Shown: positions 1-64,000 of the stretch, piece after piece
Position numbering within the stretch: the first letter of the stretch is position 1
How the letters are laid out: the number at the start of each line of letters is the position of its first letter
From: Fluviicola taffensis DSM 16823
Lineage (GTDB): Bacteria > Bacteroidota > Bacteroidia > Flavobacteriales_D > Crocinitomicaceae
Direction: 5' to 3'
Assembly: GCF_000194605.1 (NCBI RefSeq)
Contig: NC_015321.1
Location: 1,550,001 to 1,614,000 of the forward strand
Length of the DNA stretch: 64,000 nt
The notes under the pieces: model-generated
The model's input: the letters and a program-made list of their open reading frames with translations, nothing else
The model's database searches: none
What the model was told of the DNA's origin: nothing
Made by a program: the position numbers and the translations under genes

Positions 1-288
1 CATTGTCATGCCGAAGGAAAACATTGTTCCTACCGACCAATGCGTTTAGCATTTTCAGAAACATCAGATCCTATTAATTTAGGTCTGTGTGTGGAACCGG
101 ATGACGATATTGATCCCGCCTACGTATACATCATCAAGCCAAATGATAAGAACCGCTCCATGATGCATTTTCGACTGGGCTCTACTGTTCCAAGTATACG
201 CATGCCTTTACTCGGACGAACCATTGTTCACGAAGAAGGATTGCAGCTTCTTGAGGAATGGATTACCTGGAAACAAACCTGCAACTAA
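1..288 (+). CDS. C-terminal part of a probable c-type cytochrome-like secreted protein (5' end outside window)
   Basis: The frame is open from base 1 to the stop at 286-288, so the methionine at position 40 is internal and this is a 3' fragment of a longer gene. The first visible residues are His-Cys-His, which would complete a CxxCH heme-binding motif whose first cysteine lies outside the window. The remainder contains SMMHFRLGS, MPLLGRTIVHEEG and LLEEWI, which resembles the final segment of diheme cytochrome-like, TIGR03806-type proteins, where a PPLGR-like motif precedes a terminal helix. That assignment is from memory of the family. A non-heme protein with a similar end cannot be excluded. 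It is followed after 30 bases by an exported T9SS protein on the same strand. Confidence 0.5.
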   Translation, partial: HCHAEGKHCSYRPMRLAFSETSDPINLGLCVEPDDDIDPAYVYIIKPNDKNRSMMHFRLGSTVPSIRMPLLGRTIVHEEGLQLLEEWITWKQTCN

Positions 289-318
289 CATACTATTTAT
301 GAACTAAAACCAAGAATT

Positions 319-2340
319 ATGAAAATTAACTTTACATTTTTTCTGTTACTGGGAATTCCTGTGCTTTCTCAGGCTCAAAACTCCTGCGGAATGGCTGTGC
401 CGGTTACAGCAGGAACTTATGCAGTTACAGGAGTTGACGGAATGGCTACCACTCTTGCCTGCGCCTCAGGTGGTAACACACAAACTGCTTCTGAATGGTA
501 CACTTACACTCCAACAGCAAATTATTCAGTAACTGTGACAACAGACCTTCCTGCCAGTGGTGGGACCGATACACGTTTCCATGTATACACGGGAGCTTGT
601 GGTGCTGTTACTTGTTTTTCGGGAGATGATGACAGTGGTTCTGGATTAACTTCAACAGCAACTTTCAACGTAACAAATGGAACAACCTATATCATTTGTT
701 TTGATAACAAATGGACTTCAGCTGGATTCAGTTTTATGCTGACAGAAGCTCCAATTATAGTTCAACCCACTCCACCCGTAACTTTTACGGCAAACACATT
801 TCCATCCATTAGTGGAAATTATGGATTGGCCACCACAGATATGGACGGAGACTTTTTGGATGACATTGTTACCGTATCGTCTTCCAGCGTTCAGATCCTC
901 TACCAGCAAATCAGCGGGGCTTACATCACGACAAACATCCCTACTCCTGCGGCTACTTTCGAGCCGTCATGGAGTATGGCAATCGGAGATCTTGATAAGA
1001 ATGGATTCAACGACATGCTTTACGGAGATGGAAATGGCGTAACATTCATGAAAGCAAATTCAACAGGAACTGGATTTACTCAGGTTGCAGGTCCTGAATA
1101 TGTATTTTGTCAGCGTACCAACTTTGTAGATATCAATAACGATGGTAATCTGGATGCCTTCTCTTGTCATGATGTTGATCCGAATGTTTACTATTTGAAT
1201 GACGGAAGTGGAAATTTGGTCTTCCATAATAGCGGATTAGGTGATCACCCGGAAGGAGGAAATTACGGTTCGATTTGGATGGATTACGACAATGATGGCG
1301 ACCAGGATTTATTCATCGCGAAATGTCGTGGTGGAGCTACGACAGCTAAAATCGACGAATTACACAGAAACGACAGCAATAACGGAAATGTTGTTTTCAC
1401 GGATGTTTCTGTAGCAGCAGGAATGGCACAACCGAGTCAATCGTGGTCTTCCGCATGGAATGATTTCGATAACGACGGATTTATGGATGCCCTGATTGGT
1501 ATCAGTTCATCAGCTGACGGCGGACATCTTTTAATGAAAAACGATGGCGACGGAACTTTTAGTGATGTAACAACAGGTTCAGGATGGGATACAAATCCTA
1601 GTACAAGCATCGAACATGTTTCATTTGATTTCGACAACGACGGTTTCACAGACGTAATGGGTGGAGATAATAAGATCCTGTTCGGAAACGGAGACATGAC
1701 TTTCTACCCAATGGTTTATGCATTTTCAAGTGGTGCTGTCGGAGATATGAACAACGATGGATTCCTGGATGTTCGAAATGGAAACACCATTTACATGAAT
1801 AATAAAAACAGTAACAATTGGATTACAATTAACCTACAAGGGATTCAAAGTAATTCAAACGGAATTGGTGCGCGTGTAGAAATTTACGGTTCTTGGGGAA
1901 AACAAATTCGTGATATCAGAAGTGGTGATGGGTTCAAATATATGAACACATTAAATGCTCACTTTGGAATTGGAACAGCAACAACGATTGACTCTCTGTT
2001 TATTAAATGGCCATCTGGAAAAGTAGATCAACTTACAAACCCAGCAATCAATCAGTCAGTAACAATTGTAGAAGGTGCACATCCATTAAGTTTAGTAGAA
2101 ATTGACGGCAAAAAAATAAGTTTATTTCCGAATCCAACAACAGATTATTTAACCATTGAAAACTTCAATTTATTAGATGCATCAACTATTGAGATTTATA
2201 CCCAACTGGGAGTGCGCGTTTTAAATACATCGAAACAAAATGCAACCATTCCATTAACTGGTTTGGCTAGTGGTCGCTATTTCTTAGTGATTCAAACTAA
2301 AAATGGAGAAAAATATTCAGAATCATTTATAAAAATGTAA
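319..2340 (+). CDS. T9SS-exported FG-GAP (VCBS) repeat and ASPIC/UnbV domain protein
   Basis: 673-residue secreted protein. Residues 1-20 form a signal peptide ending in SQAQ. A Cys-containing beta-sandwich-like region follows (to about 155). Then come at least seven calcium-loop FG-GAP/VCBS repeats with the DxDxDGxxD pattern, for example DMDGDFLDD, DINNDGNLD, DYDNDGDQD and DFDNDGFMD. An ASPIC/UnbV module (about residues 495-575) contains GARVEIYG, SGDGF and WPSGKVDQ. The last ~75 residues are a T9SS type A sorting domain starting at SLFPNPTTDYLTI and ending in basic/hydrophobic residues. By family knowledge such proteins fold as beta-propellers and are secreted or attached to the cell surface. 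The ligand is unknown. A strong palindromic terminator follows. Confidence 0.93.
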   Translation: MKINFTFFLLLGIPVLSQAQNSCGMAVPVTAGTYAVTGVDGMATTLACASGGNTQTASEWYTYTPTANYSVTVTTDLPASGGTDTRFHVYTGACGAVTCFSGDDDSGSGLTSTATFNVTNGTTYIICFDNKWTSAGFSFMLTEAPIIVQPTPPVTFTANTFPSISGNYGLATTDMDGDFLDDIVTVSSSSVQILYQQISGAYITTNIPTPAATFEPSWSMAIGDLDKNGFNDMLYGDGNGVTFMKANSTGTGFTQVAGPEYVFCQRTNFVDINNDGNLDAFSCHDVDPNVYYLNDGSGNLVFHNSGLGDHPEGGNYGSIWMDYDNDGDQDLFIAKCRGGATTAKIDELHRNDSNNGNVVFTDVSVAAGMAQPSQSWSSAWNDFDNDGFMDALIGISSSADGGHLLMKNDGDGTFSDVTTGSGWDTNPSTSIEHVSFDFDNDGFTDVMGGDNKILFGNGDMTFYPMVYAFSSGAVGDMNNDGFLDVRNGNTIYMNNKNSNNWITINLQGIQSNSNGIGARVEIYGSWGKQIRDIRSGDGFKYMNTLNAHFGIGTATTIDSLFIKWPSGKVDQLTNPAINQSVTIVEGAHPLSLVEIDGKKISLFPNPTTDYLTIENFNLLDASTIEIYTQLGVRVLNTSKQNATIPLTGLASGRYFLVIQTKNGEKYSESFIKM

Positions 2341-2363
2341 ACGAATAAAAAAGAATTGTATAT

Positions 2364-2406
2364 AAAAATGGGGCGTTTATCGATCGATAAACGCCCCATT
2401 TTTTTT
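2364..2406. terminator. Bidirectional intrinsic terminator between convergent genes
   Basis: A perfect palindrome centred on ATCGAT, with the G/C-rich arms GGGGCG and CGCCCC, is bordered by A-rich sequence on the left and an 8-base T run on the right. It lies between the stop codons of two convergent genes and fits both strands. Confidence 0.9.
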
Positions 2407-2420
2407 GAATCTACTTCAAA

Positions 2421-3038
2421 TTACAACTTGAAAACAACTCCACCTGTAATGTACGATTTTCCGTAGCCCGCTTCCGCATAAATTCCAATATTTTCTTTCG
2501 GAAAAAAACGAATTCCCGCATGTGGACCAAAGAAAAGCAAAGCTCCAACATTGCTATCGTAAAACACATCGTCTTTGTATTTCTTTCTCACATTTCTGAA
2601 AGCTATACCACTACCGATATTCAAACCAGCATACACATCCAGTTTATCTGCAAATGATTTTCCAGCTTTATCAGAAATCAATTGCAAAAAGTGGAAATTA
2701 CCAATAAATCCTACAGGCAGACCAAAACTCCAATACGGTGAACCAGTCAATCCTGGAGCATATGGTCCATAATAACCAATGTTTCCAATTCCTACTTGAG
2801 CACCAATCATGAAACCGAGACCCACGTATTTGTGAATACCAAACTCCATTTGGAGATTGAAAGCCCCAAAGTTATTGTTATACATCCTGTCATAATCTGA
2901 ATAGATTGAATAATGGTTATTGATACCCAAACCTAACTGCAGATACTTACTTCCGCTCCCCCCAAATCCCTGGGCTTGAGAATTACTTGCAAACAGCCCC
3001 AAGGCCGCCAGCAAGATGATCATTTTTACTTTTTTCAT
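2421..3038 (-). CDS. Outer-membrane beta-barrel protein (OmpW/PorT-like size), hypothetical
   Basis: About 205 residues. The start at 3038 is preferred because a clean signal peptide begins there (MKKVKMIILLAAL, cleavage after SQAQ). An in-frame ATG at 3047 is possible. The longer reading frame beginning at 3077 would overlap a promoter element at 3065-3072, which argues against it. After the signal the protein alternates short hydrophobic strands with glycine/tyrosine-rich turns and ends in a strand finishing VVFKL, typical of an outer-membrane barrel terminating in a hydrophobic residue. No named family is recognised. The segment FFGPHAGIRFFPKENIGIYAE resembles strands seen in outer membrane protein beta-barrel domains. 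Confidence 0.75.
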   Translation of the reverse strand: MKKVKMIILLAALGLFASNSQAQGFGGSGSKYLQLGLGINNHYSIYSDYDRMYNNNFGAFNLQMEFGIHKYVGLGFMIGAQVGIGNIGYYGPYAPGLTGSPYWSFGLPVGFIGNFHFLQLISDKAGKSFADKLDVYAGLNIGSGIAFRNVRKKYKDDVFYDSNVGALLFFGPHAGIRFFPKENIGIYAEAGYGKSYITGGVVFKL

Positions 3039-3064
3039 AGCTACCATTTTTACTCTTATTTGAT

Positions 3065-3072
3065 CAAATATA
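3065..3072 (-). promoter_or_regulatory. Bacteroidota -7 promoter element TATATTTG
   Basis: Exact match to TAnnTTTG on the minus strand, 27 bases before the start codon at 3038. A palindromic TTTGATCAAA overlaps it, which could be an operator. No clear -33 TTG was found. Confidence 0.55.
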
Positions 3073-3188
3073 AGCAAGAGGAAATAAAAATGATCAAATA
3101 ACTAACATAAATCAGGTTTTTTTGTGATTTGACTCATTTTTAATGAATCACTTCCTTCTGATCTTTGTACTATACAAATCAGAGAGTT

Positions 3189-3470
3189 ATGAAAACAAAA
3201 GAAATAAATCAAAGCACTTGGATGCAATTAGAAACGGTAGCAAATCAATACCGCTTCGGTGTCATTGCAATTACCTTACTTGTCATCGGTTGTTTGGGTG
3301 GTGTAACGATGAATTATGGTGCAGCACTTCATACTTGGTCATTAATTGCTGTAGTTATACCAACAATGACAACACTCAGTTTACTTTTAGCCGTTGCGCC
3401 TATGAAATGGATTATGAATGCAATTATTATCACCCTCATTGTTGATGTTCTAATCCTATTTCTGGTATAA
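3189..3470 (+). CDS. Small integral membrane protein, hypothetical
   Basis: 93 residues from the ATG at 3189, which is preceded by the purine-rich AGAGAG. The N-terminal ~22 residues are polar. Then three hydrophobic stretches follow (about residues 23-43, 47-67 and 71-93), the first containing FGVIAITLLVIGCLGG. No family is recognised. It stands alone with its own terminator. A second frame over the same DNA, starting at 3143, has less plausible composition. A promoter-like GATCTTTG lies at 3160-3167. Confidence 0.65.
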   Translation: MKTKEINQSTWMQLETVANQYRFGVIAITLLVIGCLGGVTMNYGAALHTWSLIAVVIPTMTTLSLLLAVAPMKWIMNAIIITLIVDVLILFLV

Positions 3471-3498
3471 AACGTAATTGAGATTATTATTCGAACTT

Positions 3499-3527
3499 AA
3501 AGGTTACTCATTCAAGTAACCTTTTTT
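3499..3527 (+). terminator. Intrinsic terminator
   Basis: Ten-base perfect stem AAAGGTTACT / AGTAACCTTT with a 6-base loop, followed by more T residues. It ends the small membrane protein gene. Confidence 0.85.
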
Positions 3528-3562
3528 GTGTTTCGAAATCCCTTGAATTCCAAAGTTGTCAG

Positions 3563-3570
3563 TACCTTTG
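3563..3570 (+). promoter_or_regulatory. Bacteroidota promoter (TACCTTTG, upstream TTG)
   Basis: Exact TAnnTTTG at 3563-3570 with a TTG at 3543-3545, 17 bases upstream. The ABC-F start codon is 19 bases downstream of the element. It is the only site among those listed here where both promoter elements could be placed. Confidence 0.7.
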
Positions 3571-3589
3571 CACCTCGAAAATCGGAAGT

Positions 3590-5230
3590 ATGATCTCAGT
3601 TGATAATGTAACAGTAGAATTTAGCGGAAAAGTATTGTTTAGCGATGTGTCTTTTGTAATTAATGATACAGACAAAATTGCCTTAATGGGTAAAAATGGT
3701 GCTGGAAAATCTACTTTATTGAAAATTCTTGCTGGAGTAAATAAAGCAACAAAAGGAGGGGTTTCCGCCCCAAAGGATGCAATCGTTGCTTATTTACCAC
3801 AACATTTATTGACAGAAGACAACTGTACCGTATTTGAAGAAACGAGCAAAGCTTTTGCTAGCATTTTTGCAATGCGTGATGAAATTGAGGCACTGAATCA
3901 AGAGCTGACCGTTCGCACTGATTACGATTCAGACGATTACATGAGACTTATTGAACGTGTTTCTGAATTAAGCGAAAAATTTTACTCCATCGAAGAAATC
4001 AATTACGACGGTGAAGTAGAAAAAGTGTTGAAAGGAATGGGATTTGAACGAGAAGATTTCACTCGTTCAACGTCCGAATTCAGTGGTGGATGGAGAATGC
4101 GCATCGAATTGGCTAAAATTCTACTTCAAAAACCCGATTTGATTCTATTGGATGAACCAACGAATCACATGGATATTGAATCAATTCAGTGGCTGGAAGA
4201 TTTCTTAGTGAATAGCGCCAAAGCAGTTGTCGTTATTTCACATGACCGCGCTTTTGTCGATGCAATTACCAATAGAACGATTGAAGTAACGATGGGTCGT
4301 ATTTACGATTACAAAGCCAAGTATTCTCATTACCTCGAATTGCGCAAGGATCGAAGAACTCAGCAACAAAAACAATACGAAGAACAACAAAAATTTATTG
4401 CAGAAACAACCGAATTTATTGAACGATTTAAAGGAACGTATTCCAAAACACTGCAAGTTCAGTCGCGGGTGAAAATGCTTGAAAAATTGGATATTATTGA
4501 AGTAGACGAGGTGGATAATTCTGCACTTCGTTTGAAATTCCCTCCTGCACCACGTTCGGGTTCCTATCCCGTCGTTATAACGGATATGAGCAAGAAATAT
4601 GACAATCATGTGGTTTTTAAAGATGTCAATGTAACCATAGAACGAGGAGAAAAAATTGCTTTTGTAGGACGAAACGGTGAAGGAAAATCTACGTTGGTGA
4701 AAGCAATTATGAAAGAAATTGGCTTTGATGGAAACTTGGAATTGGGTCACAACACACAAATTGGATATTTTGCCCAGAACCAAGCTTCTCTATTGGATGA
4801 AGAGTCCACTATTTTCGAAACGATTGACCGTATTGCCGAAGGAGATGTCCGTACGAAAGTAAAAGATATATTGGGTGCGTTTATGTTTGGAGGTGAGACT
4901 TCTGCCAAAAAAGTAAAAGTACTTTCAGGAGGAGAAAAAACACGTTTGGCATTGATTAAATTGTTACTAGAACCCGTCAATTTATTGATTCTCGATGAGC
5001 CGACGAATCATTTAGATATGAAAACCAAAGACATTATCAAAGATGCCTTGAAGGCTTTTGACGGAACATTGGTTTTGGTTTCGCATGACCGTGATTTTCT
5101 AGATGGATTGGTAACAAAAGTTTACGAGTTTGGGAATAAACAAGTGAAAACGCATTTCGATGATATCAATGGGTTCTTGGCGACGAAAAAAATGGAGAAT
5201 TTGAAGGAAATTGAGCGGAAATTGAATTAA
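3590..5230 (+). CDS. ABC-F family ATP-binding protein (ribosome-associated translation factor type)
   Basis: 546 residues carrying two ABC ATPase domains and no membrane segment, the ABC-F arrangement. Domain 1 has Walker A GKNGAGKST (34-42), signature FSGGW (about 164) and Walker B LILLDEPTNHMD (about 184). The inter-domain linker (about 240-320) is helical and charged, with many Gln/Lys/Glu, as expected for the P-site tRNA interaction motif. Domain 2 has GRNGEGKST, LSGGEKTR and LLILDEPTNHLD. ABC-F proteins bind the ribosomal E site and relieve stalled translation, and some confer ribosome-antibiotic resistance. Which subfamily (EttA, Uup or YbiT-like) cannot be settled by eye. It is monocistronic with its own promoter. 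Confidence 0.95.
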   Translation: MISVDNVTVEFSGKVLFSDVSFVINDTDKIALMGKNGAGKSTLLKILAGVNKATKGGVSAPKDAIVAYLPQHLLTEDNCTVFEETSKAFASIFAMRDEIEALNQELTVRTDYDSDDYMRLIERVSELSEKFYSIEEINYDGEVEKVLKGMGFEREDFTRSTSEFSGGWRMRIELAKILLQKPDLILLDEPTNHMDIESIQWLEDFLVNSAKAVVVISHDRAFVDAITNRTIEVTMGRIYDYKAKYSHYLELRKDRRTQQQKQYEEQQKFIAETTEFIERFKGTYSKTLQVQSRVKMLEKLDIIEVDEVDNSALRLKFPPAPRSGSYPVVITDMSKKYDNHVVFKDVNVTIERGEKIAFVGRNGEGKSTLVKAIMKEIGFDGNLELGHNTQIGYFAQNQASLLDEESTIFETIDRIAEGDVRTKVKDILGAFMFGGETSAKKVKVLSGGEKTRLALIKLLLEPVNLLILDEPTNHLDMKTKDIIKDALKAFDGTLVLVSHDRDFLDGLVTKVYEFGNKQVKTHFDDINGFLATKKMENLKEIERKLN

Positions 5231-5266
5231 TATTTAGGGACGTGACGCATCGCGTCCCTAAATATT
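5229..5266. repeat. Palindromic repeat copy 1 (GACGCATCGCGTC family)
   Basis: Fourteen-base arms with the core GGGACG...CGTCCC surround a loop reading TGACGCATCG. The left arm overlaps the last two bases of the ABC-F stop codon and the right arm overlaps the recO stop. It could work as a terminator for both convergent genes, but there is no T run. Related copies lie at 29717-29749 and, inside ileS, at 27357-27389. Confidence 0.75.
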
Positions 5267-5972
5267 AATTAAAAACTGTTCGAATCACTTCCAACGATTT
5301 CATTTTTCGCATGCCACTTATATGAAACTTGTAGTATTCCAACCAAGCATCAATTAAAAGTACACGCTCATTTTTGGGGATAGAGACGGATAAAAAATTC
5401 ATTTTATCTAGTCGCAAACTATCCACCAACCAGTGCAACCAAGGTTCTTCTAAATAAGCTGGTAAAAAAGGCAATTCGTTGGTAAATTTCCCTTCTTGCA
5501 GTTCAAAATATTTCGGATTTTCGTGTTGAATTTCTGGCTGAAACCCTTCTAATTTCGAAACCTGTGCTAACAACCAAATCAGGTAATTGCTAAGCTCTTC
5601 ACTGGTGTTTAACCAATGGATTTCTTCATTCAAAAAATGAAAGAGTTTTTTATCTTGGTGATTGTCTCTCAAACAAATCAGCAATAACTCGGAAATGAAA
5701 AAAGCAATACTCGATTTCAAGGGGTTTCCGACCAATTCATGCAACGGTTCCAGAGCTTGCATTTCGGTTAATTTCAGCAAACTACTATCATTGCGTTTGT
5801 AGTAGGTAATTTCAGCAATTTCTAAAGGAAATAAAATCAATCCTTTCTTCTTCCTCGCTCCTTGAAATAAAAAGGTTTGAAGTCCAGATTCTAAGGTGAA
5901 TAGATTCACTATCAAACTGGATTCTGAATAAGGCGAGCGGGATAAAACGATTGCTTTATCTTGAATTTTCAT
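5265..5972 (-). CDS. recO: DNA repair protein RecO
   Basis: 235 residues. The N-terminal OB-fold reads MKIQDKAIVLSRSPYSESS, then LFTLESG and FQGARKKKG, the usual RecO opening. The rest is helical, with a domain around residues 100-200. RecO mediates RecA loading onto SSB-coated single-stranded DNA in the RecFOR pathway. The zinc-finger cysteines of some RecO proteins are not evident, which is common in this phylum. The start codon overlaps the stop of the upstream porZ-like gene by 4 bases (ATGA), so translation is probably coupled and both genes share the promoter at 8321-8328. Confidence 0.9.
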   Translation of the reverse strand: MKIQDKAIVLSRSPYSESSLIVNLFTLESGLQTFLFQGARKKKGLILFPLEIAEITYYKRNDSSLLKLTEMQALEPLHELVGNPLKSSIAFFISELLLICLRDNHQDKKLFHFLNEEIHWLNTSEELSNYLIWLLAQVSKLEGFQPEIQHENPKYFELQEGKFTNELPFLPAYLEEPWLHWLVDSLRLDKMNFLSVSIPKNERVLLIDAWLEYYKFHISGMRKMKSLEVIRTVFN

Positions 5973-8287
5973 CGGATTACAACCACTTTACCTACCTTCT
6001 TCCCTTTTCCTTCAACCGGTGCAGTCCAAATAAAATAAACTCCAGAACTTACATTTTCACCCGTCAATCGTTTTCCATTCCAAGTTGCAGTTCCCCCATT
6101 TGAAGTAGTTTTATACACCAAATTTCCAGCGGCATCTGTGATCTTTACATCACTGTTGTATTTAATCCCTTGAATGGTAATTGGTCCAAAAAAGTCTGGT
6201 TTCACCGGATTTGGGAAAACGGTTGTGGAAGAGTATTCAGCATCTTCATAAGTTGCATCCGTGCGTAAAGAAACCATCCCATTATCAGTGATAATGAATA
6301 ATTCTCCTGTCAAATGATTGAACTCCATGTCCACGACAACATTGGAAATCATGGGCGAATTGTCTTTGTTATAATTGGCAATTACTTGCTGTCCATCAGC
6401 TGAAATTAAAAACACACCAGATTCTTGCGTTGCAATCCATTTCCGATTTCCACCATCAATTTCTATGTCCGAAATGTAAGAAGTTCCAAGCAGTACTTCA
6501 ACGTTTCCATCATAAGTGACCAATATTTGAGAAGCATCGGTAACTCCAGCTGCGGAGAATAAGCCAGAACTATTGTACAGAACAGCCAATCCATGATCGG
6601 TTCCAATCCAAATTTCATTGTCAAAATCAACTGCTATTGCTGTTACATTTGAAGAAGGCATGTTTCCAGCCCCTTCACCTGTTTGGAGCACTTTAATAAT
6701 ATCATCAGATGTATTTGAAATCGTTCCGTTATCCTTATATCCCATCAATCCTTTTCCATACAAACTAACCCATTTATTACCGTTGTAATCTATGGCTATT
6801 CTTGTAGCAAAAACGTTTGCAATACTCGAATTTGTAGCCATGGAATACCAATTCCCATCAGCAGTTTTGACTTTCAACGGATTAGTAGAATAACCATTAA
6901 CGATCCATAAATTGCCATCGTCATCGTATTCCAACCCTGAAACACAGGCAAAAGTATTGCCCAGACTCGTGTTTTCAATTATTGAATTAGAGGCATTGTA
7001 TACTTCAGTTATTGAATTTCCATTTGTAATACTCAATGCATTGACACAATATCCACCAAGTGCAATTTCCTCCAAATTTTTCGGATTAATCGATGCTGCT
7101 CCAATTGCCCAAGTATTCGTATTCCAGAGGGGTTGGTTCTGCATATCGTATAAATTCCAAACCTCATCCTTCATTGCATAAGCTCCCGACCGACTATAAC
7201 TCAAATCTACACGTTCAATAGACCCCCCGGTAACTATTAGTTTACCATCCCGTCCGCTCAAACTGTAAAATTCGTTTTTCGGAGGACCTTCTTTCGAAAT
7301 TATTTTCGAACTACCATACGAATCGAACTTCACCAATCCATTCATAAAATCAGCAATCCAATACGTATTTGAACCATCAAACACTACTGATTTTATTTCT
7401 GGCAAAGTCAGTGAATAATTTGAAAGAGATAAGAAAACACTCAAATCCGGATTAAACAGAATGTAAGATTCGGAGTAACTAACCCCAAATTTGTTATTGA
7501 TTACCTGAAAATTTGCAATCTCCATGCTAAATTGATGACCAATAAACTCTTGTAATCCAGAAGAGGTAACTTTCATAATGGAATCTCCTCCATACCCCTC
7601 TCTCTTTGCTAGTAAGAATATTTCATTATTAAATAATGATGCTTTCTGGTATGAAATTTCCAAAACAGGAACCTCTACTCGCGCATCAACAGCCCAGTTA
7701 TTTGGATTTCCCAACAAGGGGTTGTTCTCAAAGGCTTTAACCATTCCATCATTATGCAAGGCATAAATCGAATCATTCAAGAACAAAATAGATTGATAGT
7801 TTTTAGGAAATGAAAACGGATTGTATGTATCCTTTACTTCGTGTTTGATTGGATCTAAAACAATAATAGCGAATCCAGTTGCGGCATAAACTCTGCCATT
7901 TCTGACAGTAAATCCATTGATTCGCTTATTACCAGTTATCGATGCAAGTTTGATTGCAGGAATGTTTACAATACTTCCATTGGAATAGAGCTGATCGATG
8001 TTTCCATTTTCATACCCAATGAAAAAGGATTTTGTTCCTGGTTCATAAACGATACAAGAGGTGATAATATCTGAAAGTCCATTTTGATTATTGTATATTT
8101 TGCTTTCACCAGCTGCTTCATCGTATTCAATAACTCCATTTTTTAAAGCCGCAACTGCCAATCCATCACCATAAGCCACATCGATTGCTTGTGACGCTGC
8201 TACGTGCATGCGCCATTGTCCCATACCAAGTTGAGAGAAAACAGCCCCTGAAGCACCTATTAAAACAAGTAAAAGAAAGTAACGCAT
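5969..8287 (-). CDS. porZ: PorZ-like type IX secretion system protein (two-propeller regulator-like)
   Basis: 772 residues from the ATG at 8287. That start gives a clean signal peptide (MRYFLLLVLIGASG, cleavage near FSQ). Upstream in-frame starts overlap a promoter element. The body contains repeated propeller-blade motifs of the two-component-regulator-propeller type, for example YNNQNGLSDIITS, DFDNEIWIGTDHGLAVL, GGNRKWIATQESGVFLI and ITDNGMVSLRTD. The last ~85 residues are a T9SS sorting domain (VFPNPVKPDF ... SGVYFIWTAP). This architecture and the recO linkage match PorZ, which sits on the surface and helps attach anionic lipopolysaccharide to T9SS cargo in Porphyromonas. The role here is inferred from that family. 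Confidence 0.85.
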   Translation of the reverse strand: MRYFLLLVLIGASGAVFSQLGMGQWRMHVAASQAIDVAYGDGLAVAALKNGVIEYDEAAGESKIYNNQNGLSDIITSCIVYEPGTKSFFIGYENGNIDQLYSNGSIVNIPAIKLASITGNKRINGFTVRNGRVYAATGFAIIVLDPIKHEVKDTYNPFSFPKNYQSILFLNDSIYALHNDGMVKAFENNPLLGNPNNWAVDARVEVPVLEISYQKASLFNNEIFLLAKREGYGGDSIMKVTSSGLQEFIGHQFSMEIANFQVINNKFGVSYSESYILFNPDLSVFLSLSNYSLTLPEIKSVVFDGSNTYWIADFMNGLVKFDSYGSSKIISKEGPPKNEFYSLSGRDGKLIVTGGSIERVDLSYSRSGAYAMKDEVWNLYDMQNQPLWNTNTWAIGAASINPKNLEEIALGGYCVNALSITNGNSITEVYNASNSIIENTSLGNTFACVSGLEYDDDGNLWIVNGYSTNPLKVKTADGNWYSMATNSSIANVFATRIAIDYNGNKWVSLYGKGLMGYKDNGTISNTSDDIIKVLQTGEGAGNMPSSNVTAIAVDFDNEIWIGTDHGLAVLYNSSGLFSAAGVTDASQILVTYDGNVEVLLGTSYISDIEIDGGNRKWIATQESGVFLISADGQQVIANYNKDNSPMISNVVVDMEFNHLTGELFIITDNGMVSLRTDATYEDAEYSSTTVFPNPVKPDFFGPITIQGIKYNSDVKITDAAGNLVYKTTSNGGTATWNGKRLTGENVSSGVYFIWTAPVEGKGKKVGKVVVIR

Positions 8288-8320
8288 GAAATATGTTTTG
8301 GTGTATAAACGCATACTCTT

Positions 8321-8328
8321 CAAAATTA
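8321..8328 (-). promoter_or_regulatory. -7 promoter element TAATTTTG for porZ-recO
   Basis: Exact TAnnTTTG on the minus strand, 33 bases ahead of the chosen porZ start at 8287. It overlaps the first candidate start (8323), which is one reason for choosing the internal ATG. No convincing -33 element. Confidence 0.5.
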
Positions 8329-8468
8329 TTGGAAAAATGCGAATGGAACTTGAAAAATCGTTTAAATTTCAGGAAGTTCTGTAATTAGTTTGTGGATTTT
8401 GAATTGTTATTGCAGCTGCGAGCCAAAGAAAAAGAGTTGAATATTCTAAAGCTTTTACAGACGAATTA

Positions 8469-9339
8469 GGCAAACAAGCAACGAAAGTCACAGAATTGTT
8501 TTCGCTCCAAACCAAAAATATATTCGTAAAACTGCATCCAGCATTCTGATCGATTTTGAAAAACAAATAGTCCTTCGGTTCAATCGTTTTAAGTGAGTTC
8601 TCAAATTGAGGTTCTGACGTTCAATGTGATTGATTCCCCTATGCTTGGTAGAATGGAGTTCTTTTGGAACAAGTTCTTTGTAAATATTCAGTTTGTCTGT
8701 TGTGATTTGCTTTGCATCGGACAAGACTAAAGTAGATATGATCTTTTTGAGGTTACTTTTATTTCGTCTGCCAAGCACAATATCTATTACTTCTCTTGTT
8801 TTAGGGTTTAAGGAATCGGCAACACAAACTCGATTATTCTTATTTCCGATATAAGTAAATAACTCATCTACCTGATAAGTTTGCCCGAATAAAATTGGAG
8901 ATGATCTTGTAAGGTGTGTAGCAATCTTCAAAATCCTTTTAATAACGGTAGTGGGAGAAATATTTAATATTCTTCCGGTACTCCTGATTCCACATCCTTC
9001 TTTTGTAAGTTGGATAATTTGTTGGTCTGTGATTAGACGGGATGAATAAACGTATTGTTCGCGCTGGTATTTGAAACACGTTTTACAACGATATTTTTGA
9101 GTATTCTTACTCCATCCTTTTCTGACGCAGGCATTATTACAAAAGTGGCATAGCATGTTAGGTGACGTTTTGATACACCAACAACGCAAATACTACCTTT
9201 AAGGTTGCTATAAAAGACGAAAAGTTACCTTGTGAGAGTAACCTTTCATCTGAATAAACTTCAGTATGTATATTTTTATCTGAAAATCAAATTGTTAGCT
9301 ATTTGGTTTTGAAATAGGTGACAAACTGGAACACTACCC
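8469..9339 (-). mobile_element. IS1-family insertion sequence, copy 1
   Basis: 871 bases, delimited by comparison with the second copy at 14530-15400. Identity begins at GGCAAACAAGC and stops abruptly after ACACTACCC, and both copies have the same length. Only about ten base differences were noticed. The ends (GGCAAACAAGC and, on the other strand, GGGTAGTGTTCC) are at best weakly similar inverted repeats. No 8-9 base target duplication is visible at either end. The right end lies about 14 bases past the stop of the candidate immunity gene. Confidence 0.85.
8488..9156 (-). CDS. IS1-family transposase, copy 1
   Basis: 222 residues from the ATG at 9156 (a TTG-started frame extends to 9189). The N-terminal zinc-finger-like part has CHFCNN and YRCKTC, then a helix-turn-helix with GCGIRSTGRILNISPTTV. 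The catalytic part has QVDELF, TTDKLNIYKEL and HIERQNLNLRTHLKRLNR, closely matching the IS1 transposase C-terminal motif (IERxNLNLRxHLxRLxRxxxxFSKS). It is a single uninterrupted frame, unlike classical enteric IS1, which needs a frameshift. It appears intact and differs from the second copy at only two residues (Leu/Val in DIVLGRR, Arg/Lys in SIRMLDA). Confidence 0.93.
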   Translation of the reverse strand: MLCHFCNNACVRKGWSKNTQKYRCKTCFKYQREQYVYSSRLITDQQIIQLTKEGCGIRSTGRILNISPTTVIKRILKIATHLTRSSPILFGQTYQVDELFTYIGNKNNRVCVADSLNPKTREVIDIVLGRRNKSNLKKIISTLVLSDAKQITTDKLNIYKELVPKELHSTKHRGINHIERQNLNLRTHLKRLNRRTICFSKSIRMLDAVLRIYFWFGAKTIL

Positions 9340-9353
9340 ACTACCACACTATC

Positions 9354-9827
9354 TTACCGAGCTATACTTCTGAAAGAATCAACATTTAAAACTAATGTAT
9401 TGTCATGAAACTTTTCATCCAGCTTTTCAAATAATTTTTCAAATTGAGATTTTAAATCTAATAATTCATCTTCACTGATAATCATTATTAAATTGTATAC
9501 AGCTTGTTGTAAAGTCTTGGATTGATTAGTGACAAATGACGTTAGTATATTCCACAAATCATGAGAAATTAAATTTTTCTTTATCTCTAGGATAAATACA
9601 ATCACACTGACTCTATCGAGTATTTCACTATTATTGGTAAAATCATAAGAAAAACTATTTTTAGCGACAGCTTTTATTTCTTGTTCCAAAAAGATTTGTA
9701 TATCTGCCTTGTGTTCCTCTTTAAATTCCGATATAAAATAGTCTAGAACTTCTATTGATTTATCATAGTAGTCAAGACTACCATAATTCTTTAAGCAATT
9801 AATCAATTGAGAATAATATTTCATCAT
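9354..9827 (-). CDS. Candidate immunity protein for RHS tip A, cytoplasmic
   Basis: 157 residues, almost entirely alpha-helical by composition, no signal peptide, no cysteine-rich or membrane segment. It starts within the stop codon of the RHS fragment upstream (4-base overlap), the usual arrangement of a polymorphic toxin and its immunity gene. No named Imm family is recognised. The lack of an export signal suggests it neutralises a toxin acting in the cytoplasm. Function is inferred from position only. Confidence 0.55.
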
Positions 9828-11176
9828 TTTAGGTTTTTTATAACTGTCGGTTTTCCGATTAAAGAAGCATTAAAAATCATTGTTGAACTACCAGGGAAGC
9901 CAAAAGAAACTCCTTTTTCGTACTTAACATACCACATACCTATTTTCCTTGCCGAATTAAAAACAGTATTTCCACTGCCTGTTCCGGGGATGTAATGAAA
10001 AGTAGATGACATCATAGCAGTATTAGATATATAGGAAGTATATCTAACCACAACATCATAATTACCTTTCTGAATAAATTTAGCATTTGTAATATAAGAC
10101 AATTCTGGTCTTATATGAGGTCCTTCACCAGATGTCTTTAAATCTACTAAATATCCACCTGTGCTTGTAAATTCTTCTGTTGACATTGCACGATAATAAT
10201 ATGAATAAACAGGCTCTGGTGTCCTTTTTGTATCGCCCGATACTAAGGCAAGAGGCAATGCCATAACACCTGCTGCTGCTATAGCTTCTACTGTAATTGC
10301 TGTTCCTGTAGTTGTAGTTGCGGCTGTACCTAGTGGTATTGCAGTTACTGAAGCTTCATTGACGCTGGATTCCTGTGACTCTCTTACTTTGTTTTCGATT
10401 TCTTGTTTCTTAGCAAACCACTGATGATTTTCAAAACCTGATGCTTTTTTAAAACCTTCTTTACCAATACCCTTGAACTTCCCATAAAATTGTGTCTTTG
10501 TGTAACTTCCTTCAGATCTTACTGCAATATATTGAACACCGAAATCTCCAGGTCTTAATTTACTTTCAACAACTCTAGTCATATAACCATTTGCAGAACC
10601 CCTTGCTGCCATTTTATCAGCTTCTTCTTTTGTATAATCACCAAGTTTATCATTCAATAAAATTGGATTATTATCCATGGAGTTATAAGGACTTTGATAT
10701 GGTTGGAAAACTGGGTCTGTACTAAACCATCTTCCAAGCCTTGGATCGAGCATTCGGTAAAAAGTAGTATAACTATTTCCATCACCCTTCACTTCGTTGT
10801 CCATTTCGCTTCCCTGATAGCCATAACGATAATCACCTCTCGCTATCAACGAATAAGAAGTATCTGTATCGGTGCCAACCAGCGTCATATTGGCCAAGGA
10901 GAAAGCAGCACTTCCACTATACTTCACACGCAAATAAGCCTGTGTGGGCGTAAAGTTTCTCGTATGTGTTCCGTTTGTGCTTGTGGTATTCATCAGTGTA
11001 CTCCAGCCTGTTGTTCCATTAGAACTTTGTTCTACCGTGAAAGTTACAGAATTGTTTTCAGTTTGCGTATAGATCAGTTCGTAATTGTCGCTCGGAGTAA
11101 CATCAAAATTGCGCTGAATGGCTGGTGTTTCTCCAGCTACGCGCAGCTTATTGGGTGCACCTGTGAGTACATTCAT
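9824..11176 (-). CDS. RHS core fragment with variable toxin-like C-terminus (cassette A), orphan
   Basis: 450 residues if the first ATG is used, but this ATG is internal to the RHS core shared with the other two fragments, so this is a 5'-truncated gene. Residues 1-118 are nearly identical to cassette B. The RHS-associated core follows (about 118-175: [45 protein letters not shown]). A unique tip follows: a spacer rich in Ala/Thr (about 275-310), then [18 protein letters not shown] and [13 protein letters not shown]. The YRAMS..EF..T pattern faintly recalls ADP-ribosyltransferase-type toxin domains. That is a guess. No export signal or promoter is present, and a hairpin terminator lies directly upstream. 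Confidence 0.7.
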
Positions 11177-11281
11177 ATACGAAGTAGCCCAAGTAAAAAG
11201 AAAACCTATCTACTTTTATAGATAGGTTTTCAGTAAATTAAATTCTCAAAAATTGTTCAGGTGCAGAATTGGAACATTACC
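10821..11281. repeat. 461-bp direct repeat, copy at cassette A boundary
   Basis: Nearly identical to 12876-13336 at a constant offset of 2055 bases. It covers the first ~118 codons of the RHS fragment plus ~105 non-coding bases in front of it: a hairpin, then ATTGTTCAGGTGCAGAATT, then an IS-end-like GGTAATGTTCC on the minus strand. The third RHS fragment shares only the coding part (17021-17390). Confidence 0.85.
11201..11230 (-). terminator. Hairpin terminator in front of RHS cassette A
   Basis: Twelve-base perfect stem AAAACCTATCTA / TAGATAGGTTTT with a six-base loop, followed on the minus strand by CTTTTT. It sits between immunity gene B and the RHS A reading frame, so it should stop read-through into cassette A. 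Confidence 0.75.
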
Positions 11282-11979
11282 TATTTCACATACAACATTA
11301 TATCTAAGGAATTACTATATTTAATATTCCCTTTTTTGTCTTTTAAGGAACTATAAAGCGTTAATTTTTGTTTGCATCTTTGTTTTGGTTTGAATTCAAA
11401 AATAATTTCTGCTTTTTCCTTCTCAAAATAATAGTTTTTAAAGTGTCTTTTTGACTTATTCGTTTCAAGTATGACCGAATCTAAATTGAACTTATAAATT
11501 TTAGGGTCTGCATATAAAAAACGTAGTAGGTAAGTTTTGTTTAGTTGCAAAGTGTCGTTTCCTCCTTCAATCTCATATTCTTTATTTATTAGTGCTCCAA
11601 TTTTTTCAGTTACGTTGCCTAAACTATCAAGATATAAAAAGAAGAATACACTATCTTCTATATTTCTTACTGAATACATATTCAATCCCCCTGATTTGTA
11701 ATACCAATAGTCGCTACCCACTAATTTATCTTTAAAATAAGTTCGAGAATACTCAATGTTTCCATTTTCAAAATAACGTCTTTTAAATCCGTGCTTTTGT
11801 CCATTTGCTTTGAGTTGAGTTAATACCATAATTTTTCCACTTGAATAAAAAGTAGTATCCATGACTGATTCTGAAACCATTGAATTTGAGTTTTCGTTTT
11901 CAGTATTGCTACAGGAATGTAATACAAAAGACAAAATTGAAATGAAAACTATTAAACAATTATTTTTGCTTCTTTTCAT
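11281..11979 (-). CDS. Candidate immunity lipoprotein for RHS tip B (MORN-like repeats)
   Basis: 232 residues from the ATG at 11979, chosen over 12006 because it begins a lipoprotein signal (MKRSKNNCLIVFISILSF, lipobox VLHSC) and has AAAAGAAAAGGG just upstream. After the lipidation cysteine is a Ser/Asn/Glu-rich linker, then MORN-variant-like repeats (SSGKIMVLTQLKANGQKHG, FENGNIEYSRTYF, KSGGLNMYS). The start overlaps the RHS B coding end by 20 bases. A lipoprotein in this position suggests protection against a toxin acting in the periplasm or at the membrane. The pairing is inferred from gene order. Confidence 0.6.
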   Translation of the reverse strand: MKRSKNNCLIVFISILSFVLHSCSNTENENSNSMVSESVMDTTFYSSGKIMVLTQLKANGQKHGFKRRYFENGNIEYSRTYFKDKLVGSDYWYYKSGGLNMYSVRNIEDSVFFFLYLDSLGNVTEKIGALINKEYEIEGGNDTLQLNKTYLLRFLYADPKIYKFNLDSVILETNKSKRHFKNYYFEKEKAEIIFEFKPKQRCKQKLTLYSSLKDKKGNIKYSNSLDIMLYVK

Positions 11980-13231
11980 ACCCTTTTCTTTTAACAAGCG
12001 AACCATGCCAAGATTCTGATTTCATTTTATCTTCCGTTCCAATCTGGCCACAAACTTCACATGAATCTGTTTTAATAATGGCTTTTTTAGTTTCATTATA
12101 TGCCTCACCAATTTTATTTCCAGTTTCAACTGACTCTTTCGCTGTTTTTAAAAAATCTTGTACTTGACCTTTTGTTAAAGAATGCCATGAACCACTTCCA
12201 GGGCTATAACCTCCTGATATAGAAGACCTGCTTAGTATAGCACTTAAATCATCAAAGCTTACAGACCCAACTGCATTTTTTGACCAATCTTGACCGATAG
12301 CACCCGAACCGCCTGTTGAACCACCCATATTGATACCAAAAGAAACTTCTACTCCCAAATCTTTTGGTGTATACCATTCAGAATGAGTGTCGTACTTTTT
12401 ATCTCCACCAAAGAGTACATAATCATAATCTTTAATGTAACGTTTCTCACCATTCCCTTTTATTATTTGTGTCGATTCTTGAACCTTTATTTTTCCTTTT
12501 TTCGAAATTGTGGTTACAGTTACTTTTGCAAAATCATAATAGAAATTTTCTTGGTGAGAGGTTGCTTGACTATCCCAAATTGTGTGTTTAACACCATCAG
12601 TCATAACATCGCTTGACGCAACTGTTACTGTTATGACAGCTTTTCCAGTTTTCTCATTGATAAGAACATTTATATGGTATTCTGTTTCTCCATTAGGGTC
12701 AACAAATAAATTTGGATTATTCAAAAACGCTTTATAAGGAGATTGACTAGGTTGTTTACCTGCTAATGGGTCAATTGTTAGCCACCTTCCCAATCTACTG
12801 TCATACATCCTAGCCCCAAAATCATAACTGTTGCCACTACCTTTCAGTTCATCATCCTTTTCCATGGAGTTAAACCCATAACGATAATCACCTCTCGCTA
12901 TCAACGAATAAGAAGTATCTGTATCGGTGCCAACCAGCGTCATATTGGCCAAGGAGAAAGCAGCACTTCCACTATACTTCACACGCAAATAAGCCTGTGT
13001 GGGCGTAAAGTTTCTCGTATGTGTTCCGTTTGTGCTTGTGGTATTCATCAGTGTACTCCAGCCTGTTGTTCCATTAGAACTTTGTTCTACCGTGAAAGTT
13101 ACAGAATTGTTTTCAGTTTGCGTATAGGTCAGCTCGTAATTGTCATTCGGAGTAACACCAAAATTGCGCTGAATGGCTGGTATTTCTCCTGCTACGCGCA
13201 GCTTATTCGGTGATCCTGTCAATACATTCAT
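11960..13231 (-). CDS. RHS core fragment with variable toxin-like C-terminus (cassette B), orphan
   Basis: 423 residues from an ATG that is internal to the shared core. Residues 1-118 match cassette A. The RHS core follows with GDYRYGFNSMEKDDELKG, ARMYDSRLGRWLTIDP, SPYKAFLNNPNLFVDPNGE. The tip (about 185-423) shares nothing obvious with tips A or C. It has beta-rich segments, a Gly-rich stretch (GGSTGGSGAIGQ, about 305) and a final basic tail after a CEVCG pair that could bind metal. No toxin family is recognised. As in cassette A, it lacks an N-terminal secretion part and sits behind a terminator hairpin. Confidence 0.68.
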   Translation of the reverse strand: MNVLTGSPNKLRVAGEIPAIQRNFGVTPNDNYELTYTQTENNSVTFTVEQSSNGTTGWSTLMNTTSTNGTHTRNFTPTQAYLRVKYSGSAAFSLANMTLVGTDTDTSYSLIARGDYRYGFNSMEKDDELKGSGNSYDFGARMYDSRLGRWLTIDPLAGKQPSQSPYKAFLNNPNLFVDPNGETEYHINVLINEKTGKAVITVTVASSDVMTDGVKHTIWDSQATSHQENFYYDFAKVTVTTISKKGKIKVQESTQIIKGNGEKRYIKDYDYVLFGGDKKYDTHSEWYTPKDLGVEVSFGINMGGSTGGSGAIGQDWSKNAVGSVSFDDLSAILSRSSISGGYSPGSGSWHSLTKGQVQDFLKTAKESVETGNKIGEAYNETKKAIIKTDSCEVCGQIGTEDKMKSESWHGSLVKRKGYEKKQK

Positions 13232-13336
13232 ATACGAAGTTGCCCAAGTAAAAAGAAAACCTATCTACTTTTATAGATAGGTTTTCAGTAAATTAAATTC
13301 TCAAAAATTGTTCAGGTGCAGAATTGGAACACTACC
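12876..13336. repeat. 461-bp direct repeat, copy at cassette B boundary
   Basis: Partner of 10821-11281. It ends at GGAACACTACC, the same motif that ends both IS1 copies (GGAACACTACCC at 9328-9339 and 15389-15400). Confidence 0.85.
13256..13285 (-). terminator. Hairpin terminator in front of RHS cassette B
   Basis: Identical 12-base stem and loop to the one at 11201-11230, again followed on the minus strand by CTTTTT. It lies between the Xre-like gene and the RHS B frame. Confidence 0.75.
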
Positions 13337-13389
13337 CAAACAAATGTCTGGGCTTTAAAAAGTAACCTTGAATAAATGCTAAACTTTAC

Positions 13390-13908
13390 TTAAACACTCA
13401 CCATATTACGAACATGACTTTTTTCTTGTTTTCTTAAATCACTATTCGTTAGAATTTCATGTTCCTTTTCTTTTTCTAATAATCTAAACCATGTGATTGC
13501 TGGAATTATTTTATTGGAGTGTATTTCCAGACGAATCATCACTTTTTCACTTGGTTTACGATGTTTATTGAGAATTAGGCTCAATTCCGTTTCGGCAATA
13601 TCTATATCTTTTGCAAACTCTTTATTCTTCTTATTTAATGTCTCCAAATACCCTCTTAAAAAGAATCCAAAAGAGTGTTTTGCATCATAGGTAGGATTCT
13701 CCAAATAATCTTCTATTTGATATTTTAACTGCAACAAACGAGACAGAAGCAACTGTTTTGGAGTAATTGACTGCTGTATGTTCTTACGCATTTCATTCAA
13801 CTGCAAATCAGATTCTACTTTTTGATTTGCAGTTAATTTATTTCTAAAAACAAAAGATTCAGCCAACTCCTTGTTAGTATACTTATCATTCAACTTATCT
13901 TTTTTCAT
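13390..13908 (-). CDS. Xre-like helix-turn-helix protein, candidate antitoxin
   Basis: 172 residues. The N-terminal half is helical and charged. About residues 85-150 carry an HTH-like segment: FFLRGYLETLNKKNKEFAKD, AETELSLILNKHRKPSE, MIRLEIHSN. This follows the Xre pattern in which a scaffold helix is followed by EFA, then L..ILN..R.PS. It overlaps the upstream GNAT-like gene by 4 bases. The gene order (enzyme first, HTH second) matches GNAT/HTH or HigBA-like toxin-antitoxin pairs. The role is inferred. The tip of the HTH helix is less canonical than usual (DIDIAETEL). Confidence 0.6.
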   Translation of the reverse strand: MKKDKLNDKYTNKELAESFVFRNKLTANQKVESDLQLNEMRKNIQQSITPKQLLLSRLLQLKYQIEDYLENPTYDAKHSFGFFLRGYLETLNKKNKEFAKDIDIAETELSLILNKHRKPSEKVMIRLEIHSNKIIPAITWFRLLEKEKEHEILTNSDLRKQEKSHVRNMVSV

Positions 13909-14363
13909 AACTCATATTCCTTTAAAATATCCAACAATGATTGCCCCTCTAAAAACACCTGTCTACCAGCATCTAACATTCCATAACAAGTCATGTAGTG
14001 CCCTTTTAAAATGGTTTTTGGTACTAATGAAACACAACCTTCAATACCATACTTTTTCATTGCTTCTTTACAAGCAAATGCAATTAAAGTTCCTGTTATG
14101 CGTTCGTATTTTTTACTTTTTCCACGATTCTCTTTAGAAACAGCCAATAACCTTATTTCAATTCGCTTTTCGTTTTTGTAATGTACACATGACAACAATC
14201 CTAAGACTTCATCTTTGAGAACTAGTTTGTAAACATTATTTCCTTTTTCTGTTTTCCAATTAAAATAGTATTGAGCTTTGCTTATCTTTTTGTAATCATC
14301 ATCATCCAGTGATTTGATTTTAACTTCAAAGTCCTTACCACTTTTTATCTCCGTCAGGTACAT
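13905..14363 (-). CDS. GNAT-like acetyltransferase, candidate toxin of a toxin-antitoxin pair
   Basis: 152 residues from the ATG at 14363 (a TTG two codons earlier is in frame). The layout resembles a compact GNAT fold: an N-terminal strand-helix with FNWKTEKGNNVYKLVLKD, a beta hairpin VLGLLSCVHYKNEKRIEIRLLAV, then the acetyl-CoA-loop-like ENRGKSKKYERITGTLIAFA. The loop is a loose version of motif A (R/Q-x-x-G-x-G/A), so the assignment is tentative. The gene overlaps the downstream Xre-like gene by 4 bases. A -7 element lies only four bases before the ATG, so its mRNA may be leaderless. Confidence 0.5.
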   Translation of the reverse strand: MYLTEIKSGKDFEVKIKSLDDDDYKKISKAQYYFNWKTEKGNNVYKLVLKDEVLGLLSCVHYKNEKRIEIRLLAVSKENRGKSKKYERITGTLIAFACKEAMKKYGIEGCVSLVPKTILKGHYMTCYGMLDAGRQVFLEGQSLLDILKEYEL

Positions 14364-14366
14364 AAT

Positions 14367-14374
14367 CAAAGATA
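14367..14374 (-). promoter_or_regulatory. -7 element TATCTTTG of the GNAT/Xre pair
   Basis: Exact TAnnTTTG on the minus strand ending three bases before the ATG at 14363. If used, transcription would begin at or near the start codon. Confidence 0.5.
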
Positions 14375-14529
14375 CGAAATTTCTTTACAAAAAATGTAAA
14401 TTTTATTCAAATTTCTTGCAATTAATTACTTAGCTGAAAATCATCTGATGCCGATTTGGATCCACTTATCGCTATTCTTTCATGTCGTTTTACACGTATT
14501 TCTCCGTTGAAGATGGATAGCTGTCATTT

Positions 14530-15400
14530 GGCAAACAAGCAACGAAAGTCACAGAATTGTTTTCGCTCCAAACCAAAAATATATTCGTAAAACCGCATCC
14601 AACATTTTGATCGATTTTGAAAAACAAATAGTCCTTCGGTTCAATCGTTTTAAGTGAGTTCTCAAATTGAGGTTCTGACGTTCAATGTGATTGATTCCCC
14701 TATGCTTGGTAGAATGGAGTTCTTTTGGAACAAGTTCTTTGTAAATATTCAGTTTGTCTGTTGTGATTTGCTTTGCATCGGACAAGACTAAAGTAGATAT
14801 GATCTTTTTGAGGTTACTTTTATTTCGTCTGCCAACCACAATATCTATTACTTCTCTTGTTTTAGGGTTTAAGGAATCGGCAACACAAACTCGATTATTC
14901 TTATTTCCGATATAAGTAAATAACTCATCTACCTGATAAGTTTGCCCGAATAAAATTGGAGATGATCTTGTAAGGTGTGTAGCAATCTTCAAAATCCTTT
15001 TAATAACGGTAGTGGGCGAAATATTTAATATTCTTCCGGTACTCCTGATTCCACATCCTTCTTTTGTAAGTTGGATAATTTGTTGGTCTGTGATTAGACG
15101 GGATGAATAAACGTATTGTTCGCGCTGGTATTTGAAACACGTTTTACAACGATATTTTTGAGTATTCTTACTCCATCCTTTTCTGACGCAGGCATTATTA
15201 CAAAAGTGGCATAGCATGTTAGGTGACGTTTTGATACACCAACAACGCAAATACTACCTTTAAGGTTGCTATAAAAGACGAAAAGTTACCTTGTGAGGGT
15301 AACCTTTCATCTGAACAAACTTCAGTATGTATATTTTTATCTGAAAATCAACTTGTTAGCTATTTGGTTTTGAAATAGGTGACAAACTGGAACACTACCC
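14530..15400 (-). mobile_element. IS1-family insertion sequence, copy 2
   Basis: 871 bases, about 99 percent identical by eye to copy 1 and in the same orientation. No target duplication is visible (left flank GTCATTT, right flank GATTTGATA). The right end is 15 bases past the stop of immunity gene C. Together the two copies bracket RHS cassettes A and B and the GNAT/Xre pair like a composite transposon. Confidence 0.85.
14549..15217 (-). CDS. IS1-family transposase, copy 2
   Basis: 222 residues from the ATG at 15217. Same motifs as copy 1: zinc-finger cysteines, helix-turn-helix, VDELF, TTDKLN and IERQNLNLR. The only residue differences seen are Val for Leu in DIVVGRR and Lys for Arg in SIKMLDA. 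It is intact, so both copies could still be active. Confidence 0.93.
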   Translation of the reverse strand: MLCHFCNNACVRKGWSKNTQKYRCKTCFKYQREQYVYSSRLITDQQIIQLTKEGCGIRSTGRILNISPTTVIKRILKIATHLTRSSPILFGQTYQVDELFTYIGNKNNRVCVADSLNPKTREVIDIVVGRRNKSNLKKIISTLVLSDAKQITTDKLNIYKELVPKELHSTKHRGINHIERQNLNLRTHLKRLNRRTICFSKSIKMLDAVLRIYFWFGAKTIL

Positions 15401-15415
15401 GATTTGATACATTAC

Positions 15416-16048
15416 CTATTCTAGTGAATATCCGTAAACTTTGTCATTTGACTTTTCAAAAGAAAATGTAATCAATATCCTGTTCTTGCCGTTAGTCCTT
15501 GATAAACTGATATATTTTTCACCATTTACAGACATCAAACTCAATCCTTCGAATTTGTTATATTTTGATTTCAATAATGTTTTAACATTAGATTTCATAT
15601 CTTCATAGCTAATTTTAGACTTAATTTCCGTACTTAGTAAAGCATACATTTTTTTGTAATTTTTAGTTTGTAGCTCATCTACAATTTTATCAAAAATCTT
15701 CCTCTTTGCCGAAATTATTATCCATTCATTTTTATCAAATGACACTAACTCCTGATTCGAAATATTTTGAATTGAATAATTATCGAAATGAACACCCTCT
15801 TTACTCAAATTTGACACAAAATCATATAATACCTTACCATAAAACAAAATAGAATCACTTTCGCATTGTGTAGTGAGAACTACATTTCTCTTATTGTTAT
15901 CACTTGTGCTTTTTAGTGCAATTAAACAACTATTCTCATCAATAGTTGTTTTAAGAGACTTATCGAGTATCGAGGTCTCCTTTAAGTTACAACTTGAAAA
16001 AAAAATAACTTGAGCAATTGCCAGAATAATTAAAAATTTATTTTTCAT
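15416..16048 (-). CDS. Candidate immunity lipoprotein for RHS tip C
   Basis: 210 residues. It opens with MKNKFLIILAIAQVIFFSSC, a type II signal with lipobox FSSC, so the mature protein should be a lipoprotein starting at Cys20. The rest is mixed alpha/beta, with KIFDKIVDELQTKNYKKMYA and SKISYEDMKSNVKTLLKS, somewhat like small DUF3887-type secreted domains. No family is claimed. Its start overlaps the stop of the RHS C tip by 4 bases. Position and lipoprotein nature suggest immunity to a toxin acting outside the cytoplasm. Confidence 0.55.
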   Translation of the reverse strand: MKNKFLIILAIAQVIFFSSCNLKETSILDKSLKTTIDENSCLIALKSTSDNNKRNVVLTTQCESDSILFYGKVLYDFVSNLSKEGVHFDNYSIQNISNQELVSFDKNEWIIISAKRKIFDKIVDELQTKNYKKMYALLSTEIKSKISYEDMKSNVKTLLKSKYNKFEGLSLMSVNGEKYISLSRTNGKNRILITFSFEKSNDKVYGYSLE

Positions 16049-16848
16049 TGTGTTTCATCAATTTTAGTTTGAACTTTAACTCCTTTACCTTTATTAAATA
16101 TTGGAATAGTGAGGCTTGGGGTAATTCCTATTGTTACAGACTGCTGACCACTACTAGAAGTTTGAACACTTCCTGAATATGGGCCTCTACTAACTTCTAC
16201 TCCAACTTCAGTCGTTACTTTACTATTATCCCCATTCCTTATATTCCCCTGAAACTCTATTCCTCCCGAAATACCTATTTCAGCTTTTGTATAATCTATT
16301 ACTGTCTCATTTTTTAAACCTGTAGAAAGAGTACTTTCCCCTCCTCCTTCCTTCAATGACAATCCTACTGTTTGAGAAGTACTTCCGATTGTAACTGTAA
16401 CCTGTAGTGAAATCTCTCCAGATTGAAAAGGAGCATACGAATAATCTGGGCGATCAGGATCAGCCCAAGTTCCCTTATACCAAGGTTCATTATCTAACTT
16501 TTCCTGAGCCAATTTAGCATCCTCTCTTTTCTTTATTTTTACATTATAGGAGTTATTTATATCCCCAGAGAAAAAATAATTTAAATATTCAACAGTTGGT
16601 TTGGCATCTGGAGTAGCTTTCTTTAATGAATAACCTGATCTAGTACCATCCTCCATTCTTCCATAATAATCTATTTGTACTACTGGACCACTAGGATCAT
16701 CAACAGATTTCCAAACAACTTTTATAATATCTGCTTTTAAACCTTCAACAGTATATACTTGTAATTTAGATTGATGTAATTCACCAGCCTCTGTATAATA
16801 TTTTGTGACAACAGTTATTTTTCCTTCTGCACCTTCTAGTTCAATCAT
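16045..16848 (-). CDS. Variable tip of RHS cassette C, separated from its core by a frameshift
   Basis: 267 residues in the annotated frame. The first residues, MIELEGAEG, are the normal continuation of an RHS core (family members read PYxFSxNxxIxxIELEGxEG). The true protein begins in the upstream frame (16859-17611), and one extra A near 16865-16867 breaks the junction. The tip is beta-rich, with alternating hydrophobic residues and Gly/Ser turns (KAEIGISGGIEFQ, TEVGVEVSRGPYSGSVQT, TIGITPSLTIPIF), which would suit a beta-structured or membrane-acting effector. No toxin family is recognised. If translated alone from 16848 it would lack the RHS core. Confidence 0.55.
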   Translation of the reverse strand: MIELEGAEGKITVVTKYYTEAGELHQSKLQVYTVEGLKADIIKVVWKSVDDPSGPVVQIDYYGRMEDGTRSGYSLKKATPDAKPTVEYLNYFFSGDINNSYNVKIKKREDAKLAQEKLDNEPWYKGTWADPDRPDYSYAPFQSGEISLQVTVTIGSTSQTVGLSLKEGGGESTLSTGLKNETVIDYTKAEIGISGGIEFQGNIRNGDNSKVTTEVGVEVSRGPYSGSVQTSSSGQQSVTIGITPSLTIPIFNKGKGVKVQTKIDETQ

Positions 16849-16858
16849 AAAAATTGGA

Positions 16859-17611
16859 CTATTTACTTGAAAATTGATAGGGTGTTAGTTCAGAAAAACT
16901 TTTTGCCAACGGATCAATCGCAAAGAACCTACCAATACGAGGGTCGTGCATACGATATTCAAAATTAATGCTGTTTCCTGCTCCTTTCACCTCGTCATCA
17001 TGCTCTTGACCTTGGAAGGAATAACGATAATCACCTCTCGCTATCAACGAATAAGAAGTATCTGTATCGGTGCCAACCAGCGTCATATTGGCCAAGGAGA
17101 ACGCTGCACTTCCACTATACTTCACCCGCACATATGCCTGTGTTGGTGTAAAATTCGTGGTTTGTGTTCCGTTCATAGATGTGGTATTCAAAAGTGTACT
17201 CCAGCCAGATGTTCCGTTAGAACTTTGCTCTACCAATAAAGTTACCGAATTATTTTCAGTTTGTGTATAGGTCAGTTCGTAATTGTCGCTCGGAGTAACA
17301 TCAAAATTGCGCTGAATGGCTGGTATTTCTCCTGCTACGCGCAGCTTATTCGGTGATCCTGTCAATACATTCATATACGAAGTTGCCCAACTAGTACTCC
17401 AACCATCGGTGTTTTGAGCAACAATCGTTCCTATTTCAAAAGTCGAGGTGTAAAAATTTACACCTGTCATTCGTACAAAACGCATGTTGTCAATTACATA
17501 AACTCTCCCAGAAACCAAACCAGCATTCCCTGGTACAAACATAGCTTGAATTGAAACACTGCCAACTGGTGCCGTAACAGTCAGTGAAACCCATGCTAGC
17601 GCGAGTGTCAC
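16859..17611 (-). pseudogene. RHS core fragment of cassette C, 5'-truncated and frameshifted at its 3' end
   Basis: 250 codons from a GTG that is not a natural start: the frame runs back only to a stop at 17624-17626, through a palindrome at 17597-17621. It extends ~85 residues further upstream into the parent RHS protein than cassettes A and B ([38 protein letters not shown]), then has the shared segment [20 protein letters not shown] and the RHS core ([35 protein letters not shown]). It ends ...[11 protein letters not shown]-stop. Deleting one A from the AAA of that Lys codon restores [18 protein letters not shown] and joins it to the next frame. Confidence 0.75.
17021..17390. repeat. Coding part of the RHS repeat, third copy
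   Basis: Matches the coding halves of 10821-11281 and 12876-13336, from ATAACGATAATCACCTCTCG to GAAGTTGCCCAA, with more base differences than A has from B. At 17390 it continues into RHS sequence, whereas A and B switch to the hairpin/IS-end boundary. This marks the cassette breakpoint. Confidence 0.8.
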
Positions 17612-17621
17612 ACTCGTGCTA
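17597..17621. repeat. Short palindrome at the 5' break of the RHS C gene
   Basis: Eleven-base arms TAGCGCGAGTG / CACTCGTGCTA around TCA, with one G-T type mismatch. The homology of the RHS protein appears to end inside it, and the frame hits a stop 3 bases beyond. It differs from the GACGCATCGCGTC family. Confidence 0.65.
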
Positions 17622-17718
17622 ATTTATCACCATTTTTAATGACTCAACGAAACAGTTGTTCCTCCGCTATTGCATGAATTGGCTCACAGATCACTATTAT
17701 TGAAAGTCTTGGATTGTT

Positions 17719-18597
17719 TCAAGCCTTCTTCTTGTGTAAATCATATACAATTCCATCCGATAAACCGATTTTTGGAACATACATTTCTTTGCAATTCAAG
17801 GCATTCATGCAGACGCGGAAAATTTCCAGCGCTGGAACGATGACATCTGCTCTGTCTGGCTTTAATTGGAACAAATCCATGCGTTGCCCCACACTGAGTG
17901 GTTCGAGCTCTTTATACAGCTTATTCATAGCTCTAAGCGTAACGGGAGCTTTCTCTTTAAAACCCAAAATCTTGTGAATCTTGTTGATGTTTCCTCCAGT
18001 TGCATACACCAAGTGTGGATTGTCTTCCACGTGTTCTTTGATCCAGAGTTTCAATTCGCGCCAATGATCTTTTTCAACTTTGTTCTTCAACATACGAACG
18101 GTTCCAATGTCGAAGCTTTTTGCTGCAACGCGTTTTCCGTGTTCAAATACGTTAATTTCTGTTGATCCTCCGCCTACATCTATCACCAAATAAGGCTTTG
18201 AAAGCTCAATATCTAATAAGGCAAAAGTCCCGAAAATTAAACGTGCTTCTTCGTCTCCTGATATGATTTCAATCTCGATTCCAGTATTTCGTTTGATTTG
18301 TTGAATAATCTCTGGTCCATTTTTAGCATCACGCATGGCGCTCGTAGCACAAGCACGTATTGCCGACACATTGAAAATATCTGCAATGAGACTAAATGCT
18401 TTCATCGTTTTGATAAAGTCTTCTGCTTTTTGGATACTAATTTCACCTGAATCGAAGACTTCTCCTCCCAATCTCAAAGGAAGACGCGTGTAGGAAATTT
18501 TCTTCACATAAGGGTGTCCATTCTCCTTGGCGATTTCACCGATTAACAATCGAGCTGCATTCGATCCAATATCTATGGCTGCGTATTTCTTTGGCAT
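17719..18597 (-). CDS. ppx: Exopolyphosphatase/guanosine pentaphosphate phosphohydrolase family (Ppx/GppA)
   Basis: 292 residues, the single two-lobed ASKHA domain form, shorter than the ~500-residue enterobacterial enzymes that carry an extra HD-like region. Phosphate-1 loop AAIDIGSNAARLLIGE (5-20), RACATSAMRDAKNG (about 84-97), the ISGDEEARLIFG loop, the phosphate-2 loop VIDVGGGSTEI (about 138-148) and YATGGNINKI (about 199) are all present. Family enzymes release orthophosphate from polyphosphate or convert pppGpp to ppGpp. Which activity applies cannot be told. A TAATTTCG variant -7 element lies just upstream. The gene sits immediately next to the degenerate RHS locus. Confidence 0.92.
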   Translation of the reverse strand: MPKKYAAIDIGSNAARLLIGEIAKENGHPYVKKISYTRLPLRLGGEVFDSGEISIQKAEDFIKTMKAFSLIADIFNVSAIRACATSAMRDAKNGPEIIQQIKRNTGIEIEIISGDEEARLIFGTFALLDIELSKPYLVIDVGGGSTEINVFEHGKRVAAKSFDIGTVRMLKNKVEKDHWRELKLWIKEHVEDNPHLVYATGGNINKIHKILGFKEKAPVTLRAMNKLYKELEPLSVGQRMDLFQLKPDRADVIVPALEIFRVCMNALNCKEMYVPKIGLSDGIVYDLHKKKA

Positions 18598-18647
18598 GGT
18601 TTCCGAAATTAGCTAAAAAGCTTTAATCCCATTCATTGTTTAAAACA

Positions 18648-18683
18648 AAAAATGCCGCCCGTCAGCTGACGGGCGGCATTTCA
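18648..18683 (-). terminator. Intrinsic terminator of the large T9SS gene
   Basis: Perfect palindrome ATGCCGCCCGTCAG / CTGACGGGCGGCAT followed on the minus strand by TTTTTGTTTT. Confidence 0.9.
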
Positions 18684-18699
18684 ATCGAATCAATTCATT

Positions 18700-21600
18700 T
18701 TATTGAACAATCACTTTTTGTACCAAGTTTCCTTGAGCACTCGTAAAGTTTAAGAAATAAACTCCTTTTGCTAAGTGAGAAACTTGCAATTGAGTTTCTG
18801 TATTCATCGTTAAAGAAGCTACTGGATAAACGATTTTACCATCCTCAGAAATCATAGAGAACGTTACATCTTTTCCTGTTTTGATAGTAACAGCTGAAGT
18901 TGCAGGATTTGGATAAATCTCCAATCCAAAATTAGTTACATCTTCAATACCTGCGCAATCTTCAACAACGATAGTTTGAGAAGCAGCATCTGTACATCCA
19001 TTTGCAGTTACAGTGTAAGTAATTGTTTTTGTACCTGCTCCAGCTGTTGCAGGATTGAAATTACCAGCAGTTACTCCTGTTCCAGAATACGTTCCTCCAG
19101 CAGGTAAACCGCTAGTCAATGCAAATGAACCTGATTGCATACAAACTTCTGTAAATGTTCCAAGAGTTGCCGTTGGAGCAGCATTCAAAGTGAATGTTGA
19201 ATTTGCAGTTCCTGAACAGTTATTTGCATCCATATAAGTATACGTCAAAGTAATAGAACCTGGAGTCAAACCAGCCGGATCAAAAGTAGTTCCAGAAACT
19301 CCTGTCGAACCAGAGAAAGATCCACCAGCAGGCGAACCAACCAATGTTACAGGGCTTGCATTGTCACACACATTTCCAACTGCTGTAAATGCAACTGTTG
19401 GGTTTGTGTTAAATAATACAGTAGCCGTTCCTGTTCCAACAGCTGAACAACCAGCCATAGTAACGTTTGTAACAGTAAAAGTTCCGTTTGCTGTAGCATT
19501 GAAAGTATAAGGAGAAGTTGTAACAGCATTTACAGTTGTAGGAGTTGTTCCATCTGTGTAAGTAATGTTCCAAGGACCAGCTCCAGTTAATGCAATACTA
19601 ACAGGGAAAGTTCCAGGACCACATTGTGTTCCACCACCAGAAACAGCTGCAGTAGGTGCAGCAGCAATTGTTATGTCAAACTCCTCTGTTGAAGCAGCAC
19701 AAGAACCATTTGCAGCAATTGAATTCGTCACCGTATAAGTTCCAGCAGTACTTGAAGCTAAATCAATAGCTCCAGAAGAAACATTAATTACTAAACCAGC
19801 AGTAGAACTGAATGCTCCAGCGCTAGCTCCTGTAGGATATACCGGACTTGGGTTTGTTGCATTAGTACAGTAGGTTAGCTGTGCATAGCTGAATGTTGCA
19901 TCAGGAGCTCCTGAGATCACTACTGTTTGAGTACTTGTATTAGGACAAGTTCCTGAAGTAGTATAAGTCACAGAATATGACCCGTTTGCACTGTTTGCTA
20001 CATCAATTACTCCAGTTGCAGTACTTACAAAAACCAATCCTGCTGGGGTAGCAGAGAATATTCCAGCAACAGAAGTTGTTGGCGTTTGGTTTGGTGAAGC
20101 ATCACAAATAGAATTTGATGGATAAACGTATGTTGCATTATCCAATGGGTTAACTGTAACAGCAATCGCATTCGAATTTGATTTACAGTTATTAGCGTCT
20201 GTTAACTGAACAGTATATGAGCCCGCAGCTGTTGCTGAATAAGCAGAAGCTATTGCTCCGCCAATTGGAGTTCCACCATTATTCCAAATAAATGTTCCTG
20301 TTCCAGTTGAAGTTAAGTTTACCGAACCTGGTGTACAAAAAGTAGTTGCTCCGCCCGCAGAAATTACTGGTGAAGTTGTTGTCATTGTTAATGTTGCAAT
20401 GTAGTCATTACTTGTTCCACACGGATATCCATAAAATTGAGCTGGCGCAACATATGCGACATAAGTACCTGGAGCGAATGCATAAGATAATGTAGTTGGT
20501 GTACACTGACTTGCCAATACACTAGACATAACTACTGGACTTGCACAATTTGAAATATTTACAAAAAGTAAAGCCGCTGGAAATTCTGCATTAACATTCC
20601 AGTTAACCGTTGTAGGACTCGTTACAGTAAAACGATACCAATCTTGATCTCTTAACCCATTATTTGCCCAAGCAGATCCATAAACAACAGCTCCACAGGT
20701 AATATCTTGATAAACCGGAGTCGGAGAATTACATCCGCCGTTTGTATCTGAACCACAAGCTTCTGTCTCAACAATAGAGCCTCCAGGTTGAGTTATAGAA
20801 CAGGAAGCTATTTCTTGCACACAAATTGTAAAATTTAATGACGCTGGAAAGTAATCATACCAATCAAAAACACGTATAAAATAAGTTTGTCCAACTACTA
20901 AATTTGCAAATTGCATAGATTCAACTCCATCATTTAATGATGAATCCTGACAAGCAACAGATGTTAGAGATCCACAAGCACCAGAGAACACTTCAAAAAC
21001 AGCATCAAAATTAGTAGATCCGTCAACCGTAATTTTTGTATTTGTAGAAGTCGCAACAAAACGATACCAAACATCATCATTTGCCGTTCCTTCACAAACT
21101 GTTATCGGAACTGAAGCTGTTGCTCCAGCTATCGTTCCAGAAGTAGGTGTACAACTTGTTCCTTCTGTTAATAATGTAGCACCAGCGCAATCATTATTTG
21201 CAGGAGCAGCTAATGTGGAAGTGTAGGAATAAGTATCAATTCCAATATAATTGGAATTCGTACCAGCAGAACCTCCATTAGTTACAAAATAGCGGAAAGC
21301 AACTCTTCCCGAAGTAGGACCAGATAGACCGCTAATAGTAATTGTGTACTGGGTCCAAACTTTTGGATAAACTCCAGTAACCAACGTAGGATTAATTTCT
21401 AACAATAAAGTAGTATAATCACCTACGGAAGTTGATGTTGTACCCACATTTGTACTATTACCATTTGTGCTCAATCGAACTTGTAAACGATCAGGATACT
21501 CTGTTCCTGAAGGAATACGAGAATAAAAGGTAATTACATCTCCATTATTAAGAACTCGGTTGGGTGAAAATAACCAATTGCTGATTGTTGCAGGAACGGT

Positions 21601-21867
21601 TGCAGTGGTTGATTGATAATTACAGCTCAAATAAGAATCAGTAGCAGCTCCTGCTTGTGCATCAAAACTAGCTGGGTTTCCAGTTCCCCAACCCAATGTT
21701 GCACTTGGTGAGTCACTATTGTTAGTCACACCCCATTCGGTAAGTGTGTTAACATCATCAAATCCCTCTGTAAAAGACTGAGAATAAGACAAATAACTTG
21801 ACACGGAAACGAGCAAAACACCCGAAAACAAACCAAGAACAGTTTGACGAAAATTTATTGTTTTCAT
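18700..21867 (-). CDS. Large T9SS-secreted adhesin-like protein
   Basis: 1055 residues. Signal peptide at 1-30 (cleavage after SYSQ). Residues ~31-215 form a jellyroll of the choice-of-anchor/cleaved-adhesin type (SFTEGFDDVNTLTEW ... NSNYIGIDTYSY). About 222-350 and 355-500 are two Cys-containing pre-peptidase-C-like sandwiches (DVWYRFVATSTNTKI, DQDWYRFTVTSPTTVNW). Then come about five tandem Ig-like/PKD-like repeats rich in Thr, Ser, Ala and Gly (for example GTGTFIWNNGG, AGGSFSGSTGVSG, PAGGTYSGTGVTAG). The last ~75 residues are a T9SS type A domain (LEIYPNPATSAVTI ... LAKGVYFLNFTS). Likely surface adhesin or matrix protein. The binding target is unknown. It is 9 bases downstream of a small secreted protein gene. 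Confidence 0.9.
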   Translation of the reverse strand: MKTINFRQTVLGLFSGVLLVSVSSYLSYSQSFTEGFDDVNTLTEWGVTNNSDSPSATLGWGTGNPASFDAQAGAATDSYLSCNYQSTTATVPATISNWLFSPNRVLNNGDVITFYSRIPSGTEYPDRLQVRLSTNGNSTNVGTTSTSVGDYTTLLLEINPTLVTGVYPKVWTQYTITISGLSGPTSGRVAFRYFVTNGGSAGTNSNYIGIDTYSYTSTLAAPANNDCAGATLLTEGTSCTPTSGTIAGATASVPITVCEGTANDDVWYRFVATSTNTKITVDGSTNFDAVFEVFSGACGSLTSVACQDSSLNDGVESMQFANLVVGQTYFIRVFDWYDYFPASLNFTICVQEIASCSITQPGGSIVETEACGSDTNGGCNSPTPVYQDITCGAVVYGSAWANNGLRDQDWYRFTVTSPTTVNWNVNAEFPAALLFVNISNCASPVVMSSVLASQCTPTTLSYAFAPGTYVAYVAPAQFYGYPCGTSNDYIATLTMTTTSPVISAGGATTFCTPGSVNLTSTGTGTFIWNNGGTPIGGAIASAYSATAAGSYTVQLTDANNCKSNSNAIAVTVNPLDNATYVYPSNSICDASPNQTPTTSVAGIFSATPAGLVFVSTATGVIDVANSANGSYSVTYTTSGTCPNTSTQTVVISGAPDATFSYAQLTYCTNATNPSPVYPTGASAGAFSSTAGLVINVSSGAIDLASSTAGTYTVTNSIAANGSCAASTEEFDITIAAAPTAAVSGGGTQCGPGTFPVSIALTGAGPWNITYTDGTTPTTVNAVTTSPYTFNATANGTFTVTNVTMAGCSAVGTGTATVLFNTNPTVAFTAVGNVCDNASPVTLVGSPAGGSFSGSTGVSGTTFDPAGLTPGSITLTYTYMDANNCSGTANSTFTLNAAPTATLGTFTEVCMQSGSFALTSGLPAGGTYSGTGVTAGNFNPATAGAGTKTITYTVTANGCTDAASQTIVVEDCAGIEDVTNFGLEIYPNPATSAVTIKTGKDVTFSMISEDGKIVYPVASLTMNTETQLQVSHLAKGVYFLNFTSAQGNLVQKVIVQ

Positions 21868-21876
21868 ATGGTCTTA

Positions 21877-22128
21877 CTATTTGGTGATTTTCTTAGATAA
21901 TTTTTTACTGTTTCGATCTAAAACTTGTTCCTCATTTTTTGAAGGGTTTAAATTCGATTCTTTTTGCTTCTGCAATGGAGTATTGGCAGAAATAGGCTTA
22001 GCCTGATTCAAGGCATTTTCCTTTTTAACAGGTTTTTCCTTTGCTACTTTTGTTGTGCTTAATTCTTGAGAGAAAACAGAACTACAACAAAGTAAAGCGA
22101 AAGAAACCACTAGTAATGATTTTTTCAT
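21877..22128 (-). CDS. Small lysine-rich secreted protein, hypothetical
   Basis: 83 residues. Signal peptide MKKSLLVVSFALLCCSSV with likely cleavage after FSQ. The mature ~60 residues are low-complexity and hydrophilic, dominated by Lys, Asn, Glu and Gln (EKPVKKENALNQAKP, KNEEQVLDRNSKKLSKK), so probably disordered. No family is recognised. It is the first gene of an operon with the giant T9SS protein, which starts 9 bases later, so a helper or regulatory part in its export or surface assembly is possible but unproven. A TATCTTAG variant promoter lies upstream. Confidence 0.65.
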   Translation of the reverse strand: MKKSLLVVSFALLCCSSVFSQELSTTKVAKEKPVKKENALNQAKPISANTPLQKQKESNLNPSKNEEQVLDRNSKKLSKKITK

Positions 22129-22253
22129 AGTAAGTTATTAAAATTAATGTGGCGCTAAGATAGGAAATCAGTACCTAACTTCTCAAATTTTTAACACTTT
22201 AAACTAGAAAATAAGTGCATTTATAACAATTGATACACCAATAAATGACATTC

Positions 22254-24287
22254 TCAAGAATTTTTTACAGGGAAAAAGAAGGAGATTGGTTTGTGTCTAA
22301 AATACAACCAAACAGAGTGAAACAGGTATTTTACCTCAGAAAGTGGAATATCTCGGGAGCGCAAAGCTAACCAAAGTGATAAAGCAAAACTGACAATAAA
22401 ATTCACAAAACCTATCATACCTATTCCAAGGATTCCCATCAAGATTGGATACCAACCTGAGTGAAAATCTCCGCCAAACAATCCGAGAGCCATATTTCCT
22501 GCAGCAAATGTAATGTGACGGATATCCAAATTTAATCCGAGAAATATTCCGATGCTTGCTGTGGAACCTAAGAAAACTCCAAACCAAAAATTGGATGCTA
22601 CACCTGCCCATTTTGCTTCAATCCAAGTTGCAAAACTCTTTGCGCCTTCTTTTCCCAACGAAATTTTCAAAATCGGATGTTCCTTGATACGGTTGTAAAT
22701 CTTTTTATGCTTGATCTTATTGGAAATGGAACCAGAAATAATCCCTGATAAGAATAAGAAAACACCCGCAATTGCAGCATGTAAAATTGCCCAAGATTCA
22801 ATGGGATTTAAATCAGTTAGTAGTACATCACTTTTATGTTGATTCACAATTTGGAAACCAACCACTCCCTGTAAGGACCAAATGAGCACTAAAGCAACAG
22901 GAAATGCTACAAAAACATTCCCCACAAATGCGATGAATTGAGATCGAAAAAGATGTGAAAACAAGATTGCAAAGGATCTATGTCTGTCTGCATCATTTAC
23001 TGAATCAGATAATCCACCCTCAATCGATTTAACAATTGCCGCTGCTGTCATAGCAGGTTGCTTCGTTGCTAAAGTAAACCCTAATAGATAAATGAGAATG
23101 AATCCAAATGCATAGTTCATACTATATAAGAAAGCGTGACCAAAATCACTGACACCTGCTTTACCCAAAACAACTTTGAATAAACACAAGAAACCAACAA
23201 TCAATCCTCCACCCATTGCCGTCAATAGCATATGCATGTATTCTTTTTTCGATTCGGTAATGTAGTGTTCTCCTGTTTTTGCGGTATGTTGAGTTACCTC
23301 GTAAGCTATTGTTTGTGTGCTATCCAACATCAAGCGACGAATGTTGTTCTTTCTGCAATTGTATTTGATCAACTTAATCGTCAAATAAATGGAATTATCT
23401 CGTTTGTCTTCATCCGAATCAATTGCCAACAAGGGCAAAAGCGCATCTATTCGAAATAACTGTTGTCTAATCCGCAACAAGCTTTGATTCACCCGAAGGG
23501 AAATACCAAACTTTGCGCTATTATCAAAAGCGGTATTGATGATTTGATGACATCCTTTAAGTAATTCAACTAAATCCAAATAATCAGGATCTGTTCCAGA
23601 AACCGAAAAATTTCGTTGACGAACGATTTTAGTAATGATTACATCCAATTTTTTCTCAAAAGATTCAAAAGGACTTTGCACATTTTCATACTCTGGAACC
23701 ATAATCAATACATCCTGCTCCAAAGCTCTTCCGCTAATGCGTTGAATCAACAAACTAATCCCACTTACGATTTCTGTAATTGCAGAGTTAGAACTATCTT
23801 CTTCGTTATCATATATCGTATCCAAATCCAATAAAACAATTAACTCATTGATTTCAAGGATAGAAATTTCCTGAATCCATTCAAAATCTTTCTGCTTATA
23901 AAAGACTTGATTCAACAAAAACTGCAAAGTATCGGGCTCAGGTTGTTCGGGCAAAATCTTCGAAGCCAAGCGTTCTCTCACTTCTCGGATGAAGTAAGCA
24001 TCTCTAATAATACCCGAATCCGTTAAAATAGACGTAAATTTGCGGTTTTGAAATACATTTCGGAGATAAACCGACATCGCATAGCGCTTCACAGCATTTT
24101 CTTGCAAGTAATCTAACAAGGGTTGAATGCTAACTGGTGGTTGATTCTTTTCCTTTTTTTCAGGGCGAAAATGTGCAACTAAATCAACCAAGAATTCCAA
24201 ATTATTAGACGTATAATCTGCTTCGTAATAAAACGCATCAAACAACTCGTCCAACTTTTTTTTCTTTCTTTTTCTAAACAATTGCAT
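22254..24287 (-). CDS. Gcr-type 'site-specific recombinase' family multi-pass membrane protein
   Basis: 677 residues. The N-terminal ~330 residues are soluble and helical (LDELFDAFYYEADY, YLRNVFQNRKFTS, ISGRALEQDVLIM). The C-terminal half has about eight hydrophobic segments, including MLLTAMGGGLIVGFLCLF, the characteristic LLGFTLATKQPAMTAAAI motif and GNVFVAFPVALVLIW. This matches PF10136, named after Neisseria gcr. The family name is historical: nothing in the sequence looks like a tyrosine or serine recombinase, and the membrane topology argues for an envelope role. The protein is complete. It lies after ileS and is separated from it by a terminator. Confidence 0.8.
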   Translation of the reverse strand: MQLFRKRKKKKLDELFDAFYYEADYTSNNLEFLVDLVAHFRPEKKEKNQPPVSIQPLLDYLQENAVKRYAMSVYLRNVFQNRKFTSILTDSGIIRDAYFIREVRERLASKILPEQPEPDTLQFLLNQVFYKQKDFEWIQEISILEINELIVLLDLDTIYDNEEDSSNSAITEIVSGISLLIQRISGRALEQDVLIMVPEYENVQSPFESFEKKLDVIITKIVRQRNFSVSGTDPDYLDLVELLKGCHQIINTAFDNSAKFGISLRVNQSLLRIRQQLFRIDALLPLLAIDSDEDKRDNSIYLTIKLIKYNCRKNNIRRLMLDSTQTIAYEVTQHTAKTGEHYITESKKEYMHMLLTAMGGGLIVGFLCLFKVVLGKAGVSDFGHAFLYSMNYAFGFILIYLLGFTLATKQPAMTAAAIVKSIEGGLSDSVNDADRHRSFAILFSHLFRSQFIAFVGNVFVAFPVALVLIWSLQGVVGFQIVNQHKSDVLLTDLNPIESWAILHAAIAGVFLFLSGIISGSISNKIKHKKIYNRIKEHPILKISLGKEGAKSFATWIEAKWAGVASNFWFGVFLGSTASIGIFLGLNLDIRHITFAAGNMALGLFGGDFHSGWYPILMGILGIGMIGFVNFIVSFALSLWLALRSRDIPLSEVKYLFHSVWLYFRHKPISFFFPVKNS

Positions 24288-24370
24288 CTTATTTCACCTC
24301 ACTTTGCGCTAAAGTAAGAAGACCCGCCAAGAAAATCGTGTTAAATTTTGGGAAAATGACTCTGAAACTA

Positions 24371-24408
24371 AAAATGCCCAATCCGTTATTACGAATCAGG
24401 CATTTATT
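24371..24408 (-). terminator. Intrinsic terminator downstream of ileS
   Basis: Stem AAATGCC / GGCATTT with an imperfectly paired inner part, followed on the minus strand by TTTTTAG. Confidence 0.7.
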
Positions 24409-24440
24409 TTTTTGAATTCTGAATTTTACATTTTTAATTC

Positions 24441-27400
24441 TCAAATCTTATCCACTCGAATCAATGTATCTGCTTCTTCTTCAATATCAGTTGAAAGACC
24501 ATCGAAAGAATCTGCGGTAATCTTCAAATCAGTTGCTAACACTTCATCGCAAATAAATTGCTTATTTGCTTCAGCTGCCAATTGAATGAAAGCAGAAGAT
24601 TTTAAAGTCAACGAAATTTTATCCGTCACTTCCAAGCCAGAATCTTTGCGTAGATTCTGAATACGGTTTACCAATTCTCTTGCCACACCTTCCATGCGAA
24701 GCGTTTCAGTAATGCTGCTATCCAATGCCACAGTCAATCCGTTTTCCGAAGCAACTAACCATCCTGGAATATCTTCCGCACGGATTTCGAAATCATTCAT
24801 GTCTAAAACAACCTCATCTCCATCAACAATTCCGGTCCAACCTTGATTTTGCTCAACACTAGCAATTCCATTCTGATCCAACTGAGAAACCCAAGCTGCA
24901 ATCGATTTCATTTGTTTTCCGTATTTCGGACCAATTGTTTTAAAATTTGCCTTAATTGATTTCACGAAAATGTTATTCGAAGCGTCTAACAATTCCAACT
25001 CTTTCACATTCACTTCTGAAAGAATCAATCCTTTTACGTGATCGATATTTTTTGCAAATTGATCGTTTAGAACAGGAACCATGATCTTTTGCAAAGGCTG
25101 ACGAACGCGGATTTTTTCTTTCGCACGAAGCGCCAAAACCAAGGAAGAAACATTTTGAGCAATCTCCATTTGTGCTTCCAACTCCAAATCAATCAATGCC
25201 TCATTTGATTTTGGGAACAATGCCAAATGCACAGAATTTACCGAATGACGACCTGAAATTGCGTTCAAATCTGAGAATAACTGATCCAAATAGAATGGTG
25301 CAATTGGTGAACCCATAATGGCAACAGCCTCCAAACACGTGTACAAGGTTTGATATGCTGAAATCTTATCTGTTTCGTAATCGCCTTTCCAAAAACGTCT
25401 GCGGCAAAGTCGTACATACCAATTCGACAACTGATCTGAAACGAAATCTTGAATCAAACGTCCTGCTTTTGTAGGTTCGAAAGAAGCATAAGCCTCATCT
25501 ACCTGAGCAATCAAGGAATTCAATTTCGACAAGATCCAGCGATCAATTTCTGGACGCTGATCCAAAGCAATTTCTGCTTCTGAATAATTAAATCCATCAA
25601 TATTCGCATACAATGCAAAGAATGAATAGGTATTGTAAAGCGTTCCAAAGAACTTACGCTGAACTTCCGTAATCCCATCTGTATCAAACTTCAAATTATC
25701 CCAAGGCTGCGCATTTGTAATCATGTACCAACGCGTAGCATCTGGACCGTATTTCGTCAAGGTTTCAAACGGATCAACCGAATTCCCTTTACTTTTCGAC
25801 ATTTTCAGTCCATTCTTATCCAGAACCAAACCGTTCGACATTACATTTTTAAATGCAACAGAATCAAAACACATCGTAGCAATTGCATGCAAGGTATAGA
25901 ACCATCCACGCGTTTGATCCACACCTTCTGCAATGAAATCAGCAGGATATGATTTACGATTATCAATCAATTCTTTATTCTCAAACGGATAATGCCATTG
26001 TGCATACGGCATAGCACCCGAATCGAACCACACATCGATCAAATCACTTTCACGCTTCATTGGTAAGCCAGAAGGAGAAACTAAGGTGATTTCATCCATA
26101 TAGTTCTTATGCAAATCAATTTGTGCATAATTCTCCTTTGAGAAATCATTTGGTGTAAAGGACTTCAACGGATTCTCAGTCATCACTCCTGCCGAAACTG
26201 CTTTATCACATTCTGCTTTCAATTGTTCCACAGACGAAATACAAATACGCTCGTCTCCGTCTTCATTAGACCAAATTGGGATTGGAATTCCCCAATAACG
26301 TGAACGCGATAAGTTCCAATCGTTTGCATTCTTCAACCATTCACCAAAACGACCACTTCCTGTAGAAGCTGGTTTCCAGTTAATCGTATTGTTCAATGCA
26401 ATCATACGATCTTTCACATTTGTTACCTTGATAAACCAGGAATCCAACGGATAATACAATACTGGTTTTTCCGTTCTCCAGCAATGCGGGTAACTGTGTT
26501 CGTATTTTTCAATCTTAAAGGCCTTATTCTCAATTTTCAGCTTCAAAGCAATCCGTTCGTCAACCGACATATATGCTTTCAAATCTGGAATAATTGCTTT
26601 TAAGCTATTTTTCTGCTTTTCAAATTCTTCCTGTGTTTCAGCATCTGTCAGGTAATCTGCTTTCACATATTCTCCTGCCAAACCGAAAACAGCATCCGAA
26701 ACTTCTGGTCGGAAACGACCACGCAAATCCACTAAAGGAACTGGGTTTTCCTTATCATCCAAAACCAACATGGCAGGAACGCCTGATTCCGTAGCAACAC
26801 GTGCATCATCTGCACCAAAAGTCGGTGCAATGTGGACAATTCCAGTACCGTCTGAAGTAGTTACGAAATCACCAGAGATCACACGGAAAGCTTGATCTGC
26901 GTTTTCGTAAGGCAAAGCTCCAGGCAACAGTTGTTCGTAACGAATTCCGACCAAGTCTGAACCTTTACAAGAAGGGAAGTTTTGACATGCAAGTTTATAA
27001 GTTGTTTCAAAAAATTCAATAATTTGATTTGAATCATTTTTTGACAATGAATCGAACTTATCTTGATTCCCTGTAAAAACAAATGCTTCATTCGGATTAA
27101 ATGATCTTTCTTCATCCAATTTATCTCCGAAAAAAACCGTCTCAATAAAAGGATATTTTTTCCTTAAATAATTATCACAAACCTGTCTCTTTTGATCTTT
27201 AGACAGAAGTTCATTTAAACGATCTTTTGCAAGTACAACTGAAACAACTTCCTCTGTATATTGATTATGAATCTTTTCAACCAACACGTATTCAATCTTT
27301 GGACCCACGCATAAAGCAGTGTTTGAAGATAAAGTCCAAGGCGTTGTTGTCCATGCAAGTAGGTACGCAATGCCTTGCGTGCCTACCTTGTCATGGAACG

Positions 27401-28067
27401 GCAATTCTTGTCCATCGGCAATTTTAAACTGTGCAACAACCGTTGTGTCTTTCACATCGCGGTAGCAACCAGGCATATTCAATTCATGAGAAGAAAGTCC
27501 TGTTCCGGCCATAGGCGAATACGGTTGAATGGTGTAACCTTTGTACATCAAATTCTTTTCATACAACTGACCCAGCAACCACCAAACGGATTCCATGTAT
27601 TTGGGTTCGTAAGTGATGTATGGATCTTCCATATCTACCCAGTAACCCATTTCTACTGTCAGTCTGTTCCAAATATCTGTGTAGCGCATCACTGCTTCAC
27701 GGCATGCTTTGTTATAATCATCGACAGAGATTTTCTTCCCGATGTCTTCTTTGGTAATTCCCAATTCTTTTTCTACACCCAATTCAACAGGCAAGCCGTG
27801 GGTATCCCACCCAGCTTTACGCTTTACTTGCTTACCTTTTAATGTTTGGTAACGACAAAAAATATCTTTAATCGAACGAGCCATTACGTGGTGAATTCCT
27901 GGCAATCCATTCGCTGATGGAGGCCCTTCAAAGAAAACAAACGGTTCTGCTCCTTCACGGGAAGTAATGGAAGCTTCAAAAACACGCTCATTTTTCCACT
28001 TTTCAAGAACTGATTGTGCCACATTTGGCAAATTCAATCCTGAATATTCGTTGTATTTACGACTCAT
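24441..28067 (-). CDS. ileS: Isoleucyl-tRNA synthetase
   Basis: 1208 residues, class I synthetase charging tRNA-Ile. The HIGH-box equivalent is GLPGIHH (54-60). KRKAGWDTHGLPVELGVEKE and the editing-domain motifs AWTTTPWTLSSNTAL and GDFVTTSDGTGIVHIAP with FGADDA are present. KMSKSKGNS occurs at about residue 755. The C-terminal domain ends with the eukaryote-like RIQNLRKDSGLEVTDKI. It is longer than the ~1130 residues I recall for this phylum. Two stretches look inserted: about residues 227-237 (KVGTQGIAYL), encoded by a palindromic repeat copy (27357-27389), and a hydrophilic segment within the editing domain (about 290-360, ending before CKGSDLVGIRYEQLLP). The frame is intact and all catalytic motifs are present. 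The -7 element at 28111-28118 is its probable promoter. Confidence 0.96.
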   Translation of the reverse strand: MSRKYNEYSGLNLPNVAQSVLEKWKNERVFEASITSREGAEPFVFFEGPPSANGLPGIHHVMARSIKDIFCRYQTLKGKQVKRKAGWDTHGLPVELGVEKELGITKEDIGKKISVDDYNKACREAVMRYTDIWNRLTVEMGYWVDMEDPYITYEPKYMESVWWLLGQLYEKNLMYKGYTIQPYSPMAGTGLSSHELNMPGCYRDVKDTTVVAQFKIADGQELPFHDKVGTQGIAYLLAWTTTPWTLSSNTALCVGPKIEYVLVEKIHNQYTEEVVSVVLAKDRLNELLSKDQKRQVCDNYLRKKYPFIETVFFGDKLDEERSFNPNEAFVFTGNQDKFDSLSKNDSNQIIEFFETTYKLACQNFPSCKGSDLVGIRYEQLLPGALPYENADQAFRVISGDFVTTSDGTGIVHIAPTFGADDARVATESGVPAMLVLDDKENPVPLVDLRGRFRPEVSDAVFGLAGEYVKADYLTDAETQEEFEKQKNSLKAIIPDLKAYMSVDERIALKLKIENKAFKIEKYEHSYPHCWRTEKPVLYYPLDSWFIKVTNVKDRMIALNNTINWKPASTGSGRFGEWLKNANDWNLSRSRYWGIPIPIWSNEDGDERICISSVEQLKAECDKAVSAGVMTENPLKSFTPNDFSKENYAQIDLHKNYMDEITLVSPSGLPMKRESDLIDVWFDSGAMPYAQWHYPFENKELIDNRKSYPADFIAEGVDQTRGWFYTLHAIATMCFDSVAFKNVMSNGLVLDKNGLKMSKSKGNSVDPFETLTKYGPDATRWYMITNAQPWDNLKFDTDGITEVQRKFFGTLYNTYSFFALYANIDGFNYSEAEIALDQRPEIDRWILSKLNSLIAQVDEAYASFEPTKAGRLIQDFVSDQLSNWYVRLCRRRFWKGDYETDKISAYQTLYTCLEAVAIMGSPIAPFYLDQLFSDLNAISGRHSVNSVHLALFPKSNEALIDLELEAQMEIAQNVSSLVLALRAKEKIRVRQPLQKIMVPVLNDQFAKNIDHVKGLILSEVNVKELELLDASNNIFVKSIKANFKTIGPKYGKQMKSIAAWVSQLDQNGIASVEQNQGWTGIVDGDEVVLDMNDFEIRAEDIPGWLVASENGLTVALDSSITETLRMEGVARELVNRIQNLRKDSGLEVTDKISLTLKSSAFIQLAAEANKQFICDEVLATDLKITADSFDGLSTDIEEEADTLIRVDKI
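27357..27389. repeat. Palindromic repeat copy inside ileS
   Basis: Arms AAGTAGGTACGCAA and TTGCGTGCCTACCTT around TGCC. Compared with the intergenic copy at 29717-29749, it shares GTAGG, TACGC and GCGTGCCTAC in the same order and spacing within one base. It encodes the ileS residues KVGTQGIAYL without breaking the frame. Confidence 0.7.
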
Positions 28068-28110
28068 TCGTCTGTGTATTAAATAATTTCTTAGTCTTCT
28101 AAAAAGAGTG

Positions 28111-28118
28111 CAAATTTA
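28111..28118 (-). promoter_or_regulatory. -7 promoter element TAAATTTG of ileS
   Basis: Exact TAnnTTTG followed by C on the minus strand, 43 bases before the start codon. Confidence 0.55.
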
Positions 28119-28307
28119 ATAAAAAGGATCGAGAGCCTAAAGGGGAATTCAAAATGAAGAATACAAAATTCAAAACTGGTTCCTTTTCAATTCTCCATAT
28201 AAAATTTTAAACTTTCTGAGCGTTGAATTGTTTAAAAACAAAGTCAATATAAACCAATATTCAGATTATGCATTTCGTTTTAAAACAAATTCCTTATTTT
28301 CGTTCCG

Positions 28308-28862
28308 TTGGATTCATTGAATAACATAGAAATTAGTGCTTTAGTCAGCGAAGTAAAAGCAGGAGATCAAAACGCTTTTGCTCAGGTCTATGATCGATAC
28401 TGTGGTGCGATTAATAGTGTTATTGGCCGTTTTATCAATGACGATGAAATTGCACAAGATGTTCTTCAAGATACCTTCATCAAGGTTTGGAAAAACATCC
28501 AATTATACGATGATACGAAAGGCAGTTTTTTCACCTGGATGCTCAATATAGCACGCAATACGTCTATTGATGCTTTGCGAAAATTGAAAAAAGAAAACAA
28601 AGCTGAAATCCAAATTCTAGAAACTACCGTAAATAGCTCAACAACAGTTCAGCAGAATGTGAGCACTATCGGTTTAAGACAATTGGTAGATCGCCTTCCA
28701 GCAGAACAACAGACAATGATTGAGTACTTATACTTCAAAGGGTACACGCAACAAGAAGTAGCAGATGAGTTGGATATTCCACTCGGAACTGTGAAAACTC
28801 GTTCGCGTGCTGCCATGGCGGAGTTGAGAAAATGGTTTACATTATTGATATTGTGGATATAA
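28308..28862 (+). CDS. ECF-type RNA polymerase sigma-70 family factor
   Basis: 184 residues. Region 2: VYDRYCGAINSVIGRF, DDEIAQDVLQDTFIKVW and TWMLNIARNTSIDALRK. Region 4: LPAEQQTMIEYLYFKGYTQQ and ADELDIPLGTVKTRSRAAM. The frame begins with TTG at 28308, and no in-frame ATG lies upstream. A second TTG four codons on is an alternative. A TATTTTCG variant -7 element sits only a few bases upstream, so a short or absent leader is likely. It overlaps the downstream anti-sigma gene by 31 bases, so the two are co-translated. Such pairs answer envelope signals. The regulon is unknown. Confidence 0.9.
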   Translation: MDSLNNIEISALVSEVKAGDQNAFAQVYDRYCGAINSVIGRFINDDEIAQDVLQDTFIKVWKNIQLYDDTKGSFFTWMLNIARNTSIDALRKLKKENKAEIQILETTVNSSTTVQQNVSTIGLRQLVDRLPAEQQTMIEYLYFKGYTQQEVADELDIPLGTVKTRSRAAMAELRKWFTLLILWI

Positions 28863-29695
28863 ACGAATACATAGCGTCAGGAATTTTGGAGTCGGTAACA
28901 CTCGGTCTTGCTTCCCAACAGGAGATGCAGGAAGTAGCGTGCCTATCTAAAATATATCCTGAAATTCAGGCGGAATTTGTTCGTGTACAAAAGCGCTGTG
29001 AAGAAGTGATGCTTGAAAATGCGCAGGCTCCAGATGCCAAAATTCGTGCATCTTTATTACAAGCTATTTCTGAAATCCCTCAAGAGAAGGCGAAAGAAAC
29101 AAAACAAGAAGCAAAAATCGTATCATTAAATGCTGAAGCAGAAATTAAGGGCGTAAATCCCATGTGGAAATTGATGGCTGCAGCTTCTTTGGTTTTAACA
29201 CTTGGAATTGGAGCACTTTGGATTGTTTCTAAAAGCGAGGCAAAACGTTTAGATTCTGCTTTGGCTTCAATGGAGAAAAAACAATTGGAGAATGACCAAG
29301 TTCTTCAAGCAATGACTTTAGAAAAAGAACATTTGCAAACCGTACAAGAAGTATTGGCTGAACAAAGCATGCGCACAGTAACGATGAATGGTACAGCGAT
29401 GGAACCAGACGCTACTGTAAAAGTGATGTGGAGCACAGGTATGAAAAAGGCGGTGATGCATGCAGATAAAATAACACCACCACCAGCAAATATGCAATAT
29501 CAATTGTGGGTTATTGCTGACGGAAAACCAGTTTCTGTAGGTGTTTTCACGTATGATGAAGTAGATCAAATTACTGAACCCTTCGATGTAAATGCTCAAA
29601 ATATTACTGCTTTTGCTATAACATTAGAAAAAATGGGTGGTAGTCCAACTCCAACAATGGAAAAAATGGTGGTGATGGGAGCAATCAATGGATAA
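28832..29695 (+). CDS. RskA-family anti-sigma factor
   Basis: 287 residues. The N-terminal cytoplasmic part (1-110, with NEYIASGILESVTLGLAS, typical of the anti-sigma opening) should bind the sigma factor. One transmembrane helix covers 111-133 (MWKLMAAASLVLTLGIGALW). A coiled-coil-like stretch (about 137-170) is followed by the extracytoplasmic RskA domain (PDATVKVMWSTGMKKAV, PPANMQYQLWVIADGKPVS, ITLEKMGGSPTPT). It overlaps the sigma gene, matching the usual sigma/anti-sigma operon. The zinc-binding HxxxCxxC motif is not present. A palindromic repeat follows the stop. Confidence 0.9.
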   Translation: MVYIIDIVDINEYIASGILESVTLGLASQQEMQEVACLSKIYPEIQAEFVRVQKRCEEVMLENAQAPDAKIRASLLQAISEIPQEKAKETKQEAKIVSLNAEAEIKGVNPMWKLMAAASLVLTLGIGALWIVSKSEAKRLDSALASMEKKQLENDQVLQAMTLEKEHLQTVQEVLAEQSMRTVTMNGTAMEPDATVKVMWSTGMKKAVMHADKITPPPANMQYQLWVIADGKPVSVGVFTYDEVDQITEPFDVNAQNITAFAITLEKMGGSPTPTMEKMVVMGAING

Positions 29696-29716
29696 TCAAT
29701 TGATTTTATAAAATTA

Positions 29717-29749
29717 ATGTAGGGTACGCGACGCATCGCGTGCCTACAT
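29717..29749. repeat. Palindromic repeat copy 3 (GACGCATCGCGT family)
   Basis: Outer arms ATGTAGG / CCTACAT with the inner CGCG...CGCG around GACGCATC. It lies between the anti-sigma gene and the LD-carboxypeptidase gene. It has no T run, so terminator activity is doubtful. Confidence 0.7.
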
Positions 29750-29775
29750 AATATTTATTTCAATTAAATTTGATC

Positions 29776-30669
29776 ATGATTTGTCCTCCGAAACTCGTTC
29801 CCGGCGATACCATCGCGCTTATTTCCCCAGCAAAAGCTATAGAAGCTTCGCACATTGATTTTGCAAAAGCCTATTTCGAAAAACATGGCTTCAAAGTCCT
29901 TGTTGGAGCGAACGCTAAAAACGAATACCGGTACTTTTCAGGAACAGACAAAGAAAGAGCCGCTGATATGCAGTGGGCGATTGATCACCCAGAGGTAAAA
30001 GCAATTGTTTGTAATCGTGGTGGATATGGCGCTGTTCGTTTATTTGATGAAGTAAATTGGGCAAACCTATTGCGAGAACCAAAATGGATTCTTGGGTTTT
30101 CAGACATTACTAATTTCAACTGTTTGGGATTGAAACTAGGAATTGAAACAGCACACACCACTATGCCCTTGAACTTCCAAGAAAACTCTGTCGAATCCCT
30201 TGATTCAGTAATCAATATATTAAAAGGAGAAGAAAACGCATACATCTGGAATACACATCCATCCAATAAACACGGGATGGCGACGGGAAATGTAGTTGGT
30301 GGAAATTGTTCGATTCTCTATTCCTTACTTGGAACACCCTATTCGCCCAATTACGAAAACGCGATTTTATTCATTGAAGATATCGGCGAACAAGTTTATC
30401 ACTTAGACCGAATGCTATGGGCTTTTCGGTTTGCGGGAGTTTTTGACCGAATTGCAGGTTTAATTGTTGGAGGAATGACCGATTTAAAAGACACAGCAAC
30501 ACCAACTCAATGGACCGTTGAGGAACTCGTTTTAGAACACACTAGATTTCGCTCTTTTCCAATTGCATTTAACGCTCCCGTAGGACATATTTCAGACAAC
30601 AGAGCCTTTATTTGCGGTCGAATTGCCACATTTACTGCTACAGAAGAACAAAGTTATTTCTTCCAATAA
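29776..30669 (+). CDS. LD-carboxypeptidase (S66 family, LdcA/MccF-like)
   Basis: 297 residues from the ATG at 29776 (an in-frame TTG lies two codons earlier). N-terminal PPKLVPGDTIALISPAKAI, then CNRGGYGAVRLFDEVNW and the nucleophile Ser109 in GFSDITN, Glu201 in LFIEDIGEQVYHLDRML and His271 in PVGHISDN: the Ser-Glu-His triad of S66 peptidases. The enzyme removes the terminal D-Ala from murein tetrapeptides during peptidoglycan recycling; the MccF branch cleaves microcin C. LdcA is more likely in this setting. No signal peptide, so it acts in the cytoplasm. Confidence 0.93.
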   Translation: MICPPKLVPGDTIALISPAKAIEASHIDFAKAYFEKHGFKVLVGANAKNEYRYFSGTDKERAADMQWAIDHPEVKAIVCNRGGYGAVRLFDEVNWANLLREPKWILGFSDITNFNCLGLKLGIETAHTTMPLNFQENSVESLDSVINILKGEENAYIWNTHPSNKHGMATGNVVGGNCSILYSLLGTPYSPNYENAILFIEDIGEQVYHLDRMLWAFRFAGVFDRIAGLIVGGMTDLKDTATPTQWTVEELVLEHTRFRSFPIAFNAPVGHISDNRAFICGRIATFTATEEQSYFFQ

Positions 30670-30713
30670 ATAGATTTCTTTTTCTGGTACTGTTTTTGAA
30701 TCAGCTTGTTCCG

Positions 30714-30721
30714 TATTTTTG
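30714..30721 (+). promoter_or_regulatory. -7 promoter element TATTTTTG
   Basis: Exact TAnnTTTG, 18 bases before the lipoprotein ATG at 30740. A TTG lies 15 bases upstream at 30696-30698. Confidence 0.6.
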
Positions 30722-30739
30722 TAACACGAAAATGAACTT

Positions 30740-31399
30740 ATGCGTATTTTTTTAATTGGATTTTTAATTCTTGCACTTTCTTCATGTGTTGATATTTTTG
30801 ATGACATCACCATTCATGCAGATGGAAGTGGTACTTACAAATACACCATCAACATGAGTGCAAACAAAGTGAAGATTAATTCCATTTTAGCACTCGATAG
30901 TGTCGATAATAGACGCGTCCCGAAGCTTCCAGAAATCAAAGAGAAAATTGAGTTCTACAGGACTAAATTAGGCGATAAAAAAGGGATTTCCAATGTGAAA
31001 ATTGATGCAAATTATGATGATTTTATCTTTAAAATTTCGTGTGATTTCGAAAGTATTTCTGACCTTCAGGAGGGAATAAGGGAAATCATAAAAGAAGAAA
31101 GCAAAGAAAAAAACGATCCCATATTGAATGAAAATTGGTTGACATGGGATGGAAAAACATTGACGCGCATTGTACCTAATTTCCAAAGCTTCATCCACAA
31201 ACTTAAAACGGAAGATCAGGAGAGTTTGAAAAAGGGACAATATGTATCCGTTTCTCGTTTCGAGAAACCAATTTTAAAATGCGACAATCCACAAGCACAG
31301 ATCTCACCAACTAAAATTGCTGTTTTAATTAAATCAAGCACTTTCTCTGTTGCTACAAATCCATCTGTACTCAAAAACAGCATTGTGGTTTCCTATTAG
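30740..31399 (+). CDS. Lipoprotein, hypothetical
   Basis: 219 residues. Lipoprotein signal MRIFLIGFLILALSSC with Cys16 as lipidation site. The mature part starts DIFDDITIHADGSGTYKYTIN, a beta-hairpin reminiscent of LppM-like or DUF-type lipoproteins that begin with a 'GSG' turn, followed by mixed alpha/beta (KIDANYDDFIFKISCDFES) and a helical region about residues 100-165. I do not recognise the family. It may share regulation with the two genes downstream, but a hairpin at 31440-31464 and a 132-base gap separate them. Confidence 0.7.
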   Translation: MRIFLIGFLILALSSCVDIFDDITIHADGSGTYKYTINMSANKVKINSILALDSVDNRRVPKLPEIKEKIEFYRTKLGDKKGISNVKIDANYDDFIFKISCDFESISDLQEGIREIIKEESKEKNDPILNENWLTWDGKTLTRIVPNFQSFIHKLKTEDQESLKKGQYVSVSRFEKPILKCDNPQAQISPTKIAVLIKSSTFSVATNPSVLKNSIVVSY

Positions 31400-31439
31400 T
31401 TTCTTATATTACTAGAAAATACCCTCATTTTAACACAAG

Positions 31440-31464
31440 TTATCAACCAAACACTGGTTGATAA
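31440..31464. terminator. Hairpin with perfect 10-base stem, terminator or operator
   Basis: TTATCAACCA / TGGTTGATAA around AACAC. There is no T run on either side, so a protein-binding site is as likely as a terminator. It lies 41 bases after the lipoprotein stop and 68 bases before the next start. Confidence 0.45.
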
Positions 31465-31531
31465 GAGAAATAGCCCGTCCAATTCAAAAAATGATTTTAC
31501 TTTCGTGTAGAATCCGTTCATTCATTCATTT

Positions 31532-33430
31532 ATGAAAATTAAAATCTTAATTCCGATTACATTTTTGAGCACCATTTCTTGGGGACAAAAATCAGAAGAT
31601 ATCATTCCAAAAGATGCAGTTACTGTCTTTAGTTTGAATAACATTTCTATTCTGCAAAAAGTGTCCATGGACGAATTGGTTTCCTATGATTTCATGACGG
31701 AATTGCAATCTGAATTATTTGACGGATCCACTCAAGGAAAGACCCTCAAAGATGCTGGAATTGATTTCAATCAGAAGATGAATATTTTTTATGGGAAAAA
31801 TTCAGACTTCGAAATATCTGGCTTCACTTTTGGCATCAGCGATAAAGAAAAATTATTTACTGTTTTTGATGACTTTGATCGCATTGAAAGTCTAGTTCCA
31901 GGAACAGAATACTACAACAATTACTTCAATCATTTGATGATTCAGGGAAATGTGGGGCTTCTGATTCGTGTAGATACAGACCAAGAACGGTTAACAGAAA
32001 TTACAGATTCTATCTGGACTTCAAGAGGATTAGAACTTCCTTGGTCGTATGACAACGAGTACTACGATGAAGGAACGGATGGGTATGACGAAGAAGAATT
32101 GAGTGATGAAGATCCTATTCTCAATGAAGACGGTGATGAAATAGAAGAAACCATTGAAGAAGAGGTAGACGAAACTCCCATCGCAACGGAAGAAACAAGT
32201 GATTTATTCAAAAACTATTACGAATTACGTGATAGCATTGAATCTGAATATTCTCGCAAACGTTTATTTTCCATTACAGAAGAATTATTTGTAAAGAAAA
32301 TCAATCTAAAAACAGTAGACACTCGCTTAGCGAATCAATTGACACATACTTCCGATGGAATCTTCTATTTGGACAACAGTAGAAACTTTAAGAACACCAA
32401 TAGCCTTTTCTACTTGCAAGCAATGTTTCCAGAGTTGTACCGTGATTTGAATGAGTTGTATACTGGAAACGTCATGCTTGGTGACATCATTTTGAATCAG
32501 AAAAGTATTGATTTAAAGGTCGAAGCCAATTATGGTGATAAACTTGGAAGTATTTACCAAGAATTAAACAGTGCTAAATTCGACAAAAATGTATTGAAAT
32601 ACATCCCAAAAAACAATACGGGCTTCTTTACGTATCAAATCGACCTGAAGAAAGGATATGAAAAAGCGTATGAAGTGATTATGCCAATTTTAAGTGAAGA
32701 AAAAAATGCACGTATTTCGGCAAACGTACTAACGATTGAATTATTGAATGATTTCATCAATACAGACGAAGTATTCAACACCTATAAAGGAAGTATGTTT
32801 GGAACCTTCAATGGAATCAAACGCGTGAAAACAAAGCGCATTGAATTTTTCTACAACGAAGAAACCTTTGAATACGGTGAAAAAGAAATTGAATCGGAAG
32901 AAGAAATGCCCATTTTCACCTTGGGATTCACAACTGCACGTGCAGATGTTCCAAACAAAATCTTGAAACACATGGCTCGAATTACTTCTCAATTCAAAAA
33001 CATGGGGGATTACTGGGTGTATGAAGATGCTATTTTGAATTCAGTGCCTTTGTACATGATTAACAAAAATGGACTCTTTATATTCACCAATGACGAAGAT
33101 TTGGCGAAGAATCACTCAAATGGTTATGGATCAGATGCAATCACTGGAAAGCTAGCTAAAAATGCTGCTAAAAGCGGTTCTATTTATGCCTACATGAATT
33201 TAGGAGACATGGTGAATCGTTTACCAGAAAGTCTTTTAAATGATCACCGTTTCTCTGTATTGTCTTCCATGCGCGGAAAAAAAGGAGAAATGGAAATCGT
33301 ATCTACAAAAACAAGCAAACAGAAAACCACTTACAATTTAACTTATACGTTTGATGGCACCTTCGACAATGCTGGAAAATACTTATTGGATTTAGTGAAT
33401 ACTGCTTATTTAGTTTCAACAACCAGATAA
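31532..33430 (+). CDS. Large periplasmic/envelope protein with acidic insert, DUF4836-like, function unknown
   Basis: 632 residues. Signal peptide MKIKILIPITFLSTISWGQ. The mature part begins EDIIPKDAVTVFSLNNISIL, similar to DUF4836-type proteins that open with a 'P.d...v..in...l..K' strand. Residues ~170-232 are an extremely acidic, probably disordered stretch (YDEGTDGYDEEELSDED and EEEVDETPIATEE). Beyond it are long alternating strands and helices, with KYIPKNNTGFFTYQIDL and TLGFTTARADVPNKIL. No catalytic motif is seen. The stop is directly followed by the start of the next gene (0-base gap), so both are surely co-transcribed and probably work together. A TACTTTCG variant promoter lies upstream. 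Confidence 0.75.
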   Translation: MKIKILIPITFLSTISWGQKSEDIIPKDAVTVFSLNNISILQKVSMDELVSYDFMTELQSELFDGSTQGKTLKDAGIDFNQKMNIFYGKNSDFEISGFTFGISDKEKLFTVFDDFDRIESLVPGTEYYNNYFNHLMIQGNVGLLIRVDTDQERLTEITDSIWTSRGLELPWSYDNEYYDEGTDGYDEEELSDEDPILNEDGDEIEETIEEEVDETPIATEETSDLFKNYYELRDSIESEYSRKRLFSITEELFVKKINLKTVDTRLANQLTHTSDGIFYLDNSRNFKNTNSLFYLQAMFPELYRDLNELYTGNVMLGDIILNQKSIDLKVEANYGDKLGSIYQELNSAKFDKNVLKYIPKNNTGFFTYQIDLKKGYEKAYEVIMPILSEEKNARISANVLTIELLNDFINTDEVFNTYKGSMFGTFNGIKRVKTKRIEFFYNEETFEYGEKEIESEEEMPIFTLGFTTARADVPNKILKHMARITSQFKNMGDYWVYEDAILNSVPLYMINKNGLFIFTNDEDLAKNHSNGYGSDAITGKLAKNAAKSGSIYAYMNLGDMVNRLPESLLNDHRFSVLSSMRGKKGEMEIVSTKTSKQKTTYNLTYTFDGTFDNAGKYLLDLVNTAYLVSTTR

Positions 33431-34777
33431 ATGAAGACAGAAGGTGTTGGAAATAAAGTTATGTTAATTGCATTGCTGTGCGCAGCATTGGCTTTGTTTC
33501 TATACATCCGTCCGCGTTTATTTGCCCCCGATCCTCCTCCCAATTTATTAGATCGATTGCCACAAAGTGAGATTGTTGGTCGCTACAATTTGTTGGATAT
33601 CGCCCGTGAAACCAACTCATTGATGTTCAAGAATAAAATACCATTCAGAGAATACATGACGTATGATTTCATCTTAGGTCAGGCAAAAGGAGTTGGAATT
33701 GACATTCAAAGCACAGGATACTTTTTTTCCAATGGAAAAGACGAATGGGGAACCTTTGTTTCAGTCATTGACAGTTCAAGAATTCAAAACGGGTTAAATC
33801 GATTAGAACAATACATTCATATTTCCGATACGATTATTTACAACCGTCGGGTGCAAAAAATAAAAGATTTAGGATTGTACATTTTTTACGACAAAGACTA
33901 TCTACTTATTTACAAAGGTTCAAAAATTAAAAATCGAATAGGAAAAGCAATTTTCGCACGTTTAGGAGATATTGAAAACTCTTGGGAAAAATTTCTAAAA
34001 AATAAAGTCTTCAAAAATGAAGATATTGTGCTTTATTCCAATTCACCAAGGTTGAAGAAATTTGGATTAGATTATGCGATGTTTGCCCACGATAGTGATT
34101 CTTTAAACATCAAATTAAAAACCTATTTGCATTCAAACAAACCATTAAAAATCAAAGAAAAAACAGAAGGAATTGCTTTTGAACGAAGTAAATTATCCAC
34201 TAAAGCACTCGAAATTCATTTAGACATTTCGGAATTCAAAAAAGATTTAAAAAACCCGCTTTATCAATGGATTGTAAAAATTGGGAAGAAAGTAAGTTTC
34301 CCTACCGCAGCATTTTTTGAAGCTTGGGATGGCGATTTATGCTTTCAAGAAGGCGGAACACAATTTGTGAATGAGGAAGTAGTAGAAATGAGCTACGACG
34401 AAGAATTTAATCCCATTGAAATTCGAAAAACAAATAAGGTAGCTGTTTCTGGCTATTCCTTGTTATTCTCTGTCAATGAACATGGAAACAAACTCGTTTC
34501 TGCACTTTTTGCAAAAGGAATCGTTACCAAACAAGGAAAATATTATCACTTCTTGTTTTCACCGCCTTTGAATTTGAATATTCTTCCAAAAAGCATCGCC
34601 GCTTACACAGCTGGCAGATCCCCCAAAGTAACAACAGGTAGTTCTTGTAATGGTTTGTGGAACTACAAAGGAACAGATGTTCTCTTTCACATTGATTCTC
34701 TGAAGAAAAAAGAGATTTATGGTTCGTTGGAATTTGAAGTTGCGAGCTTGCTCCGTAAAGGAAAGTTCAAACGCTAA
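33431..34777 (+). CDS. Membrane-anchored protein, function unknown, partner of the preceding gene
   Basis: 448 residues. One N-terminal transmembrane helix (about residues 9-26, VMLIALLCAALALFLYI) followed by a Pro-rich hinge (APDPPPNLLD), then a large extracytoplasmic domain. Several segments echo the upstream protein (an initial 'LP..EIVGRYNLLDIARE' resembles its 'IPKDAVTVFSLNNISIL', followed by 'GVGIDIQSTGYFFSNG'), so the two may be distant paralogues. No enzyme motif. The start codon follows the previous stop directly. No family name is claimed. Confidence 0.75.
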   Translation: MKTEGVGNKVMLIALLCAALALFLYIRPRLFAPDPPPNLLDRLPQSEIVGRYNLLDIARETNSLMFKNKIPFREYMTYDFILGQAKGVGIDIQSTGYFFSNGKDEWGTFVSVIDSSRIQNGLNRLEQYIHISDTIIYNRRVQKIKDLGLYIFYDKDYLLIYKGSKIKNRIGKAIFARLGDIENSWEKFLKNKVFKNEDIVLYSNSPRLKKFGLDYAMFAHDSDSLNIKLKTYLHSNKPLKIKEKTEGIAFERSKLSTKALEIHLDISEFKKDLKNPLYQWIVKIGKKVSFPTAAFFEAWDGDLCFQEGGTQFVNEEVVEMSYDEEFNPIEIRKTNKVAVSGYSLLFSVNEHGNKLVSALFAKGIVTKQGKYYHFLFSPPLNLNILPKSIAAYTAGRSPKVTTGSSCNGLWNYKGTDVLFHIDSLKKKEIYGSLEFEVASLLRKGKFKR

Positions 34778-34837
34778 AGCGGTTCAATCTTCTTCGCTCT
34801 AGGAGCTTCGAAGGTTCAAAGTTGCTTAAGAAAATAT

Positions 34838-34989
34838 ATTGAACTATTGAACTATTGAACTATTGAACTATTGAACTATTGAACTATTGAACTATTGAAC
34901 TATTGAACTATTGAACTATTGAACTATTGAACTATTGAACTATTGAACTATTGAACTATTGAACTATTGAACTATTGAACTATTGAACT
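34838..34989. repeat. Perfect tandem repeat, 19 copies of ATTGAACT
   Basis: 152 bases with an exact 8-base period and no interruptions. It begins 60 bases after the upstream stop and its last copy ends at the base before the aldehyde dehydrogenase stop codon. It is in the convergent intergenic region, so it lies downstream of both genes. Every reading frame across it meets stops. Confidence 0.97.
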
Positions 34990-36432
34990 TTAATACGGAA
35001 TAAACACATTCTTAGCTTCCGTAAAAAAGCGCAAGGCTTCCCAGCCACCTTCTCTACCAACTCCAGAAGCTTTTACACCACCAAATGGTGTGCGCAAGTC
35101 ACGCACGAGCCAGGAATTGATCCAAATGATACCCGCTTGTACCTTATCAGCTGTTCTGTGCGCTCTTTTTAAGTCAGACGTCCAAATTGTTGCGCTTAAT
35201 CCATAAACAGTGCTATTCGCCATCATAAGTACTTCTTCTTCGGTATCGAATGGGGTCAAAGTAACAACTGGACCGAAAATCTCTTCTTGATTTGTTCTAC
35301 AATCGTAAGAAAGTCCTTCAATAACGGTTGGAGCAATGTAATATCCTTCGTTATATGGAGCTTCCAAATGTACTTGATGACCACCAGTTAAAATTGTTCC
35401 TCCTTCTTCTTTTGCCAATTCAATGTACGAAAGGACTTTCTCCATGTGGGGTTTGGAAACCACAGCGCCCATTTTTGCATTTGGATCTGTAGGATTAGAA
35501 ACAGTCAATTTTTCAACGCGTTCAATAAAAGCTGCTTTAAACTTTTCGTAGATGCTTCGTTCGATAAATATTCGCGAGCCACACAAACAAATTTGCCCTT
35601 GATTCGCAAACGAGGAACGAACAGTAGTCTTAACCATCTCATCAAACTCACAATCTGCAAAAATGATATTGGGGTTTTTTCCTCCCAGCTCCAGAGACAA
35701 TTTCTTGAACATAGGTCCCGCAGTTCGAGCAATATATTCACCCGTTTTTGTTCCTCCCGTAAACGAAATTGCTTTAATTTTTGGATGTTTCACAATCGCA
35801 TCTCCTGCAAATTGACCCAAACCATGAACAATATTCAAAACACCTGCTGGCATTCCACTTTCTTTTACTACTTCGCTCAACAAATAAGCGGTGTAAGGTG
35901 TGATTTCAGATGGTTTTGCAATGACACAATTTCCAGAAGCTAGTGCTGGAGCAATTTTCCAAGAGAATAAATACAAAGGCAAATTCCAAGGAGAAATACA
36001 GCCCACAACACCAATTGGTTTGCGGGTTGTATAATTGATTCCCATTCCTTCCATGTAATGTGATTCGGAAGCAAAATGTTCAACAGCCGTTGCAAAAAAA
36101 TGAAAGTTTGAAATCGCGCGAGGAATATCTACATGAGCCGCCAACGAAAGTGGTTTTCCATTATCTCGTGATTCTGCAGCAACAAATTCGTCCATGCGTT
36201 TTTCAATTCCTAAACTAATCCGCATCATGATTGCTCCACGCTCTTCATTCGTCATATTCGACCAAATAGGGAAAGCTTTTTCTGCCGCTATAACCGCCAA
36301 TTCAACATCTTCCTCCGTAGAATTTGGAATTTCACCGTATACTTTACCTGTTGCAGGTTCGTAATTGTCGATGTACTGCCCTTTCACAGGTGCAACCAAT
36401 TCTCCATTGATAAAATTCTGAATGCGTATCAT
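34990..36432 (-). CDS. NAD-dependent aldehyde dehydrogenase, ALDH8-like (2-hydroxy/2-aminomuconate semialdehyde type)
   Basis: 480 residues, a complete ALDH. Motifs: ISPWNLPLYLFSWKIAPAL, the NAD-fold SFTGGTKTGEYIA, general-base Glu248 in SLELGGKNPN, nucleophile Cys282 in NQGQICLC, and NQEEIFGPVVT. The end motif NSWLVRDLRTPFGGVKASG is characteristic of ALDH8A1 and bacterial 2-hydroxymuconic/2-aminomuconic semialdehyde dehydrogenases, which act in kynurenine or aromatic degradation. No other catabolic gene is nearby, so the substrate remains open. TATCTTTG at 36452-36459 is the likely promoter element. The stop codon abuts the octamer tandem repeat. Confidence 0.92.
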   Translation of the reverse strand: MIRIQNFINGELVAPVKGQYIDNYEPATGKVYGEIPNSTEEDVELAVIAAEKAFPIWSNMTNEERGAIMMRISLGIEKRMDEFVAAESRDNGKPLSLAAHVDIPRAISNFHFFATAVEHFASESHYMEGMGINYTTRKPIGVVGCISPWNLPLYLFSWKIAPALASGNCVIAKPSEITPYTAYLLSEVVKESGMPAGVLNIVHGLGQFAGDAIVKHPKIKAISFTGGTKTGEYIARTAGPMFKKLSLELGGKNPNIIFADCEFDEMVKTTVRSSFANQGQICLCGSRIFIERSIYEKFKAAFIERVEKLTVSNPTDPNAKMGAVVSKPHMEKVLSYIELAKEEGGTILTGGHQVHLEAPYNEGYYIAPTVIEGLSYDCRTNQEEIFGPVVTLTPFDTEEEVLMMANSTVYGLSATIWTSDLKRAHRTADKVQAGIIWINSWLVRDLRTPFGGVKASGVGREGGWEALRFFTEAKNVFIPY

Positions 36433-36451
36433 AGTTTCAATTTTTCAAATG

Positions 36452-36459
36452 CAAAGATA
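36452..36459 (-). promoter_or_regulatory. -7 promoter element TATCTTTG
   Basis: Exact TAnnTTTG followed by C on the minus strand, 19 bases before the aldehyde dehydrogenase ATG. Confidence 0.6.
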
Positions 36460-36506
36460 GCTAAAAGTGAAAAGGTAAAAGTTTCAAATAACGACTAAAA
36501 TGATCT

Positions 36507-36638
36507 CACGCAGATTTCACAGATTTACGCAGAACAATAGTTTTATTTTATCGCAAAAGGTAGCAATATTTATTCTCCTCAGTAGCGGATACTTGGGGTT
36601 TACTACCTGATATCTGCGAAAATCTATCCATCTGCGTG
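36507..36638. repeat. Imperfect inverted-repeat element (MITE-like), CACGCAGAT arms
   Basis: Left arm 36507-36533 contains CACGCAGATTTCACAGATTT and ACGCAGA. The right arm 36611-36638 is its imperfect reverse complement (TCTGCGAAAATC, ATCTGCGTG). The 77 bases between hold no gene. It lies in the 264-base gap upstream of the aldehyde dehydrogenase. Confidence 0.6.
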
Positions 36639-36696
36639 CTAAAAAAGGGACCCAATTCTAATAACAAAAGAGTTATCTCAATGGATTCAATGATTT

Positions 36697-38340
36697 CTAG
36701 ATTTTAAACCTCACTCCTACTTGCAAATACAATGAAATATTCAATCTGCCTGAGTTGAGATAATTCGTGGAAATTCCAATATTGGCAAAAATTCGGTCTA
36801 TTGCAAACGAAAACGGATTGCTTTTGTAGGCTACTCCGAGATACAAGGCGTGAGTTAAACTTCCATTCGTGCGGGCATTCAGATACGATAAATTACTTCC
36901 AACGTATGCAGCTAACGTTGGATGAAAATCATGAATCAATGAACGATTCGCATTTCCAATCACCAATTGCTTAAATGGATCATAAGAAAAAAGCAGGTAA
37001 TCTATTTTTAAACCCGCCAAAATTCGGGCTTTCAAATCAACACCAATTGTTGCACTGTACTCAAAATGCGTTCCTGTATATTGTGCATAAGCGAACAAAT
37101 AAGCACTTGACGCATCGTAATTCCAGTATCCAGCTTCCAATCCATATTCCAGCGCATTCAATCCGCCTCTTGATTCTGGCAAGCATTGATGTGCAGAAAT
37201 CGTATCCAATGGATAATTTATTTTCAATGAATCACCAGAAGGAATACACGTAGAGCGATTTGAATAAATATTCCATTCCTTTTTTTTCAAATACTCATTG
37301 GGAACAACCGCAAAAAAATACGGCCGATTTCGAATTCCAAATTTTGTTTTCCAAACGATGGGTTGGTCAAAGTTTTGATCAAAGTAATACGATCTATCAC
37401 CTGAAACATAGTCTTGAGGCACAATCAAAACATGTTCGCCCTCCAACATTTTCTTACGCAATTGCACGTTTTGCATGATGTACACTTCTGGCAATAATTC
37501 GGAAGCTAATTTGAGCGGATGACTCATATCATTTGCACAAACAATACATTCATTGTAGTCTTTCCGGATTTCCTTTTTCGTTAAAATGCCATACGCTTCA
37601 AAATCTGCTTCTTTGACCCGAGCTCTATACCGTTCGTGTTGCCACCAACCATCTCCACTCATTTCAAGTTTCCACTTCACAATCTTAGCATACTGCGAAT
37701 TCTTCGTGAGCGTGTAATACGTTTGATTTTTGGAAAACAAATGCGGCTCCATTTCCAAGATTACAAACGACGTTCTTCCATCATTAACGCGAATAATGTT
37801 GCAATTTTTCATAATGGTATCAGAGAGAACAAAGCAAGTTTTTGTATTCCCAAAGAATTCATATTGATCTGTAGTATCCTGCAACCCACGTTTTCCTTCG
37901 TAAAACAAATGAATTTCCACTCTTCGGTGATTCTCATTAGGATTTCGCAGGGCGTTTTCTTCTCCCTTTGCAAGACTTCGAACAAGTGTTTTTGGAGGTA
38001 AAATTCCCACCAAATACTCTTTCACTTTTTCAGAACGTTTACGAGAAAGGCGAAAATTCAATCGCTTCTTACCTGTAGAATCCGCAAAACCAATGACATG
38101 TAAACTATCTATTTTACGCAAATTGTGAGAAAAAATGTATTTATCAATTTCTTGCTTGTTATCATCCAACAGTTTATAATCACCACTTGGGTAATAAACG
38201 GAGAAAATTTCTTGCGCAGAAACCAGTGAGCTACTCCAACCGAGAAGGATTAGGGTAAGACCTGTTTTACCAATAAACGAAAAAAGACCAATCTTCCGAT
38301 TGATATCGGCACGACTGGTCTTGTAAAAAAAATTTCGCAT
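36697..38340 (-). CDS. OmpA-domain envelope protein
   Basis: About 547 residues from the ATG at 38340. The longer frame back to 38445 would run through low-complexity TTGAAC sequence. The N-terminus has a basic stretch then GKTGLTLILLGWSSSLVSAQ, a signal peptide. An OmpA-like peptidoglycan-binding domain follows immediately (about 50-140): IDSLHVIGFADSTGKKRLNF, LSRKRSEKVKEYL and the closing NENHRRVEIHLF. That order is unusual, since OmpA domains mostly sit at the C-terminus. The rest (200-547) contains a CxxC (ECIVCAND) and ends with a probable beta-barrel (YNYD-like strands, final YLQVGVRFKI). It follows the rprY-like regulator by 105 bases and may be in its operon. Confidence 0.72.
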   Translation of the reverse strand: MRNFFYKTSRADINRKIGLFSFIGKTGLTLILLGWSSSLVSAQEIFSVYYPSGDYKLLDDNKQEIDKYIFSHNLRKIDSLHVIGFADSTGKKRLNFRLSRKRSEKVKEYLVGILPPKTLVRSLAKGEENALRNPNENHRRVEIHLFYEGKRGLQDTTDQYEFFGNTKTCFVLSDTIMKNCNIIRVNDGRTSFVILEMEPHLFSKNQTYYTLTKNSQYAKIVKWKLEMSGDGWWQHERYRARVKEADFEAYGILTKKEIRKDYNECIVCANDMSHPLKLASELLPEVYIMQNVQLRKKMLEGEHVLIVPQDYVSGDRSYYFDQNFDQPIVWKTKFGIRNRPYFFAVVPNEYLKKKEWNIYSNRSTCIPSGDSLKINYPLDTISAHQCLPESRGGLNALEYGLEAGYWNYDASSAYLFAYAQYTGTHFEYSATIGVDLKARILAGLKIDYLLFSYDPFKQLVIGNANRSLIHDFHPTLAAYVGSNLSYLNARTNGSLTHALYLGVAYKSNPFSFAIDRIFANIGISTNYLNSGRLNISLYLQVGVRFKI

Positions 38341-38445
38341 CACAAAAGCGAATATAGGTTTATTCCGGAAAGTTCCAATGTTCAAAAGTTGAAATGTTGA
38401 GATTTGCACCCCCTTGAACTTTTGAACCTTTTGAACTTGTTTCAC

Positions 38446-39138
38446 TTACTCATGAACAATCAATTTAAACCCTTTTCCGTGAATATTTAATATTTCGATA
38501 CGCTCATCCTCTTTCAAAAGCTTACGCAATTTCGCAATATAAACATCCATCGAACGACCGTTGAAGTAATTATCATCTCCCCAAATAGCACGTAAAGCAG
38601 CTTGTCTATCCAATACTTCATTGCGGTTTTTACACAACAAATGAAGCAATTGTCCTTCTTTGGTGGTCAATTTTTTATTTTCCTCTTTCAAATGAAGAAT
38701 TCGTGAAATAGGTTCATATTGGATTCTCCCAATCTGTTGCATTTCACCCTCTTCATTATCTACAGGACCCGTTCTTCTCAAGATTGCTTCGATACGTGCC
38801 AACAACTCTTCCATTGTGAAAGGTTTTGTCATGTAATCATCAGCACCACTTTCAAAGCCTTCCAGTTTATCTTCCTTCATTGCCTTAGCAGTAAGGAATA
38901 AAATGGGAACTTTCGGATCGATTAACCGTACTTCTTTTGCAAGAGTAAAACCGTCCATCTCAGGCATCATGACATCAAATATACAGAAGTCAAAATGTCC
39001 ATCTGTATATTTTTCGTATGCATGTTTTCCATTGCGAGCAAGTTCAACTTGGTACCCTTTCGCTTTGAGGAAAGTTTGCAATAATTGACCCAAATTGTCG
39101 TCATCTTCTGCTAATAAAATTGATCTTTGCTTAGCCAT
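38446..39138 (-). CDS. rprY: OmpR/RprY-type response regulator
   Basis: 230 residues from the ATG at 39138 (MAKQRSILLAEDD). An upstream in-frame ATG lies inside the kinase coding end. Receiver: acidic pocket Glu11-Asp12-Asp13, phospho-acceptor Asp55 in CIFDVMMPEMDG, Thr84 in FLTAK and Lys105 in MTKPF. The output domain is an OmpR winged helix (LTTKEGQLLHLLCKNRNEVL, NYFNGRSMDVYIAKLRKLL, GKGFKLI). The start is 2 bases after the kinase stop, so the pair is co-transcribed. RprY-like regulators in Bacteroides control stress and transport genes. Target promoters here are unknown. Confidence 0.93.
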   Translation of the reverse strand: MAKQRSILLAEDDDNLGQLLQTFLKAKGYQVELARNGKHAYEKYTDGHFDFCIFDVMMPEMDGFTLAKEVRLIDPKVPILFLTAKAMKEDKLEGFESGADDYMTKPFTMEELLARIEAILRRTGPVDNEEGEMQQIGRIQYEPISRILHLKEENKKLTTKEGQLLHLLCKNRNEVLDRQAALRAIWGDDNYFNGRSMDVYIAKLRKLLKEDERIEILNIHGKGFKLIVHE

Positions 39139-39140
39139 AA

Positions 39141-40757
39141 TTATCTTTTTATTGTTACACGAAATTCTGAACCTTCTCCCACCACACTTGTTACATTGAG
39201 ACTCCACCCAAATAGTTCAGAGAGTGCTTTTACATAACTTAATCCCAAACCGAAACCTTTCACATTGTGAACATTTCCTGTTGGAACACGGTACAATTTA
39301 TCAAATATTTTCGAGATATGTTCACGTTTTATTCCAATTCCTTTATCTATCACAGACAATTCCAGACGATCGGCAAAAACTTCGAGTTTAACGGTCACAT
39401 GGATTTTGTCCTTACTGTATTTAATCGCATTATCAACCAGATTATTCACCATGTTCGTAAAATGCATTCGATCAGCTTCAACAAACACTTCTTCCTTAGG
39501 CATTTGAAGGATTAATTCCCCATCCAACCCAGCAATTCGGAAAGAAGCAGTTTTGGCAACAGATTGAATCACTTCTATCACTGGAACTTGTTCCATTTTC
39601 ACTTTCAACTCGCCTCTATCAATCACCGCACTTTGTAAAATAGACTCCACTAAAACACCCAATCGTTTGTTTTCTTCTTGAATCATTTTGACAAAGGGTG
39701 CTGCATTTTCAGTATCTCCACCCATCATAGAAGGATCATGCATTGCCTCACAAGCCAAAGAAATTGTTGAAATAGGGGTTTTAAACTCGTGAGTCATATT
39801 TGAAATGAAATCATTCTTTAATTCGAACAATTTCTTTTGTGTCAAAATGGTTCGGAACATGTATGAAATAGTAATGATAATTAAAATTGCGAGAATTAAA
39901 CTCACAATCAATAAACTTCCCATCGATTTCAATACGAAGAATTTACTATTCGGAAAACTCAAATGCAAGGACAACTTATCTTCCAAAATCTTATTTGGAA
40001 AAAGCATCGTAACCTTCGACTTCACAGTATCCAAGTGCAAATCGTAATTACTTAAAGATTCTTGGAACTTTACAGGTTCATTATTCTCTTCAACAATGAC
40101 AAATTTGTAATCATCTGGCAATTTATCTGCAATAAGCTCTTTTCGAATAATGGAATCCAATAATTTGAGATTGATTCGTTTATCGGGATCCAAATACATG
40201 TTATCGCGAAAGGTTTCCACCATCAATTCGTTGATGTACTTCGCTTTTTTAACAATTTTGTGCATCACACGCTGATCCAAATGATAAGCTGCACGAATGG
40301 AATCCTTGTGAAACAAACTGGTTTGAGTACCATCAAATAATTCGTGAATCTGACGTACATCTCGAGCCAAAACCTCTTGTTTCGAATACAAACCAGAAAT
40401 TGAATCGTAACTATTCCCTGTTACAATCAGATAGTTTTCTAGTTTTCCTTTCACTGTTAAAACAGTGTCTCGAATTGATATCGACTCTTTAACCTCAAAT
40501 AAATTTTGAAATTCTTCTTTGAGTACATCTTTGTATTGACCCGAAACATCTTTGCTCATTAAAGAAGAATACCTGCGAACGTCTTCTACTTTTTCGTAAC
40601 GAATAGCAATCCGCTCGAGTGCCGTATTGGCTTTGCTCTTGAAATCATCAGATTTTCGGTCATAGAGTTGCAAGGTTTGAAAAATTTGAATCAACAAAAG
40701 AGCCAGCATGGCAATCCATACTGCAGTAATTACGAGATTGATTCGAATCTTAATCAT
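39141..40757 (-). CDS. rprX: RprX-like sensor histidine kinase
   Basis: 538 residues. Transmembrane helices near 8-28 (VITAVWIAMLALLLIQIF) and 275-300 (LLIVSLILAILIIITISYMF) bracket a ~245-residue sensory domain. HisKA with phospho-His at about 323 (FISNMTHEFKTPISTISL). HATPase_c: N-box NMVNNLVDNAIKYS, G1 SVIDKGIGIK, G2 GFGLGLSYVKAL. The sensory part has no recognised ligand motif. It is adjacent to the rprY-like regulator. Confidence 0.92.
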   Translation of the reverse strand: MIKIRINLVITAVWIAMLALLLIQIFQTLQLYDRKSDDFKSKANTALERIAIRYEKVEDVRRYSSLMSKDVSGQYKDVLKEEFQNLFEVKESISIRDTVLTVKGKLENYLIVTGNSYDSISGLYSKQEVLARDVRQIHELFDGTQTSLFHKDSIRAAYHLDQRVMHKIVKKAKYINELMVETFRDNMYLDPDKRINLKLLDSIIRKELIADKLPDDYKFVIVEENNEPVKFQESLSNYDLHLDTVKSKVTMLFPNKILEDKLSLHLSFPNSKFFVLKSMGSLLIVSLILAILIIITISYMFRTILTQKKLFELKNDFISNMTHEFKTPISTISLACEAMHDPSMMGGDTENAAPFVKMIQEENKRLGVLVESILQSAVIDRGELKVKMEQVPVIEVIQSVAKTASFRIAGLDGELILQMPKEEVFVEADRMHFTNMVNNLVDNAIKYSKDKIHVTVKLEVFADRLELSVIDKGIGIKREHISKIFDKLYRVPTGNVHNVKGFGLGLSYVKALSELFGWSLNVTSVVGEGSEFRVTIKR

Positions 40758-40970
40758 AGCGAATAGCGAATGTAAGTGAAATGTTAAAAGAACAGATTCA
40801 CTTAACTTTTTTTATGAAGATACGCAATCTATTTAATGGAGAATTCAAAAATTGAAATGGAAGAACAAATCATCTAACTTTTTAATGATCAATTTTCAAT
40901 GATAATTCTTTCGTGAACGAAGAAATAACCCTTTGAGAGCCGCACTAACGTTTGCTCTGAATCAGAAGTT

Positions 40971-42302
40971 TCACTTCTTCTTATTCCCCTTCTTCTTAGA
41001 CTTTCCGTATTTCTCCTGCATCGCTTTTTTGTGATTATAGCGCACATTAACCTTTTTGTTCTTGTCTTTTTTATCGTGAAATGCCGGTCCAGCTTCGTCT
41101 TTAGAAGGAGATTTCACCAACGTATTCTTCATGGAGACTTGGATTTTTTCAAATTCCAAAATCACAGTCGAAAGCTCTGCTTCTTCTGGGAAAGCTTGGA
41201 TTTCTACTTTCTTATCCATAAACTCTTCGATTTTCACAAACTGTTCATGATCCCGTTCAGTAAGGAAACTGATTGCATGTCCTTCTTTGTCTTGTCGACC
41301 CGTTCTACCAATTCGGTGAATGTAATTTTCTTGGTTATCTGGAATATCGAAGTTGAATACATGAGTTACATCCGTTACATCAATACCACGAGCAATAAGG
41401 TCTGTTGCAATCAAAACACGGTAAATTCCATTTTGAAAATGATTCACCGCATTGAATCGGAAATTTTGGGCTTTGCTAGAGTGAATAACACCTAACTCAA
41501 CTCCAAAAACTGGTTCTAATTCTTCGTATAATTTATCGGCAAAAACCCGAGAAGAAACAAAGACGAGCACTCTTGACATGTCTTGATTGGTTTCAAGCAT
41601 GTGCTTCAATAGATTGACTTTCGAAGTGAAATTTGGAACAGCAATGGCTTCCTGCTTGATTTTTTCCAAAGGTGTTCCAACTCTTGCAGCCTCCACTCGA
41701 ATTGGGTTTTCAAAAAAGACTCCTAAAAATCCTTCCACTTCTTCAGAAAGAGTCGCTGAAAATAATAAATTCTGTCTTTTCTCAGGAAGCAAATCAAAAA
41801 TACGCATCAATTGCGGGCGGAAACCCAAACTCAAGGTTTCATCCACCTCATCAATAACCACTTTTTTAGCATGTTTTAACTGCAGTGATCCATTAGCTGT
41901 CAAATCGAAAATGCGGCCAGGTGTTCCAACCAACACATCCAATCCTTGCAACACCATGGATGCTTGCGTATTAATATTTGCTCCACCATACACACCACCA
42001 ACTGCTAGATTCATGTGCGGTGTCAATTTCTCCACTTCTCGCACAACCTGAACAACCAACTCTCTTGTGGGAACAATGATTAAAATCTGTGGATGCGGTT
42101 CTTTCGAGAATTTCCACAAAGACAAGGTTGGAAGCAAGTAAGCCAAGGTTTTACCTGTTCCTGTTTGCGCCAAACCAATAACGTCTTTCCCAGACATCAT
42201 GACTGAAAATCCAGCAGACTGAATCGTTGTTGGAGTAGTATATCCCAACTCGTCCAAAGCAGTTAGTATTGGTTTTTTAATATTCAAGTCGTGAAATGTC
42301 AT
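40971..42302 (-). CDS. DEAD/DEVD-box ATP-dependent RNA helicase
   Basis: 443 residues from the ATG at 42302. A TACCTTTG promoter element at 42317-42324 overlaps the longer frame, supporting this start. Motifs: Q-motif region TTPTTIQSAGF, Walker A AQTGTGKT (45-52), VPTRELVVQ, VGTPGR, motif II DEVD (151-154) in place of DEAD, FSATL, ATDLIARGIDV and HRIGRTGRQ. The C-terminal ~50 residues are a Lys/Asn-rich tail (KKDKNKKVNVRYNHKKAMQ) probably binding RNA. Such helicases act in ribosome assembly and RNA turnover. The DEVD variant should keep ATPase activity, because Asp-Glu and the final Asp are retained. Confidence 0.93.
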   Translation of the reverse strand: MTFHDLNIKKPILTALDELGYTTPTTIQSAGFSVMMSGKDVIGLAQTGTGKTLAYLLPTLSLWKFSKEPHPQILIIVPTRELVVQVVREVEKLTPHMNLAVGGVYGGANINTQASMVLQGLDVLVGTPGRIFDLTANGSLQLKHAKKVVIDEVDETLSLGFRPQLMRIFDLLPEKRQNLLFSATLSEEVEGFLGVFFENPIRVEAARVGTPLEKIKQEAIAVPNFTSKVNLLKHMLETNQDMSRVLVFVSSRVFADKLYEELEPVFGVELGVIHSSKAQNFRFNAVNHFQNGIYRVLIATDLIARGIDVTDVTHVFNFDIPDNQENYIHRIGRTGRQDKEGHAISFLTERDHEQFVKIEEFMDKKVEIQAFPEEAELSTVILEFEKIQVSMKNTLVKSPSKDEAGPAFHDKKDKNKKVNVRYNHKKAMQEKYGKSKKKGNKKK

Positions 42303-42316
42303 CCGGAAATTTTTCA

Positions 42317-42324
42317 CAAAGGTA
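42317..42324 (-). promoter_or_regulatory. -7 promoter element TACCTTTG of the RNA helicase
   Basis: Exact TAnnTTTG on the minus strand, 14 bases before the ATG at 42302. Confidence 0.6.
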
Positions 42325-42504
42325 ATCAATCCATTTTTGGTGGCTTTCAAAGATGAATACTTTCTGATAAATTGGCTTTTTCCTAAAATAAACTTCAAAA
42401 CACCAATTCACCAAGAAGATTACTAAACCAATTTAGTTCTGAACTCATTGATACAACAATGATTACATCATTAATAAATTAACAAAAAAGATTAAAAAAA
42501 GTTT

Positions 42505-42512
42505 TATTTTTG
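42505..42512 (+). promoter_or_regulatory. -7 promoter element TATTTTTG
   Basis: Exact TAnnTTTG, 54 bases before the T9SS protein ATG. The surrounding DNA is A/T-rich, so a chance match is possible. Confidence 0.5.
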
Positions 42513-42566
42513 TTGTGCTAATACGTTAAACTAAACATCATTTTGGTTTAAAAAATACTACTACTG

Positions 42567-44810
42567 ATGAAACACGCTCTTCCTATCATTGCGGCACTAC
42601 TTATCTCTTTGCAATTAAGTGCACAAGTAAATATCTTCGAACCAATGTCACCACAAATTGGTTTTTTAACCCCACGAACATATTCACAAGAAGTTGGTCA
42701 AAAATTCAATAACGAAGCATTTTTTATGCATCCAGACTTTGGGAAGCTGTCATTTGCTGCTCCTTATGGGAAAAATGTCGTAGAAGACATCAGTAAACGA
42801 ACGTACGATTCGAGGTATTACATAGATTTGGACAATCCAACATTCTTTTACATTGAAAAATCAAGTAAGGCAATCAACCTTTACAAAAATGGGCTTTGGC
42901 ATGCAATAGACCCTACGCTTCATGCTGCATCACCACAGCTTTATCAATCAGGAGTACAGGCTTGTCCCACAACATTAGATTTGGGAAATAAAAAAACGTC
43001 TATTGCTTTAGGTGATGCTGTTTTTAGTTTCAATAATTATTCATTGAAAGTAGTGCACAACGACAATTCAATTACCATCCACCAAGCAGATTGGTCACAT
43101 CGTTCAATTGGGAATGAAGGAACCTACATTACCAATGTTTTCCCTGGAATCGATATGAAGATTGTTTTTGCAGAAGGCAGCATCGAATCTGATTTCATCA
43201 TTCGAGAAAATTTACATGTTAAAAAACTAATTTTTATTGATCAATTACAAATCCCAACTCATTTAAATGGTTTTATTTACACCAATGAAATTCTTCAAAA
43301 CGGACCAGTTATTTTTGAAAATATTCATACTGGAGAAGCTGAAATAAAAATCAGTAGTGCTAAATGTCATGATGCGTCTGAGAGCAGAAATTCTTGGCTT
43401 AATCCATATACATTAAGTGGAAATAATCTAGAAATACTATGTGATTCTGCACAATTGAATGACCCGAATAAAATCTATCCAATTACAATAGATCCTTTAG
43501 TAACCGTTGTTGGCCCAATAGCTTCTGCTTCAAATTTAATGGGTTCACTTCCTGCTCCAGCATCTTGTAGCAACACATTGAACGTAACATTTCCTGGTGG
43601 AACAACTCCATGGGATGTATCTGCATTTTGGAATATTCAAGCTAATCTTTGTACGGATGAGTATTTAGATTTCGGTATCTTTATAGACTGTTATTTATCT
43701 GAAGCTCAGGTGTGGATTACATCATCTTGTGGAGGAATTTCTCCAATTGGTGCACCTGGAATTATCTGGACTTGTGTGGGCTGTGATTACCCTGGAACTT
43801 GGAATCCGACACTTCCTTTTAATAGTTCTGGTACCAATTCACTTGCTCAATGTTATGCCCCTTCCTGTAGTAATCAAAATATGGCTTTCACTATTCAAAG
43901 TAATCGCTCATATTGCAGTAATTTTTATGGCTATGACAACTGTAACTTTTCCACCAATTCGTGTAATTTCATGAATAACTGGAGTGTAACTGTTCAAGGA
44001 AGAAATGCAGAAACACTTGCAAATACTGCTTCTGGAAATGGTTCTTCCACTATTGCAGCAGCAACTTGTGCATCTGGAACAGCACTTTTGAATCCAACAG
44101 CACAGTATGGAGTCCCTGGATACACCTACGCGTGGTCAACAGGAGCTTCTTCAAGTACGATTACTGTTCCGAATGGCCCAACTACTTATACCTGCCAGGT
44201 TACAGATGCTTGTGGAACGGTTCGAACAGCAACGTTTATCATTACTTGTCCTTTGGCAATCAACTTAAAGTCCTTTGAAGTAGCACATTCTGGAAATGAT
44301 ATCGCTGTTAACTGGACAACTGGCTCGGAGAAAGAAAATCAACATTTCAAGATATTAAGAGCTGGAAATGATTTAATTTTCGAAGAAATTGGTCAAGTGC
44401 CTAGTCAAGGTGATTCTGAAACTCCACAAAATTATTCATTCATGGACAGAAATCCATTGAACGGAATCAATTACTATCAGCTAGCTTCGGTGGATATTAA
44501 TTCTCAAATGACTTTATCGGACATTCGATCCATAGATCAAAAAAGTTCTTCGAAAGAAATTTCCATTTCACCCAATCCAAGTACTGGAAATTTCACTTTG
44601 AGCGTCATTATTCCTGAAAGTGGAGATTATTCCATTTCTATTGCATCAGCAGAAGGGAAATTGATCTCTCAGCAAATAACTAACCTAACAAAAGGCCCAC
44701 AAGCTATTCCTTACAGCAAGTTGAACCTCCAAAAAGGGACTTACCTGATTCGTCTTCAAACAACAACTGGTGGGAAATTTAGTTTAGAAGAGAAATTGGT
44801 AGTGGAGTAG
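42567..44810 (+). CDS. T9SS-secreted protein with beta-rich N-terminal domain
   Basis: 747 residues. Signal peptide MKHALPIIAALLISLQLSAQ. About residues 30-320 form a beta-rich domain of the kind (DUF7948-like) found before repeats in gliding-associated secreted proteins, with FFMHPDFGKLSFAAPYGKN, GMKIVF-like NVFPGIDMKIVF and KIYPITIDPLV. A Cys-rich segment (about 335-490, e.g. SCGGIS, CVGCDYPGTWNP, CNFSTNSCNF) may be disulfide-stabilised. A SprB-like repeat follows (GVPGYTYAWSTGASSSTITV). The C-terminal ~80 residues are a T9SS type A domain (SISPNPSTGNFTLSVI ... LQKGTYLIRLQT). Probable surface or extracellular protein of unknown target. Confidence 0.88.
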   Translation: MKHALPIIAALLISLQLSAQVNIFEPMSPQIGFLTPRTYSQEVGQKFNNEAFFMHPDFGKLSFAAPYGKNVVEDISKRTYDSRYYIDLDNPTFFYIEKSSKAINLYKNGLWHAIDPTLHAASPQLYQSGVQACPTTLDLGNKKTSIALGDAVFSFNNYSLKVVHNDNSITIHQADWSHRSIGNEGTYITNVFPGIDMKIVFAEGSIESDFIIRENLHVKKLIFIDQLQIPTHLNGFIYTNEILQNGPVIFENIHTGEAEIKISSAKCHDASESRNSWLNPYTLSGNNLEILCDSAQLNDPNKIYPITIDPLVTVVGPIASASNLMGSLPAPASCSNTLNVTFPGGTTPWDVSAFWNIQANLCTDEYLDFGIFIDCYLSEAQVWITSSCGGISPIGAPGIIWTCVGCDYPGTWNPTLPFNSSGTNSLAQCYAPSCSNQNMAFTIQSNRSYCSNFYGYDNCNFSTNSCNFMNNWSVTVQGRNAETLANTASGNGSSTIAAATCASGTALLNPTAQYGVPGYTYAWSTGASSSTITVPNGPTTYTCQVTDACGTVRTATFIITCPLAINLKSFEVAHSGNDIAVNWTTGSEKENQHFKILRAGNDLIFEEIGQVPSQGDSETPQNYSFMDRNPLNGINYYQLASVDINSQMTLSDIRSIDQKSSSKEISISPNPSTGNFTLSVIIPESGDYSISIASAEGKLISQQITNLTKGPQAIPYSKLNLQKGTYLIRLQTTTGGKFSLEEKLVVE

Positions 44811-44838
44811 TTTTAAGGGAAATAACAACAAAACAAAA

Positions 44839-44873
44839 CCCCGACTTTCCGTCAAAATTGCTGGAAGTCGGGG
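44839..44873 (-). terminator. Intrinsic terminator of the fasciclin gene
   Basis: CCCCGACTTTCC and GGAAGTCGGGG pair with one bulge. On the minus strand the stem is followed by TTTTGTTTTGTT, so it mainly serves the minus-strand gene; the plus-strand gene ending at 44810 might also use it. Confidence 0.8.
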
Positions 44874-44975
44874 TCAACTCTTGCTATGAGTTTATTGATT
44901 GGTACACAGTCTTAAATGTTGTAGTAACTCATATAAATTTGTCGTTTTGGAATTCAAGACTGTTTCCCGTGGAAA

Positions 44976-45536
44976 TTACATTTTAGGCATCAACACTTTG
45001 TCGATAACGTGAATCACACCGTTTGATTGATACACATCGTACGTTGAGATGTTTGCAACATTTCCTGCTTCGTCTTTTAGTGTAATGTTGTGATCACCAT
45101 TCATCATAGCCCACAATTTTCCTCCTGAAACAGTTGTCATTTCAGCTTTACCTCCTCCTTTTTTAATTGCTGCTGCAATCGTATTGAAGTCCATTTTACC
45201 AGCAACAACGTGGTAAGTCAACACTTTCACCAATGTTCCTTTATTCTCTGGTTTCAACAATGTTTCTACTGTTCCAGCTGGAAGATTTTCGAATGCGTCA
45301 TTGACTGGAGCAAAAACTGTGAATGGCCCTTTTCCTTGTAATGTCTCCACTAAACCACCTGCTTTTACAGCTGCTACTAATGTTGTGTGGTCTTTTGAAT
45401 TCACTGCATTCTCTACAATGTTCTTTGCTGGATACATAGACTCTCCACCAACCATAACAGTTTTGTCTTGAGCAAATGAGTTAGAAAAAATTGCTGTTGA
45501 AGCAATTAATGCGATAGATAATAATCCCTTTTTCAT
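44976..45536 (-). CDS. Fasciclin (FAS1) domain secreted protein
   Basis: 186 residues. Signal peptide MKKGLLSIALIASTAIFSNS, cleavage after FAQ. A single FAS1 domain covers about residues 42-185: NIVENAVNSKDHTTLVAAVK, the H1 motif GPFTVFAPVNDAFENLP, VLTYHVVAGK and the closing H2 SNGVIHVIDKVLMP. FAS1 proteins mediate adhesion and often sit in the periplasm or on the surface. There is no anchor or sorting domain, so it is likely periplasmic or released. Monocistronic. Confidence 0.95.
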   Translation of the reverse strand: MKKGLLSIALIASTAIFSNSFAQDKTVMVGGESMYPAKNIVENAVNSKDHTTLVAAVKAGGLVETLQGKGPFTVFAPVNDAFENLPAGTVETLLKPENKGTLVKVLTYHVVAGKMDFNTIAAAIKKGGGKAEMTTVSGGKLWAMMNGDHNITLKDEAGNVANISTYDVYQSNGVIHVIDKVLMPKM

Positions 45537-45689
45537 AATTGTTAAGTTTTGAATTTTAAATTTGACCTAGTTACGCTACTTCAAAAGATTTGGATTTTTG
45601 AAAAGTGAAAAAAAATCGAAAAAATAATTCAAAACAAGTTATTTACCTCATAAACAATGAGATAGTATTGAAAAAAAAGATGGAAAAAA

Positions 45690-47039
45690 TTAAAGAAGGA
45701 TTAATGTTCCGACAGTGAAATAGATAAACAAACCAACAATATCGTTGAGTGTAGTGACAAATGGACCTGTTGCTAGGGCAGGATCAATTTTATAATGATT
45801 CAAGACCAAGGGAATCAAAGTTCCAAATATGGCAGCGAAAATAATCACCGTAAACAAGGAAATGCTTACAACCAATCCTAACCATTCATTGGAAAAGAAG
45901 TAAGCTATCGCGAAAATCAATGCAGACAATAAAAGTCCGTTGACTAATGCAACCAAGGCTTCTTTTAATAATTTTTGAAGAATACTACCAAATTGATCCG
46001 ATCCTTTTGCAAGAGATTGTACAACAATAGCAGAAGATTGCACTCCCACATTTCCACCCATCGCCGTGATTAGCGGGATAAAAAATGCCAATGCAGGAAT
46101 TTGCGTAATCCCACCCTCGAATTTTGAAATCACTTGTGCTCCCAAGGTTCCACCCAACATCGCAATCAAAAGCCATGGAATGCGGGCACGTGTAATTCTC
46201 CACACACTAAATGTAGATTCGATACGCTCAGAGATACCTGAAGCCAACTGGAAGTCTTTGTCTGCCTCTTCTTTAATGACATCAACAACGTCATCGATAG
46301 TAATGCGACCCACTAATTTTCCTTGTAAATCAACAACGGGAACAGAAACCAAATCGTATTTTTCCATCACCTTCGCTACCTTCTCGGAAGAATCGCTTGT
46401 GGTAACGAAAATTAAATTCTTGCCTTCGTATAAATCGCGAATAGGTGTTTTAGGGCTAGCAAACAGCAATTTTTTCAAGGATAGAACACCAACCAATTTA
46501 TTCAAATCATCTACAACATAGATGGTATAAACCTGCTCCACGTCTTCCGCTTGTCTACGTAATTCAACCAAAGCCCGGTTTACAGGCCATTCCAATCGCG
46601 CTTGAATAAACTCTTTCTGCATGAGCCCACCCGCAGTATCTTCATCGTAGTTCAAAAGATCCACGATATCATCTGCAGCCTCATCATCCTCCATTTGAGA
46701 AATGACCTCTTGGATTTTTTCGTCTGGGAGTTCGCCAAGGATATCAGCGGCATCATCGGAATCCAAATTCTCCAACTGTTCGGCCATTTCCTTGCTGGAT
46801 AAAGAAGCTAGGAATCGATCGCGAACTTCTTCCTCCAACTCCATCAAAACATCGGCTTGGAGCTCTTCCTCTAATTGAAAGTACAAGTATTTGGATTGCT
46901 CCATGGACAATTCATCCATGATTTCAGCAATATCCGCGAAGTGAAGATCTGTAATGTGCTGTTTAATCCACTCTGTATCCTCCGACGAAACTGCTTGCCG
47001 GATGCGCTCTAGAAATTCTTTGGTCAGCTCAAAACGCAT
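45690..47039 (-). CDS. mgtE: Magnesium transporter MgtE
   Basis: 449 residues. N-terminal superhelical domain (to ~130: ITDLHFADIAEIMDEL, LDSDDAADILGELPDEKI), tandem CBS domains (about 135-255: VYTIYVVDDLNKLVGVLS, SVPVVDLQGKLVGRITIDDV) and five C-terminal membrane helices (IPWLLIAMLGGTLGAQVI, MGGNVGVQSSAIVVQSLA, LATGPFVTTLNDIVGLFIY). These include the conserved pore residues GNVGVQ and the TTxxDxxG motif. It transports Mg2+ across the inner membrane, gated by cytosolic Mg2+ binding to the N/CBS domains. Confidence 0.96.
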   Translation of the reverse strand: MRFELTKEFLERIRQAVSSEDTEWIKQHITDLHFADIAEIMDELSMEQSKYLYFQLEEELQADVLMELEEEVRDRFLASLSSKEMAEQLENLDSDDAADILGELPDEKIQEVISQMEDDEAADDIVDLLNYDEDTAGGLMQKEFIQARLEWPVNRALVELRRQAEDVEQVYTIYVVDDLNKLVGVLSLKKLLFASPKTPIRDLYEGKNLIFVTTSDSSEKVAKVMEKYDLVSVPVVDLQGKLVGRITIDDVVDVIKEEADKDFQLASGISERIESTFSVWRITRARIPWLLIAMLGGTLGAQVISKFEGGITQIPALAFFIPLITAMGGNVGVQSSAIVVQSLAKGSDQFGSILQKLLKEALVALVNGLLLSALIFAIAYFFSNEWLGLVVSISLFTVIIFAAIFGTLIPLVLNHYKIDPALATGPFVTTLNDIVGLFIYFTVGTLILL

Positions 47040-47120
47040 GAATACTCAATTTGGAGTGTAAAAGTAGCGGTTTAAAGTGCAACAAACAACCTGTTGATAT
47101 TTAGAAAGTATTAAATTTCT

Positions 47121-48698
47121 CTAGTTCTTCCTACTTGGAGGATACAGCAGAGATTTTCCTGTGATAAAAAAGGCAAAGAAGAAACCTACAAAAGCAATTC
47201 CTGTTTGTGTTTGTAAGGTGTCTTCCACCAAAAATGAAAGCATCGTTATTACTAAAAATCCGGTCCATTCAAATGCATTAATCTTCAATGCGGTAGCAAA
47301 CTGAATAAACCATAAACTTATAAACACAATAAAACAACCAATTCCAGCGGAAATCCAAGTTGTGAAATATTGATTGTGGGTTAAATGCTGATTTTCAATA
47401 GTTAGTTTTGTTTGATTCTTTTGGTATGCTCCTTGAAACGATTTTTCCAAATCACCAACTCCAACTCCACAAATTGGGTGCTCTTTGATAATGGTTAGTC
47501 CCGCTTTTAATGATTCTACTTTCTCTAACAATGATTTTCCATTGGGATCTTCAGAATCATTTAACTGGCCACGCATGCGATACAACTGAGCAGAAATCCC
47601 CCCTTTTGCCATTTCAAGAGAAGCAAATCCGCGTTCCACATTTCGGATATCTTCCTTGGTCATTTTTTGAAAATCAACAGAATCCTTTCTCAATCCTTTG
47701 GATGTCATGTATCTCCATAAAATGTTACGGATTGGATTTCCTTTTGAATCCGTTCCATCTCGATAGTTTATTTTAGATACTTTTGACCATTCACTGTCAA
47801 GTTCTTCATCTGACACAAAATAATAGACGGGATACCCATTTTCCCAATTCATATTTTTAGGAGCATCAAAACCATACAGGTTCCCGTTTGGTGTTCTCGA
47901 CCCGTAATCCTCCGAATTGAGTTCTATTTTATGAGCGATGGGTTGAAGTTTCACATACAGAAACACGCAGACAAACAAAACCAAGCCACCAAAACTCAGT
48001 ATAAAAACTCGTTTCAACCAAATCAATTGAATCGATTTCACCTTAAAATAGAACATCGTAAAAACGACCCCAGAAAGGGTTAAAAAACCCATTCCTATTT
48101 GAGAAACATTGATGTAGAAAAGAAACCAAGCAGCCAATAAAAGAGAAATCCAACGATAAGGAAATTTGCGAATCCACCAAGCCGCACAAAACACAATTGA
48201 AAGTACAATCATCATCGCAAAACGCAAGTGCGAAATAAATAAAGAAAGACTTCTAATATCGTCATACACTTTATTCCCCCACCAATGAAAATAGGTTCCG
48301 ATATTGATAAAACTAAACAGAAATACTGCCGATAAAAAGGCAATTGCAACCCATTTGTAATGATTAAATGATTTTAATGGAATGGCAACAATACACAATG
48401 GAATGGCATAAAGTGGAATTTCTCTTCGCAACATATCCCAAGCTTCGTGCTTGTTTTCTGACCAAAAAAAAGAAATAGCTTCAAGAACTAAATACCCTAA
48501 TAAAAGCCACAACCACTTATTCGAAAACCAACTTTTAAGCACATTTTTCCAATCCCAAAGCAAAATAACATTTAGACCTAGAAGCATTGTTCCAATAGAC
48601 AAGGGAATTTTACTGAACGGCAATCCAGCTGCAATTCCCATCATTGCAATCAGTTGAATATAATAATGAACGGGCTTACCGGTCAGTTTGTCCAGCAT
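47121..48698 (-). CDS. O-antigen ligase/polymerase family (Wzy/WaaL-like) membrane protein
   Basis: 525 residues, about eleven hydrophobic helices, with a long periplasmic loop (about residues 255-425) between the helices VLFVCVFLYVKL and GIGCFIVFISLWFIQF. Motif HPICGVGVGDLEKSF then NQHLTHNQYFTTWISAGIG is typical of PF04932, where the His/Gln near the end of the loop is important. In WaaL and Wzy proteins this joins or polymerises undecaprenyl-linked polysaccharide. The specific glycan is unknown, and no glycosyltransferase cluster is adjacent. Upstream is the S41 protease gene, 28 bases away, on the same strand. Confidence 0.88.
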   Translation of the reverse strand: MLDKLTGKPVHYYIQLIAMMGIAAGLPFSKIPLSIGTMLLGLNVILLWDWKNVLKSWFSNKWLWLLLGYLVLEAISFFWSENKHEAWDMLRREIPLYAIPLCIVAIPLKSFNHYKWVAIAFLSAVFLFSFINIGTYFHWWGNKVYDDIRSLSLFISHLRFAMMIVLSIVFCAAWWIRKFPYRWISLLLAAWFLFYINVSQIGMGFLTLSGVVFTMFYFKVKSIQLIWLKRVFILSFGGLVLFVCVFLYVKLQPIAHKIELNSEDYGSRTPNGNLYGFDAPKNMNWENGYPVYYFVSDEELDSEWSKVSKINYRDGTDSKGNPIRNILWRYMTSKGLRKDSVDFQKMTKEDIRNVERGFASLEMAKGGISAQLYRMRGQLNDSEDPNGKSLLEKVESLKAGLTIIKEHPICGVGVGDLEKSFQGAYQKNQTKLTIENQHLTHNQYFTTWISAGIGCFIVFISLWFIQFATALKINAFEWTGFLVITMLSFLVEDTLQTQTGIAFVGFFFAFFITGKSLLYPPSRKN

Positions 48699-48726
48699 AA
48701 GTAATCGCTATATGAACCGATAACGT

Positions 48727-50367
48727 TTATTTTCCGAGAATAGTATTTAGTTGCTTCGCATCACTAAGTACTTCTATGGCTTTCAAGATGTCTTTGTCGG
48801 TTTGAAAAGCTTGTTCTGCACGACCATTTTGATAATAGTAACGCGCTACGATTTCACTTGAAAGAATGTCATTAATTTCCGTTTTGAACTTATCCAAATC
48901 ACGTTCTTTCGATGGAGTTACTTTCGACAATAACTGCTGGTAATCTCCTTTTATATCTTCAAAATACCCTTCGTCTTCAGCCGTTTTCTTCATTTTTTCC
49001 AATTGCTCTTCAGAAGCTGTGGAATAGGTAAACTCTTGTTTCAACGCATACGCTTTAAATGCAGCATACTCGTCATCACTCAATTTGAATGTTTTAGCTG
49101 GAGCAATGCTTTCATGTGTGCGTTTGAAATCGGTTGCATAATTGAAAATCACATTGTTACTCACCAACATCAATAACAAGCGAGAATAATCATCTTTCTC
49201 CACCAAAATATCTGGCTCAATTCCTCGGCCATCAATTACTTTTCGGCCATTTACCGTTTTGAATGATTTTAAGAGTGAATCTGCGATTGCTTTTGGTTTA
49301 TCTCCCAATTCCTTGTCGTAGTATTCCAAACGCTGCACACAACGCCCTGATGGTGTGTAGTATTTTGAAATCGTCACTTTAATTTTAGATCCATATTTCA
49401 AGTCAAACGTACGTTGAACCAATCCTTTTCCATACGAGTTTTCTCCAATGATAACCGCACGGTCTAAATCTTGCAAACTTCCAGAAACAATTTCAGAAGC
49501 TGAAGCAGAACCTCCGTCAACTAAAACAACCAACGGAATCGTTAAATCCAATGGATCGGCAGATGTTGCATACGTTTTATTCTCTTCTGGAATGCGTCCT
49601 TTTGTTGTTACAACTGTTTGTCCTTTTTTTACAAAAATATTCACGATTCGAACAGCTTCCATCAATAAACCTCCACCATTTCCGCGTAAATCTAATATGA
49701 CCGAAGTCATTCCTTGTTGTTTCAATTTCCCGTAAGCGGCAATAACTTCTGCGGAAGCAGTTTGTGTAAAGCTATTTAACTTGATATAACCAGTTGTCCC
49801 ATTGTTCAACATTCCAAAATAAGGAACATCCGCCAATTTGATTTCGTCACGGGTAATGGAGATTGTTTTTTCTTCTCCAGCGCGTTCAACCTTTAATTGA
49901 ATAGTAGAACCTTTTGGTCCGCGCAATCCGTCTGAAACCTCATCGCTCGCTTTTCCTTTCATGTCTTTCCCATCAATTGAAAGGATTTTGTCACCAGCCA
50001 TTGCTCCTGACAATTGAGCTGGTTTTCCTTCGTAAGGTTCAGCAATGAAGGTATACTCACCCATTTTTCGAATCAACGCACCAATTCCACCGTATTGACC
50101 AGTAGTCATCATGCGGTAATCTTCCATGTTTGATTCGTGGTAATAAACGGTATATGGATCCAATTGCTTCAGCATCGCATCAATAGCCGTTTTGCTCATT
50201 TCTCCTGGTTTAATCTCATCCACATAATTCGTTTCCAATTGCTGAAAAATGAGATCCATTAACTCCATGGATTTAATCTCCTCAAATCCGTTGGACTGCG
50301 CTTTTACTGAAGGACTTAGCCCAATAAGGATGGTTATCAAGGCGAAAACATGCAAGAACTGCTTCAT
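48727..50367 (-). CDS. S41 C-terminal processing peptidase (CtpA-like)
   Basis: 546 residues from the ATG at 50367, which begins the signal peptide MKQFLHVFALITILIGL (cleavage after VKAQ); a longer frame to 50406 lacks a signal at its start. A helical N-terminal region, a PDZ domain (about 80-170: GQYGGIGALIRK, GDKILSIDGKDM, SDGLRGPKGS) and the S41 core with GYIKLNSFTQ, LDLRGNGGGLL, the Ser-containing GGSASASEIVSG (285-296) and Lys314 in SYGKGLVQRTF. The Ser-Lys dyad is intact. Likely a periplasmic processing protease. The C-terminal ~150 residues are helical. Confidence 0.94.
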   Translation of the reverse strand: MKQFLHVFALITILIGLSPSVKAQSNGFEEIKSMELMDLIFQQLETNYVDEIKPGEMSKTAIDAMLKQLDPYTVYYHESNMEDYRMMTTGQYGGIGALIRKMGEYTFIAEPYEGKPAQLSGAMAGDKILSIDGKDMKGKASDEVSDGLRGPKGSTIQLKVERAGEEKTISITRDEIKLADVPYFGMLNNGTTGYIKLNSFTQTASAEVIAAYGKLKQQGMTSVILDLRGNGGGLLMEAVRIVNIFVKKGQTVVTTKGRIPEENKTYATSADPLDLTIPLVVLVDGGSASASEIVSGSLQDLDRAVIIGENSYGKGLVQRTFDLKYGSKIKVTISKYYTPSGRCVQRLEYYDKELGDKPKAIADSLLKSFKTVNGRKVIDGRGIEPDILVEKDDYSRLLLMLVSNNVIFNYATDFKRTHESIAPAKTFKLSDDEYAAFKAYALKQEFTYSTASEEQLEKMKKTAEDEGYFEDIKGDYQQLLSKVTPSKERDLDKFKTEINDILSSEIVARYYYQNGRAEQAFQTDKDILKAIEVLSDAKQLNTILGK

Positions 50368-50868
50368 ATTGTTGTTCAAATTTGAATGATGACTTTCAAA
50401 AACCATTCCGCAAAATGGAGTCTAAGAAGGTAAAAATACCGAAAGATTGGGAAAAGGATTCGTTTTTTTAGGTTTTTTGACGAATGACAGATTAAACCGA
50501 TAATTAATTGTTGAGGAAGAGACAGATTAATTTGTTTTCGAATATTATCTGTTCGAAGCTGGAGCGACATTCCAAAGAATAAAGCTAAAAAAAAGGCAAT
50601 GACGTATTTTTTCAAAAAAGCGTTTTACGTTTTGATTCTTCAGAATCAGCCCTTTTTTATAGAAAAAGAAGGAGTTGGCTTTTTTGCTTTATGACTATGA
50701 ATGTCGCTAAAAAGGATGTTTTGCTTACTTTTTCAGCCTTGGTAAGAGACCGCTTAGCGGTTGAAGACGAATAGCGACAAACGTTAGTGCGAAAGCTATA
50801 AGGTAAGTAAGAAGAATTATTTCCTAAGAGTTACGTTTTGTGATATTACTGTGAATCCTGAATTCTTT
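50368..50868. other. 500-base non-coding gap upstream of the S41 protease
   Basis: No convincing gene. A 79-codon minus-strand frame (50376-50615) opens with a signal-like MKKYVIAFFLALFFG but the rest is unlike a protein. The segment 50703-50791 can fold (listed separately). The remainder is A/T-rich, with runs such as GAAAAAGAAGGAG near 50662, and shows no promoter match near the start of the S41 gene apart from a weak TATTTTTA. Confidence 0.6.
50703..50791. ncRNA. Candidate structured RNA or repeat remnant
   Basis: An outer stem GTCGCTA (50703-50709) / TAGCGAC (50772-50778) encloses two hairpins: CTTAC (50724-50728) / GTAAG (50742-50746) and ACCGC (50749-50753) / GCGGT (50757-50761). It is followed by CAAACGTTAGTGCG (50778-50791), a 14-mer that recurs in reverse at 40941-40954. 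No known RNA family is recognised. The strand is undetermined. Confidence 0.35.
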
Positions 50869-51258
50869 CTAACCTTCACTTTTCAATTCAGCAATCAGTT
50901 TTGCAATCAGTTTACGGATGCACCTTTCAATCTCTTCGTAAGTTGGAAGTTCTTTATTCGTGTAGATAATGAAAAGGGATAGTTTTTTCCCAGATTCATT
51001 CAATACATCTTCCAACGATTGTTTTTCTCTGCGCAAAACCTCTTTCAACAAGCGCTTGATGTAATTGCGATCATGTGCCCTTTTGAATTGGCGTTTTGGT
51101 GCAGAAAGTACCACCTGAAAAGGAACTTTTTCTTCGGATTCACTTTCGGCGTAGTACAATTTTAACGGAAACGCACGCAACTGCTTTCCCTCCTGAAAGA
51201 GACTATCGATTGTTTTTCGACTACAGAGTTTGTATGGTTTTCCGAACGACTGGTCCAT
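50869..51258 (-). CDS. rnpA: Ribonuclease P protein component
   Basis: 129 residues, normal length. N-terminal SFGKPYKLCSRKTIDSLFQ and the RNR signature region PKRQFKRAHDRNYIKRLLKE (about 68-87), which binds the P RNA, followed by a helix and the closing strand LFIIYTNKE. RnpA assists the RNA subunit in 5' maturation of tRNA precursors. The usual neighbour rpmH is absent here. Instead an S41 protease gene lies downstream and cysS upstream on the same strand. Confidence 0.95.
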   Translation of the reverse strand: MDQSFGKPYKLCSRKTIDSLFQEGKQLRAFPLKLYYAESESEEKVPFQVVLSAPKRQFKRAHDRNYIKRLLKEVLRREKQSLEDVLNESGKKLSLFIIYTNKELPTYEEIERCIRKLIAKLIAELKSEG

Positions 51259-51278
51259 TTATCAATTGAAGATTTTAC

Positions 51279-51343
51279 CTCTCCCCTCGAGGGGAGATTG
51301 AGAGGGGTGGCCATCCCCCTTTGTCCCCCTTCAAAGGGGGAAG
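51279..51343. repeat. G/C-rich dispersed-type repeat with two palindromes
   Basis: CTCCCCTCGAGGGGAG followed after 30 bases by CCCCCTTCAAAGGGGG, separated by GAGAGGGGTGGCCATCCCC. The base composition is very unlike the surrounding AT-rich DNA. It lies between rnpA and cysS on the same strand and could attenuate transcription between them. Confidence 0.7.
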
Positions 51344-51351
51344 CGGCCAAT

Positions 51352-52827
51352 CTATTTCACCGTCCACGTCACACCATCCTTGCCGTCTTTGACAACAATT
51401 CCAGCTTCTGCCAAACGATCTCTAATTTTATCTGAAGTGCTCCAATCTTTGTTTTCACGTGCTGATTTTCGCATATCCAATACCAAATCCATCGTTGCTG
51501 TCAAAGCTTCATTTGCACCAGCTGTTGATTTTTCAATACTCAAACCAAGTACATCGAATACAAATCCTGTAAATTCTTTGGTCAATATCTCCAAATCGTC
51601 TGCTGAAATCGTTGCTTTTCCTTCTGAAACGGTATTGATAAACTTCACTGCTTCAAACAAACTTGCGACGAGCATTGGTGCGTTGAAATCGTCATTCATT
51701 GCTTTGTAAAACGAATCTACTAAAGCGGGAACATCTTGAGAAGAAGTCTCTTTTACTTCCAAAGAACCCAATTTCTCATACGCTTCAGACAAGCGTGTAA
51801 ATCCTTTTTCAGCCGCGTTCAGGGAATCAGGAGTGAAATCCAAGGTGCTGCGGTAATGCGCCTGCATCATGCAAAAACGAATCACTTGCGGAGAATATGG
51901 CTTATCGAAAACATCCGTTGTTCCATCCACTATTTCTTTTGGCAAGAAATAATTCCCCAACGATTTGGACATTTTTTGTCCGTTCACGTTCAACATGTTT
52001 GCATGCATCCAGTAATTCGCCGGACTAACACCAGCAGAACCACAACTTTGTGCAATTTCATCTTCGTGATGTGGAAATTTCAAATCCAATCCACCTCCGT
52101 GAATATCGAACTGATCTCCCAAATATTTCGTGCTCATTGCAGTACATTCGATGTGCCAACCTGGGTTTCCATCTCCCCAAGGTGAACGCCAAATTTGCAT
52201 ATCGTCCGGATTTGACTTTTTCCACAAGGCGAAATCTGCGAAGAAGCGTTTTTCTTCCTGCGCATTCAATTCGCGGGTTTCTTCTGCTAATTCATCTACT
52301 TTTCGTCCACTCAAAATCCCGTATTCGAATTTCTCTCCATAAGCGCGTACATCAAAATACACCGATCCATTTACCACGTAAGCAAATCCGTTCTCGATGA
52401 TTTTCTCAATCACTTCAATTTGCTCTTGAATATGTCCAGTTGCTGTAGGTTCAATAGAAGGAGGCAACAAGTTGTAAATGCGCTGCAAATCCTGAAATTT
52501 GACATTGTATTTGTAGACAATCTCTAGGGATTGCACTTGCTCCACGCGTGCTGCTTTTCCAATCGAATCCACCGCTTCACCAGCCGAGTTGGTAATGTGT
52601 CCTGCATCAGTAATGTTGCGCACATACTTCACTTGCAAACCCAAATGCAGCAAATAACGATAAATCAAATCGAAATTGATGAAGGTACGCATGTTCCCCA
52701 TGTGTGGCTCGCTATAGAGCGTAGGTCCACAAACATACATTCCCACCTTACCAGCGATAATGGGTTTAAACACTTCTTTTTCACCTGAAAGGCTGTTGTA
52801 AATCAACAAGGGATGTTTGGGATTCAT
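51352..52827 (-). CDS. cysS: Cysteinyl-tRNA synthetase
   Basis: 491 residues from the ATG at 52827 (MNPKHPLLIYNSLSGEKEVF); the longer frame to 52905 is an unlikely extension through A/T-rich leader. Zn ligand Cys33 in YVCGPTLYSEPHMGNMRTF with the HIGH-box HMGN (42-45), then GWHIECTAMSTKYLG and IHGGGLDLKFPHHEDEIAQ, and KMSKSLGN at about residue 290. Class I enzyme charging tRNA-Cys, with a C-terminal anticodon-binding part (ARENKDWSTSDKIRDRL). A TATCTTCG variant promoter lies at 52856-52863. Confidence 0.96.
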   Translation of the reverse strand: MNPKHPLLIYNSLSGEKEVFKPIIAGKVGMYVCGPTLYSEPHMGNMRTFINFDLIYRYLLHLGLQVKYVRNITDAGHITNSAGEAVDSIGKAARVEQVQSLEIVYKYNVKFQDLQRIYNLLPPSIEPTATGHIQEQIEVIEKIIENGFAYVVNGSVYFDVRAYGEKFEYGILSGRKVDELAEETRELNAQEEKRFFADFALWKKSNPDDMQIWRSPWGDGNPGWHIECTAMSTKYLGDQFDIHGGGLDLKFPHHEDEIAQSCGSAGVSPANYWMHANMLNVNGQKMSKSLGNYFLPKEIVDGTTDVFDKPYSPQVIRFCMMQAHYRSTLDFTPDSLNAAEKGFTRLSEAYEKLGSLEVKETSSQDVPALVDSFYKAMNDDFNAPMLVASLFEAVKFINTVSEGKATISADDLEILTKEFTGFVFDVLGLSIEKSTAGANEALTATMDLVLDMRKSARENKDWSTSDKIRDRLAEAGIVVKDGKDGVTWTVK

Positions 52828-52907
52828 TGTGTAAAATTCAAAAGATTTGGAAGTACGAAGATAGGGAGAATTTGGGAGAGGGGAAGACAAACAAAGTCTC
52901 AACAAAT

Positions 52908-53531
52908 TTAAATTATTAAAGTTTTTAGCTTTTCTTCTGTAACAATCTGTGTACTTTCAATAACCTTCACAGTTGGCGGCTCTTCAAATTTGAACTTTTT
53001 TAATTCTTTTATCAAATCATCAAATTCTTCATGAGTAGCTACTACAACTTCATCTAAACCAATTACATGTCCTGATTTAATTTTAGCTTTTACACTTTTT
53101 GCTTCTCTTTCTTCTAAAGTTACAAGAAAACTTAACGCTTTTCTATGAACATATTTGAGGGCTATTGATTCTAAATCTGCTTGCTTGTAACGTTCTCTTA
53201 AACTGGTCTTTGCTGAGATGCATATAGGACCACGTTCAGAAGAATAAAACATTAGGTCATAAATAACATTTGGCACGAATGCGACCTTAGCACTAATATA
53301 AACTGGTAATATCCCTTCTCTTACAAATAAAGTTGCCAATAAGTACTCAAATATTTTTCCATTAAGGTTGCTATTCGTTTCTGGAAAATTTAAATATTTC
53401 TGCCAACATGAACTTATATATTCAGAGGGGCTTGAATATTCAATAGTGAGAAAATTATCAAATAACGCTTCAAAAATTTTATCTGCTTTACCATTACTTA
53501 AAGTGATGCCTAATTTATTTAATTGACTCAT
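52908..53531 (-). CDS. Putative type II restriction endonuclease
   Basis: 207 residues. A PD-(D/E)xK-like core can be placed: helix GKIFEYLLATLF with Glu62, then YDLMFYSSERGPICISAKTS with Asp92 and Lys108 (the usual Glu before Lys replaced by Ser106). The conserved-looking SLRERYKQADLE that follows resembles type II enzymes that pair with m5C methylases. Its start overlaps the stop of the cytosine methyltransferase gene by 4 bases, as in a restriction-modification operon. The recognition sequence cannot be read. The catalytic assignment is inference and the enzyme might be inactive. Confidence 0.65.
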   Translation of the reverse strand: MSQLNKLGITLSNGKADKIFEALFDNFLTIEYSSPSEYISSCWQKYLNFPETNSNLNGKIFEYLLATLFVREGILPVYISAKVAFVPNVIYDLMFYSSERGPICISAKTSLRERYKQADLESIALKYVHRKALSFLVTLEEREAKSVKAKIKSGHVIGLDEVVVATHEEFDDLIKELKKFKFEEPPTVKVIESTQIVTEEKLKTLII

Positions 53532-54796
53532 TTTCTTGCTTGAATTATTTGAATGATTTTTTCTGCCGTTGCCTGAATAGCTGGAACAGCCACAGAATTT
53601 CCAAATTGCTTGTAAGCTGATGCATCAGCAACTGGAATCACAAAATTGTCAGGAAAACCTTGCAAACGGGCCCATTCTCGTGGTGTCATCTTACGGATTC
53701 CTTCTCTATTTACATTTCCCTTAATATGAGTTACAGGAATGAAATTGGTCAATCGATCATCCACAACTAAATTTCGTTCTCTTCCCATTCCTCCACAAAC
53801 CACTGCATTTGCAATTCCATCATCTGGAATGATTTCAAATCCAAAACCATTTCCTTTACTTGCATGCCTTTCTTTGTGTTTTACCAATGTATTCAAATAA
53901 GTTTCAGACAAATAATATTTAACCGAAACTTCTTTCTCTTCTCGGACATCTTGGAAAGTAACAGATTTAGAAACAGGAAGCGGGTATTCAAAGGAATCAA
54001 TATTCAAATCCTTTCTAAACCCAACGATAAAAATGCGTTCTCTATTTTGAGGAACTCCAAAATTTTTGGCATTCATCACTTTTGGATCAGGAACATAATA
54101 TCCTAAATCTTCTCGAAGAACATTTAAAATCGTTTTTAATGTCTTTCCTTTATCATGATTAAATAATCCTTTAACGTTTTCTAAAAAAAATGCTTTGGGT
54201 TGCTTTTGCTTAATAATTTCTGCAACGTCAAAGAAAAGCGTTCCTCTTGTATCCTCAAAACCACCACGCTTTCCAGCTATTGAAAATGCTTGACAAGGAA
54301 AACCACCACAAAGAACATCAAATCCATCTGGAATAAAAGCTTTCGTAGAATCCTTCGTAATATCACCAAATGGAATTTCTCCAAAATTGGCTTGGTACGT
54401 TTTTTTTGCTTGTTCATCCCACTCACTGGTAAAAACACATTTTCCACCTAGGTTTTGTAACGCCAATCTAAATCCGCCAATTCCTGCAAAAAGATCGATA
54501 AATTTAAATTTGGGTGCAATGGGTTCAGGAAAAGGAACATCTTTCTTAAAATCAAAAAGAAAATATTGAAGAGCCTCTTCAGCTACCTGATTTGTTGTTT
54601 CATTATCTGGATAATTATACTCAAGCATTCTCTTAACTTGATTTGTAGCTTCATCTTTATAAAAGTGAGAGACTCCATTTTTATTATGAAGATAATGAGT
54701 AAGAGCAGCATTTCCATGCTCTGAACCAACTTTTACGTTGATAGAACAAGGCTCTATAACAAATTTTGGTTTAACAACTTTGGACTTTGAACTCAT
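53528..54796 (-). CDS. DNA (cytosine-5) methyltransferase, type II restriction-modification
   Basis: 422 residues. A ~95-residue N-terminal extension of unknown role precedes motif I FIDLFAGIGGFR (about 99-110). Motif IV GGFPCQAFSIAGKRGG has catalytic Cys168, motif VI is FFLENVKGL (about 203) and motif VIII is FGVPQNRERIFIVG. The target-recognition region contains IANAVVCGGMGRERNL. Motif IX/X ends with WARLQGFPDNFV and KQFGNSVAVP. All catalytic motifs are intact. TAACTTTG at 54828-54835 should drive both genes. Methylase first and nuclease second would help to protect the host during establishment. Confidence 0.95.
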   Translation of the reverse strand: MSSKSKVVKPKFVIEPCSINVKVGSEHGNAALTHYLHNKNGVSHFYKDEATNQVKRMLEYNYPDNETTNQVAEEALQYFLFDFKKDVPFPEPIAPKFKFIDLFAGIGGFRLALQNLGGKCVFTSEWDEQAKKTYQANFGEIPFGDITKDSTKAFIPDGFDVLCGGFPCQAFSIAGKRGGFEDTRGTLFFDVAEIIKQKQPKAFFLENVKGLFNHDKGKTLKTILNVLREDLGYYVPDPKVMNAKNFGVPQNRERIFIVGFRKDLNIDSFEYPLPVSKSVTFQDVREEKEVSVKYYLSETYLNTLVKHKERHASKGNGFGFEIIPDDGIANAVVCGGMGRERNLVVDDRLTNFIPVTHIKGNVNREGIRKMTPREWARLQGFPDNFVIPVADASAYKQFGNSVAVPAIQATAEKIIQIIQARK

Positions 54797-54827
54797 AAAA
54801 TAAATGTACTCAATTACACTACAAATA

Positions 54828-54835
54828 CAAAGTTA
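54828..54835 (-). promoter_or_regulatory. -7 promoter element TAACTTTG of the restriction-modification operon
   Basis: Exact TAnnTTTG on the minus strand, 31 bases before the methyltransferase ATG. Confidence 0.6.
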
Positions 54836-54939
54836 TCATTAATGAGCGTAGATTTTTTACGTTCATTGAATATAAATCCTTTATCTCTCATTCCGAAGAC
54901 TGAATCCCCCAAACCATTTTATTCCTACTTTAGCGTCGC

Positions 54940-56136
54940 ATGAATACCGAATCACAAAAAAGCAAACTAAATTTCCTAGATGGCGTGCGTGGCGTGGCTA
55001 TGCTGATTGTTGTTCTTCACCATTTTGGAATAGGGTTTTTCCCTGCCATCAACTACTTGAACCCAGAAAAAATACATCTAGGGGACGGCAGTATTGAACT
55101 GATGATTGCAAAAAGTCCACTCAGCATTTTTTTTAACGGAGGATTTGCAGTTTCTATCTTCTTTGTTTTAAGTGGTTTTGTACTCAGCTATAAATTTCAC
55201 CTCACAGGAAATCGCAAGCTTTTGACGGATTATGCCGCCAAACGGTATTTCAGATTGTTTATTCCCGTTGCTGGATCAATTATCATCTGCTATGTTTTAC
55301 ACCTATGTGGTCTTTTCACAAATCATCACCCAGAAACCATTGAGATTACTAAATCACAAGATTGGCTTGGCGGTTTATTCAGCAACATGAAGGGGCCAGG
55401 CGATGTGTTAAAAAACATGTTTGTAGACGTATTCTTAAATAATGACAACCGCTACAATCCAGTATTGTGGACTATGACCATTGAATTTCTAGGTTCTTTA
55501 TTGGTATTTTCCTTTTTGGCATTGACTGCTAACACTAAAAAAACCATTCTACTCCATATTATTGTTGCCGTTTTAATCCTCCTTACAGACAGAAAATTCT
55601 ACGCGGCGTTTATTCTCGGATCTTTGATAAGCAAGCTTTTTATAGACGGATTTTCTTTTCCAAAAGGCTTAAAAGGTGCTTCTATAAAATGGATTCTTTT
55701 GGCTGCAGGAATCTATTTCAGCTCTTTTCCGCAAAGTTTGTTTACGGATCAAAGTATTTGGAAACCATTAAACTGGAGTTGGACAAACGGATACGATCTT
55801 TTCCATGTTGTAGGAGCATTTTGTATACTTTTCGTAATCTGTTTTGATAAAACCCTAACGCGGATATTTTCTATCAAACCATTTTTATACCTCGGAAAAA
55901 TCTCGTTCTCGTTCTATTTGCTTCATTTAGCAGTCATGTGCACATTGGGCTGTTTCATTTTTCAGCAACTCTGGAAACCTGGAACTTATTTCATTCCTTT
56001 CTTGGTTTCCTTTCTAATCTGTATGGTGGTTTCCTTTATCTGCGCTCATTTCTACTACAAATGGGTAGACAAAAGCAGTATTCGTTTCTCTGAAAAAATG
56101 GGAAAATGGATTGCAAAAGGCAATGACTCAAAATAA
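54940..56136 (+). CDS. Acyltransferase family 3 (OafA/YrhL-like) membrane protein
   Basis: 398 residues with about ten hydrophobic helices. N-terminal KLNFLDGVRGVAMLIVVLHHFG with the conserved His, GFAVSIFFVLSGFVLSYKF, AAKRYFRLFIPV, LWTMTIEFLGSLLVF and LGKISFSFYLLHLAVM are the defining AT3 motifs. Such proteins O-acylate surface polysaccharides or other membrane glycans. No signature identifies the acceptor. The gene is monocistronic, behind a TACTTTAG promoter variant and followed by a hairpin. Confidence 0.92.
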   Translation: MNTESQKSKLNFLDGVRGVAMLIVVLHHFGIGFFPAINYLNPEKIHLGDGSIELMIAKSPLSIFFNGGFAVSIFFVLSGFVLSYKFHLTGNRKLLTDYAAKRYFRLFIPVAGSIIICYVLHLCGLFTNHHPETIEITKSQDWLGGLFSNMKGPGDVLKNMFVDVFLNNDNRYNPVLWTMTIEFLGSLLVFSFLALTANTKKTILLHIIVAVLILLTDRKFYAAFILGSLISKLFIDGFSFPKGLKGASIKWILLAAGIYFSSFPQSLFTDQSIWKPLNWSWTNGYDLFHVVGAFCILFVICFDKTLTRIFSIKPFLYLGKISFSFYLLHLAVMCTLGCFIFQQLWKPGTYFIPFLVSFLICMVVSFICAHFYYKWVDKSSIRFSEKMGKWIAKGNDSK

Positions 56137-56138
56137 AA

Positions 56139-56168
56139 AATCCCGATTGAGTTTCGTCAACCGGGATT
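56139..56168. terminator. Hairpin after the acyltransferase gene
   Basis: AATCCCG / CGGGATT with an inner TTGA / TCAA stem and GTTTCG loop. No T run follows on the plus strand; an A run precedes it on the plus strand. Probably the end of the acyltransferase transcript. Confidence 0.6.
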
Positions 56169-56573
56169 GTGCAGTAGTAATTTAGACTGTGTGTGTCTTG
56201 GAGTATCTTGTTTTGTACTAAATCAATTGTCCCCCACTTTCTCTATCTATGACGGAGAAATATCTTAAAACGTTGTTTGATGACTTGTGAAATAAATCCG
56301 TGTAAAACATCATCTTGCTCACTATCAATCATCCAACCAATTAAAACCGAATTTTTTTAACAGTTTTGCGTATTGTTCTTTTACTCTAAATCCAAATGAA
56401 TTACCTCTCATTCAGATTTTTATACGCTTATTTGCCCACTAAGTAAAAGTAAATTTTGTCACAACCATCAATAGAAGAATATTATTCCATATATTCATAA
56501 AACACAATTACTACATTCTGTTTTTTAACACAACAGCAGCTTAAACCAGAATATTTTTCTAAAAACAAAAGCT
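56169..56573. other. 405-base non-coding gap before the Lrp-type regulator
   Basis: A/T-rich with no supported gene. It contains TTTTTCTAAAAA-like hairpin sequence near 56553 and a TATTTTTC promoter-like string close to the Lrp start. Nothing else was seen. Confidence 0.5.
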
Positions 56574-57014
56574 ATGAATGCATTGGATTCCATTGATAAA
56601 CAAATTATTGCGCTTCTACAATCGAACGGAAAGATGAATAACAAGGAGATTGCTGGTAAAATTGGTTTATCGGTTACTCCTACTTTTGAACGCATCAAAC
56701 GTTTGGAGCGTATTGGAGTCATTCAAGGGTATACGGCGCTGATAAACAGAAAGGCAATTGGTAAGGAACTAAAAGTCGTTTGTCAAGTGAGTTTAAAAAG
56801 TCATGAGAAAGAAGGAATTGATGTGTTTGAAAGCGCCATTAAAGAATTGTCGGAAGTGAGCCATGCGTATCATGTGGCGGGCGCTACAGATTATATGCTT
56901 ATTATCGAAGTTGGGAATATGGAAATGTATCAGGATTTTTTGAAGAATCAATTGGCAGGCATTCCGCATATTGGACAAGTGAATAGTAGCTTCGTGATGT
57001 CAGAGTTGAAGTAA
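56574..57014 (+). CDS. Lrp/AsnC-family transcription regulator
   Basis: 146 residues. N-terminal HTH of the family: LDSIDKQIIALLQSNGKMNN, KEIAGKIGLSVTPTFERIKR. The RAM/ligand-binding domain follows with CQVSLKSHEKEGIDVFESAI, SHAYHVAGATDYMLIIEV and HIGQVNSSFVMSELK. Lrp/AsnC proteins form dimers or octamers and sense amino acids. It is isolated, with the target unknown; the D-2-hydroxyacid dehydrogenase and amino-acid genes are several kilobases away. Confidence 0.94.
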   Translation: MNALDSIDKQIIALLQSNGKMNNKEIAGKIGLSVTPTFERIKRLERIGVIQGYTALINRKAIGKELKVVCQVSLKSHEKEGIDVFESAIKELSEVSHAYHVAGATDYMLIIEVGNMEMYQDFLKNQLAGIPHIGQVNSSFVMSELK

Positions 57015-57015
57015 A

Positions 57016-57645
57016 GAGGTGGAGGCCACGAATGCACGATTTTTTTACTCGGCTAACGCGCTCGCACTTCTTTTAAAACCCATCCTTTTATTTTGTTATT
57101 CAACTTTCGGGATGCTTGAATAACGTATCCGCATTTATTTTAATTTAAGGTTGTTTCAAATGAACTTTTTATCTATCTTAAAGTAAATGAAGCAATTAGT
57201 ATTAGAACGTGAAGCCTATGAAATAATAGGTTTATGTATGGAAGTTCACCGAAATTTAGGACATGGTTTTTCCGAAATCGTTTATAAAGACGCTTTAGAA
57301 TATGAATTAAAGAACGAGAAAATTCAATTCACGCGAGAACAGGAATTCAAGGTTCATTACAAGGACATCATTCTGCCACATCATTTCTATGCAGATTTCG
57401 TGGTTTTTGATTCTATCATCTTAGAAGTAAAGTCTACCAGTCAACTTACAAAATCCCATTATGCTCAAGTCATTAATTATTTAGCTGTTTCAGACTTACC
57501 ACTGGGGCTCTTGATAAACTTCAATGAAGATAGCCTGAAATACAAACGATTTGTACTATAACCTTCAAATCTTCCTAATAAAACAAGAAAATTAGCGAGC
57601 GCGTTAGCCGAGCTGGAATTCGTGAATTCGTGGCTATATCCTCTC
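57016..57645. mobile_element. Inverted-repeat-bounded unit containing a GxxExxY nuclease gene
   Basis: Left arm: GCCACGAATGCACGA, an 8-base spacer, then CTCGGCTAACGCGCTCGC (57049-57066). Right arm, reversed: GCCACGAATTCACGA, then CTCGGCTAACGCGCTCGC (57595-57612). The inner 18-mers are perfect inverted copies, and outer AGAGG pentamers also match. The whole unit is about 630 bases and encloses a single gene. No target duplication was identified. The mobility is an inference from this layout. Confidence 0.6.
57187..57561 (+). CDS. GxxExxY family protein (PD-(D/E)xK nuclease-like)
   Basis: 124 residues, full length for TIGR04256/PF13366. It has the defining GxxExxY in GHGFSEIVYKDAL (about 27-33), the putative catalytic Asp and Glu-x-Lys in ADFVVFDSIILEVKS, and the closing YLAVSDLPLGLLINF. 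The fold resembles Vsr/Holliday-junction-type nucleases. The biochemical role of the family is not established. The gene is enclosed by inverted repeats, so it may be the mobile or maintaining component of that element rather than a resident gene. Confidence 0.9.
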   Translation: MKQLVLEREAYEIIGLCMEVHRNLGHGFSEIVYKDALEYELKNEKIQFTREQEFKVHYKDIILPHHFYADFVVFDSIILEVKSTSQLTKSHYAQVINYLAVSDLPLGLLINFNEDSLKYKRFVL

Positions 57646-57741
57646 TACAAAACTCAAAATTAACGTTAAAAGATTCGAACAACTTTTTGAAAGCTCGATT
57701 TTTTAGCTACATTTATTAGGAACACATAAAAACAAATTATC

Positions 57742-58080
57742 ATGTCTAGTAACACAGGAAATATGATTATCGCACTTCTAGCAGGTGCCGTAGTCGGAGC
57801 AGGAATCGGAATTTTATTGGCTCCCGATAAAGGATCAGTAACTCGTCAGAAATTGAAAGATGGCGTGGATAAATCAAAAGGTGATTTGATGGATAAATAC
57901 CACGAATTGGCACAATTGCTTCATCGCAAGGCTGAAAATGCTGGTGAAAACATCAGTGAATTTTTGGACAATGCGATTTCTAGCGGAATTCATGAAAAAG
58001 ATGAGTTGATTTCACTTTTAGAAGAAAAATTAGAACTTTTGAAAAAAGGAGCTAAAAAAGCGGCAGCAACAGCAAAGTAA
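57742..58080 (+). CDS. YtxH domain-containing protein
   Basis: 112 residues. N-terminal hydrophobic helix (MIIALLAGAVVGAGIGILLAP, about 9-29) with the DKGSVTRQKLKDG turn typical of YtxH proteins, then a long amphipathic helical region (DKSKGDLMDKYHELAQLLH, EKDELISLLEEKLELLKKGAKK). It is probably a membrane-anchored helix-bundle protein, linked in other bacteria to general stress. First gene of a three-gene operon; the next start is one base after its stop. Confidence 0.85.
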   Translation: MSSNTGNMIIALLAGAVVGAGIGILLAPDKGSVTRQKLKDGVDKSKGDLMDKYHELAQLLHRKAENAGENISEFLDNAISSGIHEKDELISLLEEKLELLKKGAKKAAATAK

Positions 58081-58081
58081 G

Positions 58082-58435
58082 ATGGCATTTGAAGAATTAA
58101 AAGAGAATACGCAACAGGTTCAGGAAGAAACCAAAGCTTACATAGAAAGTAGTATTGAGTATTATAAATTGTGGGGATTTCAGTTCGCTATGAAATCTAC
58201 ACTCATAATAGCTCGCTTTCTACTGCTTGGTTTCTTTCTGATGCTTGCGCTTCTTTTTGGATCACTTGCCGCAGCGTTTGCCATTGGTGGTGCTATTGGA
58301 AGCACTTCATTGGGATTTCTAATCGTCGCTGGATTTTATTTTGTATTAATCGTTTTACTTTATTTCCTACGACTTCGTTTTGTGGAAAAACAAGTATTAG
58401 AGAAATTTTCTGACCTATTTTTCAATAACAAGTGA
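58082..58435 (+). CDS. Phage holin/Actinobacteriophage-holin-III-like small membrane protein
   Basis: 117 residues. N-terminal amphipathic helix (ELKENTQQVQEETKAYIESS, about 4-23) followed by two hydrophobic segments (about 39-66 with LLGFFLMLALLFGSLAAAF, and 68-98 with GFLIVAGFYFVLIVLLYFL). This matches the 'phage holin family protein' annotation common in Bacteroidota, usually found next to YtxH proteins, where it is a housekeeping envelope protein and not a phage gene. It overlaps the next gene by 4 bases. Confidence 0.8.
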   Translation: MAFEELKENTQQVQEETKAYIESSIEYYKLWGFQFAMKSTLIIARFLLLGFFLMLALLFGSLAAAFAIGGAIGSTSLGFLIVAGFYFVLIVLLYFLRLRFVEKQVLEKFSDLFFNNK

Positions 58436-58686
58436 TGAATACAAAACCAAAAAATTATTCCTCTTTCGACCAAATTGAGTTGGATTTAGAAATCCTAAAA
58501 CTCGAAAGGGAAATTCATGTCCAGAAATTAAAAATGGGTGTAAAGAAAACAGGACAGAGTCTACGTCCAACGAATCTATTACAAGATTATATTGGAAAAG
58601 ACAACGAAGGAGCCGCTGGATTCATTGAGCCAATTATTCAAATTGTAATGCAGATTGTTGCTCGATCGTTCAAAGAAAAAGAATAA
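58432..58686 (+). CDS. Small hypothetical protein, third gene of the YtxH/holin operon
   Basis: 84 residues, charged helix at 13-34 (FDQIELDLEILKLEREIHVQ) and a C-terminal stretch with EPIIQIVMQIVARSFKEKE. No membrane segment and no known family. The start overlaps the stop of the preceding gene by 4 bases (ATGA), so it is translationally coupled and likely part of the same complex. Confidence 0.7.
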   Translation: MMNTKPKNYSSFDQIELDLEILKLEREIHVQKLKMGVKKTGQSLRPTNLLQDYIGKDNEGAAGFIEPIIQIVMQIVARSFKEKE

Positions 58687-58717
58687 AAACTAACTTCGGA
58701 GTACTCAAATTCATTCC

Positions 58718-59665
58718 ATGAAAAAAGTATTCTTTCTCGACACCGTTCATCCCATTCTTGCCGAAAGGCTTACTCAAAGTGGCGAATACGATTGCATTGA
58801 AGCACATGATTGGACGAAAGAACAATGTGAAACGCAATTGATCGATGCAGATGGCATTGTGATTCGTTCTCGTTTTACAATGGATGAATCTTTTCTTCAA
58901 TTCACCCCCAATCTTCAATTTATAGCTCGATCTGGAGCTGGCATGGAAAATATCGACGAAGCGTATTGCCAGAAACGCGGAATACAATTGTACAATGCTC
59001 CGGAAGGAAATCGGAATGCAGTTGGTGAGCATGCCCTGGGAATGTTGTTATCCATGATGAATAAGATCCACACAGCGAATAGAGATGTGAAAAAGGGAAT
59101 TTGGGACAGAGAAGGCAACCGAGGAGTTGAATTAGACGGAAAAACCGTTGGAATCATTGGTTTTGGAAACAACGGAAAAGCATTTGCAAAAAAATTACGT
59201 GGATTTGACATCACCTTACTTGCTTATGACAAATACAAAACGGGTTTTGGAGATGATTTCGTGATTGAAGCAACGCTAGAAGCTGTCCTTCGAAAATCGG
59301 ATGTGATTTCTTTTCACATTCCTCAAAACGAAGAAACCATTCATTTCGCCAATCAAGAGTTTTTTGACGCTTTAGGAAAGCCTATTTATTTATTAAATTT
59401 ATCGAGAGGTAGAATAGTTGAAACTAATTCTTTAATTAAATCTATTCAAAATGGATCAACCCTTTCAGCAGGATTAGATGTCAATGAATTTGAAAAAAAA
59501 TCTTTTGAAAATTTCTTTGAAGAGACATCAAATGAAGCATTAAACTTTTTACTTGAATCAGACAAAATATTACTTACTCCTCATGTTGGTGGTTGGACAA
59601 ATGAAAGTTACTATAAACTTAGTTCTGTTTTGGCTGAAAAAATACTTCATGTAGATAATCAATAA
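58718..59665 (+). CDS. D-isomer-specific 2-hydroxyacid dehydrogenase (phosphoglycerate dehydrogenase-like)
   Basis: 315 residues. The NAD-binding fold shows GIIGFGNNGKAFAKKLRGF (GxGxxG from about 151). Catalytic Arg is in LNLSRGRIVE, Glu in GLDVNEFEKK and His in LTPHVGGWTNES. The substrate loop GAGMENIDEAYCQKRGI and the early AREGNR-like NAPEGNRNAVGEHALG are typical of the SerA/PGDH branch. There is no C-terminal ACT domain. It likely oxidises 3-phosphoglycerate or a related 2-hydroxyacid. TAACTTCG lies 20 bases upstream. Confidence 0.88.
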   Translation: MKKVFFLDTVHPILAERLTQSGEYDCIEAHDWTKEQCETQLIDADGIVIRSRFTMDESFLQFTPNLQFIARSGAGMENIDEAYCQKRGIQLYNAPEGNRNAVGEHALGMLLSMMNKIHTANRDVKKGIWDREGNRGVELDGKTVGIIGFGNNGKAFAKKLRGFDITLLAYDKYKTGFGDDFVIEATLEAVLRKSDVISFHIPQNEETIHFANQEFFDALGKPIYLLNLSRGRIVETNSLIKSIQNGSTLSAGLDVNEFEKKSFENFFEETSNEALNFLLESDKILLTPHVGGWTNESYYKLSSVLAEKILHVDNQ

Positions 59666-59670
59666 ATTAT

Positions 59671-59777
59671 ATTCATTTATAAATGAATCATTTAATAAAC
59701 TTTATTTAAAGTAAAAATTAAATACATAATTGATGATAAAAAATATTTTAAACTTATTTTTTAGTTTTAAATAAAGT
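59671..59777. repeat. A/T-rich palindromes between convergent genes
   Basis: ATTCATTTATAAATGAAT (59671-59688) is a perfect 18-base palindrome. ACTTTATTTAAA (59699-59710) and TTTAAATAAAGT (59766-59777) are perfect 12-base inverted repeats. They sit between convergent genes and may act as weak bidirectional terminators, though there are few G/C pairs. Confidence 0.5.
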
Positions 59778-59784
59778 GAACTAA

Positions 59785-60327
59785 TCACTTCATAAAAACC
59801 AGAAAAGCAGAATTAATCAGTCGGTATTTCAACTCAAAATTTTGAAATCCAAATTCAAGAACAATCAATTCTTCACCAATATTCAGAACACTCACCTCTT
59901 CCTTCAAATCAGGAATATTGCCTTCTTTCATCTTGTAAAAGGCTTCCTTCGCTCCCCAAATTAAATGAAGTGCTTGTTCATCTTCGGCAAATATCACCTC
60001 CTGATCATTCCGAAAATAGTCCTGACCCAAAATAAGTCGGGGCGAATGATTTTGAATATCAACACCAACAGGATGAGACCCAACACAAACTGCAAACCAA
60101 CCGTTGGAATGTGAAATCGATAAAAATGCGGATTCATTGTGAAGATAAGGCTGGCCAGTTTCTTTGTATTTTACTTCACAATGACCGTATCCAAGCGCGT
60201 CCAACAAATATTGAACTGCCTTTTTCTCCAACAAACGCTTCGCAGCACCACCTTTAAGTAATTCCTGATAATCAGCTTGCTTCCAATAAGCAACCACCGA
60301 ATTCGAATTGTTAATAATGTGAATCAT
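59785..60327 (-). CDS. 4'-Phosphopantetheinyl transferase (Sfp-type)
   Basis: 180 residues from the ATG at 60327, which is preceded by a strong AAGGGG ribosome-binding site, unusual for this phylum. Motifs: LSISHSNGWFAV (about 69-80), GVDIQNHS with Mg2+ ligand Asp90 (87-94) and WGAKEAFYKMKEG with Glu128 and Lys132. It transfers the phosphopantetheine arm from CoA to acyl/peptidyl carrier proteins. At about 180 residues it is shorter than typical Sfp, but it belongs to the ordinary small type. It lies beside a C45 acyltransferase and a PaaK-like ligase, so it probably activates carrier proteins of a nearby pathway. Confidence 0.9.
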   Translation of the reverse strand: MIHIINNSNSVVAYWKQADYQELLKGGAAKRLLEKKAVQYLLDALGYGHCEVKYKETGQPYLHNESAFLSISHSNGWFAVCVGSHPVGVDIQNHSPRLILGQDYFRNDQEVIFAEDEQALHLIWGAKEAFYKMKEGNIPDLKEEVSVLNIGEELIVLEFGFQNFELKYRLINSAFLVFMK

Positions 60328-60375
60328 ACCCCTTGAAGTGCCCGAAATCATTCAGTGCATCGCTCAAAAATAGTG

Positions 60376-60383
60376 TATATTTG
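60376..60383 (+). promoter_or_regulatory. -7 promoter element TATATTTG of the C45/ligase operon
   Basis: Exact TAnnTTTG, 20 bases before the GTG start at 60404. It probably governs the three genes to 63973. Confidence 0.65.
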
Positions 60384-60403
60384 TAGTCAATTATTCTTAG
60401 CAC

Positions 60404-62068
60404 GTGATCAAAACAATTTTAAAATACCTTTTCCGACTCATTTGGATTCCAACCGAACTACTTTTCGCCTTTATTTTCGTGCTTTTCACGATTATTTTGT
60501 TCAGCGCTCAAATTGACCCGCCAGAAGTTCCAAACATCCATGTAGCGGAAAGAAAACAAGTAGGAAAAGATCATTACATTTTAGGAAGCTCTTATCTGAA
60601 GAAAAATAAATTTGGAATTTGGGAAATGTACTTGGAAGGAGATCCTTACGAAAGAGGTCTCATTTATGGGAAACTTGCGAAAGAATTGGTTCAAGAACAA
60701 GAAGATATTTTCGTTGGCCAAATCAATAATTTTCTACCCAACAAGCTTTGGAGACACGTGATAAAATTGATGGTTGGGTTTTTCAACAGTGATTTGCCAG
60801 AAAACATTCCATTGGAGAATCAACAAGAAATCTATGGAATTTCACAAGCATTTTCAGATCGATACGATTACATTGCATCCAACTATACACGCATATTGAA
60901 TTACCATGCAGCTCACGACATTGGTCATGCTTTAAATGATTACAGCGTAGTTGGTTGTACGTCATTTACTGTGAAAGGCGAAAAAAGTGAAAACAAGCAG
61001 CTTTTGGTAGGACGAAATTTTGATTTCTATGTAGGTGATGATTTCTCGAGAAACAAGCTGATTATTTTCGTCAATCCAACAAAAGGATACAAATTTACTT
61101 CCTACTCTTGGGCTGGATTTACTGGTGTTGCTTCTGGAATGAACGAAAAAGGACTCACAGTAACAATCAATGCATCGAAATCTGATTTGCCAACGAGTTC
61201 CAAAATGCCTATTTCCTTGTTGGCACGTGAAATTTTGCAATACGCCAAAAACATTGACGAAGCAGTTGCCATTGCTAAAAAACGAAGCACATTTGTTTCC
61301 GAAACCTTGATGATTGCATCTGCAGCAGACAAAAGAGCCGTTTTGATTGAAAAGTCACCTAAAAAACTAGGCATTTATGAAAGCAAGTCGGATGTATTGG
61401 TTTGTGCAAATCACTACCAATCCAGCACCTTCAAAAAAGATCCTGAAAACGTCAAAAATATTGATCAAAGCGATTCTAAATACCGCTACAACCGTATGAA
61501 TCAACTATTGGGACTCACTCCAAAGATGAATCCTGCAAATGCTGCAAGTATCTTGAGAACACAAACGGATTTAAATGGAGACACACTCGGAATGGGGAAT
61601 CCAAGAGCGATCAATCAACTTCAAGCTCAGCACAGCGTCGTGATGCAGCCAGAAAGCAGGTTGTATTTTGTTTCAAGTAATGACTTTCAGTTAGGAACGT
61701 TCTTAGGTTACGATTTGACGAAAACCTTCCAAACAAAACACATTCAATTGGTTGACTCCATTCCACAAGATGCATTCGTAAAAACACCAGCATACCAGAA
61801 ATTCAAAGATTTCAAAAAAGTAAAACAAGCCATTAGCGCCTATTTGATGTTTAACAAAGAATTAAACCTGTCAGAAGAAGACATTCAAACATTTGTTTCA
61901 AACAATTCGGAATCCTACGTTACATATGAACAATTAGGAAAATATTTTCAGAAAAAAGGCAACAAAAAGGGCGCTTACTCAGCATTTAAAACCGCTTTAA
62001 CGAAACGTGTTGCTTCACCTCAAATTGAGAAAGAACTTAAAAAATTGATGGAAGAATGTCGGAAATAA
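60404..62068 (+). CDS. C45 family autoproteolytic acyltransferase/hydrolase
   Basis: 554 residues, GTG start. An N-terminal transmembrane helix (about 18-35, TELLFAFIFVLFTIILF) anchors a periplasmic domain. The C45 core: LEGDPYERGLIYGKLAKELV, then the autocatalytic nucleophile Cys185 in SVVGCTSFTV and GRNFDFYVG. The C45 family includes isopenicillin N acyltransferase and acid ceramidase/phospholipase B relatives. The C-terminal ~150 residues are helical with no family. It overlaps the next gene by 13 bases. C45 proteins are common next to PaaK-like ligases in flexirubin/aryl-polyene clusters. The role here is inferred from context. Confidence 0.85.
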   Translation: MIKTILKYLFRLIWIPTELLFAFIFVLFTIILFSAQIDPPEVPNIHVAERKQVGKDHYILGSSYLKKNKFGIWEMYLEGDPYERGLIYGKLAKELVQEQEDIFVGQINNFLPNKLWRHVIKLMVGFFNSDLPENIPLENQQEIYGISQAFSDRYDYIASNYTRILNYHAAHDIGHALNDYSVVGCTSFTVKGEKSENKQLLVGRNFDFYVGDDFSRNKLIIFVNPTKGYKFTSYSWAGFTGVASGMNEKGLTVTINASKSDLPTSSKMPISLLAREILQYAKNIDEAVAIAKKRSTFVSETLMIASAADKRAVLIEKSPKKLGIYESKSDVLVCANHYQSSTFKKDPENVKNIDQSDSKYRYNRMNQLLGLTPKMNPANAASILRTQTDLNGDTLGMGNPRAINQLQAQHSVVMQPESRLYFVSSNDFQLGTFLGYDLTKTFQTKHIQLVDSIPQDAFVKTPAYQKFKDFKKVKQAISAYLMFNKELNLSEEDIQTFVSNNSESYVTYEQLGKYFQKKGNKKGAYSAFKTALTKRVASPQIEKELKKLMEECRK

Positions 62069-63309
62069 TCAAAACAACAGCCGTATTTCAGCAATTGGCA
62101 GAATCGATTCAATACGTTTCGAAACATTCTCCTTTCTATCAAACTCATTTTTCGAAAGAAACAGTTAAGGAACTAACACCTGAACGTTTTCGAACGCTAC
62201 CTTTCACTTCGAAGGAAGATTTGTCATTGAACAACACGGATTTCCTCTGTGTTCCAACCAATCAAATCGCTGAATATGTAACCACTTCCGGGACATCTGG
62301 AAAACCAGTTACTATTTATTTGACCAAAAATGACTTGATTCGTTTAGGTAAAAACGAAAAAGAATCTTTTGAATTGACTGGAGCAAAAGCAGGTGATGTT
62401 TTTCAGCTCATGACAACCATAGATAAGCAGTTTATGGCTGGATTGGCCTATTATTTAGGTGTTCAGGAATTAAATGCTGGCATGATTCGCATTGGCCCAG
62501 GAGTTCCCGCACTTCAATGGAATTCGATTCTAGAAAACAAACCAACCATTCTCATTGCTGTTCCAAGCTTTTTGGTGAACCTCATCGATTATGCAAAGCA
62601 AAATAACATTGACATCAATCAAACCTCAGTGCGTTCCGTAATTTGCATTGGTGAGCCTATTCGAGAAGATGATTTATCTGAAAATGTATTGGCAAAACGC
62701 ATTCATGCAGATTGGAATGTGGAATTGTTCTCCACCTACGCTTCTACTGAAATGGGTGCAGCTTTTACAGAATGTACTGCACATCAAGGTGGACATTTGA
62801 ATGAAGGCCTCATTTATTTGGAAGTTTTGGACGACGATGGAAAAGACGTTCCAAACGGCGAAAAAGGAGAAATTGTTATCAGTACACTGGGAACAGAAGG
62901 AACACCGCTTATTCGCTATAAAACAGGTGATGTAGCACGTGTTTATAGAGATGCTTGCCCGTGTGGGAGAACTTCTCCCCGTGTTGGGCCAATTATTGGA
63001 CGAAAAAACCAAATGATTAAGTTCAAAGGAACAACCATTTTCCCTCCATCGATTTACGAAATTTTTGATAGTCGATCAGAAGTGAGTTGCTATAAAATAG
63101 AAGTTTCGAAAGATTATTTAGGGCATGATACGATTACTATTTTACTTGAAAACAGAATAGAACATTCACCTGTGATGACTCAAATTATTGAGGATTGCAA
63201 GGCAAAGCTGCGTGTCGTTCCTCATTTTGTGTTCTTAGAGAGCGATTATCTAAGAAGTCAAGTCTTTAAAAACCACATGCGGAAACCGGAAAAGATTATC
63301 TTTAAGTAA
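62056..63309 (+). CDS. Phenylacetate-CoA ligase-like adenylating enzyme
   Basis: 417 residues. Adenylation motifs: TTSGTSGKPVTIYL (P-loop, about 74-87), the A5-like FSTYASTEMGAAFTEC, VPNGEKGEIVISTLGTEG and IRYKTGDVARVYRDACPCG with the late KFKGTTIFPPSIYE. It lacks the full ANL C-terminal lysine motif but keeps IIGRKNQMIKFKG. It is related to PaaK and to the stand-alone ligases that activate aryl acids in flexirubin pathways. It overlaps the C45 gene by 13 bases and is followed by a secreted-protein gene 10 bases later. The substrate is unknown. Confidence 0.88.
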   Translation: MSEIIKTTAVFQQLAESIQYVSKHSPFYQTHFSKETVKELTPERFRTLPFTSKEDLSLNNTDFLCVPTNQIAEYVTTSGTSGKPVTIYLTKNDLIRLGKNEKESFELTGAKAGDVFQLMTTIDKQFMAGLAYYLGVQELNAGMIRIGPGVPALQWNSILENKPTILIAVPSFLVNLIDYAKQNNIDINQTSVRSVICIGEPIREDDLSENVLAKRIHADWNVELFSTYASTEMGAAFTECTAHQGGHLNEGLIYLEVLDDDGKDVPNGEKGEIVISTLGTEGTPLIRYKTGDVARVYRDACPCGRTSPRVGPIIGRKNQMIKFKGTTIFPPSIYEIFDSRSEVSCYKIEVSKDYLGHDTITILLENRIEHSPVMTQIIEDCKAKLRVVPHFVFLESDYLRSQVFKNHMRKPEKIIFK

Positions 63310-63319
63310 ACGAAAAGCT

Positions 63320-63973
63320 ATGAAAACCATCTACTTAATCGCCATACTAGTTCTTTCCTTTAACTCCATTGCACAAACTTCTGAGGATCTTTTCAAAGCA
63401 ACAAGCTTCAAAATCACTTGGCTAGGGATCGATTATTCGCATGTAAAACTGATTGGAGACATTTCAGAAAAACAAAAATTAGCTTTAACACCCGAACAAA
63501 TCAAAGAAAAGTACTTTGTAGCTTGGAATAAGATAATCAGTGACGAACATCGAAAATACGATGTGCAAAAGATGTTCCGATCCCGATATGTGGGAACAAA
63601 CGTGGAAAAAATCACACAAATCAACGCAGAAGCAAAGACAGATGAGATGATTGATACTGAAAGTCCTAATTATGACAAAAGTACTATCGAAGAGTTTCTT
63701 GAATCAACCAACTTTGAATTGGATGGAATCGGATTTTTACTCATAGCAGAAACTCTCGATCAAACAAAAGAAACAGGAACTTACATTTTTGTAGCAATCA
63801 ATCTCAATGATAACAATGCAATCTTAATTTACGACCGAATTGCGGGTAAATGCTGGGGCGGAAATTTCAGAAACTATTGGTCAAATACCTTCTTTGAAGT
63901 CATTGTGAAAATCACCGAAGAACTCTATCCAAAATGGAAGAAAAAACCAGAAACCAGAATCTTAAAAGACTAA
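63320..63973 (+). CDS. Secreted protein of unknown function
   Basis: 217 residues. Signal peptide MKTIYLIAILVLSFNSIAQ. The mature protein is mixed alpha/beta, starting with LFKATSFKITWLGIDYSHVK and ending in a Trp-rich stretch RIAGKCWGGNFRNYWSNTFF. No family is recognised. It is the third gene of the C45/ligase operon. It seems complete, with the stop 27 bases before the window end. Confidence 0.75.
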   Translation: MKTIYLIAILVLSFNSIAQTSEDLFKATSFKITWLGIDYSHVKLIGDISEKQKLALTPEQIKEKYFVAWNKIISDEHRKYDVQKMFRSRYVGTNVEKITQINAEAKTDEMIDTESPNYDKSTIEEFLESTNFELDGIGFLLIAETLDQTKETGTYIFVAINLNDNNAILIYDRIAGKCWGGNFRNYWSNTFFEVIVKITEELYPKWKKKPETRILKD

Positions 63974-64000
63974 AATAGCTTACATTTTTACGATGTGCGC

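Follow-up and report, generated by a model that had tools for sequence, protein, structure and literature searches.

IS1-family-like left ends fused to orphan RHS tips in an array of candidate toxin-immunity units of Fluviicola taffensis

In the present study we have analysed a window of 64,000 nucleotides from Fluviicola taffensis DSM 16823, in which two 461-base repeats join an RHS tip to ~90 non-RHS bases. By sequence, these ~90 bases are a truncated left (transposase-proximal) end of an IS1-family element and not a purpose-built boundary. The IS1 lineage is strongly linked to RHS genes and keeps one orientation towards them, and in orthologous loci the upstream sequence has been replaced up to base 1 of the left end. 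We propose that the RHS core and the IS probably bracket exchangeable modules, the 461-base repeats heading displaced units in a relic RHS array.

The repeat pair and the array

Base-by-base alignment of the two copies (10821-11281 and 12876-13336) is free of gaps and shows 14 differences in 461 positions, which agrees with the near-identity reported in the preliminary description of this DNA. The differences are unevenly placed, with 0 in 10821-11072, 13 in 11073-11186 and 1 in the last 95 bases. In each copy a 14-pair hairpin and its T run stand ahead of an orphan RHS tip. The RHS homology extends to 11195 and 13250, and therefore ~17-19 of the 105 bases described as non-coding are RHS-derived. 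The IS/RHS junction is located near 11193-11196 and 13248-13251, and the third copy continues there as RHS sequence at 17390, fixing the breakpoint as had been suggested. The tips are mosaic, both 461-base copies being identical over their first 252 bases and one of them matching the third copy, unlike the other, over approximately the last 60 RHS bases before the junction. Past exchange between RHS tips is thus indicated, in support of the idea that the RHS half offers homology for recombination. A chance repeat or an assembly artefact was rejected, since the C-terminal parts behind the copies are unrelated and relatives have the same end.

All features of the array lie on the minus strand and are given here from high to low coordinates. 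The third RHS fragment (16859..17611) has no IS end between it and the upstream RHS codons, and is also cut from its core. It is followed by a 267-aa ORF in a different frame (16045..16848), the candidate C-terminal part of the third unit, with no family, and by a 210-aa candidate immunity gene (15416..16048), assigned by position and with a weak DUF3887 match. IS1-family copy B occupies 14440..15399 (transposase ORF 14549-15250), its left end lying at 15399 and its lower limit being approximate. The first truncated left end (13245..13336) comprises a terminal repeat (13315-13336), 30-odd bases and the hairpin (13255..13286), and is fused to an RHS tip (12876..13250) with 91% identity to the third copy over 373 nt. 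The corresponding 423-aa ORF (11960..13231) contains the RHS tip and a variable C-terminal part, a candidate toxin, and the 241-aa ORF behind it (11281..12006) is a candidate immunity gene whose stop codon touches the next IS end. This second left end (11190..11281) is 98% identical to the first, with its hairpin at 11200..11231, and adjoins a second fused RHS tip (10821..11195; 90% to the third copy). The ORF list and the domain search place there a 450-aa ORF (9824..11176) with a different C-terminal part, again a candidate toxin, and a 157-aa candidate immunity gene follows (9354..9827). IS1-family copy A (8465..9338, transposase ORF 8488-9189) comes last; it is 99% identical to copy B over 875 bp and has lost its 3' flank. 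The C-terminal parts matched no known toxin family and the small ORFs gave no family match above cut-off; the candidate immunity genes are assigned by position.

TIGR03696 scored above cut-off in the 423-aa and 450-aa ORFs, which puts an RHS-associated core before the variable C-terminal part, and reached 29.3 bits in 16859-17611 (cut-off 32.5). The delivery part of a full-length Rhs protein is absent, both ORFs beginning within the tip, and no full-length RHS frame was found at the locus. Among 59 genomes the sole long match to the tips inside a full-length frame belongs to another species (G013), where the homologue lies within a 4627-aa frame at 71% identity. In this genome no matching active core was found, the compared full-length RHS genes sharing only a short core motif (best 77% over 119 nt). 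Orphan modules follow a main rhs gene that has their core, and the present units do not.

The left end and the IS1-family elements

The non-RHS part of the repeats aligns over 92 columns with the left ends, intact or broken, of the IS1-family elements L014 and L089, and this alignment bears out the IS-end-like sequence noted earlier. What is left in each repeat is ~90 bases of left end, with neither the transposase gene nor the two ends of an IS1 element. Allowing for up to 2 mismatches, the 22-base end has four sites in the 4.63-Mb genome, every one of them on the minus strand of this array; the 105-base part occurs twice. Searched against 59 genomes, the 105 bases gave matches in four, namely this genome, G007, G017 and G051; the match in G007 is real and adjoins an IS1 remnant, and those in G017 and G051 (23-26 bases) are taken as chance. 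The 20-base end was also sought by consensus in 15 genomes, where the matches outside this locus are likewise taken as chance. The same left end with a covarying hairpin is present in relatives (C1:62.6-63.6 kb and a same-genus genome). There it lies upstream of a transposase gene, and the 105 bases as the promoter region of an ordinary gene, the finding by which the silencing role in the preliminary description would have fallen, can be discarded.

The hairpin consists of 14 pairs (4 G-C) followed by TTTTT on the minus strand (13286-13255 and 11231-11200), a stem-loop with a U run on the transcribed strand. It can be regarded as a putative intrinsic terminator, in keeping with the built-in terminator first reported. 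A fold as good or better was obtained with 4 of 200 shuffles of each copy, and among the four sequences compared six pairs are altered on both sides. No known RNA family covers the hairpin in window positions 8000-18700; two weak matches listed elsewhere are below gathering scores.

The transposase of copy B shows 80.1 bits with PF03400 (cut-off 24.1) and 127.5 bits with NF033558 (cut-off 100), as an IS1-type DDE transposase. The left-end layout is fixed, with a terminal repeat, often a terminator, and then an inner copy of the repeat, whose match exceeds all shuffles in 22 of 30 cases. The outer-to-inner distance is 153-159 or 143-147 bp in 41 of 41 chosen left ends, a count of recognisable left ends in which the outer end was sometimes picked among several motifs by place or match, and so not fully blindly. 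The two classes, ~156 and ~145 bp, differ by one helical turn. Omitted from this count were loci at a contig edge and the six of 36 loci in which the motif GGTARYG is absent (L098, L107, L112, L120, L121 and L123); L112, with the variant GGTGATG, was included in the 3' flank alignments, the 44-end set and the comparison of orthologous pairs. The sets of 34 (right-repeat search), 45 (stacking), 44 and 41 (spacing) left ends were hand-picked from the scanned loci. The left end is clear. As for a right inverted repeat, the best inverted match behind the transposase did not exceed those of shuffles, either in copy B or over the 34 elements as a whole, short partial matches being seen by eye, and the 3' limits of the elements, taken from 3' flank alignments, are approximate only. 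IS1-family copies within one genome are mostly 41-73% identical, the window pair reaching 99%; such low identity is more in line with copies that arrived together with cassettes than with multiplication by transposition.

RHS linkage, replacement at the left end and the proposed exchange

For at least 13 of 21 IS1-domain hits in 59 genomes, an RHS core on the same strand precedes the hit by up to 3 kb, against 0.04 expected (0.039), a count that rests on the RHS matches listed, from which some, including some of G031 and G037, are absent. In a wider scan an RHS core is found up to 3.5 kb upstream on the same strand in 25 of 36 testable loci, each scanned locus being counted once and two distant ones included where the flank sufficed. 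The two counts overlap and are not independent (L094, L096, L101, L105, L108 and L117 are records in both). Locus L113 presents an alternating array of RHS, IS, RHS tip, IS and RHS tip, and in L084 (G003) an orphan tip has isolated left ends in front of it. Stacked tips were found in 13 of 45 ends, against 1.16 expected, in agreement with the exchange proposed below.

Comparison of orthologous loci from other Bacteroidota gave three pairs in which base 1 of the left end is the point where homology resumes. In two of them (L109/L110 and L104/L114) the upstream RHS gene is also common to both members and only the toxin-immunity stretch differs; L097/L099 has no common RHS gene upstream.

We propose a mechanism in which C-terminal displacement, and hence array growth, would result from homologous recombination at two places, the RHS core and the IS, perhaps with circular intermediates such as those that Jackson et al. 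proposed for enterobacteria (PMC2935791, in its accessible portion). The IS behind each immunity gene would act as a second homology arm, the module between the RHS core and the IS left end being swapped as a unit, and left ends would remain as stacked remnants after the exchange. The 461-base repeat would represent such a remnant, a left end reduced to terminal repeat and terminator with loss of the transposase and fused to an RHS tip, and the two repeats would head two displaced (orphan) toxin-immunity units. One IS/RHS-tip junction may then travel into new units with different toxins, as this window illustrates. The hairpin comes from the IS, where it would protect the transposase gene against transcripts arriving from outside. 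In the array it would end transcription running on from the ORF in front before the orphan tip is reached; the resulting silence would be a by-product, in addition to the lack of a core. A silencing action of the hairpin is plausible, as a secondary effect.

A less probable explanation, which we consider unlikely although it is the strongest competitor, is that RHS arrays are a safe landing zone in which the IS1 lineage favours places behind immunity genes or beside older ends of its kind and has no role in exchange, the breakpoints meeting the IS end merely because the shared sequence begins there. A different, rve-type transposase between units of G013 C16 shows that other IS types also enter such arrays; the stacked ends suggest insertion beside older ends; and some IS1 copies lie away from RHS genes, 11 of 36 loci and, among the matches listed, 8 of 21 hits having no RHS link by the same tests. 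Against it stand the strict co-orientation, with no RHS core on the opposite strand in the 36-locus scan and none for the 21 hits among the matches listed, and the replacement, in L109/L110 and L104/L114, of a stretch that has conserved brackets on both sides.

It is quite doubtful that insertion or joining of toxin-immunity modules at the left end is the work of the transposase, which would make the element a machine for handling cassettes instead of a passive homology arm. Junctions at base 1, stacked left-end remnants, the fixed outer-inner geometry and catalytic residues kept in 40 of 40 near-full copies would fit this possibility, but a second end flanking the module was looked for and not found, and in L109/L110 divergence is higher over the first 200 bp of the IS than over the remainder, which fits a crossover within the IS.

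Similarly improbable is the proposal of the preliminary description that the hairpin of a boundary unit silences the cassette until the latter is recombined to a place downstream of an active core. In its favour, the hairpin resembles a terminator of the correct orientation, the region has no more promoter-like sites than expected by chance (36 against 37.9 in shuffles) and both hairpins are identical while the adjoining 114 RHS bases differ at 13 sites. Against it, a broad IS1-family lineage often carries a terminator at this position of its left ends, upstream of transposase genes, and no active core with a long matching sequence was found in this genome as partner.

Known systems and biological meaning

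The E. coli Rhs H-repeat (H-rpt) belongs to the ISAs1 family. In the present elements the transposase is of the IS1 family by NCBIfam, with no ISAs1 model among the matches listed; they were found, moreover, in Bacteroidota and with an outer-terminator-inner left end. The H-repeat is likewise an IS-like sequence residing habitually within Rhs arrays, its transposition activity not having been observed according to the available part of PMC3032704. The elements share with the IS1 family the transposase domains PF03400 and NF033558, both above cut-off, and differ from it in a second terminal-repeat copy, which precedes the transposase at a constant distance and is often separated from the first by a terminator, and in the lack of a clear right inverted repeat. 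We know of no such outer-inner repeat layout in classical IS1.

Orphan (dissociated) rhs-CT/rhsI modules and C-terminal displacement have been described (Jackson 2009, PMC2935791; Poole 2011, PMC3150448; Koskiniemi 2014, PMC3967940), and as far as the accessible sections of these papers go, tip exchange is explained there by core homology, that is, on one side. The present array resembles those modules in its displaced RHS tips with short common core-side stretches, variable C-terminal parts and a small ORF behind each, and in its tandem arrangement with signs of exchange in the common stretch. In contrast, each tip of the 461-base repeats is fused to an IS1-family left end with a putative terminator, and no main rhs gene heads the array. 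The E. coli EC93 orphan region is co-transcribed with the main genes (Poole 2011, PMC3150448, in the text available), whereas here a putative terminator lies between units.

No RHS-linked IS1 lineage in Bacteroidota was described in the literature searched, which comprised titles and abstract openings and left most subscription papers outside its coverage. We regard as improbable the broader view that this Bacteroidota IS1-type lineage is a cassette-handling part of RHS toxin loci, whose left end joins or exchanges modules through the transposase or as a selected homology arm. The constant distance between outer and inner repeats, in two classes, suggests a way of controlling an IS1-like transposase of which we found no description in the same literature. 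Remnants of terminal repeat and terminator would provide a sequence marker for counting past swaps, and an RHS-linked IS with its left end at the far edge of the replaced module represents a testable candidate for the second homology arm.

Array layout and truncated IS1-family left ends

The window (C1:1550001-1614000) comes from a genome of one contig, 4,633,577 bases long, and the array is read on its reverse strand. It begins with the third RHS fragment (17611-16859), followed by two ORFs (16848-16045 and 16048-15416) and IS1-family copy B, whose left, transposase-proximal end is at 15399. Next come two small ORFs (14369-13390), two units (13336-11282 and 11281-9339), and IS1-family copy A (9338 down to 8465). 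In each unit, ~90 non-RHS bases lead into an RHS tip, which is followed by a variable C-terminal part and then a small ORF. The two small ORFs at 13390-14369 have weak matches, to a HigA-like helix-turn-helix in one and GNAT-like in the other, and are possibly a toxin-antitoxin-like passenger. Judged by eye, an imperfect palindrome (GCGCGAGTGTCACACTCGTGC, 17590-17625) marks the cut in the third RHS fragment, and similar strings lie behind IS copies in two other loci (L101 and L119). Neighbouring genes encode RecO (5265-5972) and the type IX secretion protein PorZ (5969-8323); a stretch at 22254-24287 matches PF10136, a 'site-specific recombinase' family.

The units open with the 461-base repeats (13336-12876 and 11281-10821), which show 14 differences. 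The repeat stands as first reported; RHS homology, however, runs 17-19 bases past the ORF start into its ~105 non-coding bases, leaving a non-RHS part nearer 87-91 bases. In this genome and its genus, the transposase of IS1-family elements is preceded by a terminal repeat (GGTARTG plus ~16 bases), often a hairpin with a T run inward of it, and a second terminal-repeat copy immediately ahead of the transposase start. An element at 62.6-63.6 kb of the same contig (L014) and a broken element of a relative (L089 in G007) align with both window copies over all 92 columns, the hairpin occupying identical columns 51-82. Across this set of four, which includes one nearly identical pair, 50 of 52 hairpin cells pair and six pairs are changed on both sides, a pattern abolished by a one-base shift of the pairing partner. 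Given this alignment and the shared hairpin, the non-RHS part of the repeats is, as judged from sequence, an IS1-family left end truncated directly past its predicted terminator. The intact copy B carries its own hairpin, differing from that of the truncated ends.

The architecture of the left end was analysed on hand-picked examples, by comparing the terminal 17-mer with the sequence 40 to 400 bp further in and taking its best match there. The inner repeat lay at 153-159 in 37 of the 41 chosen left ends and at 143-147, about one helical turn away, in the remaining 4, while 62 of 820 shuffled cores landed in 153-159. The sequence between the repeats is nearly unrelated across left ends (median ungapped identity 33%), and a terminator-like hairpin (-8 kcal/mol or better) lies there in 26 of 44 left ends versus 10 of 264 shuffles. 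We infer that the transposase may bind both repeats, possibly forming a loop, and that its gene would be shielded by the terminator. D103, D162 and E187 (alignment numbering), conserved in all 40 near-full transposase copies, are taken for the putative catalytic triad. The limits of the right end, unlike those of the left, are approximate. At the 3' end, 20 of 21 bases in copy B (14526-14580) and 22 of 22 in L014 (L014:12718-12739) match an RHS tip, so the transposase ORF closes with RHS-like sequence.

Linkage of the IS1 lineage to RHS genes

With the transposase alignment A1 as query, 46 loci were recovered from the genome collection, including two distant ones (L138, L139). Upstream DNA of 3 kb or more was available for 36 loci. 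In 25 of these, an RHS-core profile built from the RHS loci gathered here placed a core within 3.5 kb upstream on the same strand, and on the opposite strand in none; within 3.5 kb downstream, 2 of 34 loci had a core, each time co-oriented with the IS. When every IS1-domain match in 59 relatives was compared with the TIGR03696 matches listed, at least 13 of 21 (0.039 expected), and at least 11 of the 14 near-full ones, were preceded on their own strand by a core at a distance of 1.4-2.6 kb. The two tests overlap, some loci being counted in both, and exceptions amount to 11/36 in the first and, among the matches listed, 8/21 in the second. Downstream of the IS1 copy at 62.7 kb lies an RHS fragment; upstream there is none. 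A toxin part plus an immunity gene would fit into the core-to-IS distance.

RHS orphan arrays in general are already known, and PMC3032704 places an IS-like H-repeat in those of E. coli; in a literature search of incomplete coverage we found no description of the RHS-linked IS1 lineage. In one relative (G013) another transposase type occupies the place of this lineage in an RHS array. Two rve-type transposase genes in opposite orientation (L082:99-890 and L082:3392-4675, G013 C16) lie there behind both small ORFs. Near arrays of this kind, matches to the Flavo-1 RNA (RF01705) reach or exceed the gathering score (L083:4518-4616, minus strand; L084:5189-5276, plus; L089:4234-4306, minus), directly ahead of an orphan RHS tip in L083 and L084.

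Proposed exchange of modules between RHS core and IS

All-against-all comparison of 40 oriented elements gave three locus pairs from different organisms that share downstream DNA and resemble orthologous places: a Tenacibaculum pair (L109/L110, 5800 bp), a Muricauda pair (L104/L114, 2877 bp) and a Flavobacteriales MAG pair (L097/L099, 743 bp). In all three of these few pairs the alignment starts at base 1 of the left end. Such a boundary is expected if the IS serves as an arm for exchange, and equally if it is merely a shared feature. In L109/L110 and L104/L114 the RHS gene further upstream is homologous and the intervening stretch, where toxin and immunity genes would be expected, is not. Replacement between two conserved brackets in these two pairs favours a model in which RHS core and IS bracket a toxin-immunity module, the IS supplying the second homology arm. 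Upstream RHS homology was absent in the comparison of L097 with L099, whose left end sits, by eye, inside apparent RHS coding sequence.

The IS copies of L109 and L110 are 84-86% identical over the first 200 bp and 91-100% per 100 bp thereafter, save one 87% stretch. Immediately upstream of its IS, L110 carries a 98-base left-end piece (89% to the L109 end), and a comparable piece is present in L116 (from 104 bases upstream, 81% to the L118 end). In L084, the block it has in common with L108 ends one base short of a stacked tip. Stacked tips accompany 13 of 45 left ends versus 1.16 expected, with none on the opposite strand. The IS copies of L083 and L091 are 83% identical from ~310 bases inward and differ in their left ends, as if these had been exchanged.

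Probable origin of the array and possible role of the terminator

Since both window units share one IS/RHS-tip junction but not the genes downstream of it, the simplest account is a single origin of this junction, then copying with exchange of the remainder. The RHS halves of the repeats have a mosaic make-up drawn from copies 1, 2 and 3. L113 holds a fuller array of this kind (RHS, IS, RHS tip, IS, RHS tip), and in G003 (L084) isolated left ends precede an orphan RHS tip. Displacement via circular intermediates was proposed by Jackson et al. (PMC2935791); if tip, toxin, immunity gene and IS formed a circle that integrated by the core, the gene order of the array would result.

The preliminary description also had the hairpin silencing a cassette. 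Its orientation agrees: the predicted terminator faces the RHS tip, its stem ending 23 bases before the first ATG, and read-through from the preceding ORF would stop there, ahead of the tip. However, the window tips are without core and no long match to them was found in an active gene of the genome, so that this role is unlikely to be realised in the present genome. In E. coli EC93, according to Poole et al. (PMC3150448), the main genes and the orphan region are transcribed together; a terminator separating the units would therefore matter for the expression of immunity genes too.

Follow-up and report, generated by a model that had tools for sequence, protein, structure and literature searches.

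An arm-bounded class of GxxExxY genes that looks like an undescribed minimal mobile element with a predicted nuclease as its only gene

GxxExxY genes enclosed by inverted arms form a class that looks like an undescribed minimal mobile element, the only gene of which encodes a predicted nuclease. One such unit lies in the window, by which we mean the whole 64,000-nucleotide stretch analysed here (positions 1,550,001 to 1,614,000 of contig NC_015321.1 from Fluviicola taffensis DSM 16823, the genome of which is a single contig of 4.63 Mb). The initial annotation had proposed that this unit is a minimal mobile element. For the class, that proposal is well supported by recurrence, by gene-free multicopy derivatives and by absence from some orthologous sites, whereas the window copy itself is old and lies between lrp and ytxH in most Fluviicola species. 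The explanation we prefer, which we judge evenly balanced between right and wrong, is that of a widespread minimal mobile unit made of arms and a putative nuclease, devoid of a transposase, in which the nuclease would recognise and cut the arms. In a full-text literature search for the family name we found no function described for GxxExxY, in agreement with the annotation, and in the literature on MITE, REP and homing elements we found nothing on the arm-bounded class.

From the outside inwards, the window unit consists of an outer arm, an inner arm of 18 bp, a spacer that contains a conserved block, the open reading frame, a short spacer and the inverted arms (Table 1). The inner arms had been described as perfect inverted copies, and are indeed complementary at 18 of 18 positions; the outer arms differ by the single base expected, GCCACGAATGCACGA (57025-57039) matching its inverted partner (57620-57634, read inward GCCACGAATTCACGA) at 14 of 15 positions. 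GxxExxY had also been taken to be the sole gene of a 630-base unit: no other open reading frame of at least 80 aa lies within it, but the unit is slightly smaller, at about 610 bp. When the two flanks are aligned locally in inverted orientation, the best score is 47, above all of 2,000 dinucleotide shuffles (mean 18.7, maximum 38), so the match exceeds chance; these shuffles, together with the recurrence of the arms at other loci, rule out a chance palindrome. A known RNA family was ruled out as well, Rfam matching neither the window region nor any of 15 loci. To judge from its conservation, the block directly before the start codon is probably the gene's own promoter.

Table 1. Features of the window unit and its two adjoining genes (positions in the window)
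Feature	Position	Strand	Remarks
Whole arm-bounded GxxExxY unit	57025..57634 (610 bp)	+	Between lrp and ytxH
Left outer arm, two 8-nt tandem units GCCACGAAT-GCACGAT	57025..57040	+	91% mean pairwise identity, five orthologues
Left inner arm CTCGGCTAACGCGCTCGC, subterminal motif, TAAC core	57048..57065	+	95.6% identity, five orthologues; motif covaries in relatives
Conserved block directly before start codon (probable promoter)	57150..57186	+	Conserved columns of orthologue alignment; spacer otherwise diverged
GxxExxY gene, 124 aa, predicted Cas4-like PD-(D/E)xK nuclease	57187..57561	+	Profiles, predicted fold, dN/dS ~0.03
Right inner arm GCGAGCGCGTTAGCCGAG, left inner arm inverted	57595..57612	-	88.9% identity, five orthologues
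Right outer arm ATTCGTGAATTCGTGGC, left outer arm inverted	57618..57634	-	~91% identity, five orthologues
Lrp/AsnC regulator	56574-57014		Adjoins unit
YtxH gene	57742-58080		Adjoins unit

The window protein belongs to the GxxExxY family (TIGR04256, 146.4 bits against a cut-off of 35) and matches PF13366, PDDEXK_3 (130 bits, cut-off 22). Residues G25, G27, E30, Y33, D70, E80, K82, Q94 and Y98 are invariant among 11 diverse members. The annotation of the protein as PD-(D/E)xK-like holds, the catalytic residues of the superfamily being kept and the best structural matches being nuclease folds. The AlphaFold2 model (pLDDT 95.4) has as its best match SSO0001, a Cas4 (Foldseek E 3.7e-4; Z 10.0, rmsd 3.2, 98 residues), followed by restriction-endonuclease-like folds, and PADLOC gave a weak sequence match to Cas4b (E 0.0018). 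The predicted fold is closest to Cas4. Restriction enzymes, lambda exonuclease and Holliday resolvases also appear among the structural matches, reflecting a common fold that is uninformative on function. Unlike Cas4 nucleases, GxxExxY is half the size, has one cysteine instead of the four-cysteine iron-sulphur site, and has lrp, ytxH and a dehydrogenase as neighbours in place of CRISPR-Cas genes; because of the single cysteine and the lack of CRISPR neighbours, we did not file it as a Cas4.

The arm-flanked layout is the rule for GxxExxY genes beyond the window locus. The source genome has five GxxExxY genes, four with clear inverted arms of their own and the fifth (L012) with a degenerate arm pair recognised by eye only. 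Across 52 Fluviicola loci, the best inverted flank match has a median score of 38, compared with 21 for flanks mispaired between loci, and 35 of the 52 score higher than 99% of random window positions. At 76 loci in named genomes, all found with the window gene's own subfamily, the median is 39, against 23 for mispaired flanks (p 1e-33) and 21 for nearby positions (p 1e-44), and a score of at least 34 is reached at 58 of them versus 1.4% of nearby positions. These loci are mostly from Bacteroidota, with a few labelled Scalindua, Lentisphaerae, Akkermansiaceae or Chlamydiota (MAG labels only). The arms are built of tandem units such as CACGAATT, CACAGATG, CGCAGATT, CACAAAGG and CACATAGG, spaced 8-10 nt apart. 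The more similar two proteins are, the more similar their arms tend to be (rho 0.28, against at most 0.145 in 500 permutations), a trend in which shared ancestry and co-recognition are not fully separated. The wide GxxExxY alignment contains no conserved stretch.

Eight plasmid records carry a GxxExxY gene, all below 60% identity, and the phage collection gave no match, which rules out phage cargo. By eye, near-perfect arms directly adjoin the gene in a copy on a Bacteroides plasmid. In Sphingomonas parapaucimobilis, a plasmid-borne unit (L334) that also has arms by eye lies in an operon for fatty-acid synthesis, with fabD on one side and fabG on the other; its right arm overlaps the 3' end of the GxxExxY gene. 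On the Fusobacteria plasmid pZRK30-1 (L331), a repeat of about 50 bp, similar in sequence on the two sides, flanks GxxExxY in direct and not inverted orientation. Two GxxExxY genes of equal score lie 699 bp apart on one strand in another genome (G019:C10:165220-165570 and 165919-166269), a probable tandem duplication of the whole unit.

The outer ends of the elements start near TTTC|CC, and the flanking 10 bp are A+T-rich. Within the Fluviicola arms, the inner motif has the core SCTAMCGS, in which the S pair is always C/G or G/C (68 and 38 of 106), the search pattern having permitted all four combinations. In a first class of this motif, complementary 5-bp flanks form 13 different perfect stems. 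Of the distinct stems, 64% contain at least four pairs, compared with 16% for mispaired halves (maximum of 2,000 permutations, 36%). The inner arms of Fluviicola are, on this pattern of substitution, predicted hairpins with covarying stems. A second class, found at both ends of the window unit, has the flanks GCTCG and CTCGC, read on the other strand as CGAG and CGAG; structurally, these could form a tandem G.A stem. Outside Fluviicola, the TAAC/TACC hairpin motif occurs 0 times in 22.8 kb near the gene, which rules out the inner hairpin as a universal feature. One similar hairpin adjoins a Treponema plasmid copy and may be there by chance.

Copies of the arms occur both with and without the gene, two situations that the initial annotation had thought worth searching for. 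Sites matching the consensus CCRCDRATKCRCDRAT number 15 in the source genome, 51 in G001, 40 in G002, 103 in G010 and 149 in G003; overall, 15 to 149 sites are present in 7 of 14 genomes, while a reversed-pattern control gives 0-1 in every genome. Many of these sites pair into palindromes at about 70-140 bp. We read 39 palindromes of 68-210 bp in three genomes: they have common ends, and copies are up to 94% identical at unrelated flanks. Short, multicopy, bounded by terminal inverted repeats and free of any ORF, the gene-free copies are MITEs. The sole congener without GxxExxY (G007) has zero arm sites. GxxExxY is present in 77 of 177 genomes examined in the order, and at least three arm sites occur in 20 of the 77 genomes with the gene versus 4 of the 100 without it (Fisher p 2e-5, phylogeny ignored). 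Many genomes having only other GxxExxY subfamilies have no arms of the CCRCDRATKCRCDRAT type, as would be the case if every subfamily were tied to arms of its own.

Some of these counts fit a different account, in which GxxExxY is a passenger and the arms are a MITE family moved by another transposase, genes being captured or riding along. Two genomes (G051 and G052) have 14 and 16 arm sites and no GxxExxY gene, which shows that arms can remain, or be mobilised, in its absence; there are many MITEs per gene; and the 51 sites of G001 are mostly of the CACAGATG or CGCAAATG types, poorly matching its only GxxExxY gene, which has CACGAATT arms. In G002, the copy with the window arm type is a frame-broken pseudogene, yet 40 arms are present. 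Against a passenger role, arms of this kind enclosed no gene but GxxExxY in the loci that we read, and several diverged GxxExxY subfamilies each sit in their own arm type. A RAYT/Y1 transposase as the mover was rejected, G002 having 40 arms and no Y1 match and G007 three Y1 matches and no arms; the presence of Y1, the transposase type compared with arm counts, is not related to the number of arms. A target-site duplication would be expected from most DDE transposases, and among 38 MITEs direct flanking repeats did not exceed mispaired controls at any offset or length. We consider the passenger account unlikely.

Two gene-free copies in the source genome (L005 and L006) lie inside a larger inverted-repeat element, the arms of L005 being AACAGTAGGCACG...CGTGCCTACTGTT, an arrangement that reads as a nested or composite MITE. 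In G003, short palindromes such as ATCGGCTAGCCGAT are found close to units and MITEs (flanks of L082, L229, L242 and L245), and may be terminators that serve as targets, or belong to another repeat.

Orthologous sites are found full, inverted, gutted, arms-only and empty, so that both the occupied and the empty sites suggested as a check exist. The lrp-ytxH site is occupied in G000, G001, G006, G009 and G012, gutted in G005 and G013, and lacks the unit in G002. In G011 (L020), the arms at this site have kept their place while the GxxExxY segment between them is turned around with respect to its flanks, suggesting recombination between the arms. Another unit in G005 (L055) follows directly on a terminator-like hairpin with its T-run. 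In G012 the aligned orthologous sequence is continuous across the junction and has no unit, and in G013 the left arm is kept, the rest being missing. At a further site, the full gene is present in G013, a stub of it between arms in G006 and the arms alone in G012; G002 and G009 have neither gene nor arms. These states indicate presence and absence, internal deletion down to the arms, and inversion, with the direction of each change left unfixed. Single-copy occurrence with conserved flanks in all relatives, the pattern named beforehand as arguing against mobility, is thus seen in part at the window site, but not for the class, and even at the window site G002 is without the unit.

Between species, silent divergence of the window GxxExxY gene is saturated, as is that of lrp, which indicates an old copy. 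It has been inherited vertically and sits at the lrp-ytxH site in most Fluviicola species. In the window unit the arms are more conserved than the gene, identity over five species being 89-96% for the arms, 79% for the gene and 14-48% for the spacers. With a dN/dS of about 0.03 on the one hand, and loss of the catalytic Asp in G012 (D70G) and a stop at codon 7 in G006 on the other, strong constraint coexists with scattered decay. Since vertical inheritance and a constraint equal to that of lrp also fit a host function, the window unit might have been domesticated, GxxExxY working for the host, for instance in DNA repair or defence, and the arms serving as a control region or terminators. The conservation of the arms likewise counts in favour of this reading. 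Yet the D70G and codon-7 lesions, the gutted units of G005 and G013, the lack of a unit in G002, the scattered distribution over the order and the hundreds of gene-free arm copies all count against domestication, which we regard as improbable.

Among known systems, MITEs and their autonomous parents are similar in having short palindromic multicopy derivatives that share ends with a longer gene-bearing element, and in the internal deletion series at one orthologous site; they differ in that the only gene of the putative parent here encodes a Cas4-like nuclease and not a transposase, and in the absence of a target-site duplication. A classic DDE insertion sequence is a poor description for both of these reasons, the unit containing GxxExxY only. 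REP/RAYT and IS200-IS605 (Y1 HUH) elements share subterminal hairpins, the lack of target-site duplication and many non-autonomous copies, but GxxExxY units have inverted, not directly oriented, ends, and no Y1 gene lies within the unit or tracks the repeats. Free-standing homing endonuclease genes resemble the units in that a nuclease is the only gene and that gain, decay and loss occur at a conserved site, unoccupied and decayed alleles existing at GxxExxY sites; they are unlike them in the many different sites per genome, the inverted arms and the gene-free copies.

The 23S rRNA intervening sequences (IVS) with an S23 ORF of Coxiella and Leptospira have terminal inverted repeats, short tandem units by the ORF and a single small ORF, as GxxExxY units do. 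In Coxiella, the terminal inverted repeats form a 28-bp stem and tandem heptamers precede the S23p ORF (PMC4990558). GxxExxY units differ in lying outside rRNA, at scattered intergenic sites such as that between lrp and ytxH, and in encoding a predicted nuclease, not a four-helix bundle. Genes of the S23/four-helix-bundle family in Fluviicola (TIGR02436, L086-L115), an unrelated family packaged alike, have, at 15 of 30 loci, inverted arms that outscore 99% of random positions, with 7-bp tandem units such as AATTACG and ACTAAAG that recall the heptamer plan of the Coxiella IVS (PMC4990558). The comparison gains weight because these genes, too, sit between inverted tandem-unit arms. An element of this kind acting at the RNA level, with arms pairing in the transcript, RNase III cutting the stem and the ORF as selfish cargo, would agree with the equivalent layout (PMC4990558), the S23-family arms and the covarying stems, but is very unlikely given the DNA-nuclease-like predicted fold, the promoter-like conserved block inside the unit, the lack of an Rfam match and wobble pairs (G.T versus A.C) that, in the few cases available, have no evident strand bias.

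In the mobile-unit explanation that we prefer, each unit comprises two inverted arms of tandem units (8-10 nt spacing) and one gene, encoding the Cas4-like GxxExxY, and Fluviicola units have in addition a subterminal hairpin, the loop of which is TAAC or TACC. That the nuclease acts on the repeats, as the initial annotation had suggested, is our best inference, being the most economical link between protein and repeat. The nuclease would recognise its own arms, through the extruded hairpin, the tandem units or the two together, and would nick or cut there; the unit could then spread via repair copying or insertion at A+T-rich sites near gene ends, gene-free copies being moved in trans. The window unit is an old copy at lrp-ytxH, as would fit a slow, homing-like turnover in which units are gained, decay and are lost. 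That GxxExxY itself mobilises both its gene and the gene-free palindromes, via arms and extruded hairpins and with neither a transposase nor a recombinase, we propose only tentatively, with somewhat more doubt than belief. For a family so common in the order, a candidate DNA substrate, namely its own inverted arms, together with the scattered palindromes, offers a testable role. Such a role on the arms would account for a large class of Bacteroidota repeats, and if the nuclease moves the unit, this would be a mobile element working without a transposase.

Elsewhere in the window (52908-54796, minus strand), a C5 cytosine DNA methylase gene lies beside a gene with a weak, sub-threshold match to a BsaWI-type restriction enzyme, the two forming a probable type II restriction-modification pair.
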